Shown here: piece by piece, positions 1 to 64,000 of the stretch
Layout: each line of letters starts with the position of its first letter
Position numbering within the stretch: position 1 is the stretch's first letter
From: Maritimibacter dapengensis
GTDB lineage: Bacteria > Pseudomonadota > Alphaproteobacteria > Rhodobacterales > Rhodobacteraceae
Length of the DNA stretch: 64,000 nucleotides
Reading direction: 5' to 3'
Assembly (NCBI RefSeq): GCF_019218265.1
Contig: NZ_JAHUZE010000002.1
Span: forward strand, 310,001-374,000
Notes under the pieces: generated by a model
Told to the model about the DNA's origin: nothing
The model's database searches: none
What the model saw: only the letters and a program-made list of their open reading frames with translations
Translations under genes and position numbers: made by a program

Positions 1-1902
1 ACCATCCGCCCGCGTGGGGCGGACGTTCTGGGCGTGGCAGCGGATGCCTCCGGGCCGCTCAGCTTCATGGACGTCTGGGATGCCATGTGCCGTACGATCA
101 TGTCCGCCGGGTCGCGCCGCGGCGCGATGATGGCGACCATGCGCTGCGACCACCCGGACATCGAGGATTTCATCACCGCCAAGTCCGACGCGGCCCGTCT
201 GCGCATGTTCAATATGTCCGTGCTCGTGACGGATGCCTTCATGGAGGCGGTCAAGGCCGACGGGCCGTGGGATCTTGCCTTCGGGGACAAGGTCTATCAC
301 ACGCTGCCCGCGCGCGATCTGTGGAACAAGATCATGCAGGCGACCTATGATTACGCCGAGCCGGGCGTGATTTTCATCGACCGGATCAATCAGGCCAACA
401 ACCTCGCCTATTGCGAAACCATCGCGGCGACCAACCCCTGCGGCGAACAGCCCCTGCCGCCCTATGGTGCCTGCCTGCTCGGGTCCATAAACCTTGCCCG
501 TCTCGTCACCGACCCGTTCGAGGATGCGGCCGCATTGAATGCCGACGCGCTGTCCGAGCTTGTCGCCACCGCCGTGCGCATGATGGACAACGTGGTCGAC
601 GCGTCGAAATTCCCGCTCGAGGCACAGGCCCAGGAAGCGCGCGCCAAGCGGCGGATCGGGCTGGGCGTCACCGGTCTTGCCGATGCGCTTCTGATGCTTG
701 GGCTGCGCTACGGGTCCGATGAGGCTGCGGCCCAGACCGAAGCCTGGATGAAACAGATCGCCCGCGACGCCTATCTCGCCTCGGTCGACCTCGCGAAGGA
801 AAAGGGCGCCTTCCCGCTTTTCGATGCCGATGCCTTCCTCGCTTCCGGTGCGATGCAGGCGATGGACGAAGACGTGCGCGACGCGATCCGTGAACATGGC
901 ATCCGCAACGCGCTCCTGACCTCGATCGCGCCGACCGGGACGATCAGCCTTTATGCGGGCAACGTCTCGTCCGGTATCGAGCCGGTCTTTGCCTATGCCT
1001 ACACCCGCAAGGTCCTGCAAAAAGACGGCACGCGCACCGAGGAAGAGGTGGTCGATTACGCCGTCCAGATGTGGCGTGACAAGTTCGGCGACCGCGAGCT
1101 GCCCGACTACTTCGTGAATGCCCAGACATTGGCCCCCGCCGACCATGTGAAGATGCAGGCCGCGGCGCAGAAATGGGTGGATAGCTCGATCTCCAAGACG
1201 ATCAACTGCCCCGAGGACATCTCCTTCGAGGCGTTCAAGGACGTCTACATGCAGGCCTACGAGTCGGGCTGCAAAGGCTGCACCACCTATCGCCCCAATG
1301 ACGTCACAGGCTCGGTTCTGTCCGTGTCGGAAGACAGCGAAAAGGTCGCGGAGGTGGATCGCGGGCAGGGGGATGTCGTCTACATCTCGGAACCACTCGA
1401 CCGCCCGCAGGAATTGGATGGTTCGACCTACAAGCTCAAGTGGCCCGACAGCGAGCACGCGATTTACATCACGATCAATGACCTGATCGTGGGCGGGCAC
1501 CGGCGGCCCTTCGAGGTGTTCATCAATTCGAAGAACATGGAGCATTTCGCCTGGACCGTTGCGCTCACCCGGATGATTTCGGCTGTGTTCCGGCGCGGCG
1601 GCGACGTGTCCTTCGTGGTCGAAGAGCTAAAGGCCGTGTTCGACCCACGCGGCGGAGCGTGGATGCAGGGCAAATACGTGCCATCCATCCTCGCGGCCAT
1701 TGGCGGCGTCATTGAAAAGCACATGATCGCCACGGGCTTCATCGCGGGCGAGGGCATGGGGCTGAAATCCGATCCGACAGCAGAAGTCGTCAACCTCGGC
1801 CAACGCCCGGGTCCGGCCTGTCCAAGCTGCGGACAATACACGATGCAGATGCTGGAAGGCTGCATGACCTGTTCGTCCTGTGGCCATTCCAAGTGTGGTT
1901 AA
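1..1902 (+). CDS. nrdJ: Adenosylcobalamin-dependent (class II) ribonucleoside-diphosphate reductase, 3' part
   Basis: The reading frame is open from the first base of the window, so the 5' part of the gene is missing; 633 codons remain. Class II reductases make deoxyribonucleotides with a B12-derived thiyl radical and do not need oxygen. The finger-loop motif NPCGEQ (about residues 145-150 of the fragment) carries the conserved Asn-Cys-Glu triad, followed by the conserved GSINL and PTGTISLYAG segments. A TSCPD-type domain occupies roughly residues 450-570. The C-terminus has repeated cysteine pairs (CPSCG, CSSCG, final CG) as expected for the thiol-relay tail. An oxygen-independent enzyme suits an organism that denitrifies, as the nir cluster at the other end of the window suggests. 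Identity is secure; only the start is unseen. Confidence 0.96.
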   Translation, partial: TIRPRGADVLGVAADASGPLSFMDVWDAMCRTIMSAGSRRGAMMATMRCDHPDIEDFITAKSDAARLRMFNMSVLVTDAFMEAVKADGPWDLAFGDKVYHTLPARDLWNKIMQATYDYAEPGVIFIDRINQANNLAYCETIAATNPCGEQPLPPYGACLLGSINLARLVTDPFEDAAALNADALSELVATAVRMMDNVVDASKFPLEAQAQEARAKRRIGLGVTGLADALLMLGLRYGSDEAAAQTEAWMKQIARDAYLASVDLAKEKGAFPLFDADAFLASGAMQAMDEDVRDAIREHGIRNALLTSIAPTGTISLYAGNVSSGIEPVFAYAYTRKVLQKDGTRTEEEVVDYAVQMWRDKFGDRELPDYFVNAQTLAPADHVKMQAAAQKWVDSSISKTINCPEDISFEAFKDVYMQAYESGCKGCTTYRPNDVTGSVLSVSEDSEKVAEVDRGQGDVVYISEPLDRPQELDGSTYKLKWPDSEHAIYITINDLIVGGHRRPFEVFINSKNMEHFAWTVALTRMISAVFRRGGDVSFVVEELKAVFDPRGGAWMQGKYVPSILAAIGGVIEKHMIATGFIAGEGMGLKSDPTAEVVNLGQRPGPACPSCGQYTMQMLEGCMTCSSCGHSKCG

Positions 1903-2033
1903 CAGTTTGTGACCGATCTATAACTTACTGAATTAGCAGTATTTTTCGTCGAATGTCTTGATTTATGTCATGTGCCTGCGTCCACCTGACGCGGTAGATG
2001 CTTGTCGCATTTCAGGAGTGAGGAAACCGACAG

Positions 2034-2237
2034 ATGAAAGATGACAGGCCGTATGACAGCGAATGGGTTCTGGCCGCGCTTGATGACCTGCGTGCGTTCT
2101 CGAACGAGAATCGCCTTCCCAAGACCGAAGCAGCGGTGGCAAACGCGCTGGAGGCGGCGGTAGCGGAAATCGTGCCGATCATGCGCGCGGGGGAAGAGGA
2201 TGCGCCCGAACAAGCTCCGGTGGCGCGTCGCGCCTAG
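2034..2237 (+). CDS. Small conserved hypothetical protein, 67 aa
   Basis: The ATG is preceded by a good ribosome site (AGGAG and AGGA within 20 bases). The product is soluble, acidic and helical in composition, with no signal peptide or membrane segment. I do not recognise a named domain; small proteins like this next to nrdJ are common in Rhodobacterales, so it is probably real. Its stop codon overlaps the stop of the converging cytochrome gene: both TAG codons share the same CTAG tetranucleotide at 2234-2237. Confidence 0.6.
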   Translation: MKDDRPYDSEWVLAALDDLRAFSNENRLPKTEAAVANALEAAVAEIVPIMRAGEEDAPEQAPVARRA

Positions 2238-2941
2238 CTGTCGGCACCCTCGAAATAGGCCGCAAGGGCGGCCATTTCATCATCGCCAAGGCTCGTCGCA
2301 TAAAGCTGCATCGTTTCGGTCCCTATGGCGCGCGCCTTGTATTGGTACATGAGCGTCAGGAACGTCTCGACACCACGTCCGTAGATCGTCTCCATCCCCG
2401 TCGCTTCGGCCGCCGCGTTGTGACAACTCACGCAATCGCCTGCGAGGTATGCGCCGTATTCCGCGTCCCCGGACATGGCGAGTACGTCCGCCGGCACCTC
2501 GACCTCTTCGGGGGCAGGGGGCGCGGGCCGAGTGTGTATTCGCACGTAAGTCAATAGATCGCGCCGCACCTGTTCCGGCTCGATTACGGGGTGCCCCTCG
2601 ATCCCTGTCTCACCTGACAGGAAGGGGCGAAGCGTATCGCCCTCCCAGGTCACATCGCGCCCGGGCAGGTCCGAGACATAATCGTAATCGGCAACACCGC
2701 CCGCCGCACGCCCGTACAGCCCGGCAAGGTGCGGCCCCTTCGATTGGTCGCCCTCGACCGTCAGACTATGGCAGGCCGCGCAGTTCTCCTGAAACAACGG
2801 TTCGCCCGCCGAAGCCTGGCCGCCGCATTGGGCGGCGATTTCGTCAGGGTCCGTGAGCAGCCGGTCGAGGGTCTGAGCCGCACCCGTGTGAGCAGCGGAC
2901 CCGGCCAGAAGGATTCCAAAGGGAACGGTGAAGCGAAACAC
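2234..2941 (-). CDS. Secreted diheme cytochrome c
   Basis: The protein of about 235 residues has an N-terminal hydrophobic signal sequence and two heme-binding motifs, CAACH near residue 60 and CVSCH near residue 170, so it should be a periplasmic electron carrier with two c-type hemes. The start chosen is GTG at 2941, with GGAG about eight bases upstream; a TTG one codon earlier is possible. The frame stays open far upstream across proS, but that part is antisense noise. Each half looks like a class I cytochrome c domain. The redox partner is not shown by the neighbours: proS is divergent and nrdJ is unrelated. Confidence 0.88.
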   Translation of the reverse strand: MFRFTVPFGILLAGSAAHTGAAQTLDRLLTDPDEIAAQCGGQASAGEPLFQENCAACHSLTVEGDQSKGPHLAGLYGRAAGGVADYDYVSDLPGRDVTWEGDTLRPFLSGETGIEGHPVIEPEQVRRDLLTYVRIHTRPAPPAPEEVEVPADVLAMSGDAEYGAYLAGDCVSCHNAAAEATGMETIYGRGVETFLTLMYQYKARAIGTETMQLYATSLGDDEMAALAAYFEGADS

Positions 2942-3097
2942 CAATCTGCTCTCCAATACTTTCGGCTGTAATGTCGGTTTTATGCGCCGCCGCCCATGCC
3001 CTGTCAACGCGTGCGTCCGCGATGCAGGGCGCAGCCCCTTGCCGCTTCTCCCGGCAAAGGCTAGGGACTCCGGGACGACAAACAGCACGAGGGTTCC

Positions 3098-4432
3098 ATG
3101 CGCCTGTCCCGCTATTTCCTGCCGGTTCTGAAAGAAACGCCGGCCGACGCCCAGATCGCCAGCCACCGTTTGATGCTGCGCGCGGGCATGATCAAGCAAG
3201 CCTCTGCGGGGAACTACTCCTGGCTGCCGCTGGGCTACAAGGTGCTCCAGAACATCACAAATATCGTGCATGAAGAGCAACAGCGGGCGGGGCACATCCC
3301 GATCCTGATGCCGACACTTCAGTCGGCGGACCTCTGGCGCGAATCCGGGCGATATGACGCGTATGGCCCGGAAATGCTGAGGATGCAGGACCGGCACGGG
3401 CGCGACATGCTCTATGGTCCCACCAATGAAGAGATGGTGACGGACATCTTCCGCTCCCATGTCGGCAGCTACAAGGACCTGCCCCTCACCCTCTACCACA
3501 TCCAGTGGAAATTCCGTGACGAGATCCGCCCGCGTTTCGGCGTGATGCGGGGCCGCGAGTTCTACATGAAAGACGGCTACAACTTCGATCTGACCAAGGA
3601 AGACGCGCTGCACGCTTACAACCGCCATCTCGTCAGCTACCTGCGCACCTATGAGCGCATGGGGCTTCAGGCGATCCCGATGCGTGCTGATTCCGGGCCC
3701 ATCGGGGGCGACGACACCCATGAATTCCTCGTGCTGGCCGAAACCGGTGAAAGCGAAGTGTTCTATGACAGCGAAATCACCGATTTGCGGTTCGGCGACC
3801 GCGAAATCGACTACGACAGTGTCGAGCAATGCCAGGGCGTGCTCGAGGAATTCACCTCGCGCTACGCCCGCACGGACGAGACTCACGACGAAGACCTGTT
3901 CAACCAGATCCCCGAAGAACGTCGCCGCGTGGCGCGTGGGATCGAGGTCGGTCAGATTTTCTACTTCGGCACCAAGTATTCCGAGCCGATGGGCGCCACC
4001 GTGCAGGACAGCGAGGGCAACAAGGTCCCGGTCCACATGGGGTCGCACGGGATCGGCGTCAGCCGCCTCGTCGGCGCGCTGATCGAGGCGAACCACGACG
4101 ACAAGGGCATCATCTGGCCCGAGGGCGTGACGCCATTCCACGCGGGAATCGTCAACCTGCGCCAGGGCGACGCCGAAACCGACAAGGCCTGCGAAGACAT
4201 CTACGCCGCGCTCACAGCCGCAGGGCTGGAGCCGCTCTATGACGACCGTGACGAACGCGCGGGTGGCAAATTCGCGACCATGGACCTGATCGGTCTGCCG
4301 TGGCGGGTCACGGTCGGTCCGCGCGGTCTCAAGAACGGTGTGGTCGAACTGACTTCGCGCCGCACGGGCGAGTCCGAGGAACTGGCCCCCGAAATGGCCG
4401 TCGCGCGGATCAAGGAGATCTATGGCGTCTGA
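3098..4432 (+). CDS. proS: Proline--tRNA ligase
   Basis: This enzyme charges tRNA-Pro with proline. The 444-residue length is that of the short alphaproteobacterial ProRS, which lacks the long editing insertion found in the E. coli enzyme. Class II motifs are visible: motif 2 with [17 protein letters not shown] and motif 3 with [14 protein letters not shown]; the last 95 residues form the HGTP anticodon-binding domain. GAGGG lies five bases before the ATG. The next gene starts inside the last codons of proS. Confidence 0.97.
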
Positions 4433-4898
4433 CCCCGCATCGAGCCTCGCGGCCCCCTGCCGCGCCTACAGCTACGCCGCGTTCGCCTTCCTCGTCCATA
4501 ACATCGAGGAACTCACGGGCCTCGCTTCATGGATCGCGACGCTCGAACTGTCCATCGCCATACCGGCCGTCCAGATGTCGCGCGCGATCATTGGACTGAC
4601 ACTGGCGGGCATGGCCGTGCTGGTTGTCGGACGCTCGGTGCCGCATCGCGCCGTGCAGATCGTCGTGGCGCTGGTCGTCGGCATGTTGCTCGCCAATGTC
4701 GTGAGCCATGTGACGCTGAGCTTTGTGACGCTGTCCTACATGCCCGGCACGGCGACCGCCTTGGCGCTCGTCCTGCCGGCCGGTCTTTGGCTCTACCGAA
4801 ACCTTCCGCTTACCGATCCCGCCCGCCTGACTGCGGCAGGCGTCGGAGTGATTGCGATGGCACCGGTCACCTGGGCGGCGCTCTGGCTTGCCGGCTGA
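4422..4898 (+). CDS. HXXEE-motif membrane protein
   Basis: This 158-residue integral membrane protein has four to five predicted hydrophobic segments. It carries the HNIEE sequence near residue 26 and a later [10 protein letters not shown] segment, the pattern that defines the HXXEE family of unknown function; the conserved His and Glu residues suggest metal binding. The gene overlaps proS by 11 bases and so is probably co-transcribed with it, but no functional link is known. Confidence 0.75.
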
Positions 4899-4958
4899 CG
4901 ACGCTTGACCGGAGGTCTCGGGACCGGCACTCTTCGCGACAAAAAAAGGAGAGGCAAA

Positions 4959-5453
4959 ATGCGGTTGTTCCCCCTCGCAGGCGGGCTCGTCGGCGCCCTT
5001 GCGTTCTCGCAGTTTCCCGAGTTTTCGCAGCAATACGTTCAGCGCCTGTCGGGCGCGGTCGACGAATTGCGAGCGGTCACGATCCTCGTCGATGGCGCGG
5101 CAGCGGCGGTTGGCAAGACCCGCGAAGAGGCGCTGGACGAGATGCGGTCGGGCAATTCTGCGCTGATTTCCGACATGGGCTCCGGACTGGCCGAGCGGGT
5201 CGCGCGTTACGAACGCCTCCGCTCTGACTACGAAGCCCTGCGCCCCGCCACACCGGTTGCGCGGCTCGGCAAGTTCTACCGCATCCGCGACCCTGAGCTT
5301 GTGGAACGCACGTGGGAGCATTATCAACCCGCCGTGCCGGTCACGGTGGATGGATTCCTCACGGCTGGCATCGGGTTCGCATTCGGCTGGGCGCTGATCG
5401 CGGGCCTCCTCTCGCTTCTCCTGCGCCCGTTCCGGCGCGCCAGAAAGGTCTGA
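4959..5453 (+). CDS. DUF2937 family membrane protein
   Basis: The ATG at 4959 is chosen because AGGAGAGG stands six bases before it; an upstream in-frame ATG at 4905 has no such site. The 164-residue product has a hydrophobic N-terminus, a helical periplasmic-type middle (about residues 25-120) and a C-terminal membrane segment followed by a basic tail. This layout and the FSQFPEFSQQYVQRL start resemble DUF2937 proteins of unknown function. The next gene begins one base after its stop, so the two are an operon. Confidence 0.7.
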   Translation: MRLFPLAGGLVGALAFSQFPEFSQQYVQRLSGAVDELRAVTILVDGAAAAVGKTREEALDEMRSGNSALISDMGSGLAERVARYERLRSDYEALRPATPVARLGKFYRIRDPELVERTWEHYQPAVPVTVDGFLTAGIGFAFGWALIAGLLSLLLRPFRRARKV

Positions 5454-5454
5454 C

Positions 5455-5832
5455 ATGCACAAGAAAATGCGCTTTGCTTTGGTCTCGGCGGGGCTGTTGT
5501 TCCTGCTGCCGCTGCTGGCAGGCATCGTGAAGTTTCCGTTTCTCTGGCTCCTCGGCGTGTACGCGGTCTTCGTCCTCAACGCGGTCATCGGAGCGACGCG
5601 GGTGAAGAAACCCCTGGCATCGCTTGCGCCGATCCTGGGCATTCAGGCCGTGATGGTTGTGATTTTCTGGCTCATCGGTCGTTTCGTGAACACGGTCGGG
5701 TTCGGAGAACGTCCTATCGAGTTCACACCGCTCTGGATGGCAATCTTCGCCGCAATCGCGATCGCCGCCATCGGTACCGGACTTGTCGCCTCGTCGCCCG
5801 AACCCGCATCGGCAGAGGACAAAGCCGCCTGA
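5455..5832 (+). CDS. Small integral membrane protein, unknown function
   Basis: The 125-residue product has three to four hydrophobic segments and an Ala/Glu-rich C-terminal tail. It begins one base after the stop of the DUF2937 gene, which implies translational coupling and a shared role at the membrane. I recognise no named domain. Confidence 0.65.
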   Translation: MHKKMRFALVSAGLLFLLPLLAGIVKFPFLWLLGVYAVFVLNAVIGATRVKKPLASLAPILGIQAVMVVIFWLIGRFVNTVGFGERPIEFTPLWMAIFAAIAIAAIGTGLVASSPEPASAEDKAA

Positions 5833-5879
5833 CGCGCCCGTGACTTGACCACAGGCCGCACCGGGCGCAGGACCCGCAC

Positions 5880-7160
5880 ATGAGCAACACGCCCTTTTCC
5901 CGCTTCGAATGGATGATCGCCTGGCGCTACCTGCGTGCCCGCAAGGCCGAGGGAGGCGTGTCCACGATGACGTGGATATCGCTCATCGGCATCACTCTCG
6001 CCGTCGCCGCGCTCATCATCACGCTCGCCGTGCGCACCGGGTTCCGCACCGAGTTCGTCGATACGATCCTTGGCGCCAATGGGCATGTGTCGGTCTATTC
6101 CGCGGGCGAGTTCAAGGAAAACGGTCAGATCGACCGGGCGATCACCGATTTCGACGGCTGGGCCGAGAACATCCGCGCTGTCGAAGGCGTGACCCGTGCC
6201 GCGCCCGTGGTGAAAGGTCAGGTCATGGCCAACCACATCGACGCGAACGCAGGTGTGCAGGTCTTCGGCATGCGGCTGGATGACTTCCGAACGCTTCCCC
6301 GTATCGCCGACCCGGAGACCGCGCAAGGCAGCCTCGAAAACTACGACGATGGCATCGCGATAGGCGCCGGCGTGGCCCGTGATCTTGGGCTGACATTGGG
6401 TGAAAAGATCCGCCTGATCTCGCCCAACGGTGTGAAAACCGCGTTCGGCGTGTCGCCCCGCATCAATGTCTACGATGTGACCTATATCTTCTCGGCGGGC
6501 CGCTACGACATCGACAGCACACGGGTCTACCTGCCACTGGCGGAGGCGCAGAGCTTTTTCAACAAGGAAGGCAGCGTCGACGAGATCGAGATCATGGTGG
6601 ACGACCCCGAAGCCATCGACCGCTACGTGCCTCTGGTGCTGGCCGCAGCGGGCGAGGGGGCGTTGTCCTGGACCTGGCAGGATAGCGCGGGCGCGTTCCT
6701 GCGGGCGCTCGAGATCGAGGACAACGTGATGTTCATCATCCTGTCCGTCCTCGTCCTGATCGCCTCGATGAACATCGTGTCGGGCCTCATCATGCTCGTG
6801 AAGAACAAGGGGCGCGACATCGGCATCCTGCGCACGATGGGGTTGACCGAGGGCTCGGTCCTGCGCGTCTTCTTTCTCTGCGGCTCGCTTACAGGGGTCG
6901 TCGGCACCATCGCGGGCGTGATCCTCGGCTGCCTCTTCGCGATCTACATCGACCCGATTTTCGCAGCAGTGAATTACCTTTCCGGCGGTGGGGTCTGGGA
7001 CGCATCCGTGCGCGGCATTTACGCACTCCCCGCCGAGCTTCAACTGGGTGACGTGCTCTCCGCTGTCGCCCTGTCGCTTGGTCTGTCCTTCGTCGTGACG
7101 ATCTTTCCCGCTCGCCGCGCCGCGCGCATGAATCCGGTGGAGGCGCTTCGGTATGAGTGA
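5880..7160 (+). CDS. lolC: Lipoprotein-releasing ABC transporter permease (LolC/LolE family)
   Basis: This inner-membrane permease of the LolCDE complex extracts mature lipoproteins for transfer to the outer membrane. The 426-residue protein starts with a cytoplasmic stretch ([14 protein letters not shown]), has one membrane helix at about residues 25-50, a large periplasmic domain (about 55-265) and three C-terminal helices with the FtsX-type signature ending in [19 protein letters not shown] single permease gene beside lolD, rather than lolC plus lolE, is common in alphaproteobacteria, where it probably acts as a homodimer. It overlaps lolD by eight bases. Confidence 0.93.
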
Positions 7161-7836
7161 TGCGCTGATGCTCGAGGGTATAGAGAAGGTCTATAACCGG
7201 GGTGAACCGGGCGAAATCGAGGTCTTGAAAGGCGCCGATGTCGCGATCCGCGCGGGCGAGGTCGTTGCCCTCGTCGCACCGTCGGGTGCCGGGAAATCCA
7301 CGCTTCTGCATATCGCAGGACTGCTCGACACGCCGAGCGCGGGCCGAGTGATGATTTCCGGCGAGGACGTGAGCGATCTGGGTGACCGCCGCCGCACCGC
7401 GCTGCGTCGGTCGAAGATCGGTTTCATCTACCAGTTCCACCACCTGTTGCCGGAGTTCACCGCACTCGAAAACATCGTCCTGCCGCAGCTCGCGAACGGG
7501 GTCACCCAATCCGAGGCGCGAACACGCGCGGAAATGCTGCTCGACCGTGTCGGAGTTGCGCCGCGCGCCGCGCACCGACCGGCGGAACTGTCCGGGGGCG
7601 AGCAACAGCGGGTCGCTTTCTGTCGTGCACTTGCCAACGGCCCTGCGCTCCTGCTTGCAGACGAACCGACCGGAAACCTCGACCCGGATACGTCCGATCG
7701 CGTGTTCGATACGCTGATGCAGCTCGTGTCCGAAACCGGGCTCTCGGCGCTCATCGCGACCCACAACGTGGCATTGGCAGAGCGAATGGACCGTGTCGTC
7801 AAGCTCGACGCGGGCCGGATCGTCACATCGAAGTGA
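7153..7836 (+). CDS. lolD: Lipoprotein-releasing ABC transporter ATPase LolD
   Basis: This is the ATPase that drives the Lol permease. The 227-residue protein contains Walker A as APSGAGKST (residues 42-50), the signature LSGGEQQRV (about 147-155) and Walker B LLLADEP (about 167-173), followed by the D-loop NLDPDT. The first Gly of Walker A is replaced by Ala, as is usual in LolD relatives. GGAGG inside the end of lolC serves as its ribosome site, so the two are translated together. Confidence 0.95.
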
Positions 7837-7920
7837 GATCGTCGATTTCGGCGGGAATCCGCTTGCGGGAATCGTTTCACCCCTGAATGATCGTTTGGTA
7901 TTTGAAGGGGATACTGCCAC

Positions 7921-8397
7921 ATGTTGATCAATCGTTCGAAGTCCGCCGCCCTGATAGCAGGCGCGGCTTTTTTCTTGTCTGCTGCAACCGCGCCTGCCAG
8001 CGCCGACGAGGTTTTCTCGTCCTCCAACCAGTCGCCCTCCCGTATCGTCGTGCGCGTCGATATTTCCGAACAGAAGATGACGGTCATCCAGGACGGCCAA
8101 CGGGTGCACACCTGGCCCGTGTCCACCGCGCGTCCGGGCAAGATCACGCCGCGTGGCACGTTCCAGCCGCAGGTGTTTTCGCCCAACCACCGCTCGTCGC
8201 TGTACAACAACGCGCCCATGCCGTGGTCGGTTTTCTACTCCGGGCATTACGCGATCCACGGCACCGATGCGATCAACCGCCTTGGCCAGCCGGCATCCGC
8301 AGGCTGCGTCCGGCTTCACCCGGACAATGCGAAAGTGCTGTATTCGATGATCCGGAACGTCGGGAAACAGGATACGTACATCGTCGTGCAGGAGTAA
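7921..8397 (+). CDS. Periplasmic L,D-transpeptidase (YkuD domain)
   Basis: The enzyme forms 3-3 peptidoglycan crosslinks or attaches proteins to meso-diaminopimelate. The 158-residue protein has an N-terminal signal peptide ending near ASA-DE (residue 29). The YkuD catalytic motif is complete: HGT at residues 113-115 and SAGCVRL with the nucleophile Cys129. It is a minimal one-domain member. A second, lipoprotein-type L,D-transpeptidase is encoded at 33267-34007. Confidence 0.92.
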   Translation: MLINRSKSAALIAGAAFFLSAATAPASADEVFSSSNQSPSRIVVRVDISEQKMTVIQDGQRVHTWPVSTARPGKITPRGTFQPQVFSPNHRSSLYNNAPMPWSVFYSGHYAIHGTDAINRLGQPASAGCVRLHPDNAKVLYSMIRNVGKQDTYIVVQE

Positions 8398-8407
8398 TGC
8401 GACGGAT

Positions 8408-8437
8408 CGGTCGAACGGGCAGAAGCCCGTCCGACCG
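8408..8437 (+). terminator. Long hairpin after the L,D-transpeptidase gene
   Basis: CGGTCG-A-ACGGGC, loop AGAA, GCCCGT-C-CGACCG forms a 12-bp stem with a single A/C mismatch, starting 11 bases after the stop codon. No T-run follows it, only a G-run, so it is more likely an RNA 3'-end stabiliser or a pause-type terminator than a classic intrinsic terminator. Confidence 0.5.
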
Positions 8438-8460
8438 ACGGGGGGGGCCAGCCCTCCCCA

Positions 8461-8484
8461 CGTGACATCGCGGGCGATGTCACG
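8461..8484. repeat. Intergenic palindrome followed by a conserved-looking tail
   Basis: CGTGACATCGC-GG-GCGATGTCACG is a perfect inverted repeat with 11-base arms. It is followed by a tail reading AAGTATTTTTGAAACGATG at about 8496-8513. From memory, a tail of this kind recurs between genes in Rhodobacteraceae, so this may be one copy of a dispersed repeat family; only one copy lies in this window. Confidence 0.45.
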
Positions 8485-8519
8485 CCCCCTCCCGAAGTAT
8501 TTTTGAAACGATGAAGCGG

Positions 8520-8963
8520 TCAGGCTTTCTGGGTGAGCCAGACGCCGAGCGCCATGACAGCGATACCCGCCGCGCGGGTCATCGAAATGGGCGACAGCTT
8601 TGCGCCGAACAGGCCGTATTGGTCGATCAGGGCCGCCGAGATGAGCTGCCCGAGCAGGACGAAGAACACGGCATTCCCGACACCGAAATGTGGGGCGACC
8701 CAGGTGATCGACAAGACGTAGAAGGCGACGAACAGACCTGCGAGGTAGAGGTGTCTGGGCGCGTCGGGCAGTTTCGCGAGCGCTTGAGGGCCACTGACGA
8801 GCGCCGCGACGATGCCGACCGCCAATGCGACGGAGAACAAGACCACGCCCGTGGCGAAGGGGTTGCCGATCTTTTGCCCAAGTCCTGCGTTCAAGGCGGC
8901 GAGGATGGGAATGCCGATCCCGGCCGCGAGCATCGTGAGGGCGTAAATAGCTGTCTGGTTCAT
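8520..8963 (-). CDS. DMT-superfamily membrane protein (DUF606/YdcZ type)
   Basis: The 147-residue protein consists of about five hydrophobic helices and matches the small YdcZ/DUF606 branch of drug/metabolite transporters, including the GLGQKIGNPF and FFVLLGQLISA segments. The substrate is unknown. The gene overlaps the upstream thioesterase gene by four bases (ATGA), so the two are co-translated. Confidence 0.8.
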   Translation of the reverse strand: MNQTAIYALTMLAAGIGIPILAALNAGLGQKIGNPFATGVVLFSVALAVGIVAALVSGPQALAKLPDAPRHLYLAGLFVAFYVLSITWVAPHFGVGNAVFFVLLGQLISAALIDQYGLFGAKLSPISMTRAAGIAVMALGVWLTQKA

Positions 8964-9364
8964 GGGATCATGTAGGTTGCGGTTGCGGTCGCCACGGGTT
9001 TGTCCGCGGGCAGGGCGATCATCTCGGCCTGTGCGAAGACCACCGCACGCCCGGCCCGCACGATCTCGGCGCGGCAGGCGATTCTTTCACCGGAGCCCGG
9101 GCGCAGGAAAACCGTGTCCAGATTGGTGGTGGCGACGGGTTTGAAGGCTTGAAAGTGACCGGCGGCTGCGAACACCATCGCGGTATCCGCCAAGGTTGCG
9201 AGTGCTTGCCCCGACACGATCCCGCCGACGCGGGCTATGTCATCGGAGATAGGAATGGACAGGGTGGCCCCGGTCGGGCCGATGTCGTCGATGCGGATTT
9301 CAAGCGCGCGCACCCAGGGTGCGAAATTCGCGTCGAGCAATTGCTGTGCCGTTTCGGGTGTCAT
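8960..9364 (-). CDS. PaaI-family acyl-CoA thioesterase (hotdog fold)
   Basis: The 134-residue protein, starting at the ATG at 9364, has the hotdog-fold pattern of PaaI thioesterases: GGIVSGQALATLADTA (about residues 47-62), the central helix with its catalytic acidic residue, then TTNLDTVFLRPG and a closing beta strand. These enzymes hydrolyse acyl- or aryl-CoA thioesters; the exact substrate cannot be told. The open frame upstream of 9364 belongs to antisense of exoD. Confidence 0.8.
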   Translation of the reverse strand: MTPETAQQLLDANFAPWVRALEIRIDDIGPTGATLSIPISDDIARVGGIVSGQALATLADTAMVFAAAGHFQAFKPVATTNLDTVFLRPGSGERIACRAEIVRAGRAVVFAQAEMIALPADKPVATATATYMIP

Positions 9365-9437
9365 GGGCCGAAAATGGCGGGGCTTTCTCTGAACGGCAAG
9401 CCTTTTGAGCAAGCCACATTCACGCCGCGTGGCTAGG

Positions 9438-10163
9438 TTACTGCGGTTTGGCCATGCCGCCAGCCGCTTCGCCCGCCGTCTTGGCCATCGCCCCTGCCGT
9501 TTCGGCCAGGGCACCTGCGGTCGCCGCCATCGCATCGGACGTCAGGAGCGAATGGCCAGTGTAGATCGTCGCGAGGATCACGAAGACCCCAAGAACCACC
9601 AAAAGCCCGTCCCGCGTCACCATGCCGACCGCAAGCAGGCTCACCGTCGCGCCGAGCATGGACGAGGTGAACGGCAGCACTTCCAGGAGTGGCATGACCG
9701 CACCGCAGAGAAACGCAAGGATCTGCGGCACGATCAGCAGCGGTTTTTCGACAAGCGCGCACAGGCGCTGGCGCGTGATCCGATCAAGAAAACGGGCAAT
9801 CGGCGCGATCCAGTCGAACGCGGTTTCCATCCGCGCTTTCGGGGCGCCACGTCGCATGATCCATTTGGGCAGCCAGACATGATCGCGGCCCAGAACCATC
9901 TGCGCGGCGATCAACGCGATGGAAATGCCGCAGATCGAAGACAGGAGCGGAATGCCGCTTGCCGGCGTGACGACGACCAGCGCCGGGACGAGCAGCAGCG
10001 GGGCGAACGACGCTTTGCCGAGCGACTCGACCACGTCCCGGACCGTCACCTCGTCGCCACCCTTGCGCAAAGCGCCGCGGGCACGGTCGATCACGTCCAT
10101 GACGCTGTTCGCACGCGCACCGAAGCGGCGGCGCGGTGCTGATTCGGCTGTTTCGTCTGTCAT
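9438..10163 (-). CDS. exoD: ExoD-family membrane protein
   Basis: ExoD proteins affect exopolysaccharide production and alkali tolerance in rhizobia; the mechanism is unknown. The 241-residue protein has the family start (VTVRDVVESLGKASFAPLLLVPALVVVTP) and several hydrophobic helices between residues 50 and 205. The C-terminal 35 residues are an Ala/Gly/Thr-rich repeat built on AETAGAMAKTAGEAAGG, which is unusual and probably a flexible cytoplasmic or periplasmic tail. Confidence 0.82.
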   Translation of the reverse strand: MTDETAESAPRRRFGARANSVMDVIDRARGALRKGGDEVTVRDVVESLGKASFAPLLLVPALVVVTPASGIPLLSSICGISIALIAAQMVLGRDHVWLPKWIMRRGAPKARMETAFDWIAPIARFLDRITRQRLCALVEKPLLIVPQILAFLCGAVMPLLEVLPFTSSMLGATVSLLAVGMVTRDGLLVVLGVFVILATIYTGHSLLTSDAMAATAGALAETAGAMAKTAGEAAGGMAKPQ

Positions 10164-10281
10164 CTGGCTCCGTCCTTACCAATAGGGAACCCCCGGCGAC
10201 CGGCATGGTTCCGCAACACGCGCCGTGTGGGCGGAACAGCACCGACCGCCCCTGCGTTGGCGGCTTTGAAAGGAGACAGAT

Positions 10282-10776
10282 ATGTCCGAGATAAAAACCG
10301 CCAAAACCGAACCGAAAGAGCTCTTCTGGGGCACCGCCGAAGATACCGGCTTCGGGATGCTTGGCGTTGAGGGGTCCGGCCAGCACATGCAGCCGATGAC
10401 CCATTTCATCGACCGGGACGCCAAGGCGCTTTGGTTCATCACCAGCCTGAAGACTGACCTGACCCGCGCCGTCGGTGCAGGCGCCATCGCGCATTTCACG
10501 CTGGTCAGCAAAGGCCAGGACGTTCAGATCTGCGCGCGTGGCAAGATCAAGAAGGTCGAAGATGCCGCCAAACGCAAGGAATTGTGGAACCCGGTCGCGG
10601 GCGCGTGGTTCGAGGATCAGAACGATCCCGCTCTGGTGCTTCTCAAGCTCGACCTCGAAGAAGCCTCGATCTGGGCCTCGACCGACAGCGCCTTCGTCTT
10701 CGGATGGGAAATCGCCAAGGCCCATGCCAAGGGCGAGGAACCCGATGTCGGCACCCACGAAGTGATCGCATTCTGA
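10282..10776 (+). CDS. Pyridoxamine 5'-phosphate oxidase-like flavin-binding protein
   Basis: The 164-residue product matches the general-stress-protein branch of the split-barrel PNPOx family (MTHFIDRDAKALWFITS, later LELWNP-type and WASTDSAFVFGWEIAKA segments). Members bind FMN or F420 and their reactions are mostly unknown. AGGAGA stands before the ATG. It is divergent from exoD. A hairpin at 10783-10806 follows its stop. Confidence 0.8.
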   Translation: MSEIKTAKTEPKELFWGTAEDTGFGMLGVEGSGQHMQPMTHFIDRDAKALWFITSLKTDLTRAVGAGAIAHFTLVSKGQDVQICARGKIKKVEDAAKRKELWNPVAGAWFEDQNDPALVLLKLDLEEASIWASTDSAFVFGWEIAKAHAKGEEPDVGTHEVIAF

Positions 10777-10782
10777 TCGCGC

Positions 10783-10806
10783 GGGGCGGCGCAATTGCGC
10801 TGCCCC
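10783..10806 (+). terminator. Hairpin after the PNPOx-like gene
   Basis: GGGGC-G-GCGC, loop AATT, GCGC-T-GCCCC makes a 10-bp stem (one G-U pair) seven bases after the stop. There is no T-run, so it is a weak intrinsic terminator at best. Confidence 0.45.
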
Positions 10807-10903
10807 AACCCAAGCGTCATCCCTGAAATTTCCGCTGTGCCTTTGCGCGACGTGATGACAGGATCACTGCGTCGCGCTATGGTTTCTGCGACAGGGGAGC
10901 GCC

Positions 10904-11296
10904 ATGAAATATCTCGCCATTTTGCCCGCCATCATCGTCATCGCGGCCTGTACGCTCGACCCCGATCCGGCCGAAGGTCCGACCGGGGCCGAACTCTACG
11001 CCACCTATTGCGCAGGCTGCCACGGGGCTGATGCGACCGGCGGCGACATGGTCGGCACCACCCGCGCGGCCAACCTCACGACACTTGCCGCGCGCCATGA
11101 TGGTACATTTCCCGCGGCCTACGTGATGTCCACCATCGACGGATACGCACGCGAAGAGACGCACGGACCGATGCCGGTCTTCGGAGAGCTTCTGGGTGGC
11201 GAGATGGGGATGTGGGAGGATGCAAACGGCACGCCAACACCCACACCCCTCGCTCTGATCCGGCTGGCGGAGTACCTCGAAGGCCTGCAGGCCTAG
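10904..11296 (+). CDS. Lipoprotein cytochrome c, single heme
   Basis: The 130-residue protein starts with a lipoprotein signal (IVIAAC, lipobox Cys at residue 16), so it should be anchored in a membrane. A single heme motif CAGCH lies near residue 36, and a Met-containing segment (HGPMPVFGELL) could supply the distal ligand. It resembles class I cytochromes that donate electrons to terminal oxidases, but nothing nearby identifies the partner. Confidence 0.85.
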   Translation: MKYLAILPAIIVIAACTLDPDPAEGPTGAELYATYCAGCHGADATGGDMVGTTRAANLTTLAARHDGTFPAAYVMSTIDGYAREETHGPMPVFGELLGGEMGMWEDANGTPTPTPLALIRLAEYLEGLQA

Positions 11297-11310
11297 GCCA
11301 GCGCGAGGCC

Positions 11311-11640
11311 TCAGTTCAGCAGGTCCGACACGATCCCGATGGCTTCGACCACAACAGCGGTGTCGCGGAAAATGCGATAGATCTCGTCGTTCTGCCGCAC
11401 ATACATCTGATCGGCGGGCAGGGTGGGCAACCCGTAAAGGCCGGGGTCGCGAACAACGACATATTCCCGGATCACACGAACATCGCGCTCCTCATAGCGC
11501 TGCATCTTCTTCTGGTGCCCCGGCGGAACACCCCCGACGCCCCAACCAACACCGTTGTTCTTGCCCGGATTGGCGGCGACGGGCGCAGCGAGGGCGAGCG
11601 TCGCTGCGACGAGGATCACCGGTCTGGTCATCTTGCGCAT
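11311..11640 (-). CDS. Secreted RcnB/CigR-like small protein
   Basis: The 109-residue protein has a clear signal peptide (cleavage after AAPVAA near residue 23), then a Gly/Asn-rich stretch with GKNNGVGWGVGG and PPGHQKK. The PPGH-x-K element and the 'YEERDVRVIREY' helix are typical of RcnB/CigR-type periplasmic proteins. The role is unknown. It converges on the cytochrome gene with 14 bases between stops. Confidence 0.6.
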   Translation of the reverse strand: MRKMTRPVILVAATLALAAPVAANPGKNNGVGWGVGGVPPGHQKKMQRYEERDVRVIREYVVVRDPGLYGLPTLPADQMYVRQNDEIYRIFRDTAVVVEAIGIVSDLLN

Positions 11641-11838
11641 AGGTCAGTCCTTTCGTTTGCCCCCTCCTAACGTATGGGCGCGGCGAACGGTATCAGCGGA
11701 AGAACGCCAATGGCGGGGATTTGCCGAGGGGCGGGCGCACGCCCACCATCACCCCCGTAGGCCGGGGTTCACCCCGACAAATGCGCCGATACAACAAAAC
11801 CGCCCGCATCCATACCCACAACCTCGACCCGCAAGAGG

Positions 11839-11857
11839 CCCCGGATCAAGTCCGGGG
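11839..11857. repeat. Palindromic intergenic repeat, copy 1
   Basis: CCCCGGA-TCAAG-TCCGGGG, a 7-bp perfect stem with a 5-base loop. It resembles the second copy 17 bases downstream, and elements of this type are widespread between Rhodobacteraceae genes (recalled, not searched). Confidence 0.6.
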
Positions 11858-11873
11858 CGTGACACCCTCACCC

Positions 11874-11894
11874 GTCCCGGACGTGATCCGGGAC
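11874..11894. repeat. Palindromic intergenic repeat, copy 2
   Basis: GTCCCGGA-CGTGA-TCCGGGAC, an 8-bp perfect stem with a 5-base loop. The core CCGGA/TCCGG is shared with copy 1, so the pair looks like a REP-type doublet. Confidence 0.6.
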
Positions 11895-12129
11895 CTCGGT
11901 GGGTCGGTTTCATCAATATGCACCCAATGGATAGCAGGCGAGCGTCGAATCCGCCTTGAATGAGACGCGCGCGGCGGCGCACTAAGAAGTCGAAGTGTCG
12001 TGATCCTACGCGCTTTGGGCGCAAGAGGTGTTTCCAAGTGGTGGTGCAACCACCCTCGGTGCTCTTGCTTGGAAATGGTCAAGATATAGAATATATGTGA
12101 GAAATGCAGAAATCGAGCAACAGAACACA

Positions 12130-12327
12130 ATGGTGAAAAAGGCAAAGACAGCATTTTCGGCCATTTGTATATTGTCGTTGGTGTGGTTAATTCTATTTGG
12201 AGATCTGTTGGACGTTCATCCATCAGCTTCGTCATTCACAGTTTTAGGTGTTTGCTGGATCTCATTCTCTATCCTGTTGGTATTGAGACTCTTGAGTTTT
12301 CTCAGTCCGAGAGACTCGAAGAAATGA
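12130..12327 (+). CDS. Doubtful small membrane protein in AT-rich DNA
   Basis: From the ATG at 12130 the frame gives 65 residues with a basic start (MVKKAKTAF), two hydrophobic helices and a charged tail (SPRDSKK), a sensible design for a small membrane protein. The ribosome site is poor, and the base use differs from all neighbours. It could be a real acquired gene, a remnant, or chance. Confidence 0.3.
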   Translation: MVKKAKTAFSAICILSLVWLILFGDLLDVHPSASSFTVLGVCWISFSILLVLRLLSFLSPRDSKK

Positions 12328-12602
12328 CATTATGCGGCGAAATGTTCGTGGGATAGAACTTGCACCAAGTATGGTTTTCCTATTCCGATCCGGTCTTCTT
12401 AAGACGTTAGCCAAGTGCAATTGGGCGCAGCTTCTTATGGATTGCCGACGCGAAAACAATCTTCGGTGCGAGGTATTAATCGGTATCTACTGCCCTCAAA
12501 TTCTACGATTTCTGAGAAATCCAACTATGTTCGATCTGCCAAATCCAGATTAGTGCATTTCAGCGGGCACTATGTTTACTAAGACAGTATTATATTTCCA
12601 GC

Positions 12603-14555
12603 CTAAACATCCAACTCCTCAACGAACCGCGCATTCTCCTGAATATACTGGAACCGCAGCTCCGGCTTTTTGCCCATGAGCCGTTCCACCAGGTCCCCGG
12701 TCTCGCCCGGCTCGTCCTCGTCGATGGTCACGCGGATCAGCTTCCTTGTCGCCGGGTCCATCGTGGTTTCTTTCAAATCCTTCGCATCCATCTCGCCCAG
12801 ACCCTTGAAGCGCTGGGTGTCGATCTTGCCCTTACCGCCCAGACCCTTCTCCATCCAAAGGTCCTTCTCCGCGTCGTCGGCCACATAGAGCCGCTTGGCC
12901 CCCTGCGTCAGGCGATAGAGCGGCGGGCAGGCGAGGTAGAGGTGGCCGTGGTCGATCAGCGGGCGCATCTGGCTGAAGAAGAACGTCATCAGGAGTGCCG
13001 CGATATGCGCACCGTCGACGTCGGCGTCGGTCATGATGATGACCTTGTCGTACCGCAGGTCGTCCACGTTGAACCGTGTGCCCATGCTGACGCCAAGCGC
13101 TTGGCACAGGTCGTTGATCTCCTGGTTCGAACCGAGCTTTGAACTGGCCGCCCCCAGCACGTTCAGGATTTTACCCCTTAAGGGCAGAAGCGCCTGTGTC
13201 TTGCGGTCCCGCGCCATCTTGGCTGACCCACCGGCGCTATCGCCCTCGACGAGGAATATCTCGGTGCCGTCGCGATTCGTGGCCGAGCAATCCACCAGCT
13301 TGCCGGGAAGCCGCAGCTTCTTGGTCGCCGATTTGCGCTGCGTTTCCTTCTCCTGCCGACGGCGCAACCGCTCCTCGGCTCTGAGGATCAGGAAGTCGAG
13401 GATCGCGCCCGCGCTCTTCGTATCCGCCGCGAGCCAGTTGTCGAAATGGTCGCGCACCGCGCCTTCGACCATCTTGGCCGCGCTTTCCGTCGAAAGCCGG
13501 TCCTTGGTCTGACCCACGAAAGCCGGGTCCGCGATGAATGTGGACACTAGCGCACAGCCGCCCGTCATCAGGTCGTCGCGGTTGATCTGCGCGGCCTTCT
13601 TGTTGCCCACCAATTCGCCATAGGCCTTGATCCCCTTCAGGATCGCTGCCCAGAAGCCGGTGACATGGGTGCCGCCCTCGGGCGTCGGCACCGTGTTACA
13701 ATAGCTTTGCAGGAACCCGTCGCGCGACGGGGTCCAGTTGATCGCCCATTCGACGTAACCCGGTTCCCCGAACTTCTCCTTGAACGTCACCTTTCCCGAA
13801 AACCCGGTTTCGGAATAGGTGCTGGCGGTGCCGAGCGTTTCCTTGAGGTAATCGGACAGACCGCCGGGAAAGTGGAACGTGGCCTCGGTCGGCGTCTCGC
13901 CATCGTCGATCTCGGACTTCCAGCGGATCTCGACGCCCGAGAACAGATACGCCTTGGACCGGGCGAGGGTGAACAGCCGTTTGGGCTTGAACCGGTGGTG
14001 GCCGAAAATTTCTTCGTCCGCGTGAAAGCTCACCGACGTGCCGCGCCGGTTCGGAGCCGCGCCCACCTTCTCGACACTGCCGAGCGGCAGGCCGCGCGAA
14101 AAGCGCTGCTCATAAAGCTCCTTGTTCTTCGCCACCTGCACGACAAGAGAGTCCGACAGCGCATTCACCACTGACGAGCCGACGCCATGCAGCCCGCCAG
14201 ACGTCTGATACGCCTTGCCCGAAAATTTGCCGCCCGCATGGAGTGTGCAGAGAATGACCTCGAGCGCGGACTTGCCCGGAAACTTCGGATGCGGGTCGAT
14301 GGGAATGCCGCGCCCGTTGTCGGTGACCGTAACCGTGTAATCCGCATGAAGCGTCACCTCGATCCGGTTGGCATGGCCCGCCACAGCCTCGTCCATCGAA
14401 TTGTCGAGGATTTCGGCCACCATGTGATGCAGCGCGCGTTCATCGGTGCCGCCGATATACATGCCGGGCCGCTGGCGCACAGGTTCCAGCCCCTCCAGCA
14501 CTTCGATGGAAGAGGCGTCGTAATCGTCGGGGACGTTCGTCAGGAGGTCGCTCAT
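12603..14555 (-). CDS. parE: DNA topoisomerase IV subunit B
   Basis: ParE is the ATPase subunit of topoisomerase IV, which unlinks daughter chromosomes. The 650-residue protein has the GHKL ATPase motifs (EILDNSMDEA, DNGRGIPID, GGLHGVGSSVVNALS), the transducer domain, and the Toprim domain with EGDSAGGSA and the metal-binding DADVDG; it ends in the short C-terminus typical of ParE, without the insert of Gram-negative GyrB. ATG at 14555 is preferred over a GTG ten codons upstream because the alignable start is MSDLL. Confidence 0.96.
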   Translation of the reverse strand: MSDLLTNVPDDYDASSIEVLEGLEPVRQRPGMYIGGTDERALHHMVAEILDNSMDEAVAGHANRIEVTLHADYTVTVTDNGRGIPIDPHPKFPGKSALEVILCTLHAGGKFSGKAYQTSGGLHGVGSSVVNALSDSLVVQVAKNKELYEQRFSRGLPLGSVEKVGAAPNRRGTSVSFHADEEIFGHHRFKPKRLFTLARSKAYLFSGVEIRWKSEIDDGETPTEATFHFPGGLSDYLKETLGTASTYSETGFSGKVTFKEKFGEPGYVEWAINWTPSRDGFLQSYCNTVPTPEGGTHVTGFWAAILKGIKAYGELVGNKKAAQINRDDLMTGGCALVSTFIADPAFVGQTKDRLSTESAAKMVEGAVRDHFDNWLAADTKSAGAILDFLILRAEERLRRRQEKETQRKSATKKLRLPGKLVDCSATNRDGTEIFLVEGDSAGGSAKMARDRKTQALLPLRGKILNVLGAASSKLGSNQEINDLCQALGVSMGTRFNVDDLRYDKVIIMTDADVDGAHIAALLMTFFFSQMRPLIDHGHLYLACPPLYRLTQGAKRLYVADDAEKDLWMEKGLGGKGKIDTQRFKGLGEMDAKDLKETTMDPATRKLIRVTIDEDEPGETGDLVERLMGKKPELRFQYIQENARFVEELDV

Positions 14556-14644
14556 ACCGCTCTCGTTATGTCTGCTCGTTGGCACACATTATGGCCGAAG
14601 GTGCGGTCCGGGAAAAGGCATGGTGATGCCTCGGATGCGGTCGG

Positions 14645-15304
14645 TCAGTGACCGTGGCGCAGCATCTGCAGGTGGCGCGCGAAATCCGGAATGAACAGCA
14701 GGAAGAAAAAGCCGCCCCCGAACAAAGCCATCAGCACCCACAGCGCCCAGGCCGCCGAGACGACAAGACCGACGCCACCGGCGATCCGGGTCGCGGGTTG
14801 CGGGCGCATGAAACGCAGCAGGACGAGACGAAAGAGCCGCCCGCCGTCGAGCGGCAGGACAGGCATCAGGTTGAAGATACCGAGGAACAGGTTGAGAAAG
14901 GCGGCAGTGTGCAGGACGTAGGCGAGAAACCCGCTCGTCATCGGGGCGATCAGCGACAGGATCGCCCAAAGCGCCCAAGTGACGGCCGGCCCCATGGCGG
15001 TCACGAATTCGTCCTCGCGTCGTGACATCGCACGGCCCGGAAGACAGTAGCCGCCCCCGCCATAAACCACGACCTCACGCACCGGGATACCCTGAACCTT
15101 GCAGGCCCAGGCGTGGCCCAATTCATGCAGCACGATGGACACGAACAGGATGCCGAAGGTGACGAGACTGTAGAATAGCGCCTGCGATCCGCCCCCGATG
15201 CTGGCGAACATCCAGATGAGCGCGAGAAAGATGATCGAGCTACGAACCTCGATCTGGAACCCGAACAAGGCCCGGAATTGAAAAAGGGTCGTGTCCCCGA
15301 ACAT
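14645..15304 (-). CDS. Site-2 protease family membrane metalloprotease (M50)
   Basis: The 219-residue protein has about six hydrophobic segments. The zinc site is visible: HELGH in the second helix block, and the distal NLMPVLPLDGG with the third ligand Asp. Site-2 proteases cut substrates within the membrane, often to release regulators. There is no CBS or PDZ domain, so this is a minimal member. The start is uncertain: ATG at 15304 is used, and ATG at 15337 is possible. Confidence 0.85.
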   Translation of the reverse strand: MFGDTTLFQFRALFGFQIEVRSSIIFLALIWMFASIGGGSQALFYSLVTFGILFVSIVLHELGHAWACKVQGIPVREVVVYGGGGYCLPGRAMSRREDEFVTAMGPAVTWALWAILSLIAPMTSGFLAYVLHTAAFLNLFLGIFNLMPVLPLDGGRLFRLVLLRFMRPQPATRIAGGVGLVVSAAWALWVLMALFGGGFFFLLFIPDFARHLQMLRHGH

Positions 15305-15520
15305 CGTGCCGTCCCGTCGTTTGATCCCGGCATACATTAGCGGCGCCTGACCGGGCCGCAAGCGCACCTTTTGGACCAAATGTGGCGGATGATTCCCGAC
15401 GCCGGTGGGCGCTTTGTTTCCGGATGTAAACGAAGCACTGGTCGATTCGCCAATTGTCCTCATTTTCGCGCCAATGCATTGAAAAATAGGGCCGAATTAG
15501 GGCAAAAAACGTCATTTTCC

Positions 15521-15550
15521 TTGACGGACCCGCCCCAATTTCGGCATAAG
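15521..15550 (+). promoter_or_regulatory. Sigma-70-type promoter for a candidate small RNA
   Basis: TTGACG at 15521-15526 and CATAAG at 15545-15550 are separated by 18 bases, a good vegetative promoter. No gene on this strand follows before the terminator at 15659-15688, which points to a short untranslated transcript starting near 15557. Confidence 0.55.
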
Positions 15551-15556
15551 TGTTCT

Positions 15557-15688
15557 TGTCGAATTCAGTTGGTCCCGCTGGTCAGGCGGGAAACGACGGG
15601 GGAAGGCGACGGGCGCTTGAGGGAGTGTCGACTGCTGTGATCTCCCCCTGGGGCAATGGGCCGGGTCGGAAACGATCCGGCCTTTTTT
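15557..15688 (+). ncRNA. Candidate small RNA, about 130 nt, unclassified
   Basis: This region has a promoter at its left edge and a strong intrinsic terminator at its right edge, and no plausible reading frame with a ribosome site. The predicted RNA starts with a hairpin (TCCCGC, loop of seven, GCGGGA at 15573-15591). A second, longer fold pairs GGGGGA (15598-15603) with TCCCCC (15643-15648) and encloses a smaller CGAC/GTCG helix and a G-rich loop. It then ends in the GAAA-capped terminator. It does not show the SRP RNA core and I cannot match it to 6S RNA. It could also be a leader or attenuator remnant, but the converging truA gene excludes a downstream target on this strand. Confidence 0.5.
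15659..15688 (+). terminator. Strong intrinsic terminator with GAAA tetraloop
   Basis: GGCCGGGTCG, loop GAAA, CGATCCGGCC gives a 10-bp stem with one G-U pair and is followed by six T. It works on the plus strand only: the complementary strand has no T-run after the stem. Its tail touches the stop codon of the converging truA gene. Confidence 0.85.
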
Positions 15689-16455
15689 CATTCGAACGGG
15701 TCCGAGGGATATGTCACGCTGGCGAGGTAGAGACCTTCCGGCGGGCAGACCGGACCGCAAGCGGCGCGATCTTTGGCGTCAAGCGCGCGCGAAACGTCCT
15801 CCGCTGTCCACGACCCTGCGCCGACCCGCTCGAGCGTGCCGACGAAGCTGCGCACTTGGTTGTGCAGGAAGCTTCGTGCGCGGACGTGAAACCGGAATTC
15901 TACTCCGCCGGGGTAAGGCAGACGTTCCACCCGCAATTCATCCAGCGTCTTCACAGGGCTGTCGGCCTGACACATGGTCGAACGGAACGTGGTGAAATCG
16001 TGCTTGCCGATCAGCCGGTCCGCGCCTGCCTGCATCGCCTCGGCGTCAAGGTCATGGCTCACGCGCCATGCATTGCCGCGATCGTGCACAAGGGGCGCAC
16101 GGCGTGAAATCAGACGAAACAGGTATTGCCGCTCCACCGCCGAAAACCGCGCGTGAAAGTCGTCCGTGACAAGCGCGCAGCCGACAATCGCAACGGGGGC
16201 AGGTTTCAGGTGATAATTCAGCGCTTCGGACAAGCGGAACGGCGTCCAGTCCTTCGCGAGGTCGCAATGCGCCACTTGCCCCAAAGCATGAACCCCCGCA
16301 TCGGTGCGTCCGGCGGCCGCGATCGTGTGCGCACCCGGTTCCAGCTTTGCCAATGCCGCCTCGATAGCGCCTTGGACCGAAGGATGCTCCTTCTGACGCT
16401 GCCAGCCCGCGAACGGCTTGCCGTCATACTCGATCCTGAGCGCGTAGCGCGGCAT
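15688..16455 (-). CDS. truA: tRNA pseudouridine(38-40) synthase
   Basis: TruA isomerises uridines 38-40 in the anticodon arm of many tRNAs. The 255-residue protein carries the catalytic motif [14 protein letters not shown] with the nucleophile Asp near residue 51, plus the family start [16 protein letters not shown] and the C-terminal [13 protein letters not shown] segment. The ATG at 16455 overlaps the purK stop (TGATG), so truA is the last gene of a purE-purK-truA unit. Confidence 0.96.
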
Positions 16456-17528
16456 CACGCGGACCCGGTGATCCGGTTCACATGGCCCATCTTGCGCCCC
16501 GGCTTCACTTCGGCCTTGCCGTAAAGGTGCAGCGCATTGTTCGGATCGGTCGCAAGCAGGGGCACGCGGTCCATGTCGTCACCGATGAGGTTGATCATGG
16601 TCACGTTGAGGTGCCGACGCCCATCCCCGATGGGCCAGCCAGCCACTGCTCGGATGTGCTGTTCGAACTGGTCGATGGCACAGCCGTTTTGCGTCCAATG
16701 GCCGGAATTGTGCACGCGCGGGGCGATTTCGTTCACGATCAGGCCCTCGGAATGTACGAAAAGTTCAACTCCCATCACGCCGACATAATCCAGCCGGTCC
16801 ATGATCTTTTGCGCAATTTCCATCGCTTCGGCGGTCGTCGCGTCACTCATCCGCGACGGGACCGTCGTCGTGTCGAGTATGCCGTCACTGTGCACGTTCT
16901 CACCGGGCGTGAAGGCCGCGAATGCACCGTCGAGACCGCGCGCGCCGATCACGCTCACCTCGTAATCGAAGTCCACGAACCCTTCGAGGATCGCGGGCGC
17001 CCCCGCCATGTCTGAAAGCGCCGCTGTCGCGTCCGTCGATGTCTTCAGTCGCGCCTGCCCCTTGCCGTCATACCCAAACCGACGGGTCTTGAGGATCGCG
17101 GGGCAGCCGATCTCTTCGATGGCCTCGGCAAGGTCTTCGGCATCGTCCACCGCCGCAAAGGGTGCGACTGAAAGGCCCAGACCCTCGATAAAGCTCTTCT
17201 CCGCCAGCCGATCCTGGCTGACCTTGAGCGCCTTGCGGCCAGGGCGCACAGGACGAAGCGCTTCGAGAACGTCCAGCGCCTCGGTCGGAATGTTCTCGAA
17301 CTCGTAGGTGATCACGTCCACGCTTTCGGCGAACCGCTTGAGCGCCTCGGTATCGGAATACTCGGCCTGAAGGTGGAAATTTGCCACGTGGCTTGCCGGA
17401 CAATCGCCGCCCGGTTCGAAGATCGCGGTCTTGAACCCAAGCCGCGCCGCGGCGACTGACAGCATCCGGCCCAACTGGCCGCCGCCGAGAATGCCGATCA
17501 CGGCACCGGTGGGAAGTGGCTCAGTCAT
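16455..17528 (-). CDS. purK: 5-(carboxyamino)imidazole ribonucleotide synthase
   Basis: PurK carboxylates AIR to N5-CAIR with ATP and bicarbonate in purine synthesis. The 357-residue ATP-grasp protein begins with the family pattern [20 protein letters not shown] and contains [19 protein letters not shown] and [14 protein letters not shown]. It overlaps purE by eight bases, so PurK and its partner PurE are made together. Confidence 0.97.
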
Positions 17529-18009
17529 CTTGCGGCTCGTCGGGAATGGAGGCCGAAAGCGCCTCGCGCCATGCGTCGAGCCGCGCTGCGAGGTCGGGGT
17601 CGGACGTCGCCAGAATACCCGCCGCCATCAGCCCCGCGTTCGCGGCCCCCGCGGCCCCGATCGCCATGGTCGCCACCGGAAAGCCCTTTGGCATCTGCAC
17701 GATGGAATAGAGGCTGTCGACGCCCGACAGCGCCTTGGTCTGAACTGGCACACCGATCACCGGCACGCGCGTCTTGGAGGCCATCATGCCGGGCAGGTGC
17801 GCCGCGCCGCCAGCGCCGGCGATAATCACCGAAAGGCCACGCGAAACCGCGCTCTTGCCGTAGTCCCACAGCCGATCCGGCGTGCGATGCGCCGAGACGA
17901 TCTTGGCCTCGTAAGCCACGCCCAACTCGTCCAGAATATCCGCTGCAAGCTTCATCGTCGGCCAGTCCGATTGACTGCCCATGATGATCCCGACTTTCAC
18001 TTCGGCCAT
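17521..18009 (-). CDS. purE: N5-carboxyaminoimidazole ribonucleotide mutase
   Basis: PurE converts N5-CAIR, the product of PurK, to CAIR. The 162-residue protein shows the class I motifs [18 protein letters not shown] and [11 protein letters not shown]. Three close ATG codons exist; 18009 is chosen since GGAGGG stands seven bases before it. The upstream ATG at 18015 would be too close to that site. Confidence 0.96.
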
Positions 18010-18055
18010 GCACATGCCCTCCATAAGAGACGCCGTTTATAGCCCTCTCAGGGTG

Positions 18056-18295
18056 TCATGCAATGATGTCGGGAAACAGCATGTCTTCGATGCGCGCGAT
18101 CTGGTCCTTGAGCCGTAGTTTCTGCTTCTTGAGGCGACGGATGGTGAGCATGTCGGCCCGCCCGGCCTCCTCCAGCGCCGAAATCGCCTCGTCCAGGTCG
18201 CGATGCTCTCGCCGCATGACCTCGAGCTCGACCCGAAGCACATCTTCGGTCTTCATCTCGTAGGAATTGCCCATATTTCGCGAGTCGTCTTTCAT
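18056..18295 (-). CDS. YdcH/DUF465 family small coiled-coil protein
   Basis: The 79-residue protein is highly charged and helical. It contains the DUF465 pattern (RVELEVMRREHRDLDEAISALE, then RLKKQKLRLKDQIARIE), a paired-helix small protein common in alphaproteobacteria, of unknown role. An internal Met at residue 8 or 14 is an alternative start. It sits just upstream of purE on the same strand. Confidence 0.8.
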   Translation of the reverse strand: MKDDSRNMGNSYEMKTEDVLRVELEVMRREHRDLDEAISALEEAGRADMLTIRRLKKQKLRLKDQIARIEDMLFPDIIA

Positions 18296-18354
18296 GCGCT
18301 AACAGGATACTCCCGCCGCGCCGTTTCTCCAAACTTTTTCAGGCAGCTCAGGCT

Positions 18355-18383
18355 CTTGCAGAGTTCCCGGCCAGCACCCATAT
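18355..18383 (+). promoter_or_regulatory. Sigma-32 (RpoH)-like promoter of the hsp20 gene
   Basis: CTTGCA at 18355-18360 and CCATAT at 18378-18383 are 17 bases apart. This resembles heat-shock promoters (CTTG...CCATNT), and it stands about 60 bases before the hsp20 ATG, which fits the expected regulation of a small heat-shock protein. Confidence 0.5.
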
Positions 18384-18443
18384 TTGCCGCAGGGTCGCCG
18401 ATGACGGGGCCCTGTGACAGGTCGCTTGCTGGTAAGGACTGTG

Positions 18444-18857
18444 ATGACGAAAATGACACTGGGGGCCACCCCCTTTCTCCTCGGGTTCGAACAGCTCGAA
18501 CGCATGATCGAACAGGCCGCGAAAAGCGGCACTGAAGGCTATCCGCCGTTCAATATCGAACAGGTTTCCGAACGGGCCTACCGCATCACGCTCGCCGTGG
18601 CGGGGTTCTCCGAGGATGATCTGTCGATCACGATCGAGGACCGCAAACTCGTCGTGCGCGGGCGGCATTCCGACAAGGATGACGGACGCGTGTTCCTTCA
18701 TCGTGGCATCGCCGGTCGTCAGTTCATGAAGAGCTTTGTCCTGGCCGACGGCGTGGATGTGACGGGCGCACGCACCGAAAACGGTCTTTTGCACATCGAC
18801 CTCGAACGCGCTGCACCTGAACAGGTGGTGCAGACCATCCAGATCACGAAAGGGTAA
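18444..18857 (+). CDS. ibpA: Small heat-shock protein, Hsp20/IbpA family
   Basis: The protein binds unfolded proteins and passes them to DnaK/ClpB. The 137-residue product has an N-terminal arm (FLLGFEQLERMIEQ), an alpha-crystallin domain (about 33-125) and an end peptide. YPPFNIEQ and YRITLAVAGFSEDDL are the usual IbpA patterns. AAGGA precedes the ATG at 18444; an in-frame ATG at 18414 lacks a site. A sigma-32-type promoter lies upstream and a DUF1150 gene follows, a pairing seen throughout alphaproteobacteria. Confidence 0.92.
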   Translation: MTKMTLGATPFLLGFEQLERMIEQAAKSGTEGYPPFNIEQVSERAYRITLAVAGFSEDDLSITIEDRKLVVRGRHSDKDDGRVFLHRGIAGRQFMKSFVLADGVDVTGARTENGLLHIDLERAAPEQVVQTIQITKG

Positions 18858-18930
18858 ATGAACCCTTTTCCGTGCCGGGGCGTTGAGATCCAAGCCCCGC
18901 CTGTATCACTTGCTTGTAAAGGAGTGCCCG

Positions 18931-19158
18931 ATGGAAACGAACTACAACCCTTTTCCCGACAGCCACAACCGCATCGTCTATGTGCGTGAGGTTGCCGTGA
19001 ACGACCTCCCCGAAGAATTGCAGGAACAGGCCGGCGGTCGCGACACGATCTATGCCGTCCATTCCGAGGACGGTGAACGTCTGGCGCTTGTGGCCGATCG
19101 CAACATGGCGTTCGTGCTTGCCCGCCAGAACAGCTACGAGCCGGTTACGGTTCACTGA
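18931..19158 (+). CDS. DUF1150 family protein
   Basis: The 75-residue protein has the family core (IVYVREVAVNDLPEEL, then LALVADRNMAFVLARQN). AAAGGAG precedes the ATG. DUF1150 genes usually follow hsp20 in this order in alphaproteobacteria, so a role in stress response is likely, though unproven. Its 3' end overlaps the converging gene by 14 bases. Confidence 0.85.
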   Translation: METNYNPFPDSHNRIVYVREVAVNDLPEELQEQAGGRDTIYAVHSEDGERLALVADRNMAFVLARQNSYEPVTVH

Positions 19159-19783
19159 CCTTCGTCGCATCGGGCCAGAGCGCTGCGGCGGCCCGGTTGG
19201 CCGCATCCCGTTCAGGCGACAATTGCAGCGCACCCGGATCGGACAGGGGTCGCATCTTCCCCCGCGCATCGGGAACCGCGACGACCTCCGGCAGATGCCC
19301 GGCCATCCAGACGTCGTCGACGCTCCACGCAGCCTCTGGTGGCTCGGGGATGGTTCTGGCAAGGGCTGACGGAAACATCACCCCTGCGAAGCCCTGTGGC
19401 ACTGTCCGGCCTGGCCTCCCGATCCGCCCGGACTCCCAACTCGACGCTGCGAGCACCGCCTTGGGGTGATCGTCCCGTACACGCAGGAACGCGGCTGCCC
19501 AGTCGGGCGCATACAGCCAATCGTCATCGCAAATCAAAAGATCACCGCCGTATCGCGCGGCGGCCGGGCGAAGCTTTCCAATCGGGCCGGGGTCATCCTC
19601 CGGCTCGATCAGCGCAACGCCGAACGGCAGGGCAGGGAGCGCGCGGCTCTCGAACCGCCGATACCGCTTCGGGATCGTCAGGAACACCACGTCAGGCCGC
19701 ACGACCTGTCCCACAAGCGCCCCGAGCACCTGCGGCAATTGACCGAAGCGCGGCGGGATCGAGGTGAGCGAAATGGCGTACAT
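19145..19783 (-). CDS. Putative glycosyltransferase-like protein
   Basis: The 212-residue protein has a nucleotide-sugar-transferase-like layout: SLTSIPPRFGQLPQVL at the start, then LLICDDDWLYAPDW (acidic DDD like a metal-binding DXD) near residue 90, and WSVDDVWMAGHL later. This resembles small uncharacterised glycosyltransferases encoded near polysaccharide genes. No signal peptide is present. The start at 19783 is preferred over a TTG at 19819. The function is inferred from motifs only. Confidence 0.5.
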   Translation of the reverse strand: MYAISLTSIPPRFGQLPQVLGALVGQVVRPDVVFLTIPKRYRRFESRALPALPFGVALIEPEDDPGPIGKLRPAAARYGGDLLICDDDWLYAPDWAAAFLRVRDDHPKAVLAASSWESGRIGRPGRTVPQGFAGVMFPSALARTIPEPPEAAWSVDDVWMAGHLPEVVAVPDARGKMRPLSDPGALQLSPERDAANRAAAALWPDATKVSEP

Positions 19784-19923
19784 GCCCGAGATCAAACGAC
19801 AACGACCCTCATTGAGCAAGCAGGCAATCCACCGAACAGACGGACGAGACAGAACCGTCCGCGCCCTTTTTTCTTTTGCCGAAGACGAGTCTCAGGCTAC
19901 GGTTTTATTCGGGGGATATTGGT

Positions 19924-21261
19924 TTGAAAATTTTTGTATGGATTTCGCTGGCATGCGCCGCGTTTGCAACCTTCGCCATCGTGGTAAATCTGAACCGGGA
20001 TTGGACCGCCGAATGTGCAAAGCTCGCCGCACATCGGCTTGGCGATGACCCGCCGGTTGCATTCGAGGATATCGAGCCGACTGCGGCAATCGCGACCTGC
20101 CGGAAGGCCGTCGAGCAGGATCCGACGCCGGTCAACAAGACGCGGCTCGCCCGCGCATTCGTGGCCAAGGCGAGCCAGCAGAATACGGCGCTCGACCCTG
20201 AGGCGGCGGGGCTTCTCCGGGCCGGTCTGGATGCCAGGTACCTCCCCGTATTCGGCATTTACGGGCACCTGAGTGAAAAGGGCATTGGCGTCGAAAAGGA
20301 CATTCCCAAAGCGCTCAAGTTCTACGACTACATCTATGCGCAGTCGAAAGACCTGGACATTGGCTACTACGCTGGCTGGCTGCGTGTGACGAACAATCTC
20401 GAAGTCCCGAAAGGTCTCGCGCAGCTCGAAACCGCTGCGGCGGGCGGACTCGTCTATGCGTATGACACGCTCGGGTGGTATTTCGAGACGCGGAATGGAG
20501 CCAAGGCCGTGTCATACTACCGCAAGGGCGCATCGGCGGGGGAGACGGGGTATCTCATGAAGGCCGCGAATGTCCCGGGACTTACACCGACGCAGAAGGT
20601 CGCGATCTATGACGAAGCGGTGAAGCTGGGGGTCACCGACGCGTTCACACCCTACCTTAATTACCTCGTCGATCTGAACGCGGGAACCCGGACCCAGGAC
20701 CAGAGGATCGCACGTGTCGCGCAGTCCGGGGTGGGGAAGAACCATCCGTATTCCCATTACCTGCTGGGTTGGGCGACCTGGTATGGGCGCGGCGTCGAAC
20801 AGGACGCGATAGAAGGCATCCGCTTGCTCGAGCGGGGCGTTGAACTCGGTAGCAAGAACGCCGAGGATTTCTACAACAAGCACGTCCTACGCTACGTCCG
20901 TCAATTGGAGGCCATGCCGAAAAGCGACCCCTCGCGTTGCGTCAAGAAGACGATAAGCCAGTATGACAACGTGAATTTCGATTTTCACAATCGCTGTGAC
21001 ACGTCGCTCAATACGGTGAGTTGTTCCAACAAGCTCGGGTTGGAGATCATCACCTTCTTCACCCAGAAGGATAACACGAGCTGCACCTATGCAACCGCGC
21101 GGCCAGGCGCACGGATCGACAGTTTCTACGGTGCACGTGACACGAGTTCACTGGGGCGCAAGCTCATTTCGGACACGAAACTCAACATCTGGGCCTGCCA
21201 TGTGCCGTTGACCCCCGTCGCGCGGAACGGAAAATGGTATTGCGAGTTCAGGCCGGGCTGA
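19924..21261 (+). CDS. Membrane-anchored Sel1/TPR-repeat protein with Cys-containing C-terminus
   Basis: The start is taken as TTG at 19924, seven bases after GGGGGA. This gives 445 residues with one N-terminal membrane segment (FVWISLACAAFATFAIVV). The middle (about 100-330) has Sel1-like repeats with the usual spacing, e.g. GHLSEKGIGVEKDIPKALKFY and LGWATWYGRGVEQDAIEGIRLLERG. The last 110 residues are different, with six or more cysteines, and probably form a disulfide-bonded extracytoplasmic domain. I recognise no family for that domain. Sel1 proteins often act as scaffolds in envelope or signalling complexes. Confidence 0.65.
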   Translation: MKIFVWISLACAAFATFAIVVNLNRDWTAECAKLAAHRLGDDPPVAFEDIEPTAAIATCRKAVEQDPTPVNKTRLARAFVAKASQQNTALDPEAAGLLRAGLDARYLPVFGIYGHLSEKGIGVEKDIPKALKFYDYIYAQSKDLDIGYYAGWLRVTNNLEVPKGLAQLETAAAGGLVYAYDTLGWYFETRNGAKAVSYYRKGASAGETGYLMKAANVPGLTPTQKVAIYDEAVKLGVTDAFTPYLNYLVDLNAGTRTQDQRIARVAQSGVGKNHPYSHYLLGWATWYGRGVEQDAIEGIRLLERGVELGSKNAEDFYNKHVLRYVRQLEAMPKSDPSRCVKKTISQYDNVNFDFHNRCDTSLNTVSCSNKLGLEIITFFTQKDNTSCTYATARPGARIDSFYGARDTSSLGRKLISDTKLNIWACHVPLTPVARNGKWYCEFRPG

Positions 21262-21495
21262 CGCCCTCGGCCCCGCCGTGTCAAAGCGCCCGAACTTTCC
21301 GTTGCCGCCCGTCACGGAGCGGAGGTTCGCCCTTTCCGGTGCTTGAAAAAGGGCCGTGATATTATCGATCACATAATTGTTTTGTGAATATTGCCAGATA
21401 CTTACAGCAATCAAGCGATGGGCGCTCGACCGGATGAAGAACCGTTCCCGATTTGTGGCCGTAGTCAGCACATCTCACAGACAAGGGAGAGAGAT

Positions 21496-21993
21496 ATGTT
21501 CAGACGCACATTTATCGGCGCACTTGGTGGTATCACCCTCGCCATCGCATCCGGCACCGCTGCAAGCGCAGAGGGCCAAAAGATGGATATCGTTGACACC
21601 GCCGTCGGTGCAGGGTCGTTCTCGACTTTGGTCGCCGCGGTTCAGGCCGCCGGATTGGTTCACACGCTAAAGGGCGACGGTCCGTTCACCGTTTTCGCAC
21701 CGACCGACGAAGCCTTCGCAGCGCTGCCTGCGGGGACGGTCGAGAGCCTGCTGAAACCGGAAAACAAAGGCCAACTGGTTGATATCCTGACCTATCACGT
21801 CGTTCCGGCGAAGGTCATGGCGAGCGATATCGCCGGCAAGAAAGCGGCGGTTCTGACAGTTCAGGGCGACCGCCTGAGCGTGAACGCGATGAACGGTGTC
21901 CGTGTCGACGGTGCCAAGGTCGTGTCAGCAGACATCGAGGCCAGCAATGGCGTAATCCACGTGATCGACAAGGTCCTGATGCCCGGCGGCTGA
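21496..21993 (+). CDS. Secreted fasciclin-domain protein
   Basis: The 165-residue protein has a signal peptide ending at ASA-EG (about residue 25) and one complete fasciclin (FAS1) domain: [61 protein letters not shown]. Such proteins mediate adhesion or cell-surface binding in bacteria. AAGGGAGAG stands before the ATG at 21496. Confidence 0.93.
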
Positions 21994-22085
21994 CGTCCGG
22001 CTGGGTGACATGGATCGAAACGAAGTCATGCGTTCGGGCCGGAGGTCTCCTCTGGCCCGACCTGCAAGACCGGCGCCGCTCGGCC

Positions 22086-23126
22086 CTATGCGGCCGCAAA
22101 ACCGGGACGCGTTCGATTGACCAATGCGACGAGCGACAGCATCACAGGCACTTCCACCAGAACGCCGACCACCGTCGCGAGCGCCGCGCCGGAGTGCAGG
22201 CCGAAAAGACTGATGGCAACGGCGACGGCCAGTTCGAAGAAGTTCGACGTGCCGATCAGCGCGCAGGGTGCCGCAATCCTGTGTGGCACCCGCAGGAGAT
22301 ATGCCGCGCCATAAGCAATCGCGAAGATCCCGTAACTCTGGATCAGGATCGGCACGGCGATCAGGGCGATGACGAAGGGCTTCGCCAGTATGACCTCACC
22401 TTGAAGCCCGAACAATATCGCAACGGTTACGATCAACCCGACCGCGGACCATGGCTTCACCTTGCTTTCAAAGGCCTCGATCCGGTCTTCGTGGCCCAGA
22501 AGACGCCGCGTCAGGAGACCGGCAATGAGCGGCAGCAACACATATAGCAACGTGGCGAGCACGAGTGTTTCCCAAGGCACGGTGATCTCGGTCACGCCAA
22601 GAAGAAATGCGACGATCGGGGCGAAAGCCACGACCATGATGAGATCGTTCACCGAGACCTGTAGGAGCGTATAGGTCGGGTCCCCCCGCGTGAGTTGCGA
22701 CCAGACGAAAACCATCGCCGTGCAGGGGGCGGCACCCAGCAGGATGAGGCCCGCGATGTATTGCGACGCGTCTTCCGGCGCGATCCAGGGGGCGAACACC
22801 AGTTCGAAGAAAAAGACGGCGAGCGCGGCCATGGTGAAGGGTTTGATGAGCCAATTCACCACCAGAGTCACGAGCAGCCCTTTCGGCTGACGCGCGATGC
22901 CGCCGACGGCACCGAAATCGACCCCGACCATCATGGGATAGACCATCGCCCAGATCAGCACTGCGACGACGAGGTTGATCGACGCGACCTCGGCCCCTGC
23001 GATGGCCGTCATCAATCCGGGTGCGAATACCCCGACAGCGATCCCGACCGCCATGGCGAGGGCGACCCAGACAGAAAGATAGCGTTCGAAGCGGCCCATG
23101 GGGGCGGGGGCTGTCGTGTCGGTCAT
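22086..23126 (-). CDS. arsB: Arsenite efflux transporter, ACR3 family
   Basis: ACR3 proteins export arsenite from the cell with the proton gradient. The 346-residue protein has about ten hydrophobic helices and the family landmarks [17 protein letters not shown] (with the conserved Cys) and [16 protein letters not shown]. It starts within the last codon of arsR (ATGA overlap) and is thus under the same control. No arsenate reductase gene is present here. Confidence 0.93.
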
Positions 23127-23458
23127 GTGGTCTTTTCGGTTCCTTGGGCGGCGAGGGGGGCGCAAAGCTCAGGTCGACCGCCGCAACAATCTTCTGTCAG
23201 GTAGCCGAGCAACGCGCGCATCTCCTCCGCCATTACGAAATATCGGATGCCGCGCCCCTCGCGCCGGGCATGGATCAAGCCGGCATGGCTCAATATTTTG
23301 AGGTTGTTGGACAAGGTCGTCGGGTTGATCGACAAAGCCCGCGCCATTTCCCCGGCCAGCAAGCCGTCATCGCCCGCTTGCGCGAGCGCACGAAAGGTGT
23401 CGAGCCGAACGTCATGCGCAAGCGCGGACAAGGCGAGGATGGCAGAAGTCTTTTCCAT
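23123..23458 (-). CDS. arsR: ArsR-family arsenic-responsive repressor
   Basis: The 111-residue winged-helix protein (helix-turn-helix around [22 protein letters not shown]) should repress its own operon until arsenite binds. The C-terminal [10 protein letters not shown] supplies the cysteines of a type 2 As(III) site, as in some ArsRs of alphaproteobacteria. An operator-like palindrome begins at the start codon. The ACR3 pump gene follows directly. Confidence 0.92.
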
Positions 23459-23480
23459 ATTTCATGAATAGATGAAGTAT
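23457..23480. promoter_or_regulatory. Probable ArsR operator
   Basis: ATATTTCAT-GAATAG-ATGAAGTAT contains the inverted arms TTCAT (23461-23465) and ATGAA (23472-23476). It overlaps the arsR start and lies in the spacer to the divergent rhodanese gene (23610), so one bound repressor could control both. Confidence 0.5.
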
Positions 23481-23609
23481 AGGATTCTGCAATGAGAAAG
23501 TCCGAACGCGCATCCGGGCGATGGTCCGTCACGGTGGTGAATGAATTCCCACAATCGAATGTTGTTATGTAAAACTGAGGCGACAGGAATCATCAAGAGG
23601 TATCGAAGC

Positions 23610-24209
23610 ATGGCCCGTGCACTGACATCCGCAATTCTGGTAACGGCGAGCCTTACTGCCAACGTGGCATTCGCCGACCCGGTGGGCATCACGCCCGACA
23701 TGATGAGCGTCACGGTCGAAGCTCCGAACGGACCCGTCGAGATCATGCGCGAACAAGACAACGAGGCCGTCATCACTGGCGATTTTGCCCGCATTGCACG
23801 TCCCTGTCCGAATTTCTGCATCCAACCGATGGTCCCCGCTCCGGGTGTAACCCCGATCGGTGAAATCGAACTGTTCGAATTTCTGCAAGACCCCGACATC
23901 GTAGTGATCGACGGGCGCGTTCAACCGGATTTCGACACCGGCGCAATCCCAGGCGCAGTCAACGTCCCTTACACCCAAGCCGCCGACCGACTCGGTGAAC
24001 TCGGATGCGAACCGGATTTCGAAGGTTGGATCTGCGACGGCGAGGACGTGAAATCCGTCGCGCTCTACTGCAACGGCCCGTGGTGCGGCCAATCTCCCAC
24101 CGCCGCCCGCCGCATGATCGAAGCAGGTTTCCCGGCCGAGAAAATATTCTACTACCGCGGTGGAATGCAGATGTGGCGGATGCTGGGATTGACCGTGAAA
24201 AACGAGTAG
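23610..24209 (+). CDS. Periplasmic rhodanese-domain protein
   Basis: The 199-residue protein has a signal peptide (cleavage after VAFA near residue 22), an intermediate region with the conserved-looking RPCPNFCIQPM, and a rhodanese domain from about residue 90 with the active-site loop YCNGPWCGQSPTAARRM. The loop Cys could carry a persulfide or receive sulfur; the second Cys in CNGPWC is unusual and could make a redox pair. It is divergent from arsR-ACR3 and shares that spacer. Its substrate is unknown. Confidence 0.8.
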   Translation: MARALTSAILVTASLTANVAFADPVGITPDMMSVTVEAPNGPVEIMREQDNEAVITGDFARIARPCPNFCIQPMVPAPGVTPIGEIELFEFLQDPDIVVIDGRVQPDFDTGAIPGAVNVPYTQAADRLGELGCEPDFEGWICDGEDVKSVALYCNGPWCGQSPTAARRMIEAGFPAEKIFYYRGGMQMWRMLGLTVKNE

Positions 24210-24313
24210 GCCCATCCTGCCGCAGTCGTGGTTATACCGATGGACCTTGCGACGCATCATCTGCGTTGAGTCTGGTAATCCAAAGACGAACGAGACCGCA
24301 AAGGACCGCTTCT

Positions 24314-24568
24314 ATGGAAGCTCGATTGATTGCAGCCTTGATCCTGACGCCCTTCGCGCTGGCCTTCATCTACGCCGGGGTGCACGAATACCTGCGTTAC
24401 AAATCCGAAGGCCGTGCCAGTTACGGGCTTGCGTATGATGAAGAGACCGGAACCACCCACGTCACCGGCATCGCAGAAGATGAAGACGCCTTCGACCCAG
24501 AAGAGTACGACCCGGACAATTTCAACGACCCGGACGCGCGACGGGACGAGGACGACGACAAGGCGTAA
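24314..24568 (+). CDS. Small anchored protein with acidic tail, unknown function
   Basis: The 84-residue protein has one N-terminal membrane helix (LIAALILTPFALAFIYAG), then a basic patch and a highly acidic C-terminal 35 residues rich in Asp and Glu. AAGGAC stands eight bases before the ATG. No family is recognised. Confidence 0.55.
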   Translation: MEARLIAALILTPFALAFIYAGVHEYLRYKSEGRASYGLAYDEETGTTHVTGIAEDEDAFDPEEYDPDNFNDPDARRDEDDDKA

Positions 24569-24680
24569 CGACCGCAAGATCGACCTCCTGACCACACGTC
24601 CGCGGGGTTCGGCGCTCGGCGGACGCCCATGATCGGAACCCACCTGCCTTTCCCGTGTTGAGTCCCGAAGGGAGTCTGAC

Positions 24681-25646
24681 ATGAGCCGAGGCCGTGACGC
24701 CAATCGACCGCGATCCATTCCAACCGCCGGGTATCTCGACGTGCTGTCGCGATGCTGGGCACGATTGGGGCCGCTGAAACTCGGCCTGATCGCGGCGGGC
24801 ATCGCGTTTTATGGCCTCCTCGCTCTCTTTCCCGCCATCACGGCTGCGGTCGCGCTCACTGGCATCGCGGTGGACCCCGGTTTGCTCGCCGACCGTTCCG
24901 AATGGCTCCTGTCAGCTGTGCCGGCTTCGGCCGCCGAGTTGATCTCCGCGCAAATCGCCGAGGTTGCCGGGGCAGAGGAGGGGGCGCTCACCCTTGCCGC
25001 CATCGTCTCGGTCCTGATCGCCCTGTGGTCTGCCTCCAACGGGACGGGCAGCATGGTTCAGGGTCTGACTTCGGTTTACGAAGAAGAAGAGACGCGGGGC
25101 TTCGTGAAGCTCAAGCTTCTGAACATCGCGCTCACCGTCGCCCTCATCCTCGGTCTTGCCGTGGCCGTTATCGTGGTGGCCGCAATCCCTGCGGGCCTCG
25201 AATGGGTGGGCGCGGGCGAGACGCTTCAGACATTGGCCAACTGGCTGCGCTGGCCGATCATGTTCGCACTCGGTCTGCTCGGCATCTCGGTGCTGTTCCG
25301 GTTCGGTCCGGACAGGCGCAATGCGCTCTGGCGCTGGGTCACGCCGGGGGCGGCGCTCGGCTGTGTGCTCTGGGTGCTCGCCACGCTCGGGTTCAGCTTC
25401 TACATCCAGAATTTCGGCAGCTACAACGAAACCTTCGGCACCTTGGCTGGCGTGATCGTCCTGCTGACATGGCTCTGGATTTCCGCGTTCGTCATCCTGC
25501 TGGGTGCCCTGTTCGACGCCGAACTCGAAGCCCAGACCCGGCGCGACAGCACCGTGGGCAAGGAGCGACCTGCCGGGCAGCGAGGGGCCTTCAAAGCCGA
25601 CAATATCGGCCGCGCGCGCGGTGAGGCGGAGGCCGAAAAAACCTGA
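24681..25646 (+). CDS. YihY/BrkB-family membrane protein
   Basis: The 321-residue protein has six hydrophobic helices between residues 45 and 280 and the family patterns AAGIAFYGLLALFPAI and FGTLAGVIVLLTWLWISAFVILLGALFDAEL. The family was once annotated as RNase BN but is a membrane protein of unknown transport function. A terminator hairpin follows at 25689-25721. Confidence 0.9.
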   Translation: MSRGRDANRPRSIPTAGYLDVLSRCWARLGPLKLGLIAAGIAFYGLLALFPAITAAVALTGIAVDPGLLADRSEWLLSAVPASAAELISAQIAEVAGAEEGALTLAAIVSVLIALWSASNGTGSMVQGLTSVYEEEETRGFVKLKLLNIALTVALILGLAVAVIVVAAIPAGLEWVGAGETLQTLANWLRWPIMFALGLLGISVLFRFGPDRRNALWRWVTPGAALGCVLWVLATLGFSFYIQNFGSYNETFGTLAGVIVLLTWLWISAFVILLGALFDAELEAQTRRDSTVGKERPAGQRGAFKADNIGRARGEAEAEKT

Positions 25647-25688
25647 GCGCACCGCGCCGCTCTTATCGCAGACAAGACCCCATAACGA

Positions 25689-25721
25689 AGAAGCCGGAGC
25701 GTATCGGCCCCGGCTTCTTTT
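25689..25721 (+). terminator. Intrinsic terminator after the yihY-type gene
   Basis: AGAAGCCGG ... CCGGCTTCT is a perfect 9-bp stem with a 12-base loop, ending in TTTT. It lies between two converging genes and can serve the yihY side directly; on the opposite strand the T-run is weak. Confidence 0.75.
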
Positions 25722-25742
25722 CCTGTCTCGGTGTACGTCGGC

Positions 25743-27464
25743 TCAGAGCGACCATTCACCGGAAATAAGCCCCATCGACTCGAGCTTCAGGATCACCTGA
25801 TGCGCGCAGTTGTCGACGTCGACATTCTCGGTCTCGACGGAAAGCTCCGGGTTCTGCGGAACGTCGTAAGGGTCCGAGATCCCGGTAAATTCCTTGATCT
25901 TGCCTTCGCGGGCGAGCTTGTAGAGCCCCTTGCGGTCGCGGCGTTCGCATTCCTCGATCGACGTGGCGACGTGGACTTCTACGAAAGCCCCGAATTGCTC
26001 GATGTCCTCACGCACGGCACGACGGGTCGTGGCATAGGGCGCGATCGGCGCGCAGATGGCGATACCGCCGTTCTTGGTGATCTCGCTCGCGACATAGCCG
26101 ATACGGCGGATGTTGAGGTCACGGTGCTCTTTCGAGAAGCCCAACTCGCTCGACAGGTTCTTCCGAACGATATCGCCGTCCAGCAGCGTCACGGGGCGCC
26201 CTCCCATCTCCATCAGCTTGACCATGAGCGCGTTGGCGATGGTCGATTTGCCGGAGCCGGAGAAGCCGGTGAAGAAGACGGTGAAGCCCTGCTTGGCGCG
26301 CGGCGGTTTCGTCTTGCGCAGTTCCTCGACCACCTCGGGAAACGAGAACCACTCGGGGATCTCGAGGCCTTCCGACAGACGGCGGCGAAGTTCGGTGCCT
26401 GAGATGTTGAGGATAGTGACGTCGTCCTTGTCCTCGATCTCGTCGTTCGGCTCGTATTGCGCACGTTCCTGCACATAGACCATGTGCTTGAAGTCGACCA
26501 TCTCGATGCCGATTTCTTCGGCGTGTTCGGCGAAGAGTTCCTGCGCATCGTATGGCCCGTAGAAATCCTCACCGGCCGAGTTCTTGCCGGGGCCTGCATG
26601 GTCGCGTCCGACGATGAGGTGCGTGCAGCCGTGGTTCTTGCGGATCAGGCCATGCCAGACGGCTTCGCGCGGGCCGGCCATCCGCATGGCGAGGTTGAGG
26701 AGCGACATCGTCGTGGTCGAGGCCGGATACTTGTCGAGCACCGCCTCATAGCAACGCACGCGCGTAAAGTGGTCCACGTCCCCTGGTTTGGTCAGCCCGA
26801 CGACAGGGTGGATGAGAAGGTTGGCCTGGGCCTCTTTCGCGGCACGGAAAGTCAGTTCCTGATGCGCGCGGTGAAGCGGGTTACGGGTCTGGAACGCCAC
26901 GATGCGACGCCAGCCCATCTTGCGGAAGAATGCGCGGAGCTCGTTCGGCGTGTCACGGCGGGCACGGAAATCGTAATGCACCGGCTGCTGGATGCCGGTG
27001 ACGGGACCGCCAAGATAGACCTTGCCGGCCTTGTTGTGCAGATAGTTCACCGCCGGGTGCGCGTCGTCATCCGCACCGAAGACCTTCTCGGCCTCTCTTG
27101 CCTTGTTCGGCACCCAGTTGTCGGTGACGGTCATGGTGGCGAGGATCACACCTTCCTGGTCGCGCAGCGCGATGTCCTGGCCGTCCTCCAGCCCCTCCGC
27201 AAATTCTTCGGAAACATCCAGCGTGATCGGCATCGGCCAAAGCGACCCGTCCGCAAGGCGCATGTTCTCGACCACGCCGTTGTAGTCGTCCTCCGACAGG
27301 AACCCTTTGAGCGGGTTGAACCCACCATTCATCAGGAGTTCGAGGTCACAGATCTGACGTGGTGTCAGGTCCCATGACACCAGGTCGGCCGCCTCCACCT
27401 TGAGCTTCTGGGCGCTCTCGTAAGAGACGTAGAGTTCTGTGATGGGTGCAAGATTTGGCAACAT
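25743..27464 (-). CDS. sat/cysC: Bifunctional sulfate adenylyltransferase/adenylylsulfate kinase
   Basis: The 573-residue fusion activates sulfate to APS and then phosphorylates it to PAPS. Residues 1 to about 390 are ATP sulfurylase, with the catalytic QTRNPLHRAH motif and GRDHAGPG. Residues from about 395 are APS kinase, with the P-loop GFSGSGKST and the DGDIVR motif. This arrangement is common in alphaproteobacteria. The 310-bp spacer to the divergent gene holds a long perfect palindrome at 27607-27640. PAPS may feed assimilation or sulfation of polymers. Confidence 0.95.
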   Translation of the reverse strand: MLPNLAPITELYVSYESAQKLKVEAADLVSWDLTPRQICDLELLMNGGFNPLKGFLSEDDYNGVVENMRLADGSLWPMPITLDVSEEFAEGLEDGQDIALRDQEGVILATMTVTDNWVPNKAREAEKVFGADDDAHPAVNYLHNKAGKVYLGGPVTGIQQPVHYDFRARRDTPNELRAFFRKMGWRRIVAFQTRNPLHRAHQELTFRAAKEAQANLLIHPVVGLTKPGDVDHFTRVRCYEAVLDKYPASTTTMSLLNLAMRMAGPREAVWHGLIRKNHGCTHLIVGRDHAGPGKNSAGEDFYGPYDAQELFAEHAEEIGIEMVDFKHMVYVQERAQYEPNDEIEDKDDVTILNISGTELRRRLSEGLEIPEWFSFPEVVEELRKTKPPRAKQGFTVFFTGFSGSGKSTIANALMVKLMEMGGRPVTLLDGDIVRKNLSSELGFSKEHRDLNIRRIGYVASEITKNGGIAICAPIAPYATTRRAVREDIEQFGAFVEVHVATSIEECERRDRKGLYKLAREGKIKEFTGISDPYDVPQNPELSVETENVDVDNCAHQVILKLESMGLISGEWSL

Positions 27465-27774
27465 GCGGAAAATGCCTTTGTTCAGCGTCTAATATCGGTC
27501 GTTTGGCCATGCGGCGTTCTGGGCGGCGTGTAACGCTTTCTCTCGGTGGAAGGCAAGCCACTCGTGCCTCCGTCGAACCCAAAGAAGGCGATTATGCTGC
27601 GGTGCGGCGACAATTCGGGCGCACGTTCCCGAATTGTCGCGTCGCACGCCTGTTCCGTTCGCGCGCAGGGCACAAAAACCGTATGTTTGTTTCTGGTTCG
27701 GCTGGCCGGCCCGGGCTGGACATGAGCGGTGCGTTGCGGGACGGTCGGGGCGGCACAATGACCGGGAGTTCTCA
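27465..27774. other. 310-bp divergent spacer with a long palindrome
   Basis: No gene is seen between the sat/cysC start and the DUF1963 start. Both promoters should lie here. The one striking element is the palindrome at 27607-27640, almost in the middle, listed separately. Confidence 0.6.
27607..27640. promoter_or_regulatory. 13-bp perfect inverted repeat, candidate operator or hairpin
   Basis: GCGACAATTCGGG, an 8-base spacer, CCCGAATTGTCGC. The arms match at all 13 positions. No T-run follows on either strand, so a terminator is unlikely. Its central place between two divergent genes suggests binding of a dimeric regulator or a structured leader. Confidence 0.5.
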
Positions 27775-28839
27775 ATGCCATTGTTCGAAGATCACGAGGC
27801 GCTTATCCGTTCCCTCTCGGCCGCCGGACTGGCGCGGCAGGCGGAAATGGTTGCGGCCACAGCGCTGCCTTGCATCTGCTTCGACCGGGAGCAGGTGCCG
27901 GATGACGACGCGGCGCTCAGGACCAGTCGTATGGGAGGCTGGCCGGCGCTCCCGTCGGGCATGGACTGGCCGATGCGCGCGCGGCCCGCTGATGCTGACG
28001 GGATAATCTCCGATCTGCGGCGGGCGCATGAGCATACGATCCGCTCGCTTACGGGCGCCGATTATGACGACATGCCGGCCAGTTTCTGGGAAGGCATGGA
28101 CCCGGATGTCGAAGAGACGCTGCGCGCCGGTCAGCCACCCTCGGTGATCGAAAGCGTCCGACAGGACCAGGCCGCCGAAATCGACGCACTCGACGGGGCC
28201 TTCCCGCTGGCATTCGTTGCGCAGATCGACTTGGATGCGCTTTCTGGAATGGAGGGGTTCGATCCGGCACTTCCCGTGTCCGGGCTGCTGTCGATCTTCA
28301 TCGACACCACCCATTGGGCGGGCGGGGCGCAGATCCACCACTTCGCGCTTTCGGAAAACCTCCAGCGCGCGACACCGCCCGACCGGCTGCGGTCCTATAT
28401 CAATACGCGCTGGCCCGACATCGCGATTTACGAGGCGGATCAATGTGAACGGCTGCTGCCGCGTAACGCGGTGAGCGTGCCTTATCATTGGGCCGAACCC
28501 CGGCACGAGGAGGTCAGCGATTGGATTCGTGACCCTAGCGAGGAGCTGACCGGCGCGCCCTATACCGGGCGGTCCGGCACTTTCGGAGATATGCTGGGCG
28601 GTTGGCCAGAGGTGATCCAGGACAGCCCGGAATATGATCTCGATCCGGCCTTGCGCACCACTGGGCTGACGCCGGGCAAGGTATCGTGGCGGCAGGTGTT
28701 TTCCTGCGCTGGCGAGGGGTTTCTCGGCACGCGAACGCAATACCTCGCCGGGGATGGGCAGACCTATTTCATGGTGCCGGAGGACGGGTTCACGGCGCAG
28801 GATTATCGCGGCGTCCAACAGCTGTATCAGCAGACCTGA
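27775..28839 (+). CDS. DUF1963 (YwqG-like) protein
   Basis: The 354-residue soluble protein matches the YwqG/DUF1963 pattern: SRMGGWPALPSGMDWP in the N-terminal third, FVAQIDLDALSGMEG and GLLSIFIDTTHW in the middle and DMLGGWPEVIQD later. The family has no assigned biochemical role and is often near stress or secretion genes. GGGAG precedes the ATG at 27775. It is divergent from sat/cysC. Confidence 0.75.
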   Translation: MPLFEDHEALIRSLSAAGLARQAEMVAATALPCICFDREQVPDDDAALRTSRMGGWPALPSGMDWPMRARPADADGIISDLRRAHEHTIRSLTGADYDDMPASFWEGMDPDVEETLRAGQPPSVIESVRQDQAAEIDALDGAFPLAFVAQIDLDALSGMEGFDPALPVSGLLSIFIDTTHWAGGAQIHHFALSENLQRATPPDRLRSYINTRWPDIAIYEADQCERLLPRNAVSVPYHWAEPRHEEVSDWIRDPSEELTGAPYTGRSGTFGDMLGGWPEVIQDSPEYDLDPALRTTGLTPGKVSWRQVFSCAGEGFLGTRTQYLAGDGQTYFMVPEDGFTAQDYRGVQQLYQQT

Positions 28840-28862
28840 TCTTGCCTGCCTCGCTCGGCCTG

Positions 28863-28896
28863 CATGAAAAACGCCGCGCTCCTTCAAGCGCGGCGT
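28863..28896 (-). terminator. Intrinsic terminator of trxB
   Basis: The stem ACGCCGCGCT / AGCGCGGCGT is a perfect 10 bp with a six-base loop. On the minus strand it is followed by TTTTT, just after trxB. Confidence 0.8.
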
Positions 28897-28921
28897 CGCA
28901 TTCTTTCTTCTGTGTCTCGGT

Positions 28922-29908
28922 TCAGACCGGGGCCTTTTCCGCTTCCACCGCAGCCGCGGGCTCTGCGTCGCCTTGCTCGGCGAGCCAATGCTCGGCGTCC
29001 AGCGCGGCCATGCAGCCCATGCCAGCCGAGGTCACGGCCTGACGGTAGACGTGGTCGGTCAGGTCGCCCGCCGCAAAGACGCCGGGGATCGACGTGCGGG
29101 TCGAGCCCGGTTCGACCTTCACGTAGCCGCCGTGGTGGGTTTCGAGCTGGTCGGCCACCAGTTCCGAGGCGGGCGCGTGGCCGATGGCGATGAACACGCC
29201 TTTCACGTCGAGTTCGCTCACTTCGTCGGTCTTCACATTGCGGATTTTCACGCCCTCGACGCCCTTGGGCATGTCGGTGCCGGTAACTTCCTCGAGCACA
29301 TGGTCCCACATCACTTCGATCTTCGGGTTCTTTTCTAGCCGGTCGATCAGGATCTTCTCGGCGCGGAATTCGTCGCGACGGTGGACCACGGTGACCTTCG
29401 ACGCGAAGTTGGTAAGAAACAGCGCTTCCTCGACCGCCGTATTCCCGCCGCCGACGACAAGAATTTCCTGCCCGCGATAAAAGAACCCGTCGCAGGTCGC
29501 ACAGGCCGATACGCCAAAGCCCTTGAACGCCTCTTCCGAGGGGAGGCCAAGCCATTTGGCGCGTGCGCCGGTCGCCAGGATCACCGCGTCGGCCTCATAT
29601 GTGGCGCCGGAATCGCCCTTGGCGACGAAAGGCCGCTTGGACAGGTCCAGATCAGTTATGATGTCGGTGATGACCTCGGTCCCCATCGCCTTGGCGTGGG
29701 CTTCCATGTTGACCATCAATTCGGGGCCCTGGATCTCGGTGAATCCGGGATAGTTCTCGACTTCCGTCGTGGTGGTGAGCTGCCCGCCCGGTTCCATCCC
29801 CTGCACGAGAATCGGCTTGAGCATGGCGCGCGAGGCGTAGACGGCTGCGGAATACCCGGCCGGGCCGGAGCCGATGATGAGCACGCGGGTGTGATGCGTT
29901 CCGGACAT
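28922..29908 (-). CDS. trxB: Thioredoxin-disulfide reductase
   Basis: TrxB reduces thioredoxin with NADPH through FAD and a disulfide. The 328-residue protein has the FAD motif [10 protein letters not shown], the redox-active CATC at residues 136-139, the NADPH motif [10 protein letters not shown] and the C-terminal FAAGDL. Its Ala/Glu-rich C-terminal extension of about 15 residues is longer than usual. The divergent gene is an Lrp-type regulator, an arrangement common in Rhodobacterales. Confidence 0.96.
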
Positions 29909-29990
29909 GACGAATCCCTCTTATTCGGTGGTTCACACCGATATAGGGATGCAGGCCCGAACCCGGAACCCCCTGCGTCAGCCTGTCAGT

Positions 29991-30039
29991 TTTCGCACAA
30001 TTTTGATCGCTCAGGACATGATCTTGCGCAAATGCGAAA
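29991..30039. promoter_or_regulatory. Candidate Lrp-type binding region between trxB and the regulator gene
   Basis: TTTCGCA at 29991-29997 is repeated in inverse as TGCGAAA at 30033-30039, with an AT-rich interval containing further TTGCGCA/TTGCG elements. Widely spaced imperfect sites of this sort are usual for Lrp/AsnC octamers that bind phased DNA. Confidence 0.4.
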
Positions 30040-30097
30040 TATTATTGCGTGGCTGGCCGGTCGTGGGTAAGGTTCGGCAAATCAAGAAGGAAGGGAT

Positions 30098-30598
30098 ATG
30101 GCTGCCTCTAAACTCGACCCGATCGACCGGATGATCCTTGCCGAATTGCAGGCCGATGGCCGCATGACGAATGTCGAATTGGCGAAACGTGTCGGGATCT
30201 CTGCGCCACCGTGCCTCCGGCGCGTTCGCACCCTGGAGGAGGCGGGCTATATCCGGGGCTATCATGCCGAGGTCGACGCCCGCGCGCTGGGCTTCGAGGT
30301 GCAGGTGTTCGCCAATGTCGGGCTGGTGAGCCAGGCCGAGGCAGACCTGTCGGCATTCGAGGCCCGGTGCCGCGAATGGCCGCTCGTGCGCGAGTGCCAC
30401 ATGCTGAACGGCGAGGTGGATTTCATCCTGAAATGCGTCGCGCCCGACCTGTCGACCTTCCAGACCTTCCTGACCGAAGAACTGACCGCCGCCGACAACG
30501 TGGCGAGCGTCAAGACGTCGCTGGTGATCCGCGACGCAAAACATGAGCCCGGCGTGCCCTTCGACGTGCTCGAAGCGCGGATGACGGCTCAGGCATAG
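30098..30598 (+). CDS. Lrp/AsnC-family transcriptional regulator
   Basis: The 166-residue protein has an N-terminal helix-turn-helix (IDRMILAELQADGRMTNVELAKRVGISAPPCLRRVRTLEEAG) and a C-terminal ligand-binding RAM domain (LVRECHMLNGEVDFILKC). The divergent trxB gene suggests that it controls trxB or itself. The ligand cannot be told. Confidence 0.9.
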   Translation: MAASKLDPIDRMILAELQADGRMTNVELAKRVGISAPPCLRRVRTLEEAGYIRGYHAEVDARALGFEVQVFANVGLVSQAEADLSAFEARCREWPLVRECHMLNGEVDFILKCVAPDLSTFQTFLTEELTAADNVASVKTSLVIRDAKHEPGVPFDVLEARMTAQA

Positions 30599-30764
30599 AC
30601 CCAGAACCGATTTGATTTGCCAAATGGGCAGAGACCACGTAGGGGAGGGAGGCTACATTCTTTCCTACTGCACCTGTTTCCTGATCGGCTTCAGTCTGCC
30701 TCTAAGAACTGAAGAAGCCACGCCGCCGCATACTGCGGGCGGCCCATAAACAGGAGTAAACACG

Positions 30765-30971
30765 ATGGCCAATGGCACCGTGAAATGGTTCAACGCCACC
30801 AAAGGCTTCGGCTTCATCGAGCCGTCGGACGGCGGCAAGGACGTTTTCGTTCACATCTCGGCGGTAGAGCGCGCCGGTCTTTCCGAACTCAAGGACGGTC
30901 AGGCCGTGACCTATGAGCTCGAATCCGGCCGTGATGGCCGCTCTTCGGCAGGCAGCCTCGAACTCGCCTGA
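30765..30971 (+). CDS. cspA: Cold-shock domain protein
   Basis: The 68-residue protein is one complete cold-shock domain with RNP1 (KGFGFI) and RNP2 (DVFVHIS). It binds single-stranded RNA or DNA. A leader of roughly 100 bases precedes a good ribosome site (AGGAG), as is usual for csp genes. A strong terminator follows. Confidence 0.95.
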
Positions 30972-30993
30972 GCGAAGACCGGAATTTGACAGG

Positions 30994-31022
30994 AAACGGC
31001 AGGGCGCAGGCCCTGCCGTTTT
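30994..31022 (+). terminator. Intrinsic terminator of the cold-shock gene
   Basis: AAACGGCAGGGC, loop GCAG, GCCCTGCCGTTT is a perfect 12-bp stem ending in four T. It also stands 15 bases past the end of the converging monooxygenase gene and may act in both directions. Confidence 0.85.
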
Positions 31023-31036
31023 CGTTTTCGGCGGTG

Positions 31037-32989
31037 TCAGGCCGAGACGGCACTCAACTCCGAAGGCGCACCCGCATTGTCTTGCGGCAGAAGGATGCCC
31101 GCGAAGAACGCAGCGAGATCGCCATAGGCATCAAGCGGCAGAATATGCGCCACGTATTGATCCGGTCGCACCACGATCATGCAGCCCTTGGCTCGGTCGA
31201 TCCCGCGCATGTCATAGATGTCGTGCCCGGACTTGTGATCCACGCAGAATGCCTTCTCGAAATCACGCAGGCCGAGCGCGCCCGTCTCGGGACGCAGGAG
31301 CGAGGGCAGGGCGTTGTGCTCGATCCGGTCGAAGCTCTGCTGGAAAATCGCGCGGAGGTCGATGACCGCGTCAATGTCCTCATCGGCGCGGCGGTAACGC
31401 ACAACCGGTGACGCAGGGTCGGTTTCGAGCCAATCGCAGAGCGCCGCGATCTCCCCGCCCTGTGTGCCGTCGTCGCCTTCACCTGCGAAAGCATAGATCC
31501 GCCAGCGCCCATCCGCTTCGGCCACATGGCCAAGCTGCATCGTCATCGCATCCGCAACCCGCACGACCGGGGCGGAATGAAAGCGTTTGCCGATCGGCTC
31601 ACCTGTCGCCAGAGATTGTCGGGCGTCACCCGAGGTCAACGCCGACGAGTCGTATTGCACGGCCAGCCCGCCGGTGAACTCGAGGTTCTGGATGAAATGC
31701 TTCTGGAACCGCGGCATGTCACCACCGTCCAACTCGCTCTCGCCCACCGGGGCCGACATGATCCGCGCCCACTTGTGATCGGTTTCGACCAGCCGCTTCG
31801 CTTCGGTCCGCCGCTCGGCGGTGTAGCTGTGCAGAAGCGACGGGTCGGACCGGCCCTTGAGCACGGACACCAACTTCCAGCCAAGGTTGAAGGTGTCGCC
31901 CATCGACACGTTCATGCCCTGACCCGCCTTCGGACTATGGGTATGGCAGGCGTCGCCGGCGGTGAACACGCGCGGATTTCGCGTCGCCGTCTCACCTTCC
32001 GGCACGTCATCGAACTTGTCGGTCAGCCGATGTCCGATTTCGTAGATCGACCACCACACCACTTCCTTCACGTCGATGGAATAGGGAGCCATGATCCGGT
32101 TCGCCGCCGCGATCATGTCGGATACGTCGAGATTGCGATTGGCCACGCGCTCATCCGGATTGAGCTTGTCGAGCTCGACATACATGCGGAAGAGATATCC
32201 GCCTTCGCGCGGCAGGATCAGCACGTTCCCTTCGGTTGCCGACGTGATGAGGTTCTTCATGCGGATGTCGGGAAAGTCGGAATTGGCGAGAATGTCCATG
32301 ACACCCCAGGCCTGGTGCGCCGCATCGCCGTGAAGTTGCCCGCCAATCGCCTTGCGCACGTTCGACCGCGCGCCATCCGCGCCGACGACGTAATTCGCCC
32401 GGACGGTGTGGGCCGTCCCATCCGCACGTTCCAGCGTGACCTTGACCGGGTGATCCTCGGTCGTGGTGTCGACCTCCAGCGTCTGCACCGCCAGCCCGTA
32501 GTCCGGCTCGAGCCGTGTGGGAGCGTTCCGCGCGACATTCAGGAACAGTTCATGAATGCGCGCCTGATTCATCAGCGTGTGCGGCATCTCTGATTGATCG
32601 TCCGCCACGTCCTGCTGTCGCCCGACGCGCCGGATATGCGCGGGATTGGCGGGGTCGGGCATCCAGAAGTTCGTCTGGTTGACCCAGTAAGCCTCCCGCT
32701 TGACCGTGTCCGCGAACCCGAAGGCCTGAAACATCTCCATCGAGCGCACGTTCACACCGTCCGCCTGACCTTTCTCGATAGGGCCGGGTTTGGGCTCGAC
32801 GATCATGGTGGTGAATTCCGGGTGCTGGGCGAGCTGGGCGGCAAGACACAGACCCGCAGGACCGCAACCGGCGATCAGAACGTCGACCTCCTCCGGCAGA
32901 ACACGCGCCGCGCCACGCGCTGGCGCGTTTGTGGCCGCAGGCTTGATGTCGGGGTCGCCCGGTCGAAATCCGTCCACGTAATACTGCAT
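31037..32989 (-). CDS. FAD-dependent aromatic monooxygenase, 3-hydroxybenzoate 4-monooxygenase-like
   Basis: The 650-residue flavoprotein belongs to the phenol hydroxylase/MobA group: a FAD domain (GCGPAGLCLAAQLA near residue 40, DGARSNVRKAIGG, GDACHTHSPKAGQGMNVSMGD) plus a C-terminal thioredoxin-like domain. The start QYYVDGFRPGDPDI closely resembles 3-hydroxybenzoate 4-monooxygenase, which makes protocatechuate. AGGAGAG precedes the ATG at 32989. It stands alone, with no ring-cleavage genes nearby, so the product must be used by genes elsewhere. Tandem palindromes upstream indicate tight control. Confidence 0.82.
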   Translation of the reverse strand: MQYYVDGFRPGDPDIKPAATNAPARGAARVLPEEVDVLIAGCGPAGLCLAAQLAQHPEFTTMIVEPKPGPIEKGQADGVNVRSMEMFQAFGFADTVKREAYWVNQTNFWMPDPANPAHIRRVGRQQDVADDQSEMPHTLMNQARIHELFLNVARNAPTRLEPDYGLAVQTLEVDTTTEDHPVKVTLERADGTAHTVRANYVVGADGARSNVRKAIGGQLHGDAAHQAWGVMDILANSDFPDIRMKNLITSATEGNVLILPREGGYLFRMYVELDKLNPDERVANRNLDVSDMIAAANRIMAPYSIDVKEVVWWSIYEIGHRLTDKFDDVPEGETATRNPRVFTAGDACHTHSPKAGQGMNVSMGDTFNLGWKLVSVLKGRSDPSLLHSYTAERRTEAKRLVETDHKWARIMSAPVGESELDGGDMPRFQKHFIQNLEFTGGLAVQYDSSALTSGDARQSLATGEPIGKRFHSAPVVRVADAMTMQLGHVAEADGRWRIYAFAGEGDDGTQGGEIAALCDWLETDPASPVVRYRRADEDIDAVIDLRAIFQQSFDRIEHNALPSLLRPETGALGLRDFEKAFCVDHKSGHDIYDMRGIDRAKGCMIVVRPDQYVAHILPLDAYGDLAAFFAGILLPQDNAGAPSELSAVSA

Positions 32990-33025
32990 CGTCTCTCCTC
33001 CCATATTGCAGGTCTCAAGGAGATT

Positions 33026-33075
33026 AGTATCTATACTTACTATATCGAGTCAACGAAAAAGTATGTATGCATACT
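33026..33075. promoter_or_regulatory. Tandem palindromes and promoter of the monooxygenase gene
   Basis: AGTAT-CT-ATACT at 33026-33037 and AGTATGTATGCATACT at 33060-33075 share the arms AGTAT/ATACT. On the minus strand TTGACT lies between them as a -35 box, and the first palindrome overlaps the -10 region. A repressor of MarR, GntR or similar type could bind both sites. Confidence 0.5.
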
Positions 33076-33266
33076 AACACTTTGTTCGTGCTGAATTACG
33101 GCCGGTTGCCGTTGCACGACCAGCACGGAAATCGTGGCCGTTGGAACAATTTTGCGCGATGCCCGTTGCGAATCTATGCTTGTTGCCGGTTAACTGGCCT
33201 CAGACAAAGACTTTTCCGCCCGCAATCCTTCTCTGCCGCTGCGGGTGCACCACGAGGGGACATACA

Positions 33267-34007
33267 TTGAAACTTTTGCGCCGGGCTGCGCCCAAACTCA
33301 TTGCGTTCGCATTCGCGGGTCTCGCCCTTGCCGCCTGCGAGACCGTTCCAACCGACACCGGCAATGCTGGCCGGGCCTACACCGCCGATGGTGAAGTGCT
33401 GCCGACGATTTCGTCCAAGACCGCTTCAATGTATCGCGAATTCGACGACGGTCGCTTCGTGGTTCCCGCCATTTCGCGCCAGTATCTCTCCGAAGACGTC
33501 AAACGCCAATATGTGCCGTATTACGCACCCTATGCGGAAGGCACGATTGTCGTCGATCCCTATGCGCGGAAGCTCTATCTGATTTCGGGACCGAACGAGG
33601 CCATGCGCTATACCATCGGCGTCGGCAAGGCGGGCTACGGTCTGCGCGGCGAAGCGCGTGTGTCGCGCAAGGAAGAATGGCCCTATTGGACCCCGACCCG
33701 GAACATGCTGCGCCGTGAACCCGAAAAGTATCGCCCGGTCGCGGGCGGCGTCGAGGGCGGGCTGGAAAACCCGCTCGGGGCGCGGGCGCTCTATCTTTAC
33801 AAGGGCGGGCGCGACACGCTCTTCCGCATCCACGGCACACCCTATCCGTGGACCGTTGGCGGCACGGAATCCGGCGGCTGCATCCGCATGTTCAACCAGG
33901 ATGCGATACACCTTTATGCAAACACCCCGAAAGGCACCCGCGTCGTGGTGCTGAGCCAAAGCCAGATGAACCAGTGGACGGCACCGACCACGGCCACGGC
34001 AATGTGA
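33267..34007 (+). CDS. Lipoprotein L,D-transpeptidase
   Basis: The start is taken as TTG at 33267, seven bases after GAGGGG. The 246-residue product has a lipoprotein signal (GLALAAC, Cys near residue 21). The YkuD domain (about 95-235) has FRIHGTPYPWTVGG and the catalytic ESGGCIRM. It differs from the short L,D-transpeptidase at 7.9 kb by its long N-terminal region and anchor. It precedes a lysozyme-like lipoprotein gene, which suggests linked work on the cell wall. Confidence 0.9.
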   Translation: MKLLRRAAPKLIAFAFAGLALAACETVPTDTGNAGRAYTADGEVLPTISSKTASMYREFDDGRFVVPAISRQYLSEDVKRQYVPYYAPYAEGTIVVDPYARKLYLISGPNEAMRYTIGVGKAGYGLRGEARVSRKEEWPYWTPTRNMLRREPEKYRPVAGGVEGGLENPLGARALYLYKGGRDTLFRIHGTPYPWTVGGTESGGCIRMFNQDAIHLYANTPKGTRVVVLSQSQMNQWTAPTTATAM

Positions 34008-34118
34008 TCGGGACGGGCGGCGCATTCCCGCCCGCCACGCATTTTCGCACTATCCAAATCACGCGCGCCGCCCCTAGGGTGGCGCGCAATTGTGTTTTGG
34101 ATCAGGGAACAGGCTCTC

Positions 34119-34943
34119 GTGCATCTCCTCCGCCCCGCGCTCGTCGCGCTGCTCGCATTCGTCCTGATTTCCTGTGGGGGAGGGTCCGGCGGCCCGCGCA
34201 TGGGCGCGCCGAAACCGCTGTTTCCCGAGAATTATCCGGCCTTTGGTATTCCATCGAATTTCGGTGACGTGGACCCGATCGAATGGCGCGACCACCAGAT
34301 CCGTCCGTCGAACTACCCGATCCACGGCATCGACGCGTCGCGATATCAGGGCGAGATCGACTTCGCCACCGCACGCGCGAACGGCGTGTCCTTCGCATTT
34401 CTGAAGGCGACGGAAGGTGGCGATCACCTCGACCCCGGCTGGGCGATCAACGCGCCAAAGGCGCGTGCAGCGGGGGTCCCGGTGGGGGCCTATCACTTCT
34501 ACTATTTCTGCCGGGAGCCGGCCGAGCAGGCGCGATGGTTCATCAAGAACGTCAATCGGCAGCCCGGGGATCTCCCGCCCGTGCTCGACATGGAATGGAA
34601 CCATCAATCGTCGTGCAAGGCGCGCCCCGATCCCGAGACGGTCCGCGCCAATATTCGCGAGTTCTCAGCCATCGTCGCGGCACATTACGGCACGCGTCCC
34701 GTGGTCTACGTCACGCCGGATTTCTACGAACACAACGCGCTCGGCTCGCTCGCCGGGACGGAATTCTGGCTGCGTTCGGTTGCGGCCCATCCGTCGGAGC
34801 GCTACCCGGAAGAGCGTTGGACGTTCTGGCAATACACCGGCACCGGCGTCGCGCGCGGGGTGAAGGGCAAAGTGGACTTGAACGCCTTTGCGGGCAGCCC
34901 GGAAAGCTGGGCGGCGTGGTATGCGACCCGCCGCCAGCCGTGA
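34119..34943 (+). CDS. Glycoside hydrolase family 25 lysozyme-like lipoprotein
   Basis: GTG at 34119 is used as start (GTG at 34092 is possible), which gives 274 residues with a lipoprotein signal (VLISC). The GH25 domain begins with GIDASRYQGEIDF (about residue 68) and includes FAFLKATEGG and the catalytic VLDMEW. The family cleaves the glycan of peptidoglycan between MurNAc and GlcNAc. It follows the lipoprotein L,D-transpeptidase gene by 111 bases. Confidence 0.9.
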   Translation: MHLLRPALVALLAFVLISCGGGSGGPRMGAPKPLFPENYPAFGIPSNFGDVDPIEWRDHQIRPSNYPIHGIDASRYQGEIDFATARANGVSFAFLKATEGGDHLDPGWAINAPKARAAGVPVGAYHFYYFCREPAEQARWFIKNVNRQPGDLPPVLDMEWNHQSSCKARPDPETVRANIREFSAIVAAHYGTRPVVYVTPDFYEHNALGSLAGTEFWLRSVAAHPSERYPEERWTFWQYTGTGVARGVKGKVDLNAFAGSPESWAAWYATRRQP

Positions 34944-35144
34944 AGGTCGAGAGGCGAGCGGGGCAGCGGTGTCGCATCATCGGCCAGGGCATAGCTCCGC
35001 ATGCGTGACCCTTTTTGGTGCCTTCCGCGCCCGGGTTCTCAGACCGACCATCTGCGTCAATGAATAGCGCCGCCTTGGCACCTCGCAGTTGAAACATGCC
35101 TGCGCGAGGTCCATATCCTCCTCCACGAAAACAGGAGAAAAACC

Positions 35145-35525
35145 TTGCGCAACGCAGCACTTACTCTCGGCTTGATCGGCGGCGTGATCGCCATGATCGT
35201 CGGTTTCTTCAACTTCGGCTATACCGAGTTACTTGCCCGCCAAGACGAACTCGGCGACTTCGCCAATGAAGTGCTGCGCCAGCCAGACAACACCGGATTG
35301 CTCCGCATGGCGAGTTTCGTGGGGCCGCTTCTGGCCATCGCTGGCGGCGCCATGGCGCGGATCAGGGCTCTATGGGGCGGTGTCCTGATGCTGCTCGCAG
35401 GCGGGTTGATCTATTACGCCTTTGGGTTTGGCGTGTTCACCATGTTCCCGATCGGGTTCACACTCGTAGGCGGGATACTCGCCATCGCAGCAGGTCGACC
35501 GGACGAACCGAAGGCCCACTTCTGA
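35145..35525 (+). CDS. Small membrane protein, unknown function
   Basis: The start is TTG at 35145, after AGGAGAAAA. The 126-residue product has four hydrophobic helices; GFFNFGYTELLARQDELGDF lies in the first loop. It resembles small four-helix membrane proteins of DUF4064 type, but I cannot assign it with certainty. Confidence 0.6.
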   Translation: MRNAALTLGLIGGVIAMIVGFFNFGYTELLARQDELGDFANEVLRQPDNTGLLRMASFVGPLLAIAGGAMARIRALWGGVLMLLAGGLIYYAFGFGVFTMFPIGFTLVGGILAIAAGRPDEPKAHF

Positions 35526-35586
35526 ACCGGACACACGAAGGCCGCCCTGTGAGGCGGCCATTTGGATCAGGTCGTCGCTGACGGGA

Positions 35587-35709
35587 TCAGGCGGCGGTTT
35601 TTGCCCGCTCCGCGGCCGTGTCACGGTTTCCGCGCTGAAACGGCAAGGCGACGGTCGCGTCGTCGGCGGTTGCGATGATGGATTTGATCCAGCGTTGTTT
35701 CTTCGTCAT
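35587..35709 (-). CDS. Very small conserved-type basic protein, 40 aa
   Basis: From the ATG at 35709, preceded by AGAGG, the frame encodes 40 residues with MTKKQRWIKSIIATADD at the start and a basic, Ala-rich end. I recall similar short K/R-W-rich proteins annotated in Rhodobacterales, so it is probably a real gene. The function is unknown. Confidence 0.5.
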   Translation of the reverse strand: MTKKQRWIKSIIATADDATVALPFQRGNRDTAAERAKTAA

Positions 35710-35917
35710 GTCAGGCCTCTTGCGCCACGATTGATGTCTCTTGTCGATGCAGACATCTAGGCGGCGGATTGGGGCGAGGATGGGGCGGCATAAGGGAAAG
35801 TTGGTGCCGGGTCGCCACCGCTCAGGGGGCCTTGCCTCGGGTTCAGGTCCACGCAAGGGTGCGCACATCATCCATACGCATGCCATACGTGTTCCATACG
35901 CGATACATATGTGGAAA

Positions 35918-36676
35918 TCAGAGCCGGATCGCCGAAATCAAGCGTCCGTAATCCGCTTCCTTGCGATGGACCGACCGGCGGTAGGAATAGAACCGGTCAG
36001 CATCCGCATAGGTGCAATGCCGCGTCCATTCCGCATTGCCGACACCGGCTTGACGGAGCCGATACAGACCGAATGCGGGCAGGTCGAACTGCATCCGGTC
36101 GCCTTCGCCGCCCGCGAAGAATCGCCCGTAGTCCGGGTCTTCGTCCATGAAGCGCTCGAAGAATTCGGGTCCGACTTCATAGGCTGACTGGCTGATCGTC
36201 GGCCCAATGACTGCGGTCGTGTTTTCCCGTGTCGCGCCAAGACGTTCCATGGCGTCCAACGTCGCTTCGAGCACCCCGTCGATAGCGCCCTTCCATCCGG
36301 CATGAGCGGCTCCGATCACGCCGGCTGCCGGGTCCGCAAACAGCACCGGTTCGCAATCGGCAGTGAGGATGGCGAGTGCAATCCCTGCGCGGTTCGTGAC
36401 CAGCGCATCCGCTTTGGGCTTGTCTCCGTCGAGTGGGCCGTCGATCACCGCGACATCGGGGGAGTGGACTTGGTGGACCGTCACCAGCTTGTCGTGCGGG
36501 ACCTCCATCGCATCGGCCACGCGGGCCCGGTTCAGGGCCACTGCGTTAGACTGATCGCCCGATCCCCCGCCGCAATTCAAACCCGCGTAAACCCCTGAGG
36601 ATGCTCCACCTTTTCGGGTGAAGAACCCATGGGTCACGCCCTTCAACGCGGGCGAGGTGAGGATTTCCAAGCTCAT
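35918..36676 (-). CDS. pgeF: Purine nucleoside phosphorylase/oxidase of the YfiH (LACC1) family
   Basis: The 252-residue protein carries the family motifs GFFTRKGGASSGVYAGLN, LTADCEPVLFAD and GAAHAGWKGAIDGVLE, whose Cys and His residues bind zinc. Related proteins phosphorolyse or deaminate purine nucleosides, and E. coli YfiH also edits muropeptides. The gene starts inside the stop of the methyltransferase gene (ATGA). Confidence 0.9.
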   Translation of the reverse strand: MSLEILTSPALKGVTHGFFTRKGGASSGVYAGLNCGGGSGDQSNAVALNRARVADAMEVPHDKLVTVHQVHSPDVAVIDGPLDGDKPKADALVTNRAGIALAILTADCEPVLFADPAAGVIGAAHAGWKGAIDGVLEATLDAMERLGATRENTTAVIGPTISQSAYEVGPEFFERFMDEDPDYGRFFAGGEGDRMQFDLPAFGLYRLRQAGVGNAEWTRHCTYADADRFYSYRRSVHRKEADYGRLISAIRL

Positions 36677-37728
36677 GGATCGAACCCCGGCAGCATCGGT
36701 GCGCCGAGCGCGACAAGGCCCAGCACCTTGAACAACTCACCCATTTCGGCAGGGTGCGTCAAGCGGCGATGCGCGGCGATGTGACTGGTAAGCGGCTCCC
36801 CGGTCAGCTTGGAGGCGAGCGCTTGTGCGCGTGCCGTGATCCCCAGCCGTTCTAGGAAAACGCCTTGTGTCACGAATCCGTGGCTGACCGCCGAAGCGGC
36901 TTTCGCGAGGGCTGCGAAATCGACATGCGCGGTGAGGTCGGCCGCGCCGGGCGTGGCCAGCGGATCGACCTTTTCGTGGGCGCGCAGAGCCTGAAACGTG
37001 TCTCCCGGTTCACCCCAACTTCCATAATCCACGATCAGCGCCGCGCCGCCATGCTCCGCGATCATCGCGGCGAGTTCGGAGATCACCGCATTCGCGGCTG
37101 GGCGCAATTCGATCAACGTGCCCAAGGAAACGTCGCTCCAGGCCGCGAGTGCCGGTTGTTCGGTCGGCCCTCCCAGCCCGAACGCCAATGCGCCGTCCTT
37201 CACACCCACCTGACGTTCGCGCCATGTTTCGTCGTCGCGCAGGAACTGACGGATCGGGAGCGCATCGAAAAACTCGTTCGCGACGACGAACAGGGGCCCA
37301 TCGGGAAGGTCGGATACCTGTTCCAACCAATTGATGTCATAGCCTTTTAGCGTGGTTTCCTGTCGCGCCCGCAAGCTTGGCGAGGCTTCGACGAGGGCGA
37401 TCTCGCAGGCGTCGTGAAACCCGGGAACAGAGGCCGTCGCGCGCAGGATGTCGGCCATGAGCGTTCCCCGGCCCGGACCGAGCTCCGCAAGCGTGAAGGG
37501 ACGCGGTGCGCCCTGGTCCATCCACGCTTGCGCGAGTGCCAGACCGATCAATTCACCGAACATCTGGCTGATCTCCGGGGCGGTCGTGAAATCGCCCTTG
37601 GCACCGAACGGATCACGCGTCGTGTAATAGCCATAGCGCGGATGCAGCAGACACTCGGCCATGTAATCCGCGATGGTGAGCGGGCCGGTTTCCCTGATCC
37701 GGGCGATGAGGAGGTCGGCGAGGCTCAT
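36673..37728 (-). CDS. SAM-dependent methyltransferase, MidA/NDUFAF7 family
   Basis: The 351-residue protein matches the mitochondrial complex I assembly factor NDUFAF7 (MidA): ECLLHPRYGYYTTRDPFGAKGDFTTAPEI at the start, the SAM site AELGPGRGTLMADILR, and VVANEFFDALPI. The family methylates an arginine of a complex I subunit. It lies between lgt and pgeF with four-base overlaps on both sides, so the three form a tight operon. Confidence 0.9.
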   Translation of the reverse strand: MSLADLLIARIRETGPLTIADYMAECLLHPRYGYYTTRDPFGAKGDFTTAPEISQMFGELIGLALAQAWMDQGAPRPFTLAELGPGRGTLMADILRATASVPGFHDACEIALVEASPSLRARQETTLKGYDINWLEQVSDLPDGPLFVVANEFFDALPIRQFLRDDETWRERQVGVKDGALAFGLGGPTEQPALAAWSDVSLGTLIELRPAANAVISELAAMIAEHGGAALIVDYGSWGEPGDTFQALRAHEKVDPLATPGAADLTAHVDFAALAKAASAVSHGFVTQGVFLERLGITARAQALASKLTGEPLTSHIAAHRRLTHPAEMGELFKVLGLVALGAPMLPGFDP

Positions 37729-38612
37729 GTCGTGCGACGAGCGGCCCAGATTAATGTCGCGATCCCGACCAGCACCATCGGCAGTGACAGGAGCTGTCCC
37801 ATGGTCAGGCCCAGCTCGCCGAGTCTGATCACATGGCCCAGCGGGTTGTCCGGCGTGATGAATTGGGGGTCGGCCTGCCGGAAGACTTCCACGAACATTC
37901 GGGCGAGCCCGTAGCCGAGGAAAAACAAGCCCGCGAGCATGCCGGGTCGCTTCAGCCAGCCTGCCGCAAAGGCGAGGGTCAAAAGAATGATCGTGAGCAG
38001 AAGACCCTCGAGACCTGCTTCGTAAAGCTGGGACGGGTGGCGGGCACAGGGGCCGGCAGCGGTGGCGCAGGATTGCGCGGCGGGGCCTGGAAAGATCACG
38101 CCCCAAGGCGCGTCCGTCGGGCGCCCCCACAATTCGCCGTTGATGAAGTTCGCGCTGCGCACGAGGCCGAGCGCCGGCGGGGTCGCGATCGCCAGCAGAT
38201 CCGCGACCGAGGCGGTCACCAGACCGAATTTCCGCGAAAACAGGATCACGCCGACGACAACGCCAAGAAAGCCACCGTGGAATGACATGCCGCCCTGCCA
38301 GAGCTTCACGATGTCGAGCGGGTTCGCGAGGTAATATGCCGGTTGATAGAAAAGCACGAAACCCAGCCGCCCGCCGATAATGATCCCGGCGACCATCCAG
38401 GTCACGAGTTCCTCGAGCTGCGCCTTCGTCATCGCTGGCTCGCCACCGGCCCAGAGACGAGGCCGGGTGATCGCCATGCGGATGATCCACCAGCCGATCG
38501 CAATGCCGACGATATACCCGAGTGCATACCAGCGGACGGCAAGATGCAGCCCAAAAAGGTCGATGGCGAAGACCTCGGGCGAAATATCGGGGAACTGTAT
38601 GGCGGCCAACAT
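37725..38612 (-). CDS. lgt: Prolipoprotein diacylglyceryl transferase
   Basis: Lgt moves a diacylglyceryl group to the lipobox cysteine of prelipoproteins. The 295-residue membrane protein has the signature GRSANFINGELWGR-like segment, here RSANFINGELWGRPT, plus GGMSFHGGFLG with the conserved His, and seven hydrophobic helices. ATG at 38612 is preferred; an upstream in-frame start at 38648 would add 12 residues. Confidence 0.96.
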   Translation of the reverse strand: MLAAIQFPDISPEVFAIDLFGLHLAVRWYALGYIVGIAIGWWIIRMAITRPRLWAGGEPAMTKAQLEELVTWMVAGIIIGGRLGFVLFYQPAYYLANPLDIVKLWQGGMSFHGGFLGVVVGVILFSRKFGLVTASVADLLAIATPPALGLVRSANFINGELWGRPTDAPWGVIFPGPAAQSCATAAGPCARHPSQLYEAGLEGLLLTIILLTLAFAAGWLKRPGMLAGLFFLGYGLARMFVEVFRQADPQFITPDNPLGHVIRLGELGLTMGQLLSLPMVLVGIATLIWAARRTT

Positions 38613-38731
38613 GGTTTGGTTCGTGCGACGGGGCTGCGCCGGTGTCAACGGTCCGGTTGTGATTCGACCGCGTGAAGACCATATATATCCGCAAGGAGTG
38701 TCTCGCGTCGGGACGCAAGCAGGAGAAAACC

Positions 38732-39001
38732 ATGCAAACCCGAAACAAGGTATTCGACGATCTGTCCCAACTCATGACCAATGCGATGGGAGTGGCGCAA
38801 GGTGCCCGCACCGAAGCGGAAACCGCGATGAAGTCGATGATCGACCGCTGGCTCGCGGACCGGGATTTCGTCACGCGAGAAGAATTCGACGCCGTGCGCG
38901 CGATGGCTCAGAAGGCGCGTGAAGAAAATGAAGCGCTCAAGGCGCGGATCGAAACATTGGAGGCGGGTGTGAAAGCGAAGGCCTCGACAAAAAAGCCCTG
39001 A
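38732..39001 (+). CDS. ubiK: Ubiquinone biosynthesis accessory factor UbiK (BMFP domain)
   Basis: The 89-residue protein is a membrane-associated helical factor: FDDLSQLMTNAMGVAQGARTE, then a coiled coil around FDAVRAMAQKAREENEALKARIETLE. UbiK homologues aid ubiquinone assembly. AGGAGA stands seven bases before the ATG. Confidence 0.85.
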   Translation: MQTRNKVFDDLSQLMTNAMGVAQGARTEAETAMKSMIDRWLADRDFVTREEFDAVRAMAQKAREENEALKARIETLEAGVKAKASTKKP

Positions 39002-39039
39002 GGAAAACCGGGGCGCCGATATCGTCGGCCGCTGCGGCC

Positions 39040-39480
39040 TTGATCGCATTTGTCATTGCGATGCCGGCAGCAGCCTGTGACCTGCCGCCCAACGGCGCGG
39101 CGCTGCTGGCCGACGCTGGCAGCCAGGTGAACGAGCAGCGGCGCAATTCGGGTCGAAAGGCGCTTCGCCGGAACGCGCGGCTCGATCAGGCCGCGCAACG
39201 TCACGCCTGCTGGATCGGGCTGGGGGGCGATTTCGGCCACACCGGAGCCGGTGGTTCCAAACCGAGTGAACGCATTTCCGCCACAGGGTATCGGTCGTCG
39301 TTGACGTCGGAGAATATCGCCATGGGGCAAAGGTCCGCTCGGCAGGTCGTATCCGAATGGATGGGGTCCCGACAGCATCGCGACAACCTGCTTCGCAACG
39401 GCATACAGGACTACGGCGTCGGCGTAGCCCTTTTACAGGGGCGTCTCGTCTGGGTCATGGTTTACGCCGCACCGCGATAA
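39040..39480 (+). CDS. CAP-superfamily (SCP-like) secreted protein, start uncertain
   Basis: The CAP domain is clear: a cysteine-rich start (ACDLPPNGAALL), HACWIGLGGDFGHTG, SSLTSENIAMG, VVSEWMGSRQHRDNLLRNG and DYGVGVAL. No ATG is in a suitable place. TTG at 39040 gives a short signal sequence without basic residues or a ribosome site. The frame is open further, and a CTG at 38998, overlapping the ubiK stop as CTGA, would give a better signal with RKTG at its start. Function unknown; likely periplasmic. Confidence 0.75.
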   Translation: MIAFVIAMPAAACDLPPNGAALLADAGSQVNEQRRNSGRKALRRNARLDQAAQRHACWIGLGGDFGHTGAGGSKPSERISATGYRSSLTSENIAMGQRSARQVVSEWMGSRQHRDNLLRNGIQDYGVGVALLQGRLVWVMVYAAPR

Positions 39481-39554
39481 GTGTGTTGGGAAAGTTCTAG
39501 GATTTTCGGGAAACGACTCATCATTTTCGCCGGTATGTTCGAAAACTGAAATCC

Positions 39555-40358
39555 CTATCTGAGGATCGGCGGTTTGTCGGGGTCCGATCCGGGCGCCTTG
39601 CGAACCGGGCTTTCCGTCGGGGTCGGCTTGGGTATGTCGAACCGGATGCCCACCCGGTCAATCCGTGCGAGCGCTTCATCGCCTGTGACGAAGAACCCTA
39701 CGTCAAGACGCGTTTCTGTGCCTGAGAATGTCATCGCTTCCTGTGCCGCACGCGCCAACGCGGGCTGCGCACCCGCGACACAATCCGCGAATGCAAGCAC
39801 GAGACCGGTCGAACCATCGTCATAGGTCGCCCGCACCAAGGTGGCATGATCGGCGATGCCCGCGGCGGTGACGAGTTTTTCGGAAAAACTCTTCAACAAA
39901 CGCTCGGGCAGATCGATGGGTGCGCTCAGCGACTGAACTTGGCCTTCGACCTCTTCCGGCGCGGGGCCCAGGGTTTCGGCGAGCCAGTCGACCGCAGCGG
40001 GCGGAATGAGGATGGACGACGGCGCTCCGAGATTCACGCCGAGGCCAAGGCCTGATCCCGTCATCATCGCGGCGATTACGCGACCGGGCAGGGCGGCATA
40101 CGGCGCCGGGCCTTCTGCAAAGGTAGCGAGCCGATCTTCGCGATCGAACGCCAGAACGTATTGATCCGGCGGCAGGTCTTCGTCGCCGGACAGATCAAGC
40201 ACTTCGGGGTCGAGATGATCGCCGTTGACTTCAGATTTCAGAAGAAGGAACAACTCGCCATCCGCGAGCCGCTCGTAAAACTCGAGCCGGGCGGCGTCGT
40301 CCTCGAGATCGGCCTGCATCGCGGCATACGCCTGATCCAAACGTGTCGTGTCATTCAT
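39555..40358 (-). CDS. SseB-family protein
   Basis: The 267-residue protein has an N-terminal SseB-like domain (LDQAYAAMQADLEDDAARLEFYERLADGELFL, then YVLAFDREDRLATFAEG) and a C-terminal domain of similar length. The family is annotated after enhanced serine sensitivity in E. coli, but its function is unclear. It overlaps the UDG-family gene by four bases (ATGA). Confidence 0.8.
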   Translation of the reverse strand: MNDTTRLDQAYAAMQADLEDDAARLEFYERLADGELFLLLKSEVNGDHLDPEVLDLSGDEDLPPDQYVLAFDREDRLATFAEGPAPYAALPGRVIAAMMTGSGLGLGVNLGAPSSILIPPAAVDWLAETLGPAPEEVEGQVQSLSAPIDLPERLLKSFSEKLVTAAGIADHATLVRATYDDGSTGLVLAFADCVAGAQPALARAAQEAMTFSGTETRLDVGFFVTGDEALARIDRVGIRFDIPKPTPTESPVRKAPGSDPDKPPILR

Positions 40359-40939
40359 GCGATTGCCTCGGCTACTTGCGTTTTCAGGACCGGCAGGAGT
40401 TCGTCTTCGAACCAGGGGTTGTTTCTGAGCCATGCGGTATTGCGCCACGACGGGTGAGGCAAGGGGATAGTCCGGGGAAGATGGTCGCGCCAGTCGCGGA
40501 CGGTTTGCGTCACGGACGTCCGTGTGCCAGAAAAGTGGTGCTTCTGGGCATATCCACCGATGACGAGCGTCAGACGGGGAGACAGGAATTCATCCACGGC
40601 GTCAGCCCAGGTCCGAGCGCAGATGCGGGGTGGCGGGAGGTCCGCGCCTTTCGCGTCATAGCCGGGGAAACAGAACGCCATCGGCGTGATCGCGATAAGA
40701 CTTCGGTCGTAGAACGTGTCGCGGTCGACGCCCATCCAATCGCGCAGCCGATCTCCGGACCGATCGTTGAACGGAAGGCCCGTTTCGTGGACACGCATCC
40801 CCGGTGCCTGCCCGATGATCCTGAGCTTTGCGGTTTCTTCGAACCAGGCGACCGGCCGCGGGGCGTGCGCGGTCCGTGTCGCCTTGAAGCGGTCCGCGCA
40901 AATGCGGCAACGGGAAATCTTCGAGGTTAGGCGCGTCAT
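40355..40939 (-). CDS. Uracil-DNA glycosylase family protein
   Basis: The 194-residue protein has the UDG fold pattern: RIIGQAPGMRVHETGLPFNDRSGDRLRDWMG near the start and PLPHPSWRN near the end. It also has four cysteine/histidine-type residues near the start (SRCRICADRF) that could bind metal. It is not a canonical family 1 Ung. Removal of uracil or related damage is likely but the class is uncertain. Confidence 0.8.
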   Translation of the reverse strand: MTRLTSKISRCRICADRFKATRTAHAPRPVAWFEETAKLRIIGQAPGMRVHETGLPFNDRSGDRLRDWMGVDRDTFYDRSLIAITPMAFCFPGYDAKGADLPPPRICARTWADAVDEFLSPRLTLVIGGYAQKHHFSGTRTSVTQTVRDWRDHLPRTIPLPHPSWRNTAWLRNNPWFEDELLPVLKTQVAEAIA

Positions 40940-41262
40940 ACCGTCAATCTAGGGTGTCGGAGCGACCGGGCAAAGGTGTGCATGGCAGGGTCGCGTCTGG
41001 AACACCGTCCGCGCGTCAGCGCCTTGCGATTGTTAACAAATCAGAAACAGCCCTGACGCTTTGCGCGCAATCGGGGGCGATTGTTTCGTGTTTCGAAGCA
41101 ACGCTCAGCGAAAAACGCCAAATTTGCGCCTCAATCGGCGACAAGTCGTTGTAAAACAGACTGCCTATCAGACATAATGTGGTCCAATTGGGTAATTATG
41201 ACTTATCCTTAACAAAACCCGGCTAATCGGGTACGGGGCAATCGGCAGTCACCGGGGTTCGA
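40940..41262. other. 323-bp spacer before the capsule-export genes
   Basis: No gene is seen. The part near 41030-41220 is less GC-rich and holds TTGTTAACAA (a palindrome) and short AT-rich blocks that could be promoters for the capsule-export operon. A weak hairpin CCCG-GCTAAT-CGGG lies at about 41218-41231. Confidence 0.5.
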
Positions 41263-41922
41263 ATGATCGAATTCGACAACGTATCAAAGTCCTACTGGAC
41301 GGGGCAGCAGCGCAAGGTCATCCTCGACCATGCCTCGTTTCGCGTCGAGTTGGGCAATTCGTTGGGTATTCTCGCCCCGAACGGAACCGGCAAGACCACG
41401 ATCATCAACATGATGGCGGGTCTGGAAAAGCCGGACGAGGGTGAGGTCCGGCGCACCAGCCGCGTGTCGTTCCCATTGGGTTTCATGGGCGGTGTCGTCT
41501 CGAAACTCTCGGCGAAAGAGAACGCGCGCTATATCGCGCGGCTTTATGGGCTGGACCCGGACTATATCGAAGCCTTCACGCGATGGCTTTGCGGTCTGGA
41601 AGAGTATTACGACTTCCCGCTCGGCACGTATTCGTCCGGTATGAAATCGAGGTTCACTTTCGCGCTGTTGCTTGCGCTGGACTTCGATATCTACCTGATC
41701 GACGAAGGGATGCCGCAAACGACGGATGCCGAGTTCAACCGGAAGGCCGGAAACGTGCTGCGCCAAAGGCTTGAAAGCGCGACTGTGGTGATCGTCTCGC
41801 ACCAGGCGCAGACGCTCGAGAAATTTTGCCGAACTGCCGCCGTGCTCCATCACGGGCAGCTTTTTATGTTCGATTCCTTGGAAGAAGCGAAACAGCTCTA
41901 TGACTACTCCACCCAAGGCTAG
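41263..41922 (+). CDS. Capsular polysaccharide ABC exporter ATPase (KpsT-like)
   Basis: The 219-residue ATPase matches the KpsT/Wzt short form. Walker A is APNGTGKTT (about residues 38-46) with Ala in place of the first Gly, the signature is the degenerate YSSGMKSRF typical of polysaccharide exporters, and Walker B is IYLIDEG. It should energise export of a capsular polymer. The permease KpsM is not next to it. The start of the next gene overlaps its end by 23 bases. Confidence 0.88.
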   Translation: MIEFDNVSKSYWTGQQRKVILDHASFRVELGNSLGILAPNGTGKTTIINMMAGLEKPDEGEVRRTSRVSFPLGFMGGVVSKLSAKENARYIARLYGLDPDYIEAFTRWLCGLEEYYDFPLGTYSSGMKSRFTFALLLALDFDIYLIDEGMPQTTDAEFNRKAGNVLRQRLESATVVIVSHQAQTLEKFCRTAAVLHHGQLFMFDSLEEAKQLYDYSTQG

Positions 41923-43627
41923 GAAATTCCGCATCCGCCGCCCGGCAGGCGCGCAGGGGGCGGATGCTTCCCGGGCCATGCCTTCGTCTGGGGGACCGCG
42001 TCAGGCGGCACCGCACCCGCCGCGTGCGACGGGGCACCAGGCCGCGCGGGACATGAACGAGATGGAGGCTCTTGCGGCGAACCCGCGAGAGGACGGTTTC
42101 GGGAACAGACCTTTTCCGGGGTCCGCCGCAGCCGATAATTCCTCACAAGCCCCGCAGGAGCCGGGCCGCGCAGCCGAACAACGCCCGGCACCGGAAGCGG
42201 AAATCGCGGCGATCAAGCAGGAAGGTCTGACCGGACGCCAGCTTCGCATGGCGCGACGCGTGGCTCAGAAGCACGGGCTACCGGCGACTTCGGATTACGA
42301 TGCCGTGCGTCTTTTGCGGCGGTCCGGGATCGACCCGTTTCAGGCCGCGAACATGCTGCAACTCGTCACCGCCGACGAAGGATCCAAAGGGCAGAGCCAG
42401 GAGCCCAGGGTTCAACTCCCGCAGACCATTCCCGCGGGTGCGCCGCAGGTGCCGTCGACGCGGGTCATGGACGCTGCCGAGCGGGCCGCGTCGATCCAGG
42501 AAATGCAGGAAGCCATCGTGCGCCGGCGCCGCAAGAAGCTCGTGCTGCTGGCGACGCGCCTCGCCGCGTTCGTGCTTTTGCCGACGTTCGTGGCGGCATG
42601 GTATTTTTACGTCGTGGCCACGCCGATGTATGCCACGAAGTCGGAGTTCGTGATCCAGAAAGCGGAAAGCGGCGGCACGGCGATGTCGAGCCTGTTCGCG
42701 GGGTCCGGGCTGGCCACATCACAAGATTCGATCACCGTGCAGTCTTACCTGTCGTCGCGGGACGCGATGCTCAGGCTCGACGCCGATCTCGGTTTCAAGA
42801 CGCACTTCTCGGAAGCCAGCATCGACCCGATCCAACGGCTCGATGGAGAAGCGTCCAACGAAGATGCCTACAAAATCTACAAACGGAACGTGAAGATCGG
42901 CTTCGATCCGACCGAGGGGATCGTGAAGATGGAAGTCGTGGCCGCGTCGCCCGAAGCGTCAGCCGCATTCTCAGAGGCCCTTATCAATTACGCCGAGCAG
43001 CGGGTGGACAACCTGACACAGCGCCTGCGTGAGGATCAGATGGCCGGCGCGCGGGAAAGCTATGAGGACGCCGAGCAGGAAATGCTGGCGGCTCAGGCCG
43101 AAGTCCTGCGACTTCAGCAAAGCATGGGCGTATTCGACCCGACCTCCGATGCGACGTCGGTCATGGGGCAGGTCACGACATTTGAGACGCAGCTTCAGCA
43201 AAAGCGCCTGCAACTGGAGCAATTGCTGGACAACACGCGACCGAACCAAGCGCGGGTCGAAGGCGTTCGGGGCGATATCAGGCGGCTTGAGTCGCTTATC
43301 TCCGACCTCAGGGCCAAGCTTACCGAAGAGGGCGGTGGTGGGCAGAACAGCCTCGCATCGGTGTCGGGCCAGCTGGCGATCGCGCAGACCAACCTGGAAA
43401 CGCGCACGGCGCTCATGCAGCAAGCGTTGCAACAGCTGGAGACCGCGCGGATCGAAGCCAACAAACAGACCCGGTATCTTGAAATGGGCGTGCACCCGGT
43501 AGCTCCCGACAAGCCGACCTATCCACGTGCATTTGAAAACACGTTGCTGGCGTTCCTCGTCTTCGCCGGGATTTACCTGATGATCTCGATCACGGCGTCG
43601 ATCCTTCGGGAACAGGTGACGAGCTAG
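41900..43627 (+). CDS. Capsule export inner-membrane protein (KpsE/Wzz-like) with long N-terminal extension
   Basis: The 575-residue protein has the KpsE/BexC core from about residue 215: a membrane helix (LLATRLAAFVLLPTFVAAWYFYVV), a periplasmic beta domain (YATKSEFVIQKA), long coiled coils (about 370-520) and a second helix near the C-terminus, ending in PVAPDKPTYPRAFEN. The first 215 residues are extra: Pro/Ala/Gln-rich and probably disordered, then a short helical domain LTGRQLRMARRVAQKHGLPATSDYDAVRLLRRSGIDPFQ. It links the exporter ATPase to the outer membrane. Confidence 0.87.
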   Translation: MTTPPKARKFRIRRPAGAQGADASRAMPSSGGPRQAAPHPPRATGHQAARDMNEMEALAANPREDGFGNRPFPGSAAADNSSQAPQEPGRAAEQRPAPEAEIAAIKQEGLTGRQLRMARRVAQKHGLPATSDYDAVRLLRRSGIDPFQAANMLQLVTADEGSKGQSQEPRVQLPQTIPAGAPQVPSTRVMDAAERAASIQEMQEAIVRRRRKKLVLLATRLAAFVLLPTFVAAWYFYVVATPMYATKSEFVIQKAESGGTAMSSLFAGSGLATSQDSITVQSYLSSRDAMLRLDADLGFKTHFSEASIDPIQRLDGEASNEDAYKIYKRNVKIGFDPTEGIVKMEVVAASPEASAAFSEALINYAEQRVDNLTQRLREDQMAGARESYEDAEQEMLAAQAEVLRLQQSMGVFDPTSDATSVMGQVTTFETQLQQKRLQLEQLLDNTRPNQARVEGVRGDIRRLESLISDLRAKLTEEGGGGQNSLASVSGQLAIAQTNLETRTALMQQALQQLETARIEANKQTRYLEMGVHPVAPDKPTYPRAFENTLLAFLVFAGIYLMISITASILREQVTS

Positions 43628-43629
43628 TG

Positions 43630-44463
43630 ATGCGCCACATTGGTATTTCCGGGCGGCAGATCGGAAACGATTTACCGCTCGCGTTGATTGCAGGACCTTG
43701 CCAGCTCGAAGGTCTGGACCATGCGCTGGGGATTGCGGAGGTGCTTCTGCGCCTCTGCGAAGCGCATGACATGCTCTTCATCTTCAAGGCCAGTTTCGAC
43801 AAGGCGAACCGGACGTCCGCGAACGGCGCGCGTGGCCCGGGACTCGAGGCGGGACTCCTCCAGCTGGAAGGTGTCAAATCGCGGCTCGGGGTGCCGGTAT
43901 TGACGGATGTGCACACGCCGGAGCAGGCGCAGAGCGCGTCGGAGGTCGTGGACATCCTTCAGGTTCCGGCTTTTCTTTGCCGTCAGACCGATCTTCTGGT
44001 CGCGGCAGGGGAAACCGGCAAGCCCGTGAACATCAAGAAGGGTCAGTTCCTCGCTCCCTGGGAGATGGCGCATGCGGCCGAAAAAGTCGCGAGGACCGGG
44101 AACGACGCCATCCTGCTCACCGAGCGCGGGGCCTCTTTCGGATACAACACGCTGATCGCGGACATGCGAAGCCTGCCGATCATGGCGCAGACCGGCTATC
44201 CAATTGTCATGGACGCAACCCACGCCGTTCAGGCCCCGGGCGGGATGGGTGGATCGTCCGGCGGAGACCGCAGTATGGCGCCGGTCCTGGCCCGCGCCGC
44301 CGTGGCCGTTGGCGTGGCGGCCGTGTTTCTTGAAACGCACCCGGACCCGGATGCCGCACCGAGTGACGGCCCCAACATGATCGAACTCGACGCCATGCCG
44401 GACCTGATCGCCGACCTCGCGGCCCTCGACGCCGTTGCGAAGGCGCGACGGATCATGCCGTGA
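43630..44463 (+). CDS. kdsA: 3-deoxy-8-phosphooctulonate synthase
   Basis: KdsA condenses arabinose 5-phosphate and PEP to Kdo 8-phosphate, for lipid A and for Kdo-linked capsules. The 277-residue protein has LIAGPCQLEG, FKASFDKANRTS, TDVHTP, NIKKGQFL and MDATHAVQAPGG. ATG at 43630 lies two bases after the KpsE-like stop, so it belongs to the export operon and may supply the Kdo primer of the capsule. Confidence 0.94.
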   Translation: MRHIGISGRQIGNDLPLALIAGPCQLEGLDHALGIAEVLLRLCEAHDMLFIFKASFDKANRTSANGARGPGLEAGLLQLEGVKSRLGVPVLTDVHTPEQAQSASEVVDILQVPAFLCRQTDLLVAAGETGKPVNIKKGQFLAPWEMAHAAEKVARTGNDAILLTERGASFGYNTLIADMRSLPIMAQTGYPIVMDATHAVQAPGGMGGSSGGDRSMAPVLARAAVAVGVAAVFLETHPDPDAAPSDGPNMIELDAMPDLIADLAALDAVAKARRIMP

Positions 44464-44523
44464 CGGACAAAGGCGTTTTCAAGAGCGGGTTCGCGCGATA
44501 GCGTCCGTGCCAAGGGGATTTTC

Positions 44524-45858
44524 ATGGCATTCTTTCGTACCGTCTTATTTCTCATCCTGATCATTTCTCCGACCGGTCTTCCACAGATCGCGCTCGCGCA
44601 GAACGGCACCATCCACACAGGCGAGGGCACGTCCACGGCACGAAGCCAGCAGGATGCGGCAATCGCCAACAAGATCCGCGATATCATCCGCGAACTGGAC
44701 GGGTATGAGGACGTGACCGTTCAGGTGCGGTCGGGCATCGTGACCCTGCGCGGCACCACTCTGGAGCTAAGCCAGGCCGAGAAGCTGGACGATCTGGTCG
44801 GCCGAGTCGAAGGCGTCGTCGCGATCGAGAACGAAGTGACCATGTCCACGGATGTCGCGAAGCGCCTGACGCCGTTGGTCGAGCGCGTTCAGACACGGTT
44901 CTGGCAGACGATCGCGTTCCTGCCGCTGCTTGGAGTTGCGGCGGTCGCCTTCGCGATCGTCCTCTGGATCGGCTTCTTCATCGCGCGGCGCCGACAGCCG
45001 TGGGACCGGATCGCCCCGAATGCCTTCATCGCGGAAATCCTGCGTGCCGTGATCCGTATCGCGTCCATCGTGGCGGCGACCGTGGTGGCGCTGGACATCC
45101 TCGGGGCGACGGCGCTTTTATCGACCATCCTGGGCGCGGCGGGGATCATCGGGTTGGCCATTGGCTTCGCGGTGCGCGATACGGTCGAGAACTTCATAGC
45201 TTCCGTTCTCCTGTCCATCCGTCAGCCCTTTGCGCCGAACGACGCGATCGAGATCAATGGCGACGAGGGAAAGGTGATCCGGCTCACCAGTCGCGCGACC
45301 ATCCTTCTGAGCTTTGACGGCAACCACATCCGCATCCCGAACGCGACCGTCTTCAAAGCCCGAATCGTGAATTACACGCGCAACCCCGAGCGGCGGTTCG
45401 CTTTCGACATGGGCGTGGCCTATGGCACCGATCTGGCCGAAGCACGGGCATTGGCCGAAAAGACGCTTGAAGGTTTGCCCTTCGTTCTCGCCCATCCCGT
45501 AGTCTCCGTCTGGACCACCGAATTGGGAGGGTCCGACATCGGTTTGCGTCTGACCGCCTGGATCGACCAACGCGAAACGGGCCTGCTTGTCGCGCGGTCC
45601 GAGGCGATCCGGCAGGTGCTCATCGCCTTCGAGGCGGCAGGGATCGAGATGCCCGAACCCACCTACCGCCTGTTGACCACCGACCTCGACGCCGCGACCG
45701 AAGTCGAAGCGAAAAGTGCAGCCGCAGAGATACTTGCGGAAACGGAAGTGCAGGACGTCGCCGCGACGCTGGAACAGGACCTGGAGACCATCGTCACCGG
45801 GGAAAGAGAAGCGAAGCAGGACGAAGACCTCCTGCGCGCGGACGCCGCGAAGGAATAG
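44524..45858 (+). CDS. BON-domain mechanosensitive channel (MscS family)
   Basis: The 444-residue protein begins with a signal peptide (cleavage near ALA-QN, residue 28), then a periplasmic BON domain (about 55-115, DVTVQVRSGIVTLRGTTLELSQ). The MscS core follows from about 130, with TM3 rich in Gly and Ala (LLSTILGAAGIIGLAIGFAVRD) and the beta domain NDAIEINGDEGKV. The last 50 residues are an acidic coiled-coil tail. BON-MscS fusions sense tension or hypo-osmotic stress. Confidence 0.9.
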   Translation: MAFFRTVLFLILIISPTGLPQIALAQNGTIHTGEGTSTARSQQDAAIANKIRDIIRELDGYEDVTVQVRSGIVTLRGTTLELSQAEKLDDLVGRVEGVVAIENEVTMSTDVAKRLTPLVERVQTRFWQTIAFLPLLGVAAVAFAIVLWIGFFIARRRQPWDRIAPNAFIAEILRAVIRIASIVAATVVALDILGATALLSTILGAAGIIGLAIGFAVRDTVENFIASVLLSIRQPFAPNDAIEINGDEGKVIRLTSRATILLSFDGNHIRIPNATVFKARIVNYTRNPERRFAFDMGVAYGTDLAEARALAEKTLEGLPFVLAHPVVSVWTTELGGSDIGLRLTAWIDQRETGLLVARSEAIRQVLIAFEAAGIEMPEPTYRLLTTDLDAATEVEAKSAAAEILAETEVQDVAATLEQDLETIVTGEREAKQDEDLLRADAAKE

Positions 45859-45924
45859 CCCCGCATTTCGCGTAACTTTGGGCTTGCAGGCCATTTCCCG
45901 TTTGAGTAGGAACACGCGCACCGT

Positions 45925-45999
45925 TGGGGTGTAGCCAAGTGGTAAGGCAGCGGTTTTTGGTACCGTGTATCGTAGGTTCGAATCCTACCACCCCAGCCA
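45925..45999 (+). tRNA. trnQ: tRNA-Gln, anticodon TTG
   Basis: The 75-nt gene, with CCA encoded, folds into a full cloverleaf. The acceptor arm is TGGGGTG / CACCCCA, the T arm GTAGG-TTCGAAT-CCTAC, and the anticodon loop TTTTGGT has TTG at 45957-45959. It resembles known tRNA-Gln genes of alphaproteobacteria. Confidence 0.97.
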
Positions 46000-46391
46000 C
46001 CCACCCCCGTCTCACTTCCAGCATGACGACCTGCGGGGATTTTGGCCAAGCTTCAGTACGGGGTATGTCCGGGGAACAAAATTTGAGCCGGGCAGGGCGG
46101 TCTCTTGCGTTGGCCTGGACCGAACGATCTGTCTTCAAACACCTCGAAAGCTCGCCAGCAATCATCCGTCTCGCGGTGATGCTCTACCTTAGGTCCCCGT
46201 TGTTGTTCGACTGAGACTTGTTCCCGTTCGACTCAACGCACAGCCTTCGCAATGCGGGTGCGCCAAAATCTATTGTAGACAATATGTATTTTTTGAGCCT
46301 ACAAAGAGAACAGGGTGGATGGTGCCTGCGATCGAATGGATGTCCCGGTTCACGATACACCCGTAAGCACTTTTGGGTGTGGGAGGCTCTT
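46000..46391. other. 392-bp spacer between tRNA-Gln and the regulator gene
   Basis: No gene with a ribosome site is seen. The spacer has a lower GC content than its surroundings around 46260-46310. It contains a palindrome (46272-46283) that fits a GntR operator. I saw no repeat of the tRNA 3' end further right, so there is no sign of tRNA-based integration. Confidence 0.55.
46272..46283. promoter_or_regulatory. Probable GntR operator
   Basis: ATTGT-AG-ACAAT is a perfect palindrome and contains the TNGTNNACNA-like pattern known for FCD-type GntR regulators. It lies about 110 bases before the GntR start at 46392, in place for autoregulation. Confidence 0.55.
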
Positions 46392-47099
46392 TTGGTCGAG
46401 GTCGCGAAGTCCAAGAAAATGCAATCCCTCGAGGACCTGCGCAGGCGAATTCTGACGCAGGACCTCGAGCCCGGCACGTATTTGGACGAGTCGCAGTTGG
46501 CCGCGACGTATGACTTGTCTCGTCCGCCGATCCGGGAGATCCTTTATCAACTCGCGGGCGAAGAATACGTCGTGCTTCAAAAGAACCGCGGCGCTCAGGT
46601 CGCCCCGATGACGCACAAGACGCTCAGGAATTTCTTCGTGGCGGCCCCGATGCTCTATGCGGCTGTGACGCGGCTTGCAGCTCAGCACGCCACGCAGGCG
46701 CAGATCATGCGGCTCAAGGATACCCAGATGCTTTTCCGAAAGGCGATCCGCGACGGGGATGCCGCGGCCCGGGCGCTGACCAACCAGCGTTTCCACGCGA
46801 TCATCGGAGAGATGGCGGACAACGAGTTCCTGATGCCGAGTCTCCGGCGGCTCCTGATCGACCACACGCGAATTGCGATGACCTTCTACAATCCGCGCAA
46901 TGTGAAGCTGGCGGAAGAACGCAGTGTTGCCGCGGACCAGCACGACCAGTTTATCGATCTGATCGAGGCGGGTGATGCCGAGGCGTCCGGTCAGCTGGCC
47001 ATCGCACATTGGGAATTGTCGCGTTCTGAAATCGAAAGCTTCGTCACCCCTGACGGAATGGAAATACCGCTGGGGCAGGCGCCTGGCGGCTTGAGATAG
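46392..47099 (+). CDS. GntR-family regulator with FCD domain
   Basis: The start is TTG at 46392, five bases after GGGAGG. The 235-residue protein has an N-terminal winged helix (YDLSRPPIREILYQLAGEEYVVLQKNRGAQVAP) and a C-terminal FCD ligand domain (about 90-215). Such proteins repress catabolic operons until an organic acid or amine binds. The operon that follows starts 11 bases after its stop, so it should be the regulator of the amine-catabolism island. Confidence 0.9.
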   Translation: MVEVAKSKKMQSLEDLRRRILTQDLEPGTYLDESQLAATYDLSRPPIREILYQLAGEEYVVLQKNRGAQVAPMTHKTLRNFFVAAPMLYAAVTRLAAQHATQAQIMRLKDTQMLFRKAIRDGDAAARALTNQRFHAIIGEMADNEFLMPSLRRLLIDHTRIAMTFYNPRNVKLAEERSVAADQHDQFIDLIEAGDAEASGQLAIAHWELSRSEIESFVTPDGMEIPLGQAPGGLR

Positions 47100-47110
47100 A
47101 AAGGTCCGCC

Positions 47111-48013
47111 ATGAAGTTCGATGGCATCTACACGCCGGTCATCACGCCCTACGGCGACGACGGCAGCATCGACCGCGATGCTTTTGCCGCCCAGATCGAG
47201 CATCTGATTGCGTCCGGCGTGCATGGCATCATCAACGGTGGCTCCACTGGCGAGTATTACGCCCAGTCGATGGATGAGCGAAAGTCCCTCGCATCCTGCG
47301 CCAAGGAGGTGATCGACGGGCGGTTGCCATTGGTCGTCGGCACGGTCGCGATCCGCCTGGAGGACAGTCTTGCCATGGCCGAGCACGCGGCCGAGATCGG
47401 GGCCGACGCGATCCTCGTTGGGTCGCCTCCGTATTCGGTGCCGACCGAACGGGAGAATGCGTTGAACACGCTTGCCATCGACCGGGCGGCGGACCTTCCG
47501 ATCATGCTTTACAACTATCCGGGCCGCATGGGCATCGAGATGGGCGAAGAGTTTCTCGACCGGGTTGGTCGGTCGCGCAACGTTGTCGCGATTAAGGAAA
47601 GCTCCGGCGATATCAACCGTGTGCATCTTCTGGCGCGTGATTATCCCCATATCCAGATGTCCTGCGGGATGGACGATCAGGCCTTGGAATTCTTCGCCTG
47701 GGGTGCGCGCAGCTGGGTCTGCGCCGGGTCGAACTTTCTTCCTGACGAGCATGTGGCGCTTCACCGTGCGTGTGTCATGGAAGGCGATTTCGACAAGGGC
47801 CGGCGGATCATGTCGGCGATGATGCCGCTCATGCGGGTGCTGGAGCAGGGCGGGAAGTTCATTCAATGCGTGAAATACGGATGTGAGATGAGCGGTCACT
47901 ACGCAGGGCCGCCGCGTCCGCCGCTCCGCGCGCTCAACAAGGATGACAAGCGGCAGTTGGAACAGGTGGTGCGCGTGCTGAAGCGCACCGTGGCCGAGAT
48001 CGAAGCGGAGTAA
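47111..48013 (+). CDS. Dihydrodipicolinate synthase-family lyase/deaminase
   Basis: The 300-residue protein is a DapA-type TIM barrel: GGSTGEYY (residues 43-50), the YNYPGRMGIE loop with Tyr134, and the Schiff-base lysine in AIKESSGD (Lys162). In hydroxyproline catabolism a member of this family deaminates pyrroline-4-hydroxy-2-carboxylate to 2-oxoglutarate semialdehyde, and the neighbours (GntR, aldehyde dehydrogenase, FAD oxidase, HpbD-like epimerase) make that role the best guess. Another keto-acid dehydratase or aldolase activity is possible. Confidence 0.8.
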   Translation: MKFDGIYTPVITPYGDDGSIDRDAFAAQIEHLIASGVHGIINGGSTGEYYAQSMDERKSLASCAKEVIDGRLPLVVGTVAIRLEDSLAMAEHAAEIGADAILVGSPPYSVPTERENALNTLAIDRAADLPIMLYNYPGRMGIEMGEEFLDRVGRSRNVVAIKESSGDINRVHLLARDYPHIQMSCGMDDQALEFFAWGARSWVCAGSNFLPDEHVALHRACVMEGDFDKGRRIMSAMMPLMRVLEQGGKFIQCVKYGCEMSGHYAGPPRPPLRALNKDDKRQLEQVVRVLKRTVAEIEAE

Positions 48014-48016
48014 GAC

Positions 48017-49513
48017 ATGAGCGACCTTCTGACGACCGAAGAATACAAAGCCATCGCCGCCGAACTGTCTCCGCCGACCCAGGCGTTTATCGACGGCTCG
48101 TTTCGCCCGGCGAACTCGGGCAAGACGTTCGATACCGTGAACCCTGCGACCGGAGAGGTGATCGCGAAGATTGCCGCCTGCGGCGCCAATGACGTGGATT
48201 TTGCTGTCGAAAAGGCCCGTGACGCGTTCGAGGACGGGCGCTGGTCGCGCCTGCACCCGAGTGAGCGAAAAGAGGTGCTCATCCGTCTCGTGAAGCTGAT
48301 GAAGCGCAATGCGCGCGAACTTGCGGTGATGGAAAGCCTCGACAGTGGTAAGACGATTTATGACTGCGAGACGGTCGACCTGCCCGAGACCATGCATTGC
48401 CTGACGTGGCATGCCGAGCTGATCGACAAGATTTATGATCAGGTCGCACCCGCTTCAGACGACCATATAGCGATGGTCCTGCGCGAACCTGTTGGCGTGG
48501 TCGGGCTGGTTCTTCCGTGGAATTTCCCACTCCTGATGCTCGCCTGGAAGATCGGGCCTGCGTTGGCCGCTGGCTGTTCCGTCATCGTGAAACCGGCCGA
48601 GGAAACTTCGCTCACCGCTTTGCGCATGGCCGAGCTTGCGATGGAGGCCGGCATTCCGGCGGGCGTGTTCAACGTCATACCGGGGAGTGGGGTCGAGGTC
48701 GGAGAACCGCTGGGGCGGCACATGGACGTTGACATGGTATCGTTCACCGGATCGACGGCCACGGGGCGGCGATTTTTGGGATATTCGTCGGAGAGCAACG
48801 TCAAAGAGGTCACGCTCGAGATGGGCGGCAAGAATCCGGCGATCGTGCTGGACGACGCCGAGAACCTCGACCGGGTCGCAGCCCATATCGTCAACGGCGC
48901 ATTCTGGAATATGGGGGAGAATTGTTCCGCGTCGTCACGGCTGATCGTGCAGAAAGGCGTCAGGGACAAGCTCATTGAAAAGATCTTGGCCCATGCCCGC
49001 GAATGGCCGATGGGCGATCCGCTCGATCCTGAAACCCGCGTTGGCGCTCTGGTCTCCGAAGCCCACTTCGACAAGGTCCGCTCCTATATCGGAGACGATG
49101 CGACCGTGATCTTGGGTGGAAAGGCCGAGAAGGGGTTCGTGGAGCCGACGGTGATCGAGGTCGCGCGCGACGCGAAACAGGCGCGTGAAGAGATCTTCGG
49201 GCCGGTGTTGTCGGTCATGACCGTGGACAGTTTCGACGAAGCGATTGCTCTGGCGAACGATACGGATTACGGGCTTGCCGCCTCGATCTTCACCGCCAAC
49301 TACAAACGGGCGATCCGGGGCGCACGGATGCTTCGTGCGGGCACAGTGACCGTGAACAGTTTTGGTGAAGGGGACATCTCGACACCCTTCGGTGGCTATA
49401 AGCAATCCGGTTTCGGCGGCCGGGACAACGGCATCCAAGCACACGATCAATACACGCAGATCAAGACGATCTGGCTGGATCTGGCCGATGACGACGACGA
49501 GGCGGTTGATTGA
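48017..49513 (+). CDS. NAD(P)-dependent aldehyde dehydrogenase
   Basis: The 498-residue protein has the full ALDH set: WNFPLLMLAWKIGPALAAG, TGSTATGRR, the general-base Glu in LEMGGKNPAIV, the nucleophile in GENCSASSR and the ending GGYKQSGFGGRDNG. Its C-terminus (QYTQIKTIW) resembles gamma-glutamyl-gamma-aminobutyraldehyde dehydrogenase (PuuC). In this operon oxidation of 2-oxoglutarate semialdehyde fits best. It starts three bases after the DapA-type gene and overlaps the FAD oxidase by TTGA. Confidence 0.9.
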   Translation: MSDLLTTEEYKAIAAELSPPTQAFIDGSFRPANSGKTFDTVNPATGEVIAKIAACGANDVDFAVEKARDAFEDGRWSRLHPSERKEVLIRLVKLMKRNARELAVMESLDSGKTIYDCETVDLPETMHCLTWHAELIDKIYDQVAPASDDHIAMVLREPVGVVGLVLPWNFPLLMLAWKIGPALAAGCSVIVKPAEETSLTALRMAELAMEAGIPAGVFNVIPGSGVEVGEPLGRHMDVDMVSFTGSTATGRRFLGYSSESNVKEVTLEMGGKNPAIVLDDAENLDRVAAHIVNGAFWNMGENCSASSRLIVQKGVRDKLIEKILAHAREWPMGDPLDPETRVGALVSEAHFDKVRSYIGDDATVILGGKAEKGFVEPTVIEVARDAKQAREEIFGPVLSVMTVDSFDEAIALANDTDYGLAASIFTANYKRAIRGARMLRAGTVTVNSFGEGDISTPFGGYKQSGFGGRDNGIQAHDQYTQIKTIWLDLADDDDEAVD

Positions 49514-50850
49514 CGACGCTGAGGGCCACACGGCTTCCCGATCTTCCGGGTCCGGCCGCTTGGAATGTCATACTCGGGGTCGATCCGCCACGTCCTTCGT
49601 TGAAGGGGCAGGTGTCGGCGGATGTGGTCATCGTCGGGGCAGGGTTTGCCGGGCTTTCGGCGGCACGACGGGTGCGGCAACTGGAGCCTTCGGCGAAGAT
49701 CATCGTGGTCGATGCGGTCGCGGTCGGAGAAGGATCTGCGGGGCGCAATTCCGGGTTCATGATCGACATCCCACATGACCTCGTCTCCGACGATTACGCG
49801 GGCGCGGGGGACGACTTGGCGGTGATGCGGCTCAACCGGCAGGCGATTGCATTCGCGGCCGATGCTGTCGCCGACTACCGGATCGACAGCAACTTTTTCG
49901 ACCGAGCGGGCAAGATAAACGGCGCGGCAAGCGATCATGCGGATGCGAACAACCGCAGCTTTGCGCAGCATCTCAACCGTTTGGGCGAGAGCAGCGAAAC
50001 CCTGGACGAGCGACAGATGCGCGAAATCACAGGGTCGGCGCATTATCGATCCGGTCTTTATACGCCTGGCACTGTCATGTTGCAGCCCGCCGGCTATGTG
50101 CGCGGATTGGCGAAAGGGTTGGCGCGCGACGGTGTCGATATTCTCGAGAACTCACCGATCAAGGCACTGACCCGACAGGGCAGCGCTTGGCAGGTGGAAG
50201 GTCAGGCAGGGGTGATCAGCGCGGGGCGGGTGATCCTTACGGTGAATGGCCATCTGGCGAGCTTCGGCATTGAACAGTCCAGCATCATGCAGATGTTTCT
50301 ATACGCCGTGATGACGCCTGAACTGGATGACGGGGCGCTTGCGATGCTGGGCGGGACGTCACGGTGGGGGATTACGCCATCTGACCCAATGGGAACGACT
50401 GTGCGCCGGATCGACACCGGCCAGGGTGGCAACAGGATCGTGACGCGGACATGCGCCACGCTGCGGCCGGGGACGCGTGTCTCGAAGGCCGACGTCCGAC
50501 GGGCGGCGCGTGTGATGCAGCAGAAGTTCGACCGGCGTTTCCCCCAGCTTGCTGGGATGAAGCAGGAATTCTCCTGGGCCGGGCATCTCGCAATGACGCT
50601 GAACGGGGTTTCGGTGATGCGCGAGATCGACACAGGGCTGTTTTCGGGATGCGTTCAGAACGGGCTTGGCACGGCGCGCGGAACGCTCACCGGTATAGGT
50701 GCTGCGGAACTGGCGTTCGGTGTCGAGAGCGACATAACGCGCCATTTCACGGCAGAGCCCGCGCCCAAGCGGCTGCCGCCCCAGCCGTTTCAGGAGATCG
50801 GCGCAAACGCGTTCATCCGATACAAGGAATGGCGCGCGCGTGACGAGTGA
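49510..50850 (+). CDS. FAD-dependent amine/D-amino-acid oxidoreductase
   Basis: The 446-residue protein starts at a TTG that overlaps the stop of the preceding gene. After about 35 residues it has the FAD motif VVIVGAGFAGLSAARR, then SAGRNSGFMIDIPHDL. This is the DAO fold of the PuuB/DadA group. In this operon oxidation of cis-4-hydroxy-D-proline, or of an N-methylated form, to the pyrroline is likely. It may pass electrons to oxygen or to the respiratory chain. Confidence 0.85.
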   Translation: MTTLRATRLPDLPGPAAWNVILGVDPPRPSLKGQVSADVVIVGAGFAGLSAARRVRQLEPSAKIIVVDAVAVGEGSAGRNSGFMIDIPHDLVSDDYAGAGDDLAVMRLNRQAIAFAADAVADYRIDSNFFDRAGKINGAASDHADANNRSFAQHLNRLGESSETLDERQMREITGSAHYRSGLYTPGTVMLQPAGYVRGLAKGLARDGVDILENSPIKALTRQGSAWQVEGQAGVISAGRVILTVNGHLASFGIEQSSIMQMFLYAVMTPELDDGALAMLGGTSRWGITPSDPMGTTVRRIDTGQGGNRIVTRTCATLRPGTRVSKADVRRAARVMQQKFDRRFPQLAGMKQEFSWAGHLAMTLNGVSVMREIDTGLFSGCVQNGLGTARGTLTGIGAAELAFGVESDITRHFTAEPAPKRLPPQPFQEIGANAFIRYKEWRARDE

Positions 50851-50978
50851 TCACGACCGAACGGGTTTGGCCACAGCTTGATCTGGCCCGAATTGGCGGT
50901 CAGGAGGCAAAAGGTACGCGTGAGCATCGGGTCAGCGTGGCGTTCGCCCGCGCACCATCGCGTCTTCCGTCAGGCGGT

Positions 50979-52082
50979 CTAGAAGGAGGCGACCGGGGGG
51001 CCAAACAGGGTTTCATCGGGCGTCACGCCCAGACCCGGCCCGGTCGGGAGCGCAATATGGCCGCCGACGATGTCGATGCCGGCATCCGGGTCGTAGTGTT
51101 GTGCCACATAAGGTGCTGCAAGCCAGACGCCGTCCATACGTTCGGGGGCGACCGTCGCCCCGATCTGGGTGCAGGCCGCCGAGACGATGTCGCCGCCCCA
51201 GGCGTCGTCGCAGGTATGCGGAAGCCGCCGCGCCGCGCACAGGTCACGGAACGCGCGCATCGGGTGAAGACCTCCGAGCCTGCCGACTTTCATACCGAAA
51301 CCGTCGACCAAACCAGTGCCCGCAGCCTCGATCGTGGTGGCAAGGGATCGGCCGTTTTCGTCCATGTAGAGGGGATGGTGCAGGAACGGCCGCACCGTGC
51401 GCAGGTCATCGACCCGATTGCAGGGCTGTTCGATGACGAAGGGCAGGGCGCTGCAGGCCCGCGAGAACTGGATGGCGTCCCCGGTGGACCACCCCCGGTT
51501 GCCATCGGCGGCGAGCTTGACCCCCGATCCTTCAAGCGCTTCGCAGACCTTCCGCATCGCGGCGATGTCGATCTCCACCGGGCGGCCGGAAAGCTTGATC
51601 TGAAGCCTTGGATAGCCTTCGGCCACCTTTTCACGCGCGATGCGCGCGGCCTCGTCCGGTTCACAGACCCCAATGGAGTAATAGGAGGCAACCCGGTTCG
51701 TCAGCGCGCCGCCGAGCAGGTCACACACGGGAATGTTGAGGGACCTTCCCAAGGCATCGAAGGCCGCGATGTCGATGGCGGACTTGGCGTAGTTGTGGCC
51801 GTAGAGAAGCGAATCCATCCGGGCGTGGAGCGGGACCGGCAAGACGTCGGCCCCGATCAGGTTCGGCGCGAGTTCGGTCAGCGCGGCAAGCGCGCCTTTG
51901 GCATGTGCCTCGGCGTAGGTCGGGCCGACGGGACAGGCCTCGCCCCAGCCGATCACACCGGTGTCGGTCACGAGCTTTACGATGGTCGTGGTCAGGGACC
52001 AGACGTCGCCGCTCGCGATCCGGTAGGGCCCATCTTTCACCGGCAGGTCGTGGGTGAATAGATGAAGCTCTGCAATCCGCAT
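50979..52082 (-). CDS. hpbD: Enolase-superfamily epimerase, 4-hydroxyproline betaine 2-epimerase-like
   Basis: The 367-residue protein (start ATG 52082) closely fits HpbD from Pelagibaca bermudensis as I recall it, including [20 protein letters not shown]. Catalytic Lys163 (RLQIKLSG) and Lys265 ([10 protein letters not shown]) sit at the same numbers as the acid/base pair of HpbD. Tyr56, Asp292 and Trp320, recalled as substrate contacts with Trp320 near the quaternary nitrogen, are also at the same numbers. Metal ligands are Asp193, Glu219 and the DEN at 241-243. HpbD interconverts trans-4-hydroxy-L-proline betaine and its cis-D form. Proline betaine could also be used. Confidence 0.88.
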
Positions 52083-52083
52083 G

Positions 52084-53082
52084 TCAGCACCTTGCAAGGT
52101 GCGGATAGCTATCGCGGAATCGTCCGAATTTGTGCGCACCGCACGTCACCGCGTGATAGCGCGCCGGGTTCTCGGAGGTGACGCAGTTGGGGAGGGGACC
52201 GAACTCGGCATCGTAGTCTGCATCTATGAAGAACGGGATCGAGTATCGTTCGCGCCCGGACGTGTTCACGACGCGGTGCAAATTGGCGAGGTAGAGATCG
52301 TTGGTCAGCCGTTGGACGAGATCGCCGATGTTGATCACGAACGTGCCGGGGATAGGCGGCGCTTCGACCCAGCCGCCTTCGCGGTTCATGACTTGAAGCC
52401 CACCGACATCGTCCTGGGCGAGTATGGTGAGATTGCCGTAATCGGTGTGCGCGCCGATACCGATAATGCTTTCGTCGACCGGTCCGGCCTGTGGCGGATA
52501 GTGAAGCAGTCTCTGGATACAGATCGGATTTGTCGTGAGCGGTGCGAAGAAGTCTTCGTCCAACTCGAGCGACAACGCGATCCCCTCGAGCATCCGGGTG
52601 CTGAGTGTTCGCATCGCTTCATGGTAGGCATAAACGGTTTCGCGAAACCCGGGCACTTGGTTCGGATCGGGCCAGAGGTTCGCACCGAAAAACGGCGTCA
52701 GGTCGCCGGGCGTTTCGGGGCCAAGGTCGAAGACCTCTTTCAAATCTTTCGTCTTGGTCGGATCGGTATTCTCGCCGAACGGTTCGATGTAGCCACGCAG
52801 CGTCGTGCCGGAAGTCGAGACGTGAAGCGCCATCTTGTCGGCCTCCGGCAGTGCGAAGAATGCCTTGGCCTGAGCGAAGGTATCGCCGATCAAGTGTGGG
52901 GCGACACCGTGGTTCTTCACATACATGAACCCAACGTTTGTCAGCGCCCAGTTGATATCGCGGGCGACCGAGGACTTGTCCGTTCCGTCGAGCAGCGTTG
53001 CGATGTCGACCACCGGGATGCGGTCGAAACTGACGCGGTGGGCGCGGAGCCGGTCATCCAGTTGTGCAGTGAAGTCTGTCAT
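52084..53082 (-). CDS. 2-oxoglutarate/Fe(II)-dependent oxygenase, isopenicillin N synthase family
   Basis: The 332-residue protein has an N-terminal DIOX_N domain ([12 protein letters not shown]) and the oxygenase domain with the iron triad His212-x-Asp214 ([11 protein letters not shown]) and His269 (LANLHRVVN), and RxS at residues 279-281 for 2-oxoglutarate. AAGGAG is eight bases before the ATG at 53082. It lies between the methyltransferase (27 bases upstream) and the epimerase (one base downstream) in one operon. N-demethylation or hydroxylation of the betaine is the likely role, which is inference. Confidence 0.85.
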
Positions 53083-53109
53083 GGGCCGGTCTCCTTTTGT
53101 CATGACCTT

Positions 53110-54678
53110 TCAGAAGGTTTGGTTCAACTCGTCGACGGCGGGAATTTCGCGTTCCCTCCGTGCGATATAGTCGAGCAGTTCCTCGTTCTTCGCGTCGTCG
53201 AGTTGCGGTTCCTGATACTCCGCGAGGAGTTTGCGAGCATGCTCCAGCGCGCGTTGCGTGATTTCCTTTTCGCCGTCGGCTTTCCATTGTTCGATCGAGT
53301 TGTTGTCGAACATTTCGGGCATGAAGAACGCTGTCTGGAAATTGTCCTGGGTGTGTTGGTGGCCCAGATAATGTCCTCCGGGTCCGACATCGGACACCGC
53401 GGCGAGCGCCTGGTCGAAATCGTGCCATTTCGGGCCTTCGGCCATTCGATAGGCCATTGCGCATTGCTCGGCATCCACGATGAATTTCGCCGTCGAGCAG
53501 TGCATCCCTGCTTCGTTCCACCCTGCTGAATGCCAGATGTAATTGGCACCGGCATGTATCACGGCAGAGAGCGTTGTCGCACTTTCATAACCTGCCTGCG
53601 CGTCGAAGGTCTTGGCGCCGCCAAGTGTGTTCGACGTGCGCCAAGGCAGACGGTAAAAACGCGCCATCTGACCGATCATGAAATTCATGAGGCTTATCTC
53701 GGGCGTTCCCGCCATGGGCGCGCCGGACTTCATTGAAACGGTCGCGAGGTAGTGGCCGTAAACCGCGGGCGCGCCGCGACGGATGACTTGCGTGTAGGCC
53801 AACGCCGAGAGGGCTTCGGCATTGAGCTGCGCGACCGTCACCGGAACGGAAGCCGGTGTATTGGCACCACCCAGGACGAAGGGCGAGCAAAGCACGGGCT
53901 GGTTTCGTCTGCTGAAGGCGCGCATGGCGCCAAGCATGGTTTCGTCCCAGACGAGCGGCGAGTTTCCATTGATGTTGCCCGTGGTGACCGGGTTCGCCTC
54001 CATGAAGTCTTCGCCGAACAGGATGGCGCACATTTCCATGACGTCCTCGGCGTTCTTCGGCGATGTCGTCATGCCCATGAACATCTTGTCGGAGTGTTTC
54101 ATCGAGGAATAGGTGATCTGCAGATGCCGATGCGCAACCGGCAGGTCCATCGGCTCGACGATGTGGTGCGCGGTCGAATGCAGGGCCGGCGACATATGGC
54201 TGAGCTTGTGAAACATCGCGAGGTCGTCGAGCGTCGGGTTCCTGCGGACATCGTCCAGATCGCGCAAGAAGGGTGCGCCGGTCATAGGCACGAACACCGA
54301 GTGAGCGCCGCCGAGGCGCACGTTGTTCTCTGGATTGCGCGCGGAATACGTGAAGTCCTCCGGGATCGTCGCGATCAGGTCCCGCACGAGGGCGCGGTCC
54401 AGGTAGACGATCTCACCAACAACCTTGGCACCGGCCGCTTTCCAATCCGCGAGCGCGATCTCATCGCGGAAATGGACGCCGACGTTTTCGAGAATGTCCA
54501 TCGAGGCTGCATCTATCTTCTCGATCTGCTCCTGGTCCATCACCTCACAGGTCGGCAAGGCGCGGATCAGACCGGGCAACATCCTGATATCGCGCGTTTC
54601 GCGGAGGATTTTTCGCGCCGCGCGTCCACCGGCGCGACCACGGGACCGGGTCTTGGGGATTTCGAGCGTTTGGTTCAT
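53110..54678 (-). CDS. Trimethylamine methyltransferase-family (MttB-like) protein without pyrrolysine
   Basis: The 522-residue protein is a TIM-barrel methyltransferase of the MttB superfamily (ILENVGVHFRDEIALADWKAAGAKV, NPVTTGNINGNSPLVWD, GYESATTLSAVIHAGANYIWHSAGW). The frame runs without an in-frame TAG, so it belongs to the non-pyrrolysine group, whose studied members demethylate glycine betaine, proline betaine or carnitine with a corrinoid protein. GGAGG precedes the ATG at 54678. No corrinoid protein or methyl-THF transferase gene is next to it. It leads the operon with the oxygenase and the epimerase. Confidence 0.88.
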   Translation of the reverse strand: MNQTLEIPKTRSRGRAGGRAARKILRETRDIRMLPGLIRALPTCEVMDQEQIEKIDAASMDILENVGVHFRDEIALADWKAAGAKVVGEIVYLDRALVRDLIATIPEDFTYSARNPENNVRLGGAHSVFVPMTGAPFLRDLDDVRRNPTLDDLAMFHKLSHMSPALHSTAHHIVEPMDLPVAHRHLQITYSSMKHSDKMFMGMTTSPKNAEDVMEMCAILFGEDFMEANPVTTGNINGNSPLVWDETMLGAMRAFSRRNQPVLCSPFVLGGANTPASVPVTVAQLNAEALSALAYTQVIRRGAPAVYGHYLATVSMKSGAPMAGTPEISLMNFMIGQMARFYRLPWRTSNTLGGAKTFDAQAGYESATTLSAVIHAGANYIWHSAGWNEAGMHCSTAKFIVDAEQCAMAYRMAEGPKWHDFDQALAAVSDVGPGGHYLGHQHTQDNFQTAFFMPEMFDNNSIEQWKADGEKEITQRALEHARKLLAEYQEPQLDDAKNEELLDYIARREREIPAVDELNQTF

Positions 54679-54969
54679 GCGATCCTCCGATGATGAGGCA
54701 GCATCGCTCGACCACTGCCGCTTGCGCGTGTCGGAATCCGAAATCCTTTTGCAGAAACCGACATGCACAGGTCAGGAACGGCATGTTGATCGCCTGTTTC
54801 ACGGCGACCTGTTCGGGCTAGCGTCGGTCGACATCAAAGACACTGGTGTCGGTCGCAAGAAAAGTGGGTCAGCGAAGACGCCCTCTCACCACCGCGCGTA
54901 TCGGATTCCACCTTCGTTTTGCGCGGCGGAGGGGGGCAAGTGTCGTCGTCGAATAGACGACCTCGCGTT

Positions 54970-55197
54970 TCAGCTTTTGTCGGCTTCGTTCAAGAGGCCC
55001 TGGACCCAGCGGGAAGCGGCCCAGTTTGCGGGAAACGCCAACGGAACGGATACGATAAGCGCGGTTGTGGGGGAGAGTGCCGTGACGCCAAGCGATTGCA
55101 GCAGCAGAAAAAGCAGGAACAGGTTTATGGCGACGGCTGGCAAGACGAAAGGGAACAAAAGGAGCTTGAGCTTCCATGAAGGGCGGAGGGATGTCAT
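54970..55197 (-). CDS. Small two-helix membrane protein in the nir cluster
   Basis: The 75-residue protein has two hydrophobic helices (LLLFPFVLPAVAINLFLLFLL and a second after about residue 40) and a charged end. Its ATG overlaps the stop of the chelatase gene, so it is the last gene of the nir operon. It may be like the small NnrT-type membrane proteins seen with denitrification genes, but I am not sure of that. Confidence 0.6.
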   Translation of the reverse strand: MTSLRPSWKLKLLLFPFVLPAVAINLFLLFLLLQSLGVTALSPTTALIVSVPLAFPANWAASRWVQGLLNEADKS

Positions 55198-55898
55198 GCG
55201 GCATCCTTTCCAAGCAGCTGGCGCGTGGCATCTTGCGCGATAAGAGCTGGCGTGGAGTCCCATTGGATGAAGGGCGGCAGGCAAGGGCCAAGGAACCCGG
55301 CGGCGTGAAGCCCGGCGGGCACGTCCTGTGTCATGTGGCCGGAGTTCAACGCGAACCACGGCAGACAAATGGCTTGTCCCATATCTCGCGCGACGACTTG
55401 GAGCGCGGGTTCCTGCTCCAGAAATCCGGTTCGGATTTCGCGCATCGGGATGCAGGTGGCGAGTTTCGCTGCGAAGGCACGGGCTTCGGCCGCATTTGAT
55501 CGGCCGTGTGCCGAGCCGTGGGAGGCAATCAGAAGGCCGGTGGCCTGCGCGTCCCACCCAAGATCGTCGAGGACCTGCGCCAAACGGGCTGCAGCGGCCC
55601 TCGGCAGGTCGTTGGACTGACCAAACGGAGCGAGCTTGGGAACATTTTTTGGAGTTCGGCTCGGCAAGATCGTATCGGTGAAGAACCCCCCCGCCATGAA
55701 GAACGGATAAATCACGGCGTCAGGGTGGCTCGCGAGGGCCGCTTCAAGCTGGCCCGATGCTGCAAGCGTGGCAGAGGCCACCCGCCACCGCCCGTTGAGA
55801 CTGGCGCAGACCTTGTCTGCCAGCTTGGCGAGCGCATGCTCCTGCGGTTCGGGGTCCGATGGGCTACCATGTGCGACGATGAGGATGGTTCGGTCCAT
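55194..55898 (-). CDS. CbiX/SirB-type sirohydrochlorin chelatase-like protein
   Basis: The 234-residue protein has two similar halves of CbiX type. The first starts with TILIVAHGSPSDPEP (metal-binding His) and the second with GLLIASHGSAHGRSNA. Such chelatases insert Fe or Co into sirohydrochlorin. In the nir operon, next to NirE (which makes precorrin-2), it could supply siroheme, the starting material of heme d1. Its ATG lies two bases before the nirN stop. Confidence 0.8.
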   Translation of the reverse strand: MDRTILIVAHGSPSDPEPQEHALAKLADKVCASLNGRWRVASATLAASGQLEAALASHPDAVIYPFFMAGGFFTDTILPSRTPKNVPKLAPFGQSNDLPRAAAARLAQVLDDLGWDAQATGLLIASHGSAHGRSNAAEARAFAAKLATCIPMREIRTGFLEQEPALQVVARDMGQAICLPWFALNSGHMTQDVPAGLHAAGFLGPCLPPFIQWDSTPALIAQDATRQLLGKDAA

Positions 55899-55899
55899 T

Positions 55900-57486
55900 T
55901 CAGTGGCTCGTTCCGTCGGAAAAGCTGATCTTGTTCCAGACATTGTATTTGCCGACCGGTTTCGACATCGGCAGTCGGCGCACTTCCTCGAGTGTCTCGG
56001 AATCGAACACGATGAGCGCACCGTCGTTCTCCCAGACCGACACCAGCGCGTGGGAGCCATCCATCGTGAACTCGATATGGCCAACCGTCTTTCCGGGGTC
56101 CGGGTCGAGAGTGCGGACGATCTCAAGCGTGTCCTTGTCGAGGATATGAAGCTTGTCCTTGTGCGGCCCCATGAACACGTCGGCCCAGACGTACCGCGTG
56201 TTTTCGTGGCTTCGCAGGAAGAAGCCCGGACCGAGCGTCTCGATGCTCTTGACCAGCGACCAGTCGGCCGTGTCGATGACGCTGAGGCGGCCTTCGCCCA
56301 GATGCGGTGTGGCCATGACCTGTCGGCCCTGCGAGGTCCAGCTTATCCCGGAGCCGAGATGCGGCATTCCGGGGAGCGGTAGCGAGGCTACTTCCCGTCC
56401 GACGTCGAGGTTGACCACGACTCCCCTGTCGCCCGAGCGGCTTGTGCCGATCAGGTTCCGATAATCCGGTGTGAAGAAAAAATCGTCCATCGGCTCGTTC
56501 ACCAGGATACGCCGGCGGGCGAAGAGCCCGACTTCGTCTGAAAGCGCCTCTTTCATGCCTGCTTCGTGGCTGTGCACGAAACCATCGAAGAAGGGGCCGC
56601 CATCCTCGGTCGTCGCAATTTCCCAGATCTCGGGCGCGTCCTTGAGGGCGAGGATGAAGCTTTCGCGTTCGGGGGCCTGGTAGACCGCCGAGACCCGGCT
56701 CTCGGTGCCGTCGGCGGCGGTGATCGTGCGGATCTGAGCCGGCTCCAGCGTGTCGGTGGACAGGATCGTGAGCGTGTGGGGCAGGTAGTTCGCGACGGCG
56801 AGCCATTTCCCATCCGCGCTCATTGCCACATTGCGAGAATTGATCCCGGCGCGCACGCGGGCAACTTCGGCGAGCGACCAGATGTCATACTTCTGCACCC
56901 AACCGTCGCGCGACATGACGAAAACATACCGCCCGTCCGGCGAGAATTTCGGGCCGCCATGTACTGCGAAAGGCGTTTCGAACCGGTCGAGCACGTCAAA
57001 CGTGTCGCCGTCGAGCACGCTGATGTGGTGGTCGCCGGTCTCGACCACCAATGTGATGTTCATCGGGTTGGCGTCGAAGAGGGGTGCGTCCGCAGCGCTG
57101 TAGTCCGTGTTCGTAACGAGTGTGTCGCGAATGTCGGCTTCGGTCCAGGTTGGCACGTGGTCGAGCGGGGCCGAGATGAAAGCTGCGACTGACTTGATGT
57201 CCTCAGGACCGATCGTCTGGGAGAATGCTGGCATCTGGGTGGCCGTGCGACCATGCGCGATCACGTCTTCCAGCGAAGCGCCGCGCAGGCGTTTGAGGGC
57301 TTCGGGGATCAGCGCCGGGCCGACGCCGCCCAGCCGCGTTTCGCCGTGACAGGAGGCGCAGAGGTCGGAGTAGATCGTCGCGCCGTCGGGAGCGGCGGTG
57401 ACAGGAAGGGACGAACCAACTGTCACCGCCACCGCGACGGCGGCTGCCGCGCGGGTCATCTCAGAAAAAGCGGTGTTCCGGATCAT
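55900..57486 (-). CDS. nirN: Heme d1 biosynthesis dehydrogenase NirN
   Basis: NirN carries out the last step of heme d1 synthesis, oxidation of dihydro-heme d1. The 528-residue protein has a signal peptide (cleavage near residue 31), a c-type heme domain with CASCH at residues 43-47, and an eight-bladed d1 propeller resembling NirS. It lies after nirJ as in the Paracoccus order. The start at ATG 57486 overlaps nirJ by 26 bases. Confidence 0.9.
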
Positions 57487-58684
57487 GGGTCTTGCCTCGG
57501 AAAGGTGTGACTTCGACGCGGGGACCGGAGGATTGGGAAAGGCCGATCTCGGCGTCGGAAAGGTAACAGGCCGGGTCCTCGGCCCAGGGATCGCCTGTGA
57601 CCTGAAGCGCCCGTATGCGGGTGTTTCCGCCACAGACGTCCTTGAACGCACAGGCTCCGCAGCGGCCCTTCAGCGGACGGGGTCGTTGCCGCAGCGTGGC
57701 GAGCATGGGGTCCTCGCCATACCAGAGCTCGGAGAAAGGCGTCGTCTTGACGTTGCCGATCGTGTAGTCGGACCAGTAGGTGTCCGGGTGGACCGTGCCC
57801 AGCGGCGCGATATTCGCAACCCCAAGGCCCGATGAATTGCCCCCCCAGGCGCGCAGGTGATCCTCGACATGTGCAACCCGTGCTTCACCGAAGTGACGGC
57901 GCGCCCATTGAAGGAAATAGACTGCATCCGCGTCGTTGTTGCCGGTGACGATTTCCAACGGTTGATCCTCGGCCACGGCAACCCATGCCCGGTCTATCAA
58001 CGTGTCCATCGCACGTTTGGTTCGTAACCGTTCGGTGTCGTCTCCGCGGTTCTTGTCGCCGCGACCGGCATAGACGAGGTGGGACAGGTAGAACTTGTCG
58101 ACGCCCTCGCTGTCGCACAGGTCGATCATGTCGTCGAGCATATGTGCGTTGTCTTCCGTGATCGTGAACCTGAGGCCCACCTTGATGCCGCGTTTCTTGC
58201 ATTCGCGCACGCCTTCGAGAGCCTGGTCGAATGCACCTTCCTTGCCGCGGAACCAGTCGTTCATCGCACCGATGCCGTCGAGAGAAATGCCGACGTAGTC
58301 GAAGCCGATGTCCGCGACACGCGCGGCGGTGTCGCCGACGATTTTCGTGCCGTTGGTGGACAGCGCGAGGTGCTTGAAGTTCAGACTTCGGGCGCGTTCC
58401 GCGATGCCGAAGAAATCGGGGCGTGACAAAGGCTCACCACCCGAAAGGATGAGAGCGGGGATGTTCAGCGAGGACAGGTCGTCAAGCACGGACAATGCCT
58501 GAAACGGGTTCAATTCGCCCGGAAAGTTCACGTCCGCCGATACCGTATAGCAATGCCGGCACCGCAGATTGCACCGTCGGGTGAGGTTCCAGATCACGAC
58601 CGGCTTGACGGGGCCGGACCCGCGACGGGTCTTCACGGGTGTGGGTGTGACGAGTTCCTGCATGTATTGCGTGAGCCGGAACAT
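57461..58684 (-). CDS. nirJ: Radical SAM heme d1 biosynthesis protein NirJ
   Basis: NirJ removes two propionate groups from the didecarboxysiroheme precursor and starts oxo-group formation. The 407-residue protein has the radical SAM cluster motif at Cys38, Cys42 and Cys45 ([12 protein letters not shown]) and a C-terminal iron-sulfur region with [22 protein letters not shown] is the SAM-binding motif. It overlaps nirH and nirN. Confidence 0.95.
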
Positions 58685-59172
58685 CAGTGTGCCTCCTTGC
58701 GTAGACGCATCCCGGTTTTCTTCAGGATGCGGGCGGAATAGAGAACGTCACAGGCGCGGCAATCGGCACCGAGCATATGCGCGATCTCTTCGCGATGTGC
58801 TTCGACCTCGTCGCGGCTGGATCCGTGGACCATGGCGAACAGGTTGAAGGGCCAGTCAGGCAGCGCGCGGGGCCGTAGATAGCAGTGGCTGACAAAGGGC
58901 AGGGCGCCGATGCGCTCGCCCAGAACGTCGGCCGCACTGTCCTCCACGTCCCATACGGTCATGCCGTTCGCGACCATGCCGAGCGCATAATGATTGGGGG
59001 CGAGCGCTACGCGGCGGATCACGCCGGCCGCCTGCATCCGATCCATGCGTGCGATGACATCGGCCTCGTCCAGACCCAACCAGCGCCCCACCTCCGCGAA
59101 TGGCTGCGCCACGAGGGGCAAGCCGCCTTGCGTGGCGGAGAGAATGGCGCGATCTGTCGTGTCGATGGTCAT
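58684..59172 (-). CDS. nirH: Siroheme decarboxylase subunit NirH
   Basis: The 162-residue protein is an AsnC/Lrp-like subunit of the complex (NirD, L, G, H) that decarboxylates siroheme in heme d1 synthesis. It has the helix-turn-helix-like start ([31 protein letters not shown]) and a RAM-like domain with MTVWDVED, ending in [11 protein letters not shown]. It overlaps both neighbours by ATGA. Confidence 0.88.
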
Positions 59173-59642
59173 GCTGTGACCCTGAAGCCTATGAAAAATT
59201 CCTTCAGTTTCGGAAAGCGCATCACGGTCAGTCCCGTTTCCGCCTCGATCCGGTCCGCCGTCTCGTCGATTCCTTCGGGCGTATCCGTCGCCAGAACGAA
59301 CCACATGTTGAGGTGGTGGACGCGTTCATAATTATGCGCGACCTCGGGATGATCATTGACCAAAGTCATGACCCGTTCGAAATCGTCTTCCGGCACGTGC
59401 ATGGCGCAGAGACAAAAGGCGCCTCCCATAGCGGCGGCATCTATGAAGGGGCCAAAACGCGTGGCGGCCCCTATGTCCCGCATGCGGGCGATGCGGTCGA
59501 TCACGTCGGCCTCGGCGAGATCAAACTCCTGCGCGACGGCGGCGAAAGGATGCGCGGTCAATGTGATCCCGTCCTGGAGCCTGTTGATCAACTTGCGGTC
59601 GGTGGCGTCCAGTGCGTCTGGGGCGAGAGCGGTGCGGCGCAT
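59169..59642 (-). CDS. nirG: Siroheme decarboxylase subunit NirG
   Basis: The 157-residue AsnC-like protein (HPFAAVAQEFDLAEADVIDRIARM, then VAHNYERVHHLNMWFVLATD) belongs to the NirD/NirG branch and by position between nirDL and nirH is NirG. It takes part in conversion of siroheme to 12,18-didecarboxysiroheme. Confidence 0.88.
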   Translation of the reverse strand: MRRTALAPDALDATDRKLINRLQDGITLTAHPFAAVAQEFDLAEADVIDRIARMRDIGAATRFGPFIDAAAMGGAFCLCAMHVPEDDFERVMTLVNDHPEVAHNYERVHHLNMWFVLATDTPEGIDETADRIEAETGLTVMRFPKLKEFFIGFRVTA

Positions 59643-59643
59643 A

Positions 59644-60636
59644 TCAGGCGACCTCGGCTGGCTTGGCTGCGATATGCGCGCCCGTCTGTTTGAAGCACTT
59701 TTCCGAGAACAGGATCTGGTACCGGGTGCCTTCCAACTCGGGCAGACGCGTCGCGGCTTCGATCACCGCGAGGGCATCGGGTCGCGTCCTGGCATGGATC
59801 ATCGAGAACAGGCCATAGGGCCAAAGCTCGTCGACGGTGCGGCGCTCATAGCACAGGGTGACGCCCGGAAGGGCCGCCAACGCAGCGCCGGCCGCTTCCA
59901 TCCGGTCCGGTGCCACCTGCCAGGCGACCATCGCGTTGGCGCGCCAGCCGATGGAGCGGTGGCGCACGATGACGCCGAGCCGGGTTATGATGGCCGCGTC
60001 GCTTAAGGCCGCAATGCGCCCCAGCACGTCTTCTTCGCTCCGGTCCAGTCGCCGCGCCAGATCCGCGTAGGGCCGTGGTGAAATCGCGAGGCCTTCGGTC
60101 AGTCCGGCGAGTATCGCTCGATCCGATGGACGCAGCGCCGCAATATCTGCCTGAGGCCGCGAAAGATGCGGTGTCGGCCGGCCTGCGAGGGAGAAACCCA
60201 GGTCGATATTGAACGGCCGCACGAGTCGCAGATCCAACAGATCGAGCCCACTGGCCGCGCGGATGCGATCGAGACTCGCATCCAATTCGTCAGCATTCGG
60301 GGCCGTGGCGACGAACCATAGGTTCCAGTCGTGTTCGCGCAGGTAAGAATGGTTCACGCCCGGCTCGCGCCCGACGATCTCCGCCACCTCGTCGATCCGC
60401 TCGGTCGGCACGGCGAGGGCGGCGAGGGTCGATGCGCCTACGGTGTTGGGTCGCACGGTCGCCCCGACACGCGCGATACGCCCGGCTGCGATCTGGGACG
60501 AAAGCAGCGCAAGGACGTCGCTTTCTTCGCAGCCGAGCGTCTCGGCCATGTGCCTGAAGGGACGCGGCACAATCGGGAAATTCCGCTGGAACTCATCCAG
60601 CAGGCGGTGTTCGAGGGGGGGGAGACGTTCGAGCAT
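59644..60636 (-). CDS. nirDL: Fused siroheme decarboxylase subunits NirD-NirL
   Basis: The 330-residue protein has two AsnC-like halves. Residues 1 to about 160 match NirD (FPIVPRPFRHMAETLGCEESDVLALL, later NHSYLREHDWNLWFVAT), and residues from about 170 match NirL (LAISPRPYADLARRLDRSEEDVLGRI, later RRTVDELWPYGLFSMIHAR). Separate nirD and nirL genes are usual in Pseudomonas; fusions are known in Paracoccus. Decarboxylase activity of NirDL alone has been shown elsewhere. Confidence 0.92.
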   Translation of the reverse strand: MLERLPPLEHRLLDEFQRNFPIVPRPFRHMAETLGCEESDVLALLSSQIAAGRIARVGATVRPNTVGASTLAALAVPTERIDEVAEIVGREPGVNHSYLREHDWNLWFVATAPNADELDASLDRIRAASGLDLLDLRLVRPFNIDLGFSLAGRPTPHLSRPQADIAALRPSDRAILAGLTEGLAISPRPYADLARRLDRSEEDVLGRIAALSDAAIITRLGVIVRHRSIGWRANAMVAWQVAPDRMEAAGAALAALPGVTLCYERRTVDELWPYGLFSMIHARTRPDALAVIEAATRLPELEGTRYQILFSEKCFKQTGAHIAAKPAEVA

Positions 60637-60638
60637 GA

Positions 60639-61790
60639 TTACAGCCCCGGTTGATGCGCGCGGGCCGTGAAGAAGATGCCCGAGGGGGCATTGGCTTCGA
60701 TTTCGGCTTTCACTTGATAGGTGCGCGTGTCGTAGATGATGACCTTGTTGTCATCGCGTGACGACACCCACGCCTCGGCGCCGCGCGGGGCGAATTCCAT
60801 GTGCAGGATCGCCTTGCCCGGTTTCAGCGTCTTGACCACTTCGTGCGTGCGGCTGTCGACGACCTGCACCACATCGTTGAGCGGCGTGGCGTAATTCACC
60901 CAGACATAGGGCGAGGCGGGTTGCGCAATGATGAAGACAGGTTGTCCATGAGTGGGGGTGCGCCCGACTTCTTTCAGCGTTTCGCGGTCCACCCAGAGAA
61001 GCTCGTGACGCCCAACGGCGGGGAGGACGAATTGCCCCTCCGTGAAGGCCCAGCCTTGCAGATGGGGCATCTTGTAGACGGGCATGTCGTCCTCGACCTT
61101 GCCGTAGTCCTCAAGGAACTTGACGGGTTTGGGGTCATCGTCCCACAGGTCGATGGCGGTGACGCCTTTTTCTCCGAAAAGCCCGATCAGGTAGGTGTGC
61201 GCGTCATCGGTGACGACGGCGTCGAACGGGTTGAGACCTGCATTGCCGATAATCTCGATGACTGGATCGGGGCTTGAGAAATCACCCAGAAACACCTTGC
61301 CGGTATCCCAGACTGTCCAGATGAAGCGGCGACCGGGAAGATCGGCCAGTCCGATGGTCTTGCCGTCCGCCGGAACGTCGGCCACGAGCTCGAGGGTGTC
61401 GGCGTCGAATACCTTGACGCCGCCGGGCGTGTAATTGGACACCGCCACCAGTTCGCCATCGTCCGAGATCGCGCCGCCGATGGAATTGCCGGCCTGGATG
61501 GTGCGGGCCTTGATCTCCTGCGTCAGCATGTCGATCTTCGTCAGCCCGCCGTCGCGCCCGAAGACATAGGCGTGGCGTTCGTCCGGGGCATAGGTCATGG
61601 ACGCATGAGACATGTCGCCCAGGTCTTCGACCCGCCCGACCGCGGCGCGTTCCGAGCGGTCGATCACCAGCACCGAGCCGGTGGCACGTTCGACGATCAG
61701 GCCGAGATCGCCAGTGGCGCGCAGGGTGTCGTCTGCGAAACCTGCAATGGGCAGGAGTGCAAGTGCGGTGGCGGACAGAAAGCGGTTCAT
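60639..61790 (-). CDS. nirF: Heme d1 biosynthesis protein NirF
   Basis: NirF is a periplasmic beta-propeller protein needed for heme d1 synthesis, acting after NirJ. The 383-residue product has a signal peptide (cleavage after AGFA near residue 18) and then a d1-binding propeller similar to NirS without the cytochrome c domain. The start at ATG 61790 overlaps nirC by ATGA. Confidence 0.92.
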   Translation of the reverse strand: MNRFLSATALALLPIAGFADDTLRATGDLGLIVERATGSVLVIDRSERAAVGRVEDLGDMSHASMTYAPDERHAYVFGRDGGLTKIDMLTQEIKARTIQAGNSIGGAISDDGELVAVSNYTPGGVKVFDADTLELVADVPADGKTIGLADLPGRRFIWTVWDTGKVFLGDFSSPDPVIEIIGNAGLNPFDAVVTDDAHTYLIGLFGEKGVTAIDLWDDDPKPVKFLEDYGKVEDDMPVYKMPHLQGWAFTEGQFVLPAVGRHELLWVDRETLKEVGRTPTHGQPVFIIAQPASPYVWVNYATPLNDVVQVVDSRTHEVVKTLKPGKAILHMEFAPRGAEAWVSSRDDNKVIIYDTRTYQVKAEIEANAPSGIFFTARAHQPGL

Positions 61791-62116
61791 TCGTCGGTCT
61801 CCTGTTGCAAGAGGTAATCGGCAATCCATTGCGCTTCGGCATCTGTCAGAAGCGGACGCCACGGCGGCATGGCGGTGCCCGGCACGCCGTCGAGAATGAT
61901 GGTGGCGAGCACGCCGGGATCGGCTCCGTCGAGCGCCTCATGGGTCAGCGGCGAGCCAAGCCCGCCCTTCATCGTCAGCCCGTGGCAGGAGCCGCAGTCC
62001 TGAATGACCATGTGTTCGAGTTCTGCCGCACGGGTCGGCGACATCTCGGCCATGGCCGGAACGGCGAGAACGGCAAAGGGCAAGAGGGCCAGCGCCCTAA
62101 ACGTGCGCAAGGGCAT
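61787..62116 (-). CDS. nirC: Cytochrome c NirC
   Basis: The 109-residue protein has a signal peptide (cleavage near AMA-EM) and one c-type heme motif, CGSCH, near residue 43, with a distal Met in GTAMPPW. NirC serves heme d1 maturation and gives electrons to NirS. It lies between nirE and nirF and overlaps both. Confidence 0.9.
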   Translation of the reverse strand: MPLRTFRALALLPFAVLAVPAMAEMSPTRAAELEHMVIQDCGSCHGLTMKGGLGSPLTHEALDGADPGVLATIILDGVPGTAMPPWRPLLTDAEAQWIADYLLQQETDE

Positions 62117-62879
62117 TGTCGGGAAACTCCGCAAGGGTTTCGGCCTCTTCCCCCAGCGACACGGTTTGTCCGACGAAGAACAGGACCGGCGCGGGCAGAT
62201 CGGCGATCGCCGCATCACCATTAAGCCTGTCGAGGCGCGAAAAGACGGTTTGCTGCCGGGGCGTCGTGGCCTGCGACACCGCCATTGCGGGCGTATCGGC
62301 GGGCAGTCCGTGCGCCATGAGGTTTCCGGCGATTTCTCCGATATTGGCGGCACCCATGTAGATCACCAGCGTCGTGTCGCCGGAGGCAAGGCTGAACCAG
62401 TCGAGATCGAGCGTGGCGTCGGCAGCACGGTGCCCCGTGACATATCGCACGCCCGTTGCCAGACCACGGTGCGTAAGCGGCACGCCAGTCGTCGAGGCCG
62501 CGCCCTGCGCAGCCGTGATGCCAGGGATGTAGCAGCATGGGATGCCTGCCGCCCGAAGCTCGGCGGCCTCCTCGGACCCGCGTCCGAAGATCAACGGGTC
62601 GCCGCCCTTCAGGCGAACGACCGTCCGCCCCTGCCGGGCGAGCCGCACGAGGGTTTCGTTGATCTGATCCTGAGGGACCTTGTGGCACTTGGGCATTTTG
62701 CCAACGTCGATACGCTTGGCACCGAGCGGTGCGAGCGCGAGGATTTCGGGTGAAACCAGCCGGTCATAGACCACAACATCGGCGCGATCGAGCGCGCGCA
62801 CGGCTTTGACGGTGAGCAGGTCGGGGTCGCCCGGTCCTGCGCCGATGAGGAAGACGGTGCCGATGGTGAGGTCTTTCAT
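62097..62879 (-). CDS. nirE: Uroporphyrinogen-III C-methyltransferase NirE
   Basis: NirE adds two methyl groups to uroporphyrinogen III to give precorrin-2, the entry to heme d1. The 260-residue SUMT-type protein has VFLIGAGPGDPDLLTVKAVRAL, VRLKGGDPLIFGRGSEE and VIYMGAANIGEIAGNL. The gene lies directly after nirS. Dehydrogenase and chelatase domains of CysG are absent, so precorrin-2 oxidation and iron insertion need another enzyme. Confidence 0.95.
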   Translation of the reverse strand: MKDLTIGTVFLIGAGPGDPDLLTVKAVRALDRADVVVYDRLVSPEILALAPLGAKRIDVGKMPKCHKVPQDQINETLVRLARQGRTVVRLKGGDPLIFGRGSEEAAELRAAGIPCCYIPGITAAQGAASTTGVPLTHRGLATGVRYVTGHRAADATLDLDWFSLASGDTTLVIYMGAANIGEIAGNLMAHGLPADTPAMAVSQATTPRQQTVFSRLDRLNGDAAIADLPAPVLFFVGQTVSLGEEAETLAEFPDNALAHV

Positions 62880-62924
62880 GGCTGACGCTTTCGCTGGCTG
62901 TGAGAAACTGAATGAAAGGGAATA

Positions 62925-62960
62925 CGGGCGGGGATAGAATGGAGGCTCGACCCCCGCCCG
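62925..62960. promoter_or_regulatory. Hairpin between nirS and nirE
   Basis: CGGGCGGGG and CCCCGCCCG form a perfect 9-bp GC stem with an 18-base loop, in the 90-base gap between the nirS stop and the nirE start. There is no run of six T. It could stabilise the nirS messenger or cause partial termination. Confidence 0.5.
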
Positions 62961-62969
62961 AAGCTTGCA

Positions 62970-64000
<1,031 letters not shown>

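Follow-up and report, generated by a model that had tools for sequence, protein, structure and literature searches.

Hydroxyproline betaine is an osmolyte of plants and algae and a salt-stress compound. An hpb pathway has reportedly been described for Pelagibaca bermudensis and Paracoccus denitrificans, in Zhao 2013 and Kumar 2014. For hydroxyproline betaine, the part of PMC4113996 available here assigns the end steps to DAAO, DHDPS and dehydrogenase families, and after epimerisation it places the FAD enzyme first, then the DHDPS-family enzyme and last the dehydrogenase, which is the order proposed below. According to the accessible portion of PMC5343134, the hyp operons comprise hypR, hypE, hypO, hypD and hypH. 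They use a 4-hydroxyproline epimerase, while the locus studied here has HpbD, which probably acts on the betaine; the end-step enzymes are of the DHDPS, DAAO and ALDH families in both, and both have a GntR regulator (PMC4113996, same part). A third system is found in Ruegeria pomeroyi, which demethylates glycine betaine via MtgB, MtgC and MtgD (excerpts of PMC12478193).

Layout of the island and its relatives

The window, a 64,000-nucleotide stretch of the Maritimibacter dapengensis genome, contains two convergent operons at 46392-54678. Each of the seven ORFs is intact, and Pfam confirmed the family of every product; a possible operator is listed with them:

46272-46283, no strand: possible GntR operator ATTGTAGACAAT, an exact palindrome some 110 bp ahead of the GntR start codon
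46392-47099, plus: GntR/FCD-family regulator (Pfam GntR and FCD), first gene of the plus-strand operon
47111-48013, plus: DHDPS/DapA-family enzyme (Pfam DHDPS)
48017-49513, plus: aldehyde dehydrogenase (Pfam Aldedh)
49510-50850, plus: DAO-type FAD enzyme (Pfam DAO)
50979-52082, minus: enolase-superfamily HpbD-like protein (Pfam; matches to PDB 2pmq/4h2h and 4e8g)
52084-53103, minus: 2OG-Fe(II) oxygenase, isopenicillin N synthase-like (Pfam DIOX_N and 2OG-FeII_Oxy)
53110-54678, minus: non-pyrrolysine MttB-family corrinoid-dependent methyltransferase (Pfam MTTB, 717 bits)

Genes within both operons overlap or lie at most 11 bp apart, in agreement with the first-pass annotation, which had described seven genes in a tight plus-strand operon facing a tight minus-strand one. 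It had read the island as a route from hydroxyproline betaine to 2-oxoglutarate. The conserved gene set, the HpbD clade and the epimerase-linked DapA, dehydrogenase and FAD trio described below support this reading, and the island most likely serves the breakdown of 4-hydroxyproline betaine to 2-oxoglutarate.

HpbD loci were counted in the best 80 of at least 266 relatives confirmed by one scan. GntR, the DapA-like enzyme, aldehyde dehydrogenase, FAD enzyme, HpbD and MttB are all present in 36 of these best 80, an association beyond chance, though the loci, with many of them from closely related Ruegeria and Leisingera, are not independent. The counts rest on BLAST hits, the first gene caller having chosen some wrong ORFs in high-GC DNA, and absences are uncertain where a stretch stops at a contig end. 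The two operons, whose failure to co-occur had been named as evidence against the betaine reading, thus recur together; of the expected seven-gene set the six core genes stand, but the oxygenase is near HpbD in only one of the best 80 loci. DapA and dehydrogenase occur together in 42 of the same 80, and in 36 of those 42 they converge on HpbD as in the window. Tandem SDR genes, which have no place in the proposed scheme, are found in 34 of these 36 convergent loci (again within the best 80 of at least 266); none were found at the window locus. No betaine transporter was found within the island, as had been noted, though 17 of the 36 full six-gene loci (within the best 80 of at least 266) have one at most 20 kb away. 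In a family sample of 15 HpbD orthologues from other genomes, MttB lies nearby in ten and DapA in seven.

The Paracoccus pantotrophus hpbD locus, taken as an example of the hpb pathway, has the HpbD epimerase and a betaine substrate in common with the island as proposed. It carries a Rieske-type oxygenase with reductase and HpbA, while the window island lacks these and has MttB and a 2OG oxygenase instead; nor does the 29-kb P. pantotrophus stretch viewed contain the DapA-type trio. Rieske genes overlap with MttB in two of 47 MttB loci. Plasmid pB of Cereibacter sphaeroides 2.4.1 (L132) displays GntR-DapA-ALDH-FAD facing HpbD-MttB in the order and orientation of the window, together with ProXWV genes, a GlxA-family regulator and two SDRs but with no 2OG oxygenase in the stretch viewed. 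The MttB version of the module is therefore not unique to the window.

The GntR gene has a TTG start within a longer ORF from 46218. Its product shows 76% identity to the counterpart in L051, the closest named locus. Over 213 aa it shares 37% with a GntR protein from a region of S. meliloti pSymB that is unannotated in the record and that we take, partly on its content, to be the hyp region. The palindrome alone is unremarkable, with two window matches at up to one mismatch against 0.77 expected (17 of 100 shuffles reach two). With up to two mismatches, however, 28 of 42 GntR genes (that of the window among them) have it upstream, where shuffled controls give about 4.7, and this conservation makes the palindrome a candidate operator. 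It was found before MttB in two of 48 cases against about three in controls, no enrichment that would indicate a shared operator. As a lead, GntR is a probable regulator of the plus-strand operon, acting at the palindrome before its own gene.

The putative epimerase and the candidate demethylases

Over its whole length the HpbD-like protein matches PDB 2pmq/4h2h with 575 bits and 4e8g with 535 bits, structures which we take to be HpbD, and it is about 62% identical to P. pantotrophus proteins annotated hpbD. The trees were built from hand-picked rows, and the tool flagged long outer branches; in the HpbD tree the protein stands beside 2PMQ (95/56) inside a 100/97 clade, separate from the second-enolase group. 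K163, K265, D193, E218, D241, H289, D292, W295 and W320, presumably including the catalytic lysine pair and the metal ligands, are those of both PDB sequences, while H289, D292, W295 and W320 are replaced in all eight second enolases compared. Bits, tree and residues thus bear out the naming of an HpbD-like gene, and the sequence strongly indicates that 50979-52082 encodes an HpbD-like 4-hydroxyproline betaine 2-epimerase. Cis-3-hydroxy-L-proline dehydratase (NF043002) was rejected at 239.5 bits against an NCBIfam cut-off of 500. A search of the window genome for a 4-hydroxyproline epimerase of the proline-racemase family gave no PF05544 match, which leaves HpbD as the only epimerase candidate found.

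The MttB gene has no in-frame stop or amber codon, placing its product in the non-pyrrolysine MttB superfamily. It is 40% identical to a second MttB of the genome and falls in a 16-row clade (100/99) made of HpbD- and DapA-linked loci. On sequence grounds it is a member of a separate clade tied to the HpbD/DapA module, whereas the R. pomeroyi Mtg system acts on glycine betaine; MtgB and MtgC share Pfam families with proteins of the window genome. We propose the window MttB as the first betaine demethylase. The genome encodes B12-binding, S-methyl_trans and Pterin_bind proteins, including MtgC-, MtgD- and MtgE-like candidates whose names follow from family membership rather than from alignment with R. 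pomeroyi sequences. The likely corrinoid and folate partners of MttB lie away from the island:

C2:674961-675662: B12-binding protein
C2:802196-803248: Pterin_bind protein, one of two in the genome

The oxygenase is the single match in its own genome at E ≤0.001. A homologue is close to HpbD in L079 and shares a plasmid with it in L179, but at the class level none of nine lies near HpbD, and the neighbours of the homologues are mixed; on plasmids, five records have it at 60% or more, of which four were viewed. Pfam agrees with the family given in the first-pass annotation, while the contexts, with one in the best 80 of at least 266 HpbD loci, lend little to the demethylase role suggested there. 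The enzyme appears to be an unusual addition to the module and, as a guess, a candidate second N-demethylase.

The trio and competing substrates

The DapA-like enzyme keeps the Tyr134 and Schiff-base Lys162 motifs. In the tree it falls into a clade of 13 rows (95/99) together with homologues that are associated with 4-hydroxyproline epimerase genes, a linkage seen in those homologues and not in the window. It shares 24% identity over 273 aa with the DHDPS-family protein from the S. meliloti region, which sits far off in the tree at the end of a long branch, and the aldehyde dehydrogenase is 29% identical to a protein of the same region. Given these identities and the tree distance, the two were rejected as orthologues of the S. 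meliloti hydroxyproline proteins, and other subfamilies would perform the deaminase and dehydrogenase steps. The dehydrogenase is 57-81% identical to six epimerase-linked homologues and the FAD enzyme 44-56% to three. The proposal that DapA and dehydrogenase finish hydroxyproline breakdown is supported by the gene context of homologues but not by orthology to S. meliloti. The two do not group with PuuC/PuuB; a firm grouping with an unrelated sugar-acid or polyamine pathway had been named as evidence against the betaine reading. The model of the FAD enzyme (pLDDT 86.5) has a fold like those of glycine oxidase, sarcosine oxidase and proline dehydrogenase, compatible with either D-amino-acid oxidation or N-demethylation; phmmer against PDB gave no match at E ≤0.001.

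Homologues of the trio lie near a proline-racemase-family epimerase gene in six of nine plasmid loci, hand-picked from 40 listed among 1665 records. At the class level this holds for four of 19 stretches, with the gene 9.6 kb away in a fifth genome (G509). On R. etli p42f and in Peteryoungia the trio is accompanied by an epimerase, by a betaine ABC transporter and by Rieske and HpbA-like genes. Among 11 pairs tried of the Agrobacterium neighbourhood primers in the available part of PMC4113996, two (Atu3960, Atu3961) fit the DapA and GntR genes of L134, while the other nine, including epimerase Atu3953, fit no locus examined. A literature search found no paper naming two of PA4188, PA4189 and PA4191.

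The main substrate might instead be proline betaine (stachydrine), with HpbD as a racemase and the trio serving another compound, and the HpbD enzymes of Kumar 2014 reportedly act on proline betaine as well. That study is mentioned in the portion of PMC11337228 consulted. The P. pantotrophus hpbD locus, with P5C-reductase-type and ornithine cyclodeaminase genes and no window-type DapA in the 29 kb, also points this way. To our knowledge, however, proline breakdown needs neither a DapA-type deaminase nor a semialdehyde dehydrogenase, yet both are carried by the 42 HpbD loci (within the best 80 of at least 266), and the same trio lies near 4-hydroxyproline epimerase genes, which makes proline betaine unlikely.

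Somewhat less probable still is that the trio and MttB serve another N-methylated cyclic or hydroxy amino acid, HpbD having been recruited for stereochemistry. Eight of 18 other class genomes with a window-type DapA lack a close HpbD as well as a strong PF05544 protein (one of them is only 67% complete, three have weak partial PF05544 matches and four carry distant HpbD-like enolases at 32-42%), so the substrate or the epimerase must differ there; MttB adjoins the trio in four of the eight. On plasmids, window-type DapA (at least 60%) is found in 189 records and an HpbD-like match (E ≤1e-60) in 40, making the trio more widespread than HpbD. The unexplained tandem SDRs of most relatives would also suit another amino acid, but the trio turns up repeatedly with HpbD or beside 4-hydroxyproline epimerase genes, and betaine transporters lie nearby in relatives.

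A polyamine (Puu-type) route for the plus-strand operon, unconnected with HpbD, had been offered as an alternative and is very improbable, since PuuC, although it is the top NCBIfam hit for the dehydrogenase, scores 510 bits against a cut-off of 850, the dehydrogenase (44% to E. coli PuuC) and the FAD enzyme (24% to PuuB) are both closer to the epimerase-linked homologues, and the E. coli Puu cluster stretch viewed has no DapA-type gene.

Proposed pathway and its meaning

For the breakdown of hydroxyproline betaine, homology suggests that HpbD would act first and invert C2 of the still quaternary compound. MttB would then hand one methyl group to the MtgC-like corrinoid protein and the MtgD-like pterin-binding methyltransferase, and the second might be lost oxidatively, through the 2OG oxygenase or the FAD enzyme, or else through an enzyme whose gene lies elsewhere. 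The remaining steps would fall to the trio, judging from the genes around it and from the reaction order known for the hydroxyproline pathway. The FAD enzyme, as the proposed cis-4-hydroxy-D-proline oxidase/dehydrogenase, would oxidise cis-4-hydroxy-D-proline; alternatively, it may act as an N-demethylase. The DapA-family enzyme, from its gene context the proposed 1-pyrroline-4-hydroxy-2-carboxylate deaminase, would dehydrate and deaminate the pyrroline to 2-oxoglutarate semialdehyde, which the aldehyde dehydrogenase, the proposed 2-oxoglutarate semialdehyde dehydrogenase, would convert to 2-oxoglutarate.

The gene sets of R. etli and Peteryoungia suggest that the same pathway exists in two orders, one inverting first with HpbD, the other demethylating first and inverting later with the 4-hydroxyproline epimerase. 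Tentatively, a dedicated MttB clade may demethylate hydroxyproline betaine in aerobes via shared MtgC/MtgD methionine-synthase modules, saving a one-carbon unit, with the second methyl group removed by an exchangeable oxidative enzyme (an HpbA-like flavoprotein, a P450 or, here, the 2OG oxygenase). If so, many Rhodobacterales would degrade hydroxyproline betaine by a corrinoid route, while Paracoccus-type loci carry the Rieske oxygenase, and one methyl group would be retained for folate and methionine metabolism. One MttB clade hitherto without assignment would gain a concrete substrate, and the hydroxyproline pathway a second DapA subfamily.

The convergent island and its HpbD-like protein

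The island consists of seven unbroken reading frames arranged in two tightly packed operons that face each other.

Genes of the island, from reading frames and Pfam (window position, strand, product)
46392-47099, plus: GntR regulator
47111-48013, plus: DHDPS/DapA-family enzyme
48017-49513, plus: aldehyde dehydrogenase
49510-50850, plus: DAO-type FAD enzyme
50979-52082, minus: enolase-superfamily protein (HpbD-like)
52084-53103, minus: 2OG-Fe(II) oxygenase
53110-54678, minus: MttB

The Pfam families agree for all seven proteins, and the layout proposed in the first-pass annotation thus stands. The G+C content of the island is 61.5%, against 62.0% for the window. A tRNA-Gln (ttg) at 45925-45999, upstream of the island, is a possible insertion site. 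On the other flank (55194-63992) are genes of heme-d1/denitrification type (encoding cytochrome d1 domains, radical SAM, and a NirDL-like siroheme decarboxylase), together with a CbiX-like gene at 55194-55988.

Allowing two mismatches, ATTGTAGACAAT (46272-46283) is found upstream of 28 of 42 GntR genes, the window counted, against about 4.7 in shuffled sequence. It is not enriched before MttB (2 of 48 against about 3 in shuffled sequence), and within the window alone it is not unusual. Because the pattern was derived from the window itself, its conservation upstream of GntR genes is a lead to a putative operator. GCACCTTGCAAGGTGC, a perfect 16-bp palindrome, is found at 52083-52103, where the oxygenase gene ends and directly before the HpbD start.

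In a comparison with PDB sequences the HpbD-like protein matched 2PMQ/4H2H (575 bits) and 4E8G (535 bits) over the full length; these we take to be the HpbDs of P. bermudensis and P. denitrificans. It is about 62% identical to Paracoccus proteins annotated hpbD. A tree of 35 hand-picked rows places it next to 2PMQ (95/56) inside a four-row clade (100/97), separate from the group of second enolases that adjoin HpbD in some relatives. The lysine pair K163/K265, D193/E218/D241 and the HpbD-type residues H289, D292, W295, and W320 are all retained. Matches, tree position and residues together bear out the HpbD-like assignment. Cis-3-hydroxyproline dehydratase was rejected as a candidate (239.5 bits against a curated model cut-off of 500). 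HpbD and its pathway are already known. Since the window genome has no match to PF05544, the proline-racemase family, at E up to 0.001, HpbD is the only epimerase candidate found there.

Distribution of the gene set

In an even sample of the family, HpbD orthologues (E <= 1e-150) occur in 16 of 295 genomes, the window genome counted. MttB (at least 75% identity) is found near 10 and DapA (at least 68%) near 7 of the 15 non-own orthologues, one of these 15 stretches being a 10-kb contig. The presence of HpbD is patchy, as the sole same-genus genome in the sample has no match at a threshold of 1e-60.

A scan of named genomes confirmed at least 266 relatives, the best 80 of which were used as HpbD loci. 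MttB (at least 70%) is found near HpbD in 47 of these 80, DapA (50%) in 42, and the aldehyde dehydrogenase (55%) in 48. The six core genes, which exclude the 2OG oxygenase, occur together in 36 of the 80, so that the set does recur in other genomes, and in 36 of the 42 loci carrying both DapA and dehydrogenase these converge on HpbD as in the window. The loci share kinship, and no p-value is therefore offered as proof of association. Within 20 kb of 17 of the 36 full loci there is a betaine-type ABC transporter gene. Plasmid pB of C. sphaeroides 2.4.1 carries the whole set plus ProXWV, whereas the window island itself has no transporter gene, as noted in the first pass.

Tandem SDR genes are found between HpbD and the FAD gene on pB (L132:15702-17212) and in most of the loci L051-L130. 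Two SDR genes accompany HpbD in 34 of the 36 convergent loci among the same best 80, and are absent from the island. They have no role in the proposed scheme; perhaps they invert the 4-hydroxyl group via a ketone. A second enolase and a zinc-type reductase adjoin HpbD in L045 (10533-12748), L061, L065, L070, L071, L072, L074, L075, and L084. This enolase is cis-3-hydroxyproline dehydratase-like (322 bits for L045, under the cut-off), and the stretches other than L045 contain no DapA of the window type. The pair could convert 3-hydroxyproline betaine to proline betaine by dehydration and reduction.

The plus-strand trio

PMC4113996, citing work on organisms that subsist on hydroxyproline betaine, has the epimerase followed by a DAAO-family oxidase, a DHDPS-family deaminase, and a semialdehyde dehydrogenase. 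The window DapA retains the Schiff-base lysine and groups with epimerase-linked homologues in a 13-row clade (95/99). The dehydrogenase is 57-81% identical to six, and the FAD enzyme 44-56% identical to three, homologues encoded near 4-hydroxyproline-epimerase-type genes, against 44% to E. coli PuuC and 24% to PuuB. The polyamine (Puu) route earlier named as an alternative thus fails, dehydrogenase and FAD enzyme both being closer to the epimerase-linked proteins. Glycine oxidase, sarcosine oxidase, dimethylglycine oxidase, and proline dehydrogenase all have folds similar to the one modelled for the FAD enzyme (pLDDT 86.5), a resemblance that would fit imino-acid oxidation and N-methyl-group oxidation equally.

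Nine plasmid trio loci were hand-picked for viewing. A proline-racemase-family gene is found near the trio in six (annotated in L134, L136, L234, L235, and L237; by tblastn only in L133) and HpbD in one (L132), while L236 and L238 have neither. Among 19 class-level stretches, four contain an epimerase gene, which in one further genome is 9.6 kb away, and five contain MttB (at least 73%). When 11 Agrobacterium neighbourhood primer pairs from PMC4113996 were tried against the compared loci with up to three substitutions per primer, those for Atu3960 and Atu3961 fitted the L134 DapA and GntR genes in correct orientation and spacing; the other nine, including the epimerase Atu3953, fitted none of these loci. 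In R. etli p42f and Peteryoungia the trio occurs alongside an epimerase gene, an HpbA-like flavoprotein (73-74%), a Rieske-type oxygenase with its reductase, and an ABC transporter for betaine, a combination that suggests a demethylate-first version of the module. R. etli p42f carries formaldehyde-oxidation genes there as well. The Pseudomonas and Caballeronia HpbD loci L076, L117, and L127 encode the same dehydrogenase (67-70%) with a DapA of another subfamily.

Some evidence counts against the scheme. The window DapA and dehydrogenase are 24 and 29% identical to their counterparts in an S. meliloti pSymB region, unannotated in the record, which from recall and content we take to be the hyp region; the window proteins would be parallel subfamilies to the hyp type. 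The trio is also more widely distributed than HpbD, as plasmid DapA (at least 60%) is found in 189 records against only 40 with an HpbD-like match (E up to 1e-60). Of 18 other DapA-bearing genomes in the class, 10 encode a strong PF05544 protein, the only close HpbD being in one of these, and eight, one of them 67% complete, have neither. Three of the eight show partial, weak hits to PF05544 (one of them above the cut-off), and four have distant HpbD-like enolases (32-42%). MttB adjoins the trio in four of the eight (L160, L162, L168, and L169, in G468, G563, G389, and G594).

Possible exchangeable demethylation steps

The MttB reading frame has no internal stop. A 16-row clade (100/99) unites the MttBs of HpbD- or DapA-linked loci and leaves out the second MttB of the genome (40%) and four others. 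Among the best 80 of at least 266 relatives, Rieske genes (at least 40%) occur in 10 HpbD loci, two of which also carry MttB (Fisher p 0.013, kinship among loci ignored), and 25 stretches have neither. Outside the island, the genome encodes one B12-binding protein, some 1.2 kb from a gene for a homocysteine S-methyltransferase, and two Pterin_bind proteins. By family these match R. pomeroyi MtgC, MtgE, and MtgD, respectively, as described in PMC12478193. We infer that MttB supplies such modules encoded elsewhere in the genome, into which the methyl group would be fed.

HpbA/OYE-like genes are found near HpbD in seven, and a P450 in one, of the best 80 loci (of at least 266). The P450 genes adjoining HpbD at L081:11122 and L049:8278-9474 are 72% identical to each other and possibly represent another exchangeable demethylase. 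The best HpbA homologues in the window genome are only 34% identical and lie away from the island, where the 2OG oxygenase may fill the HpbA/P450 slot. An oxygenase homologue (52%) is found about 2 kb or less from HpbD in Pseudomonas sp. PB101 (L079). On a Mesorhizobium sp. 131-3-5 plasmid (L179:1998-19026) another (71%) follows a B12-binding protein, 13 kb from MttB and an HpbD-like protein (51%). None of nine homologues in the class is near HpbD, nor is any of three other viewed plasmid homologues, one of which is near sarcosine oxidase and purU genes. It is rather doubtful that the oxygenase acts as a demethylase.

C. sphaeroides 2.4.1 also carries an MttB-type locus. In 2014 Kumar reportedly studied the breakdown of proline betaine in R. 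sphaeroides, work that PMC11337228 mentions, so the MttB-type locus may already be described there. Among the open-licence papers searched, none linked hydroxyproline betaine to either HpbD or trimethylamine methyltransferase, and for betonicine demethylation in bacteria the one paper listed is on signal transduction. What seems to be new is the contrast between corrinoid and Rieske versions, the occurrence of one module in two orders (epimerase first or demethylase first), and the 2OG oxygenase within the window island.
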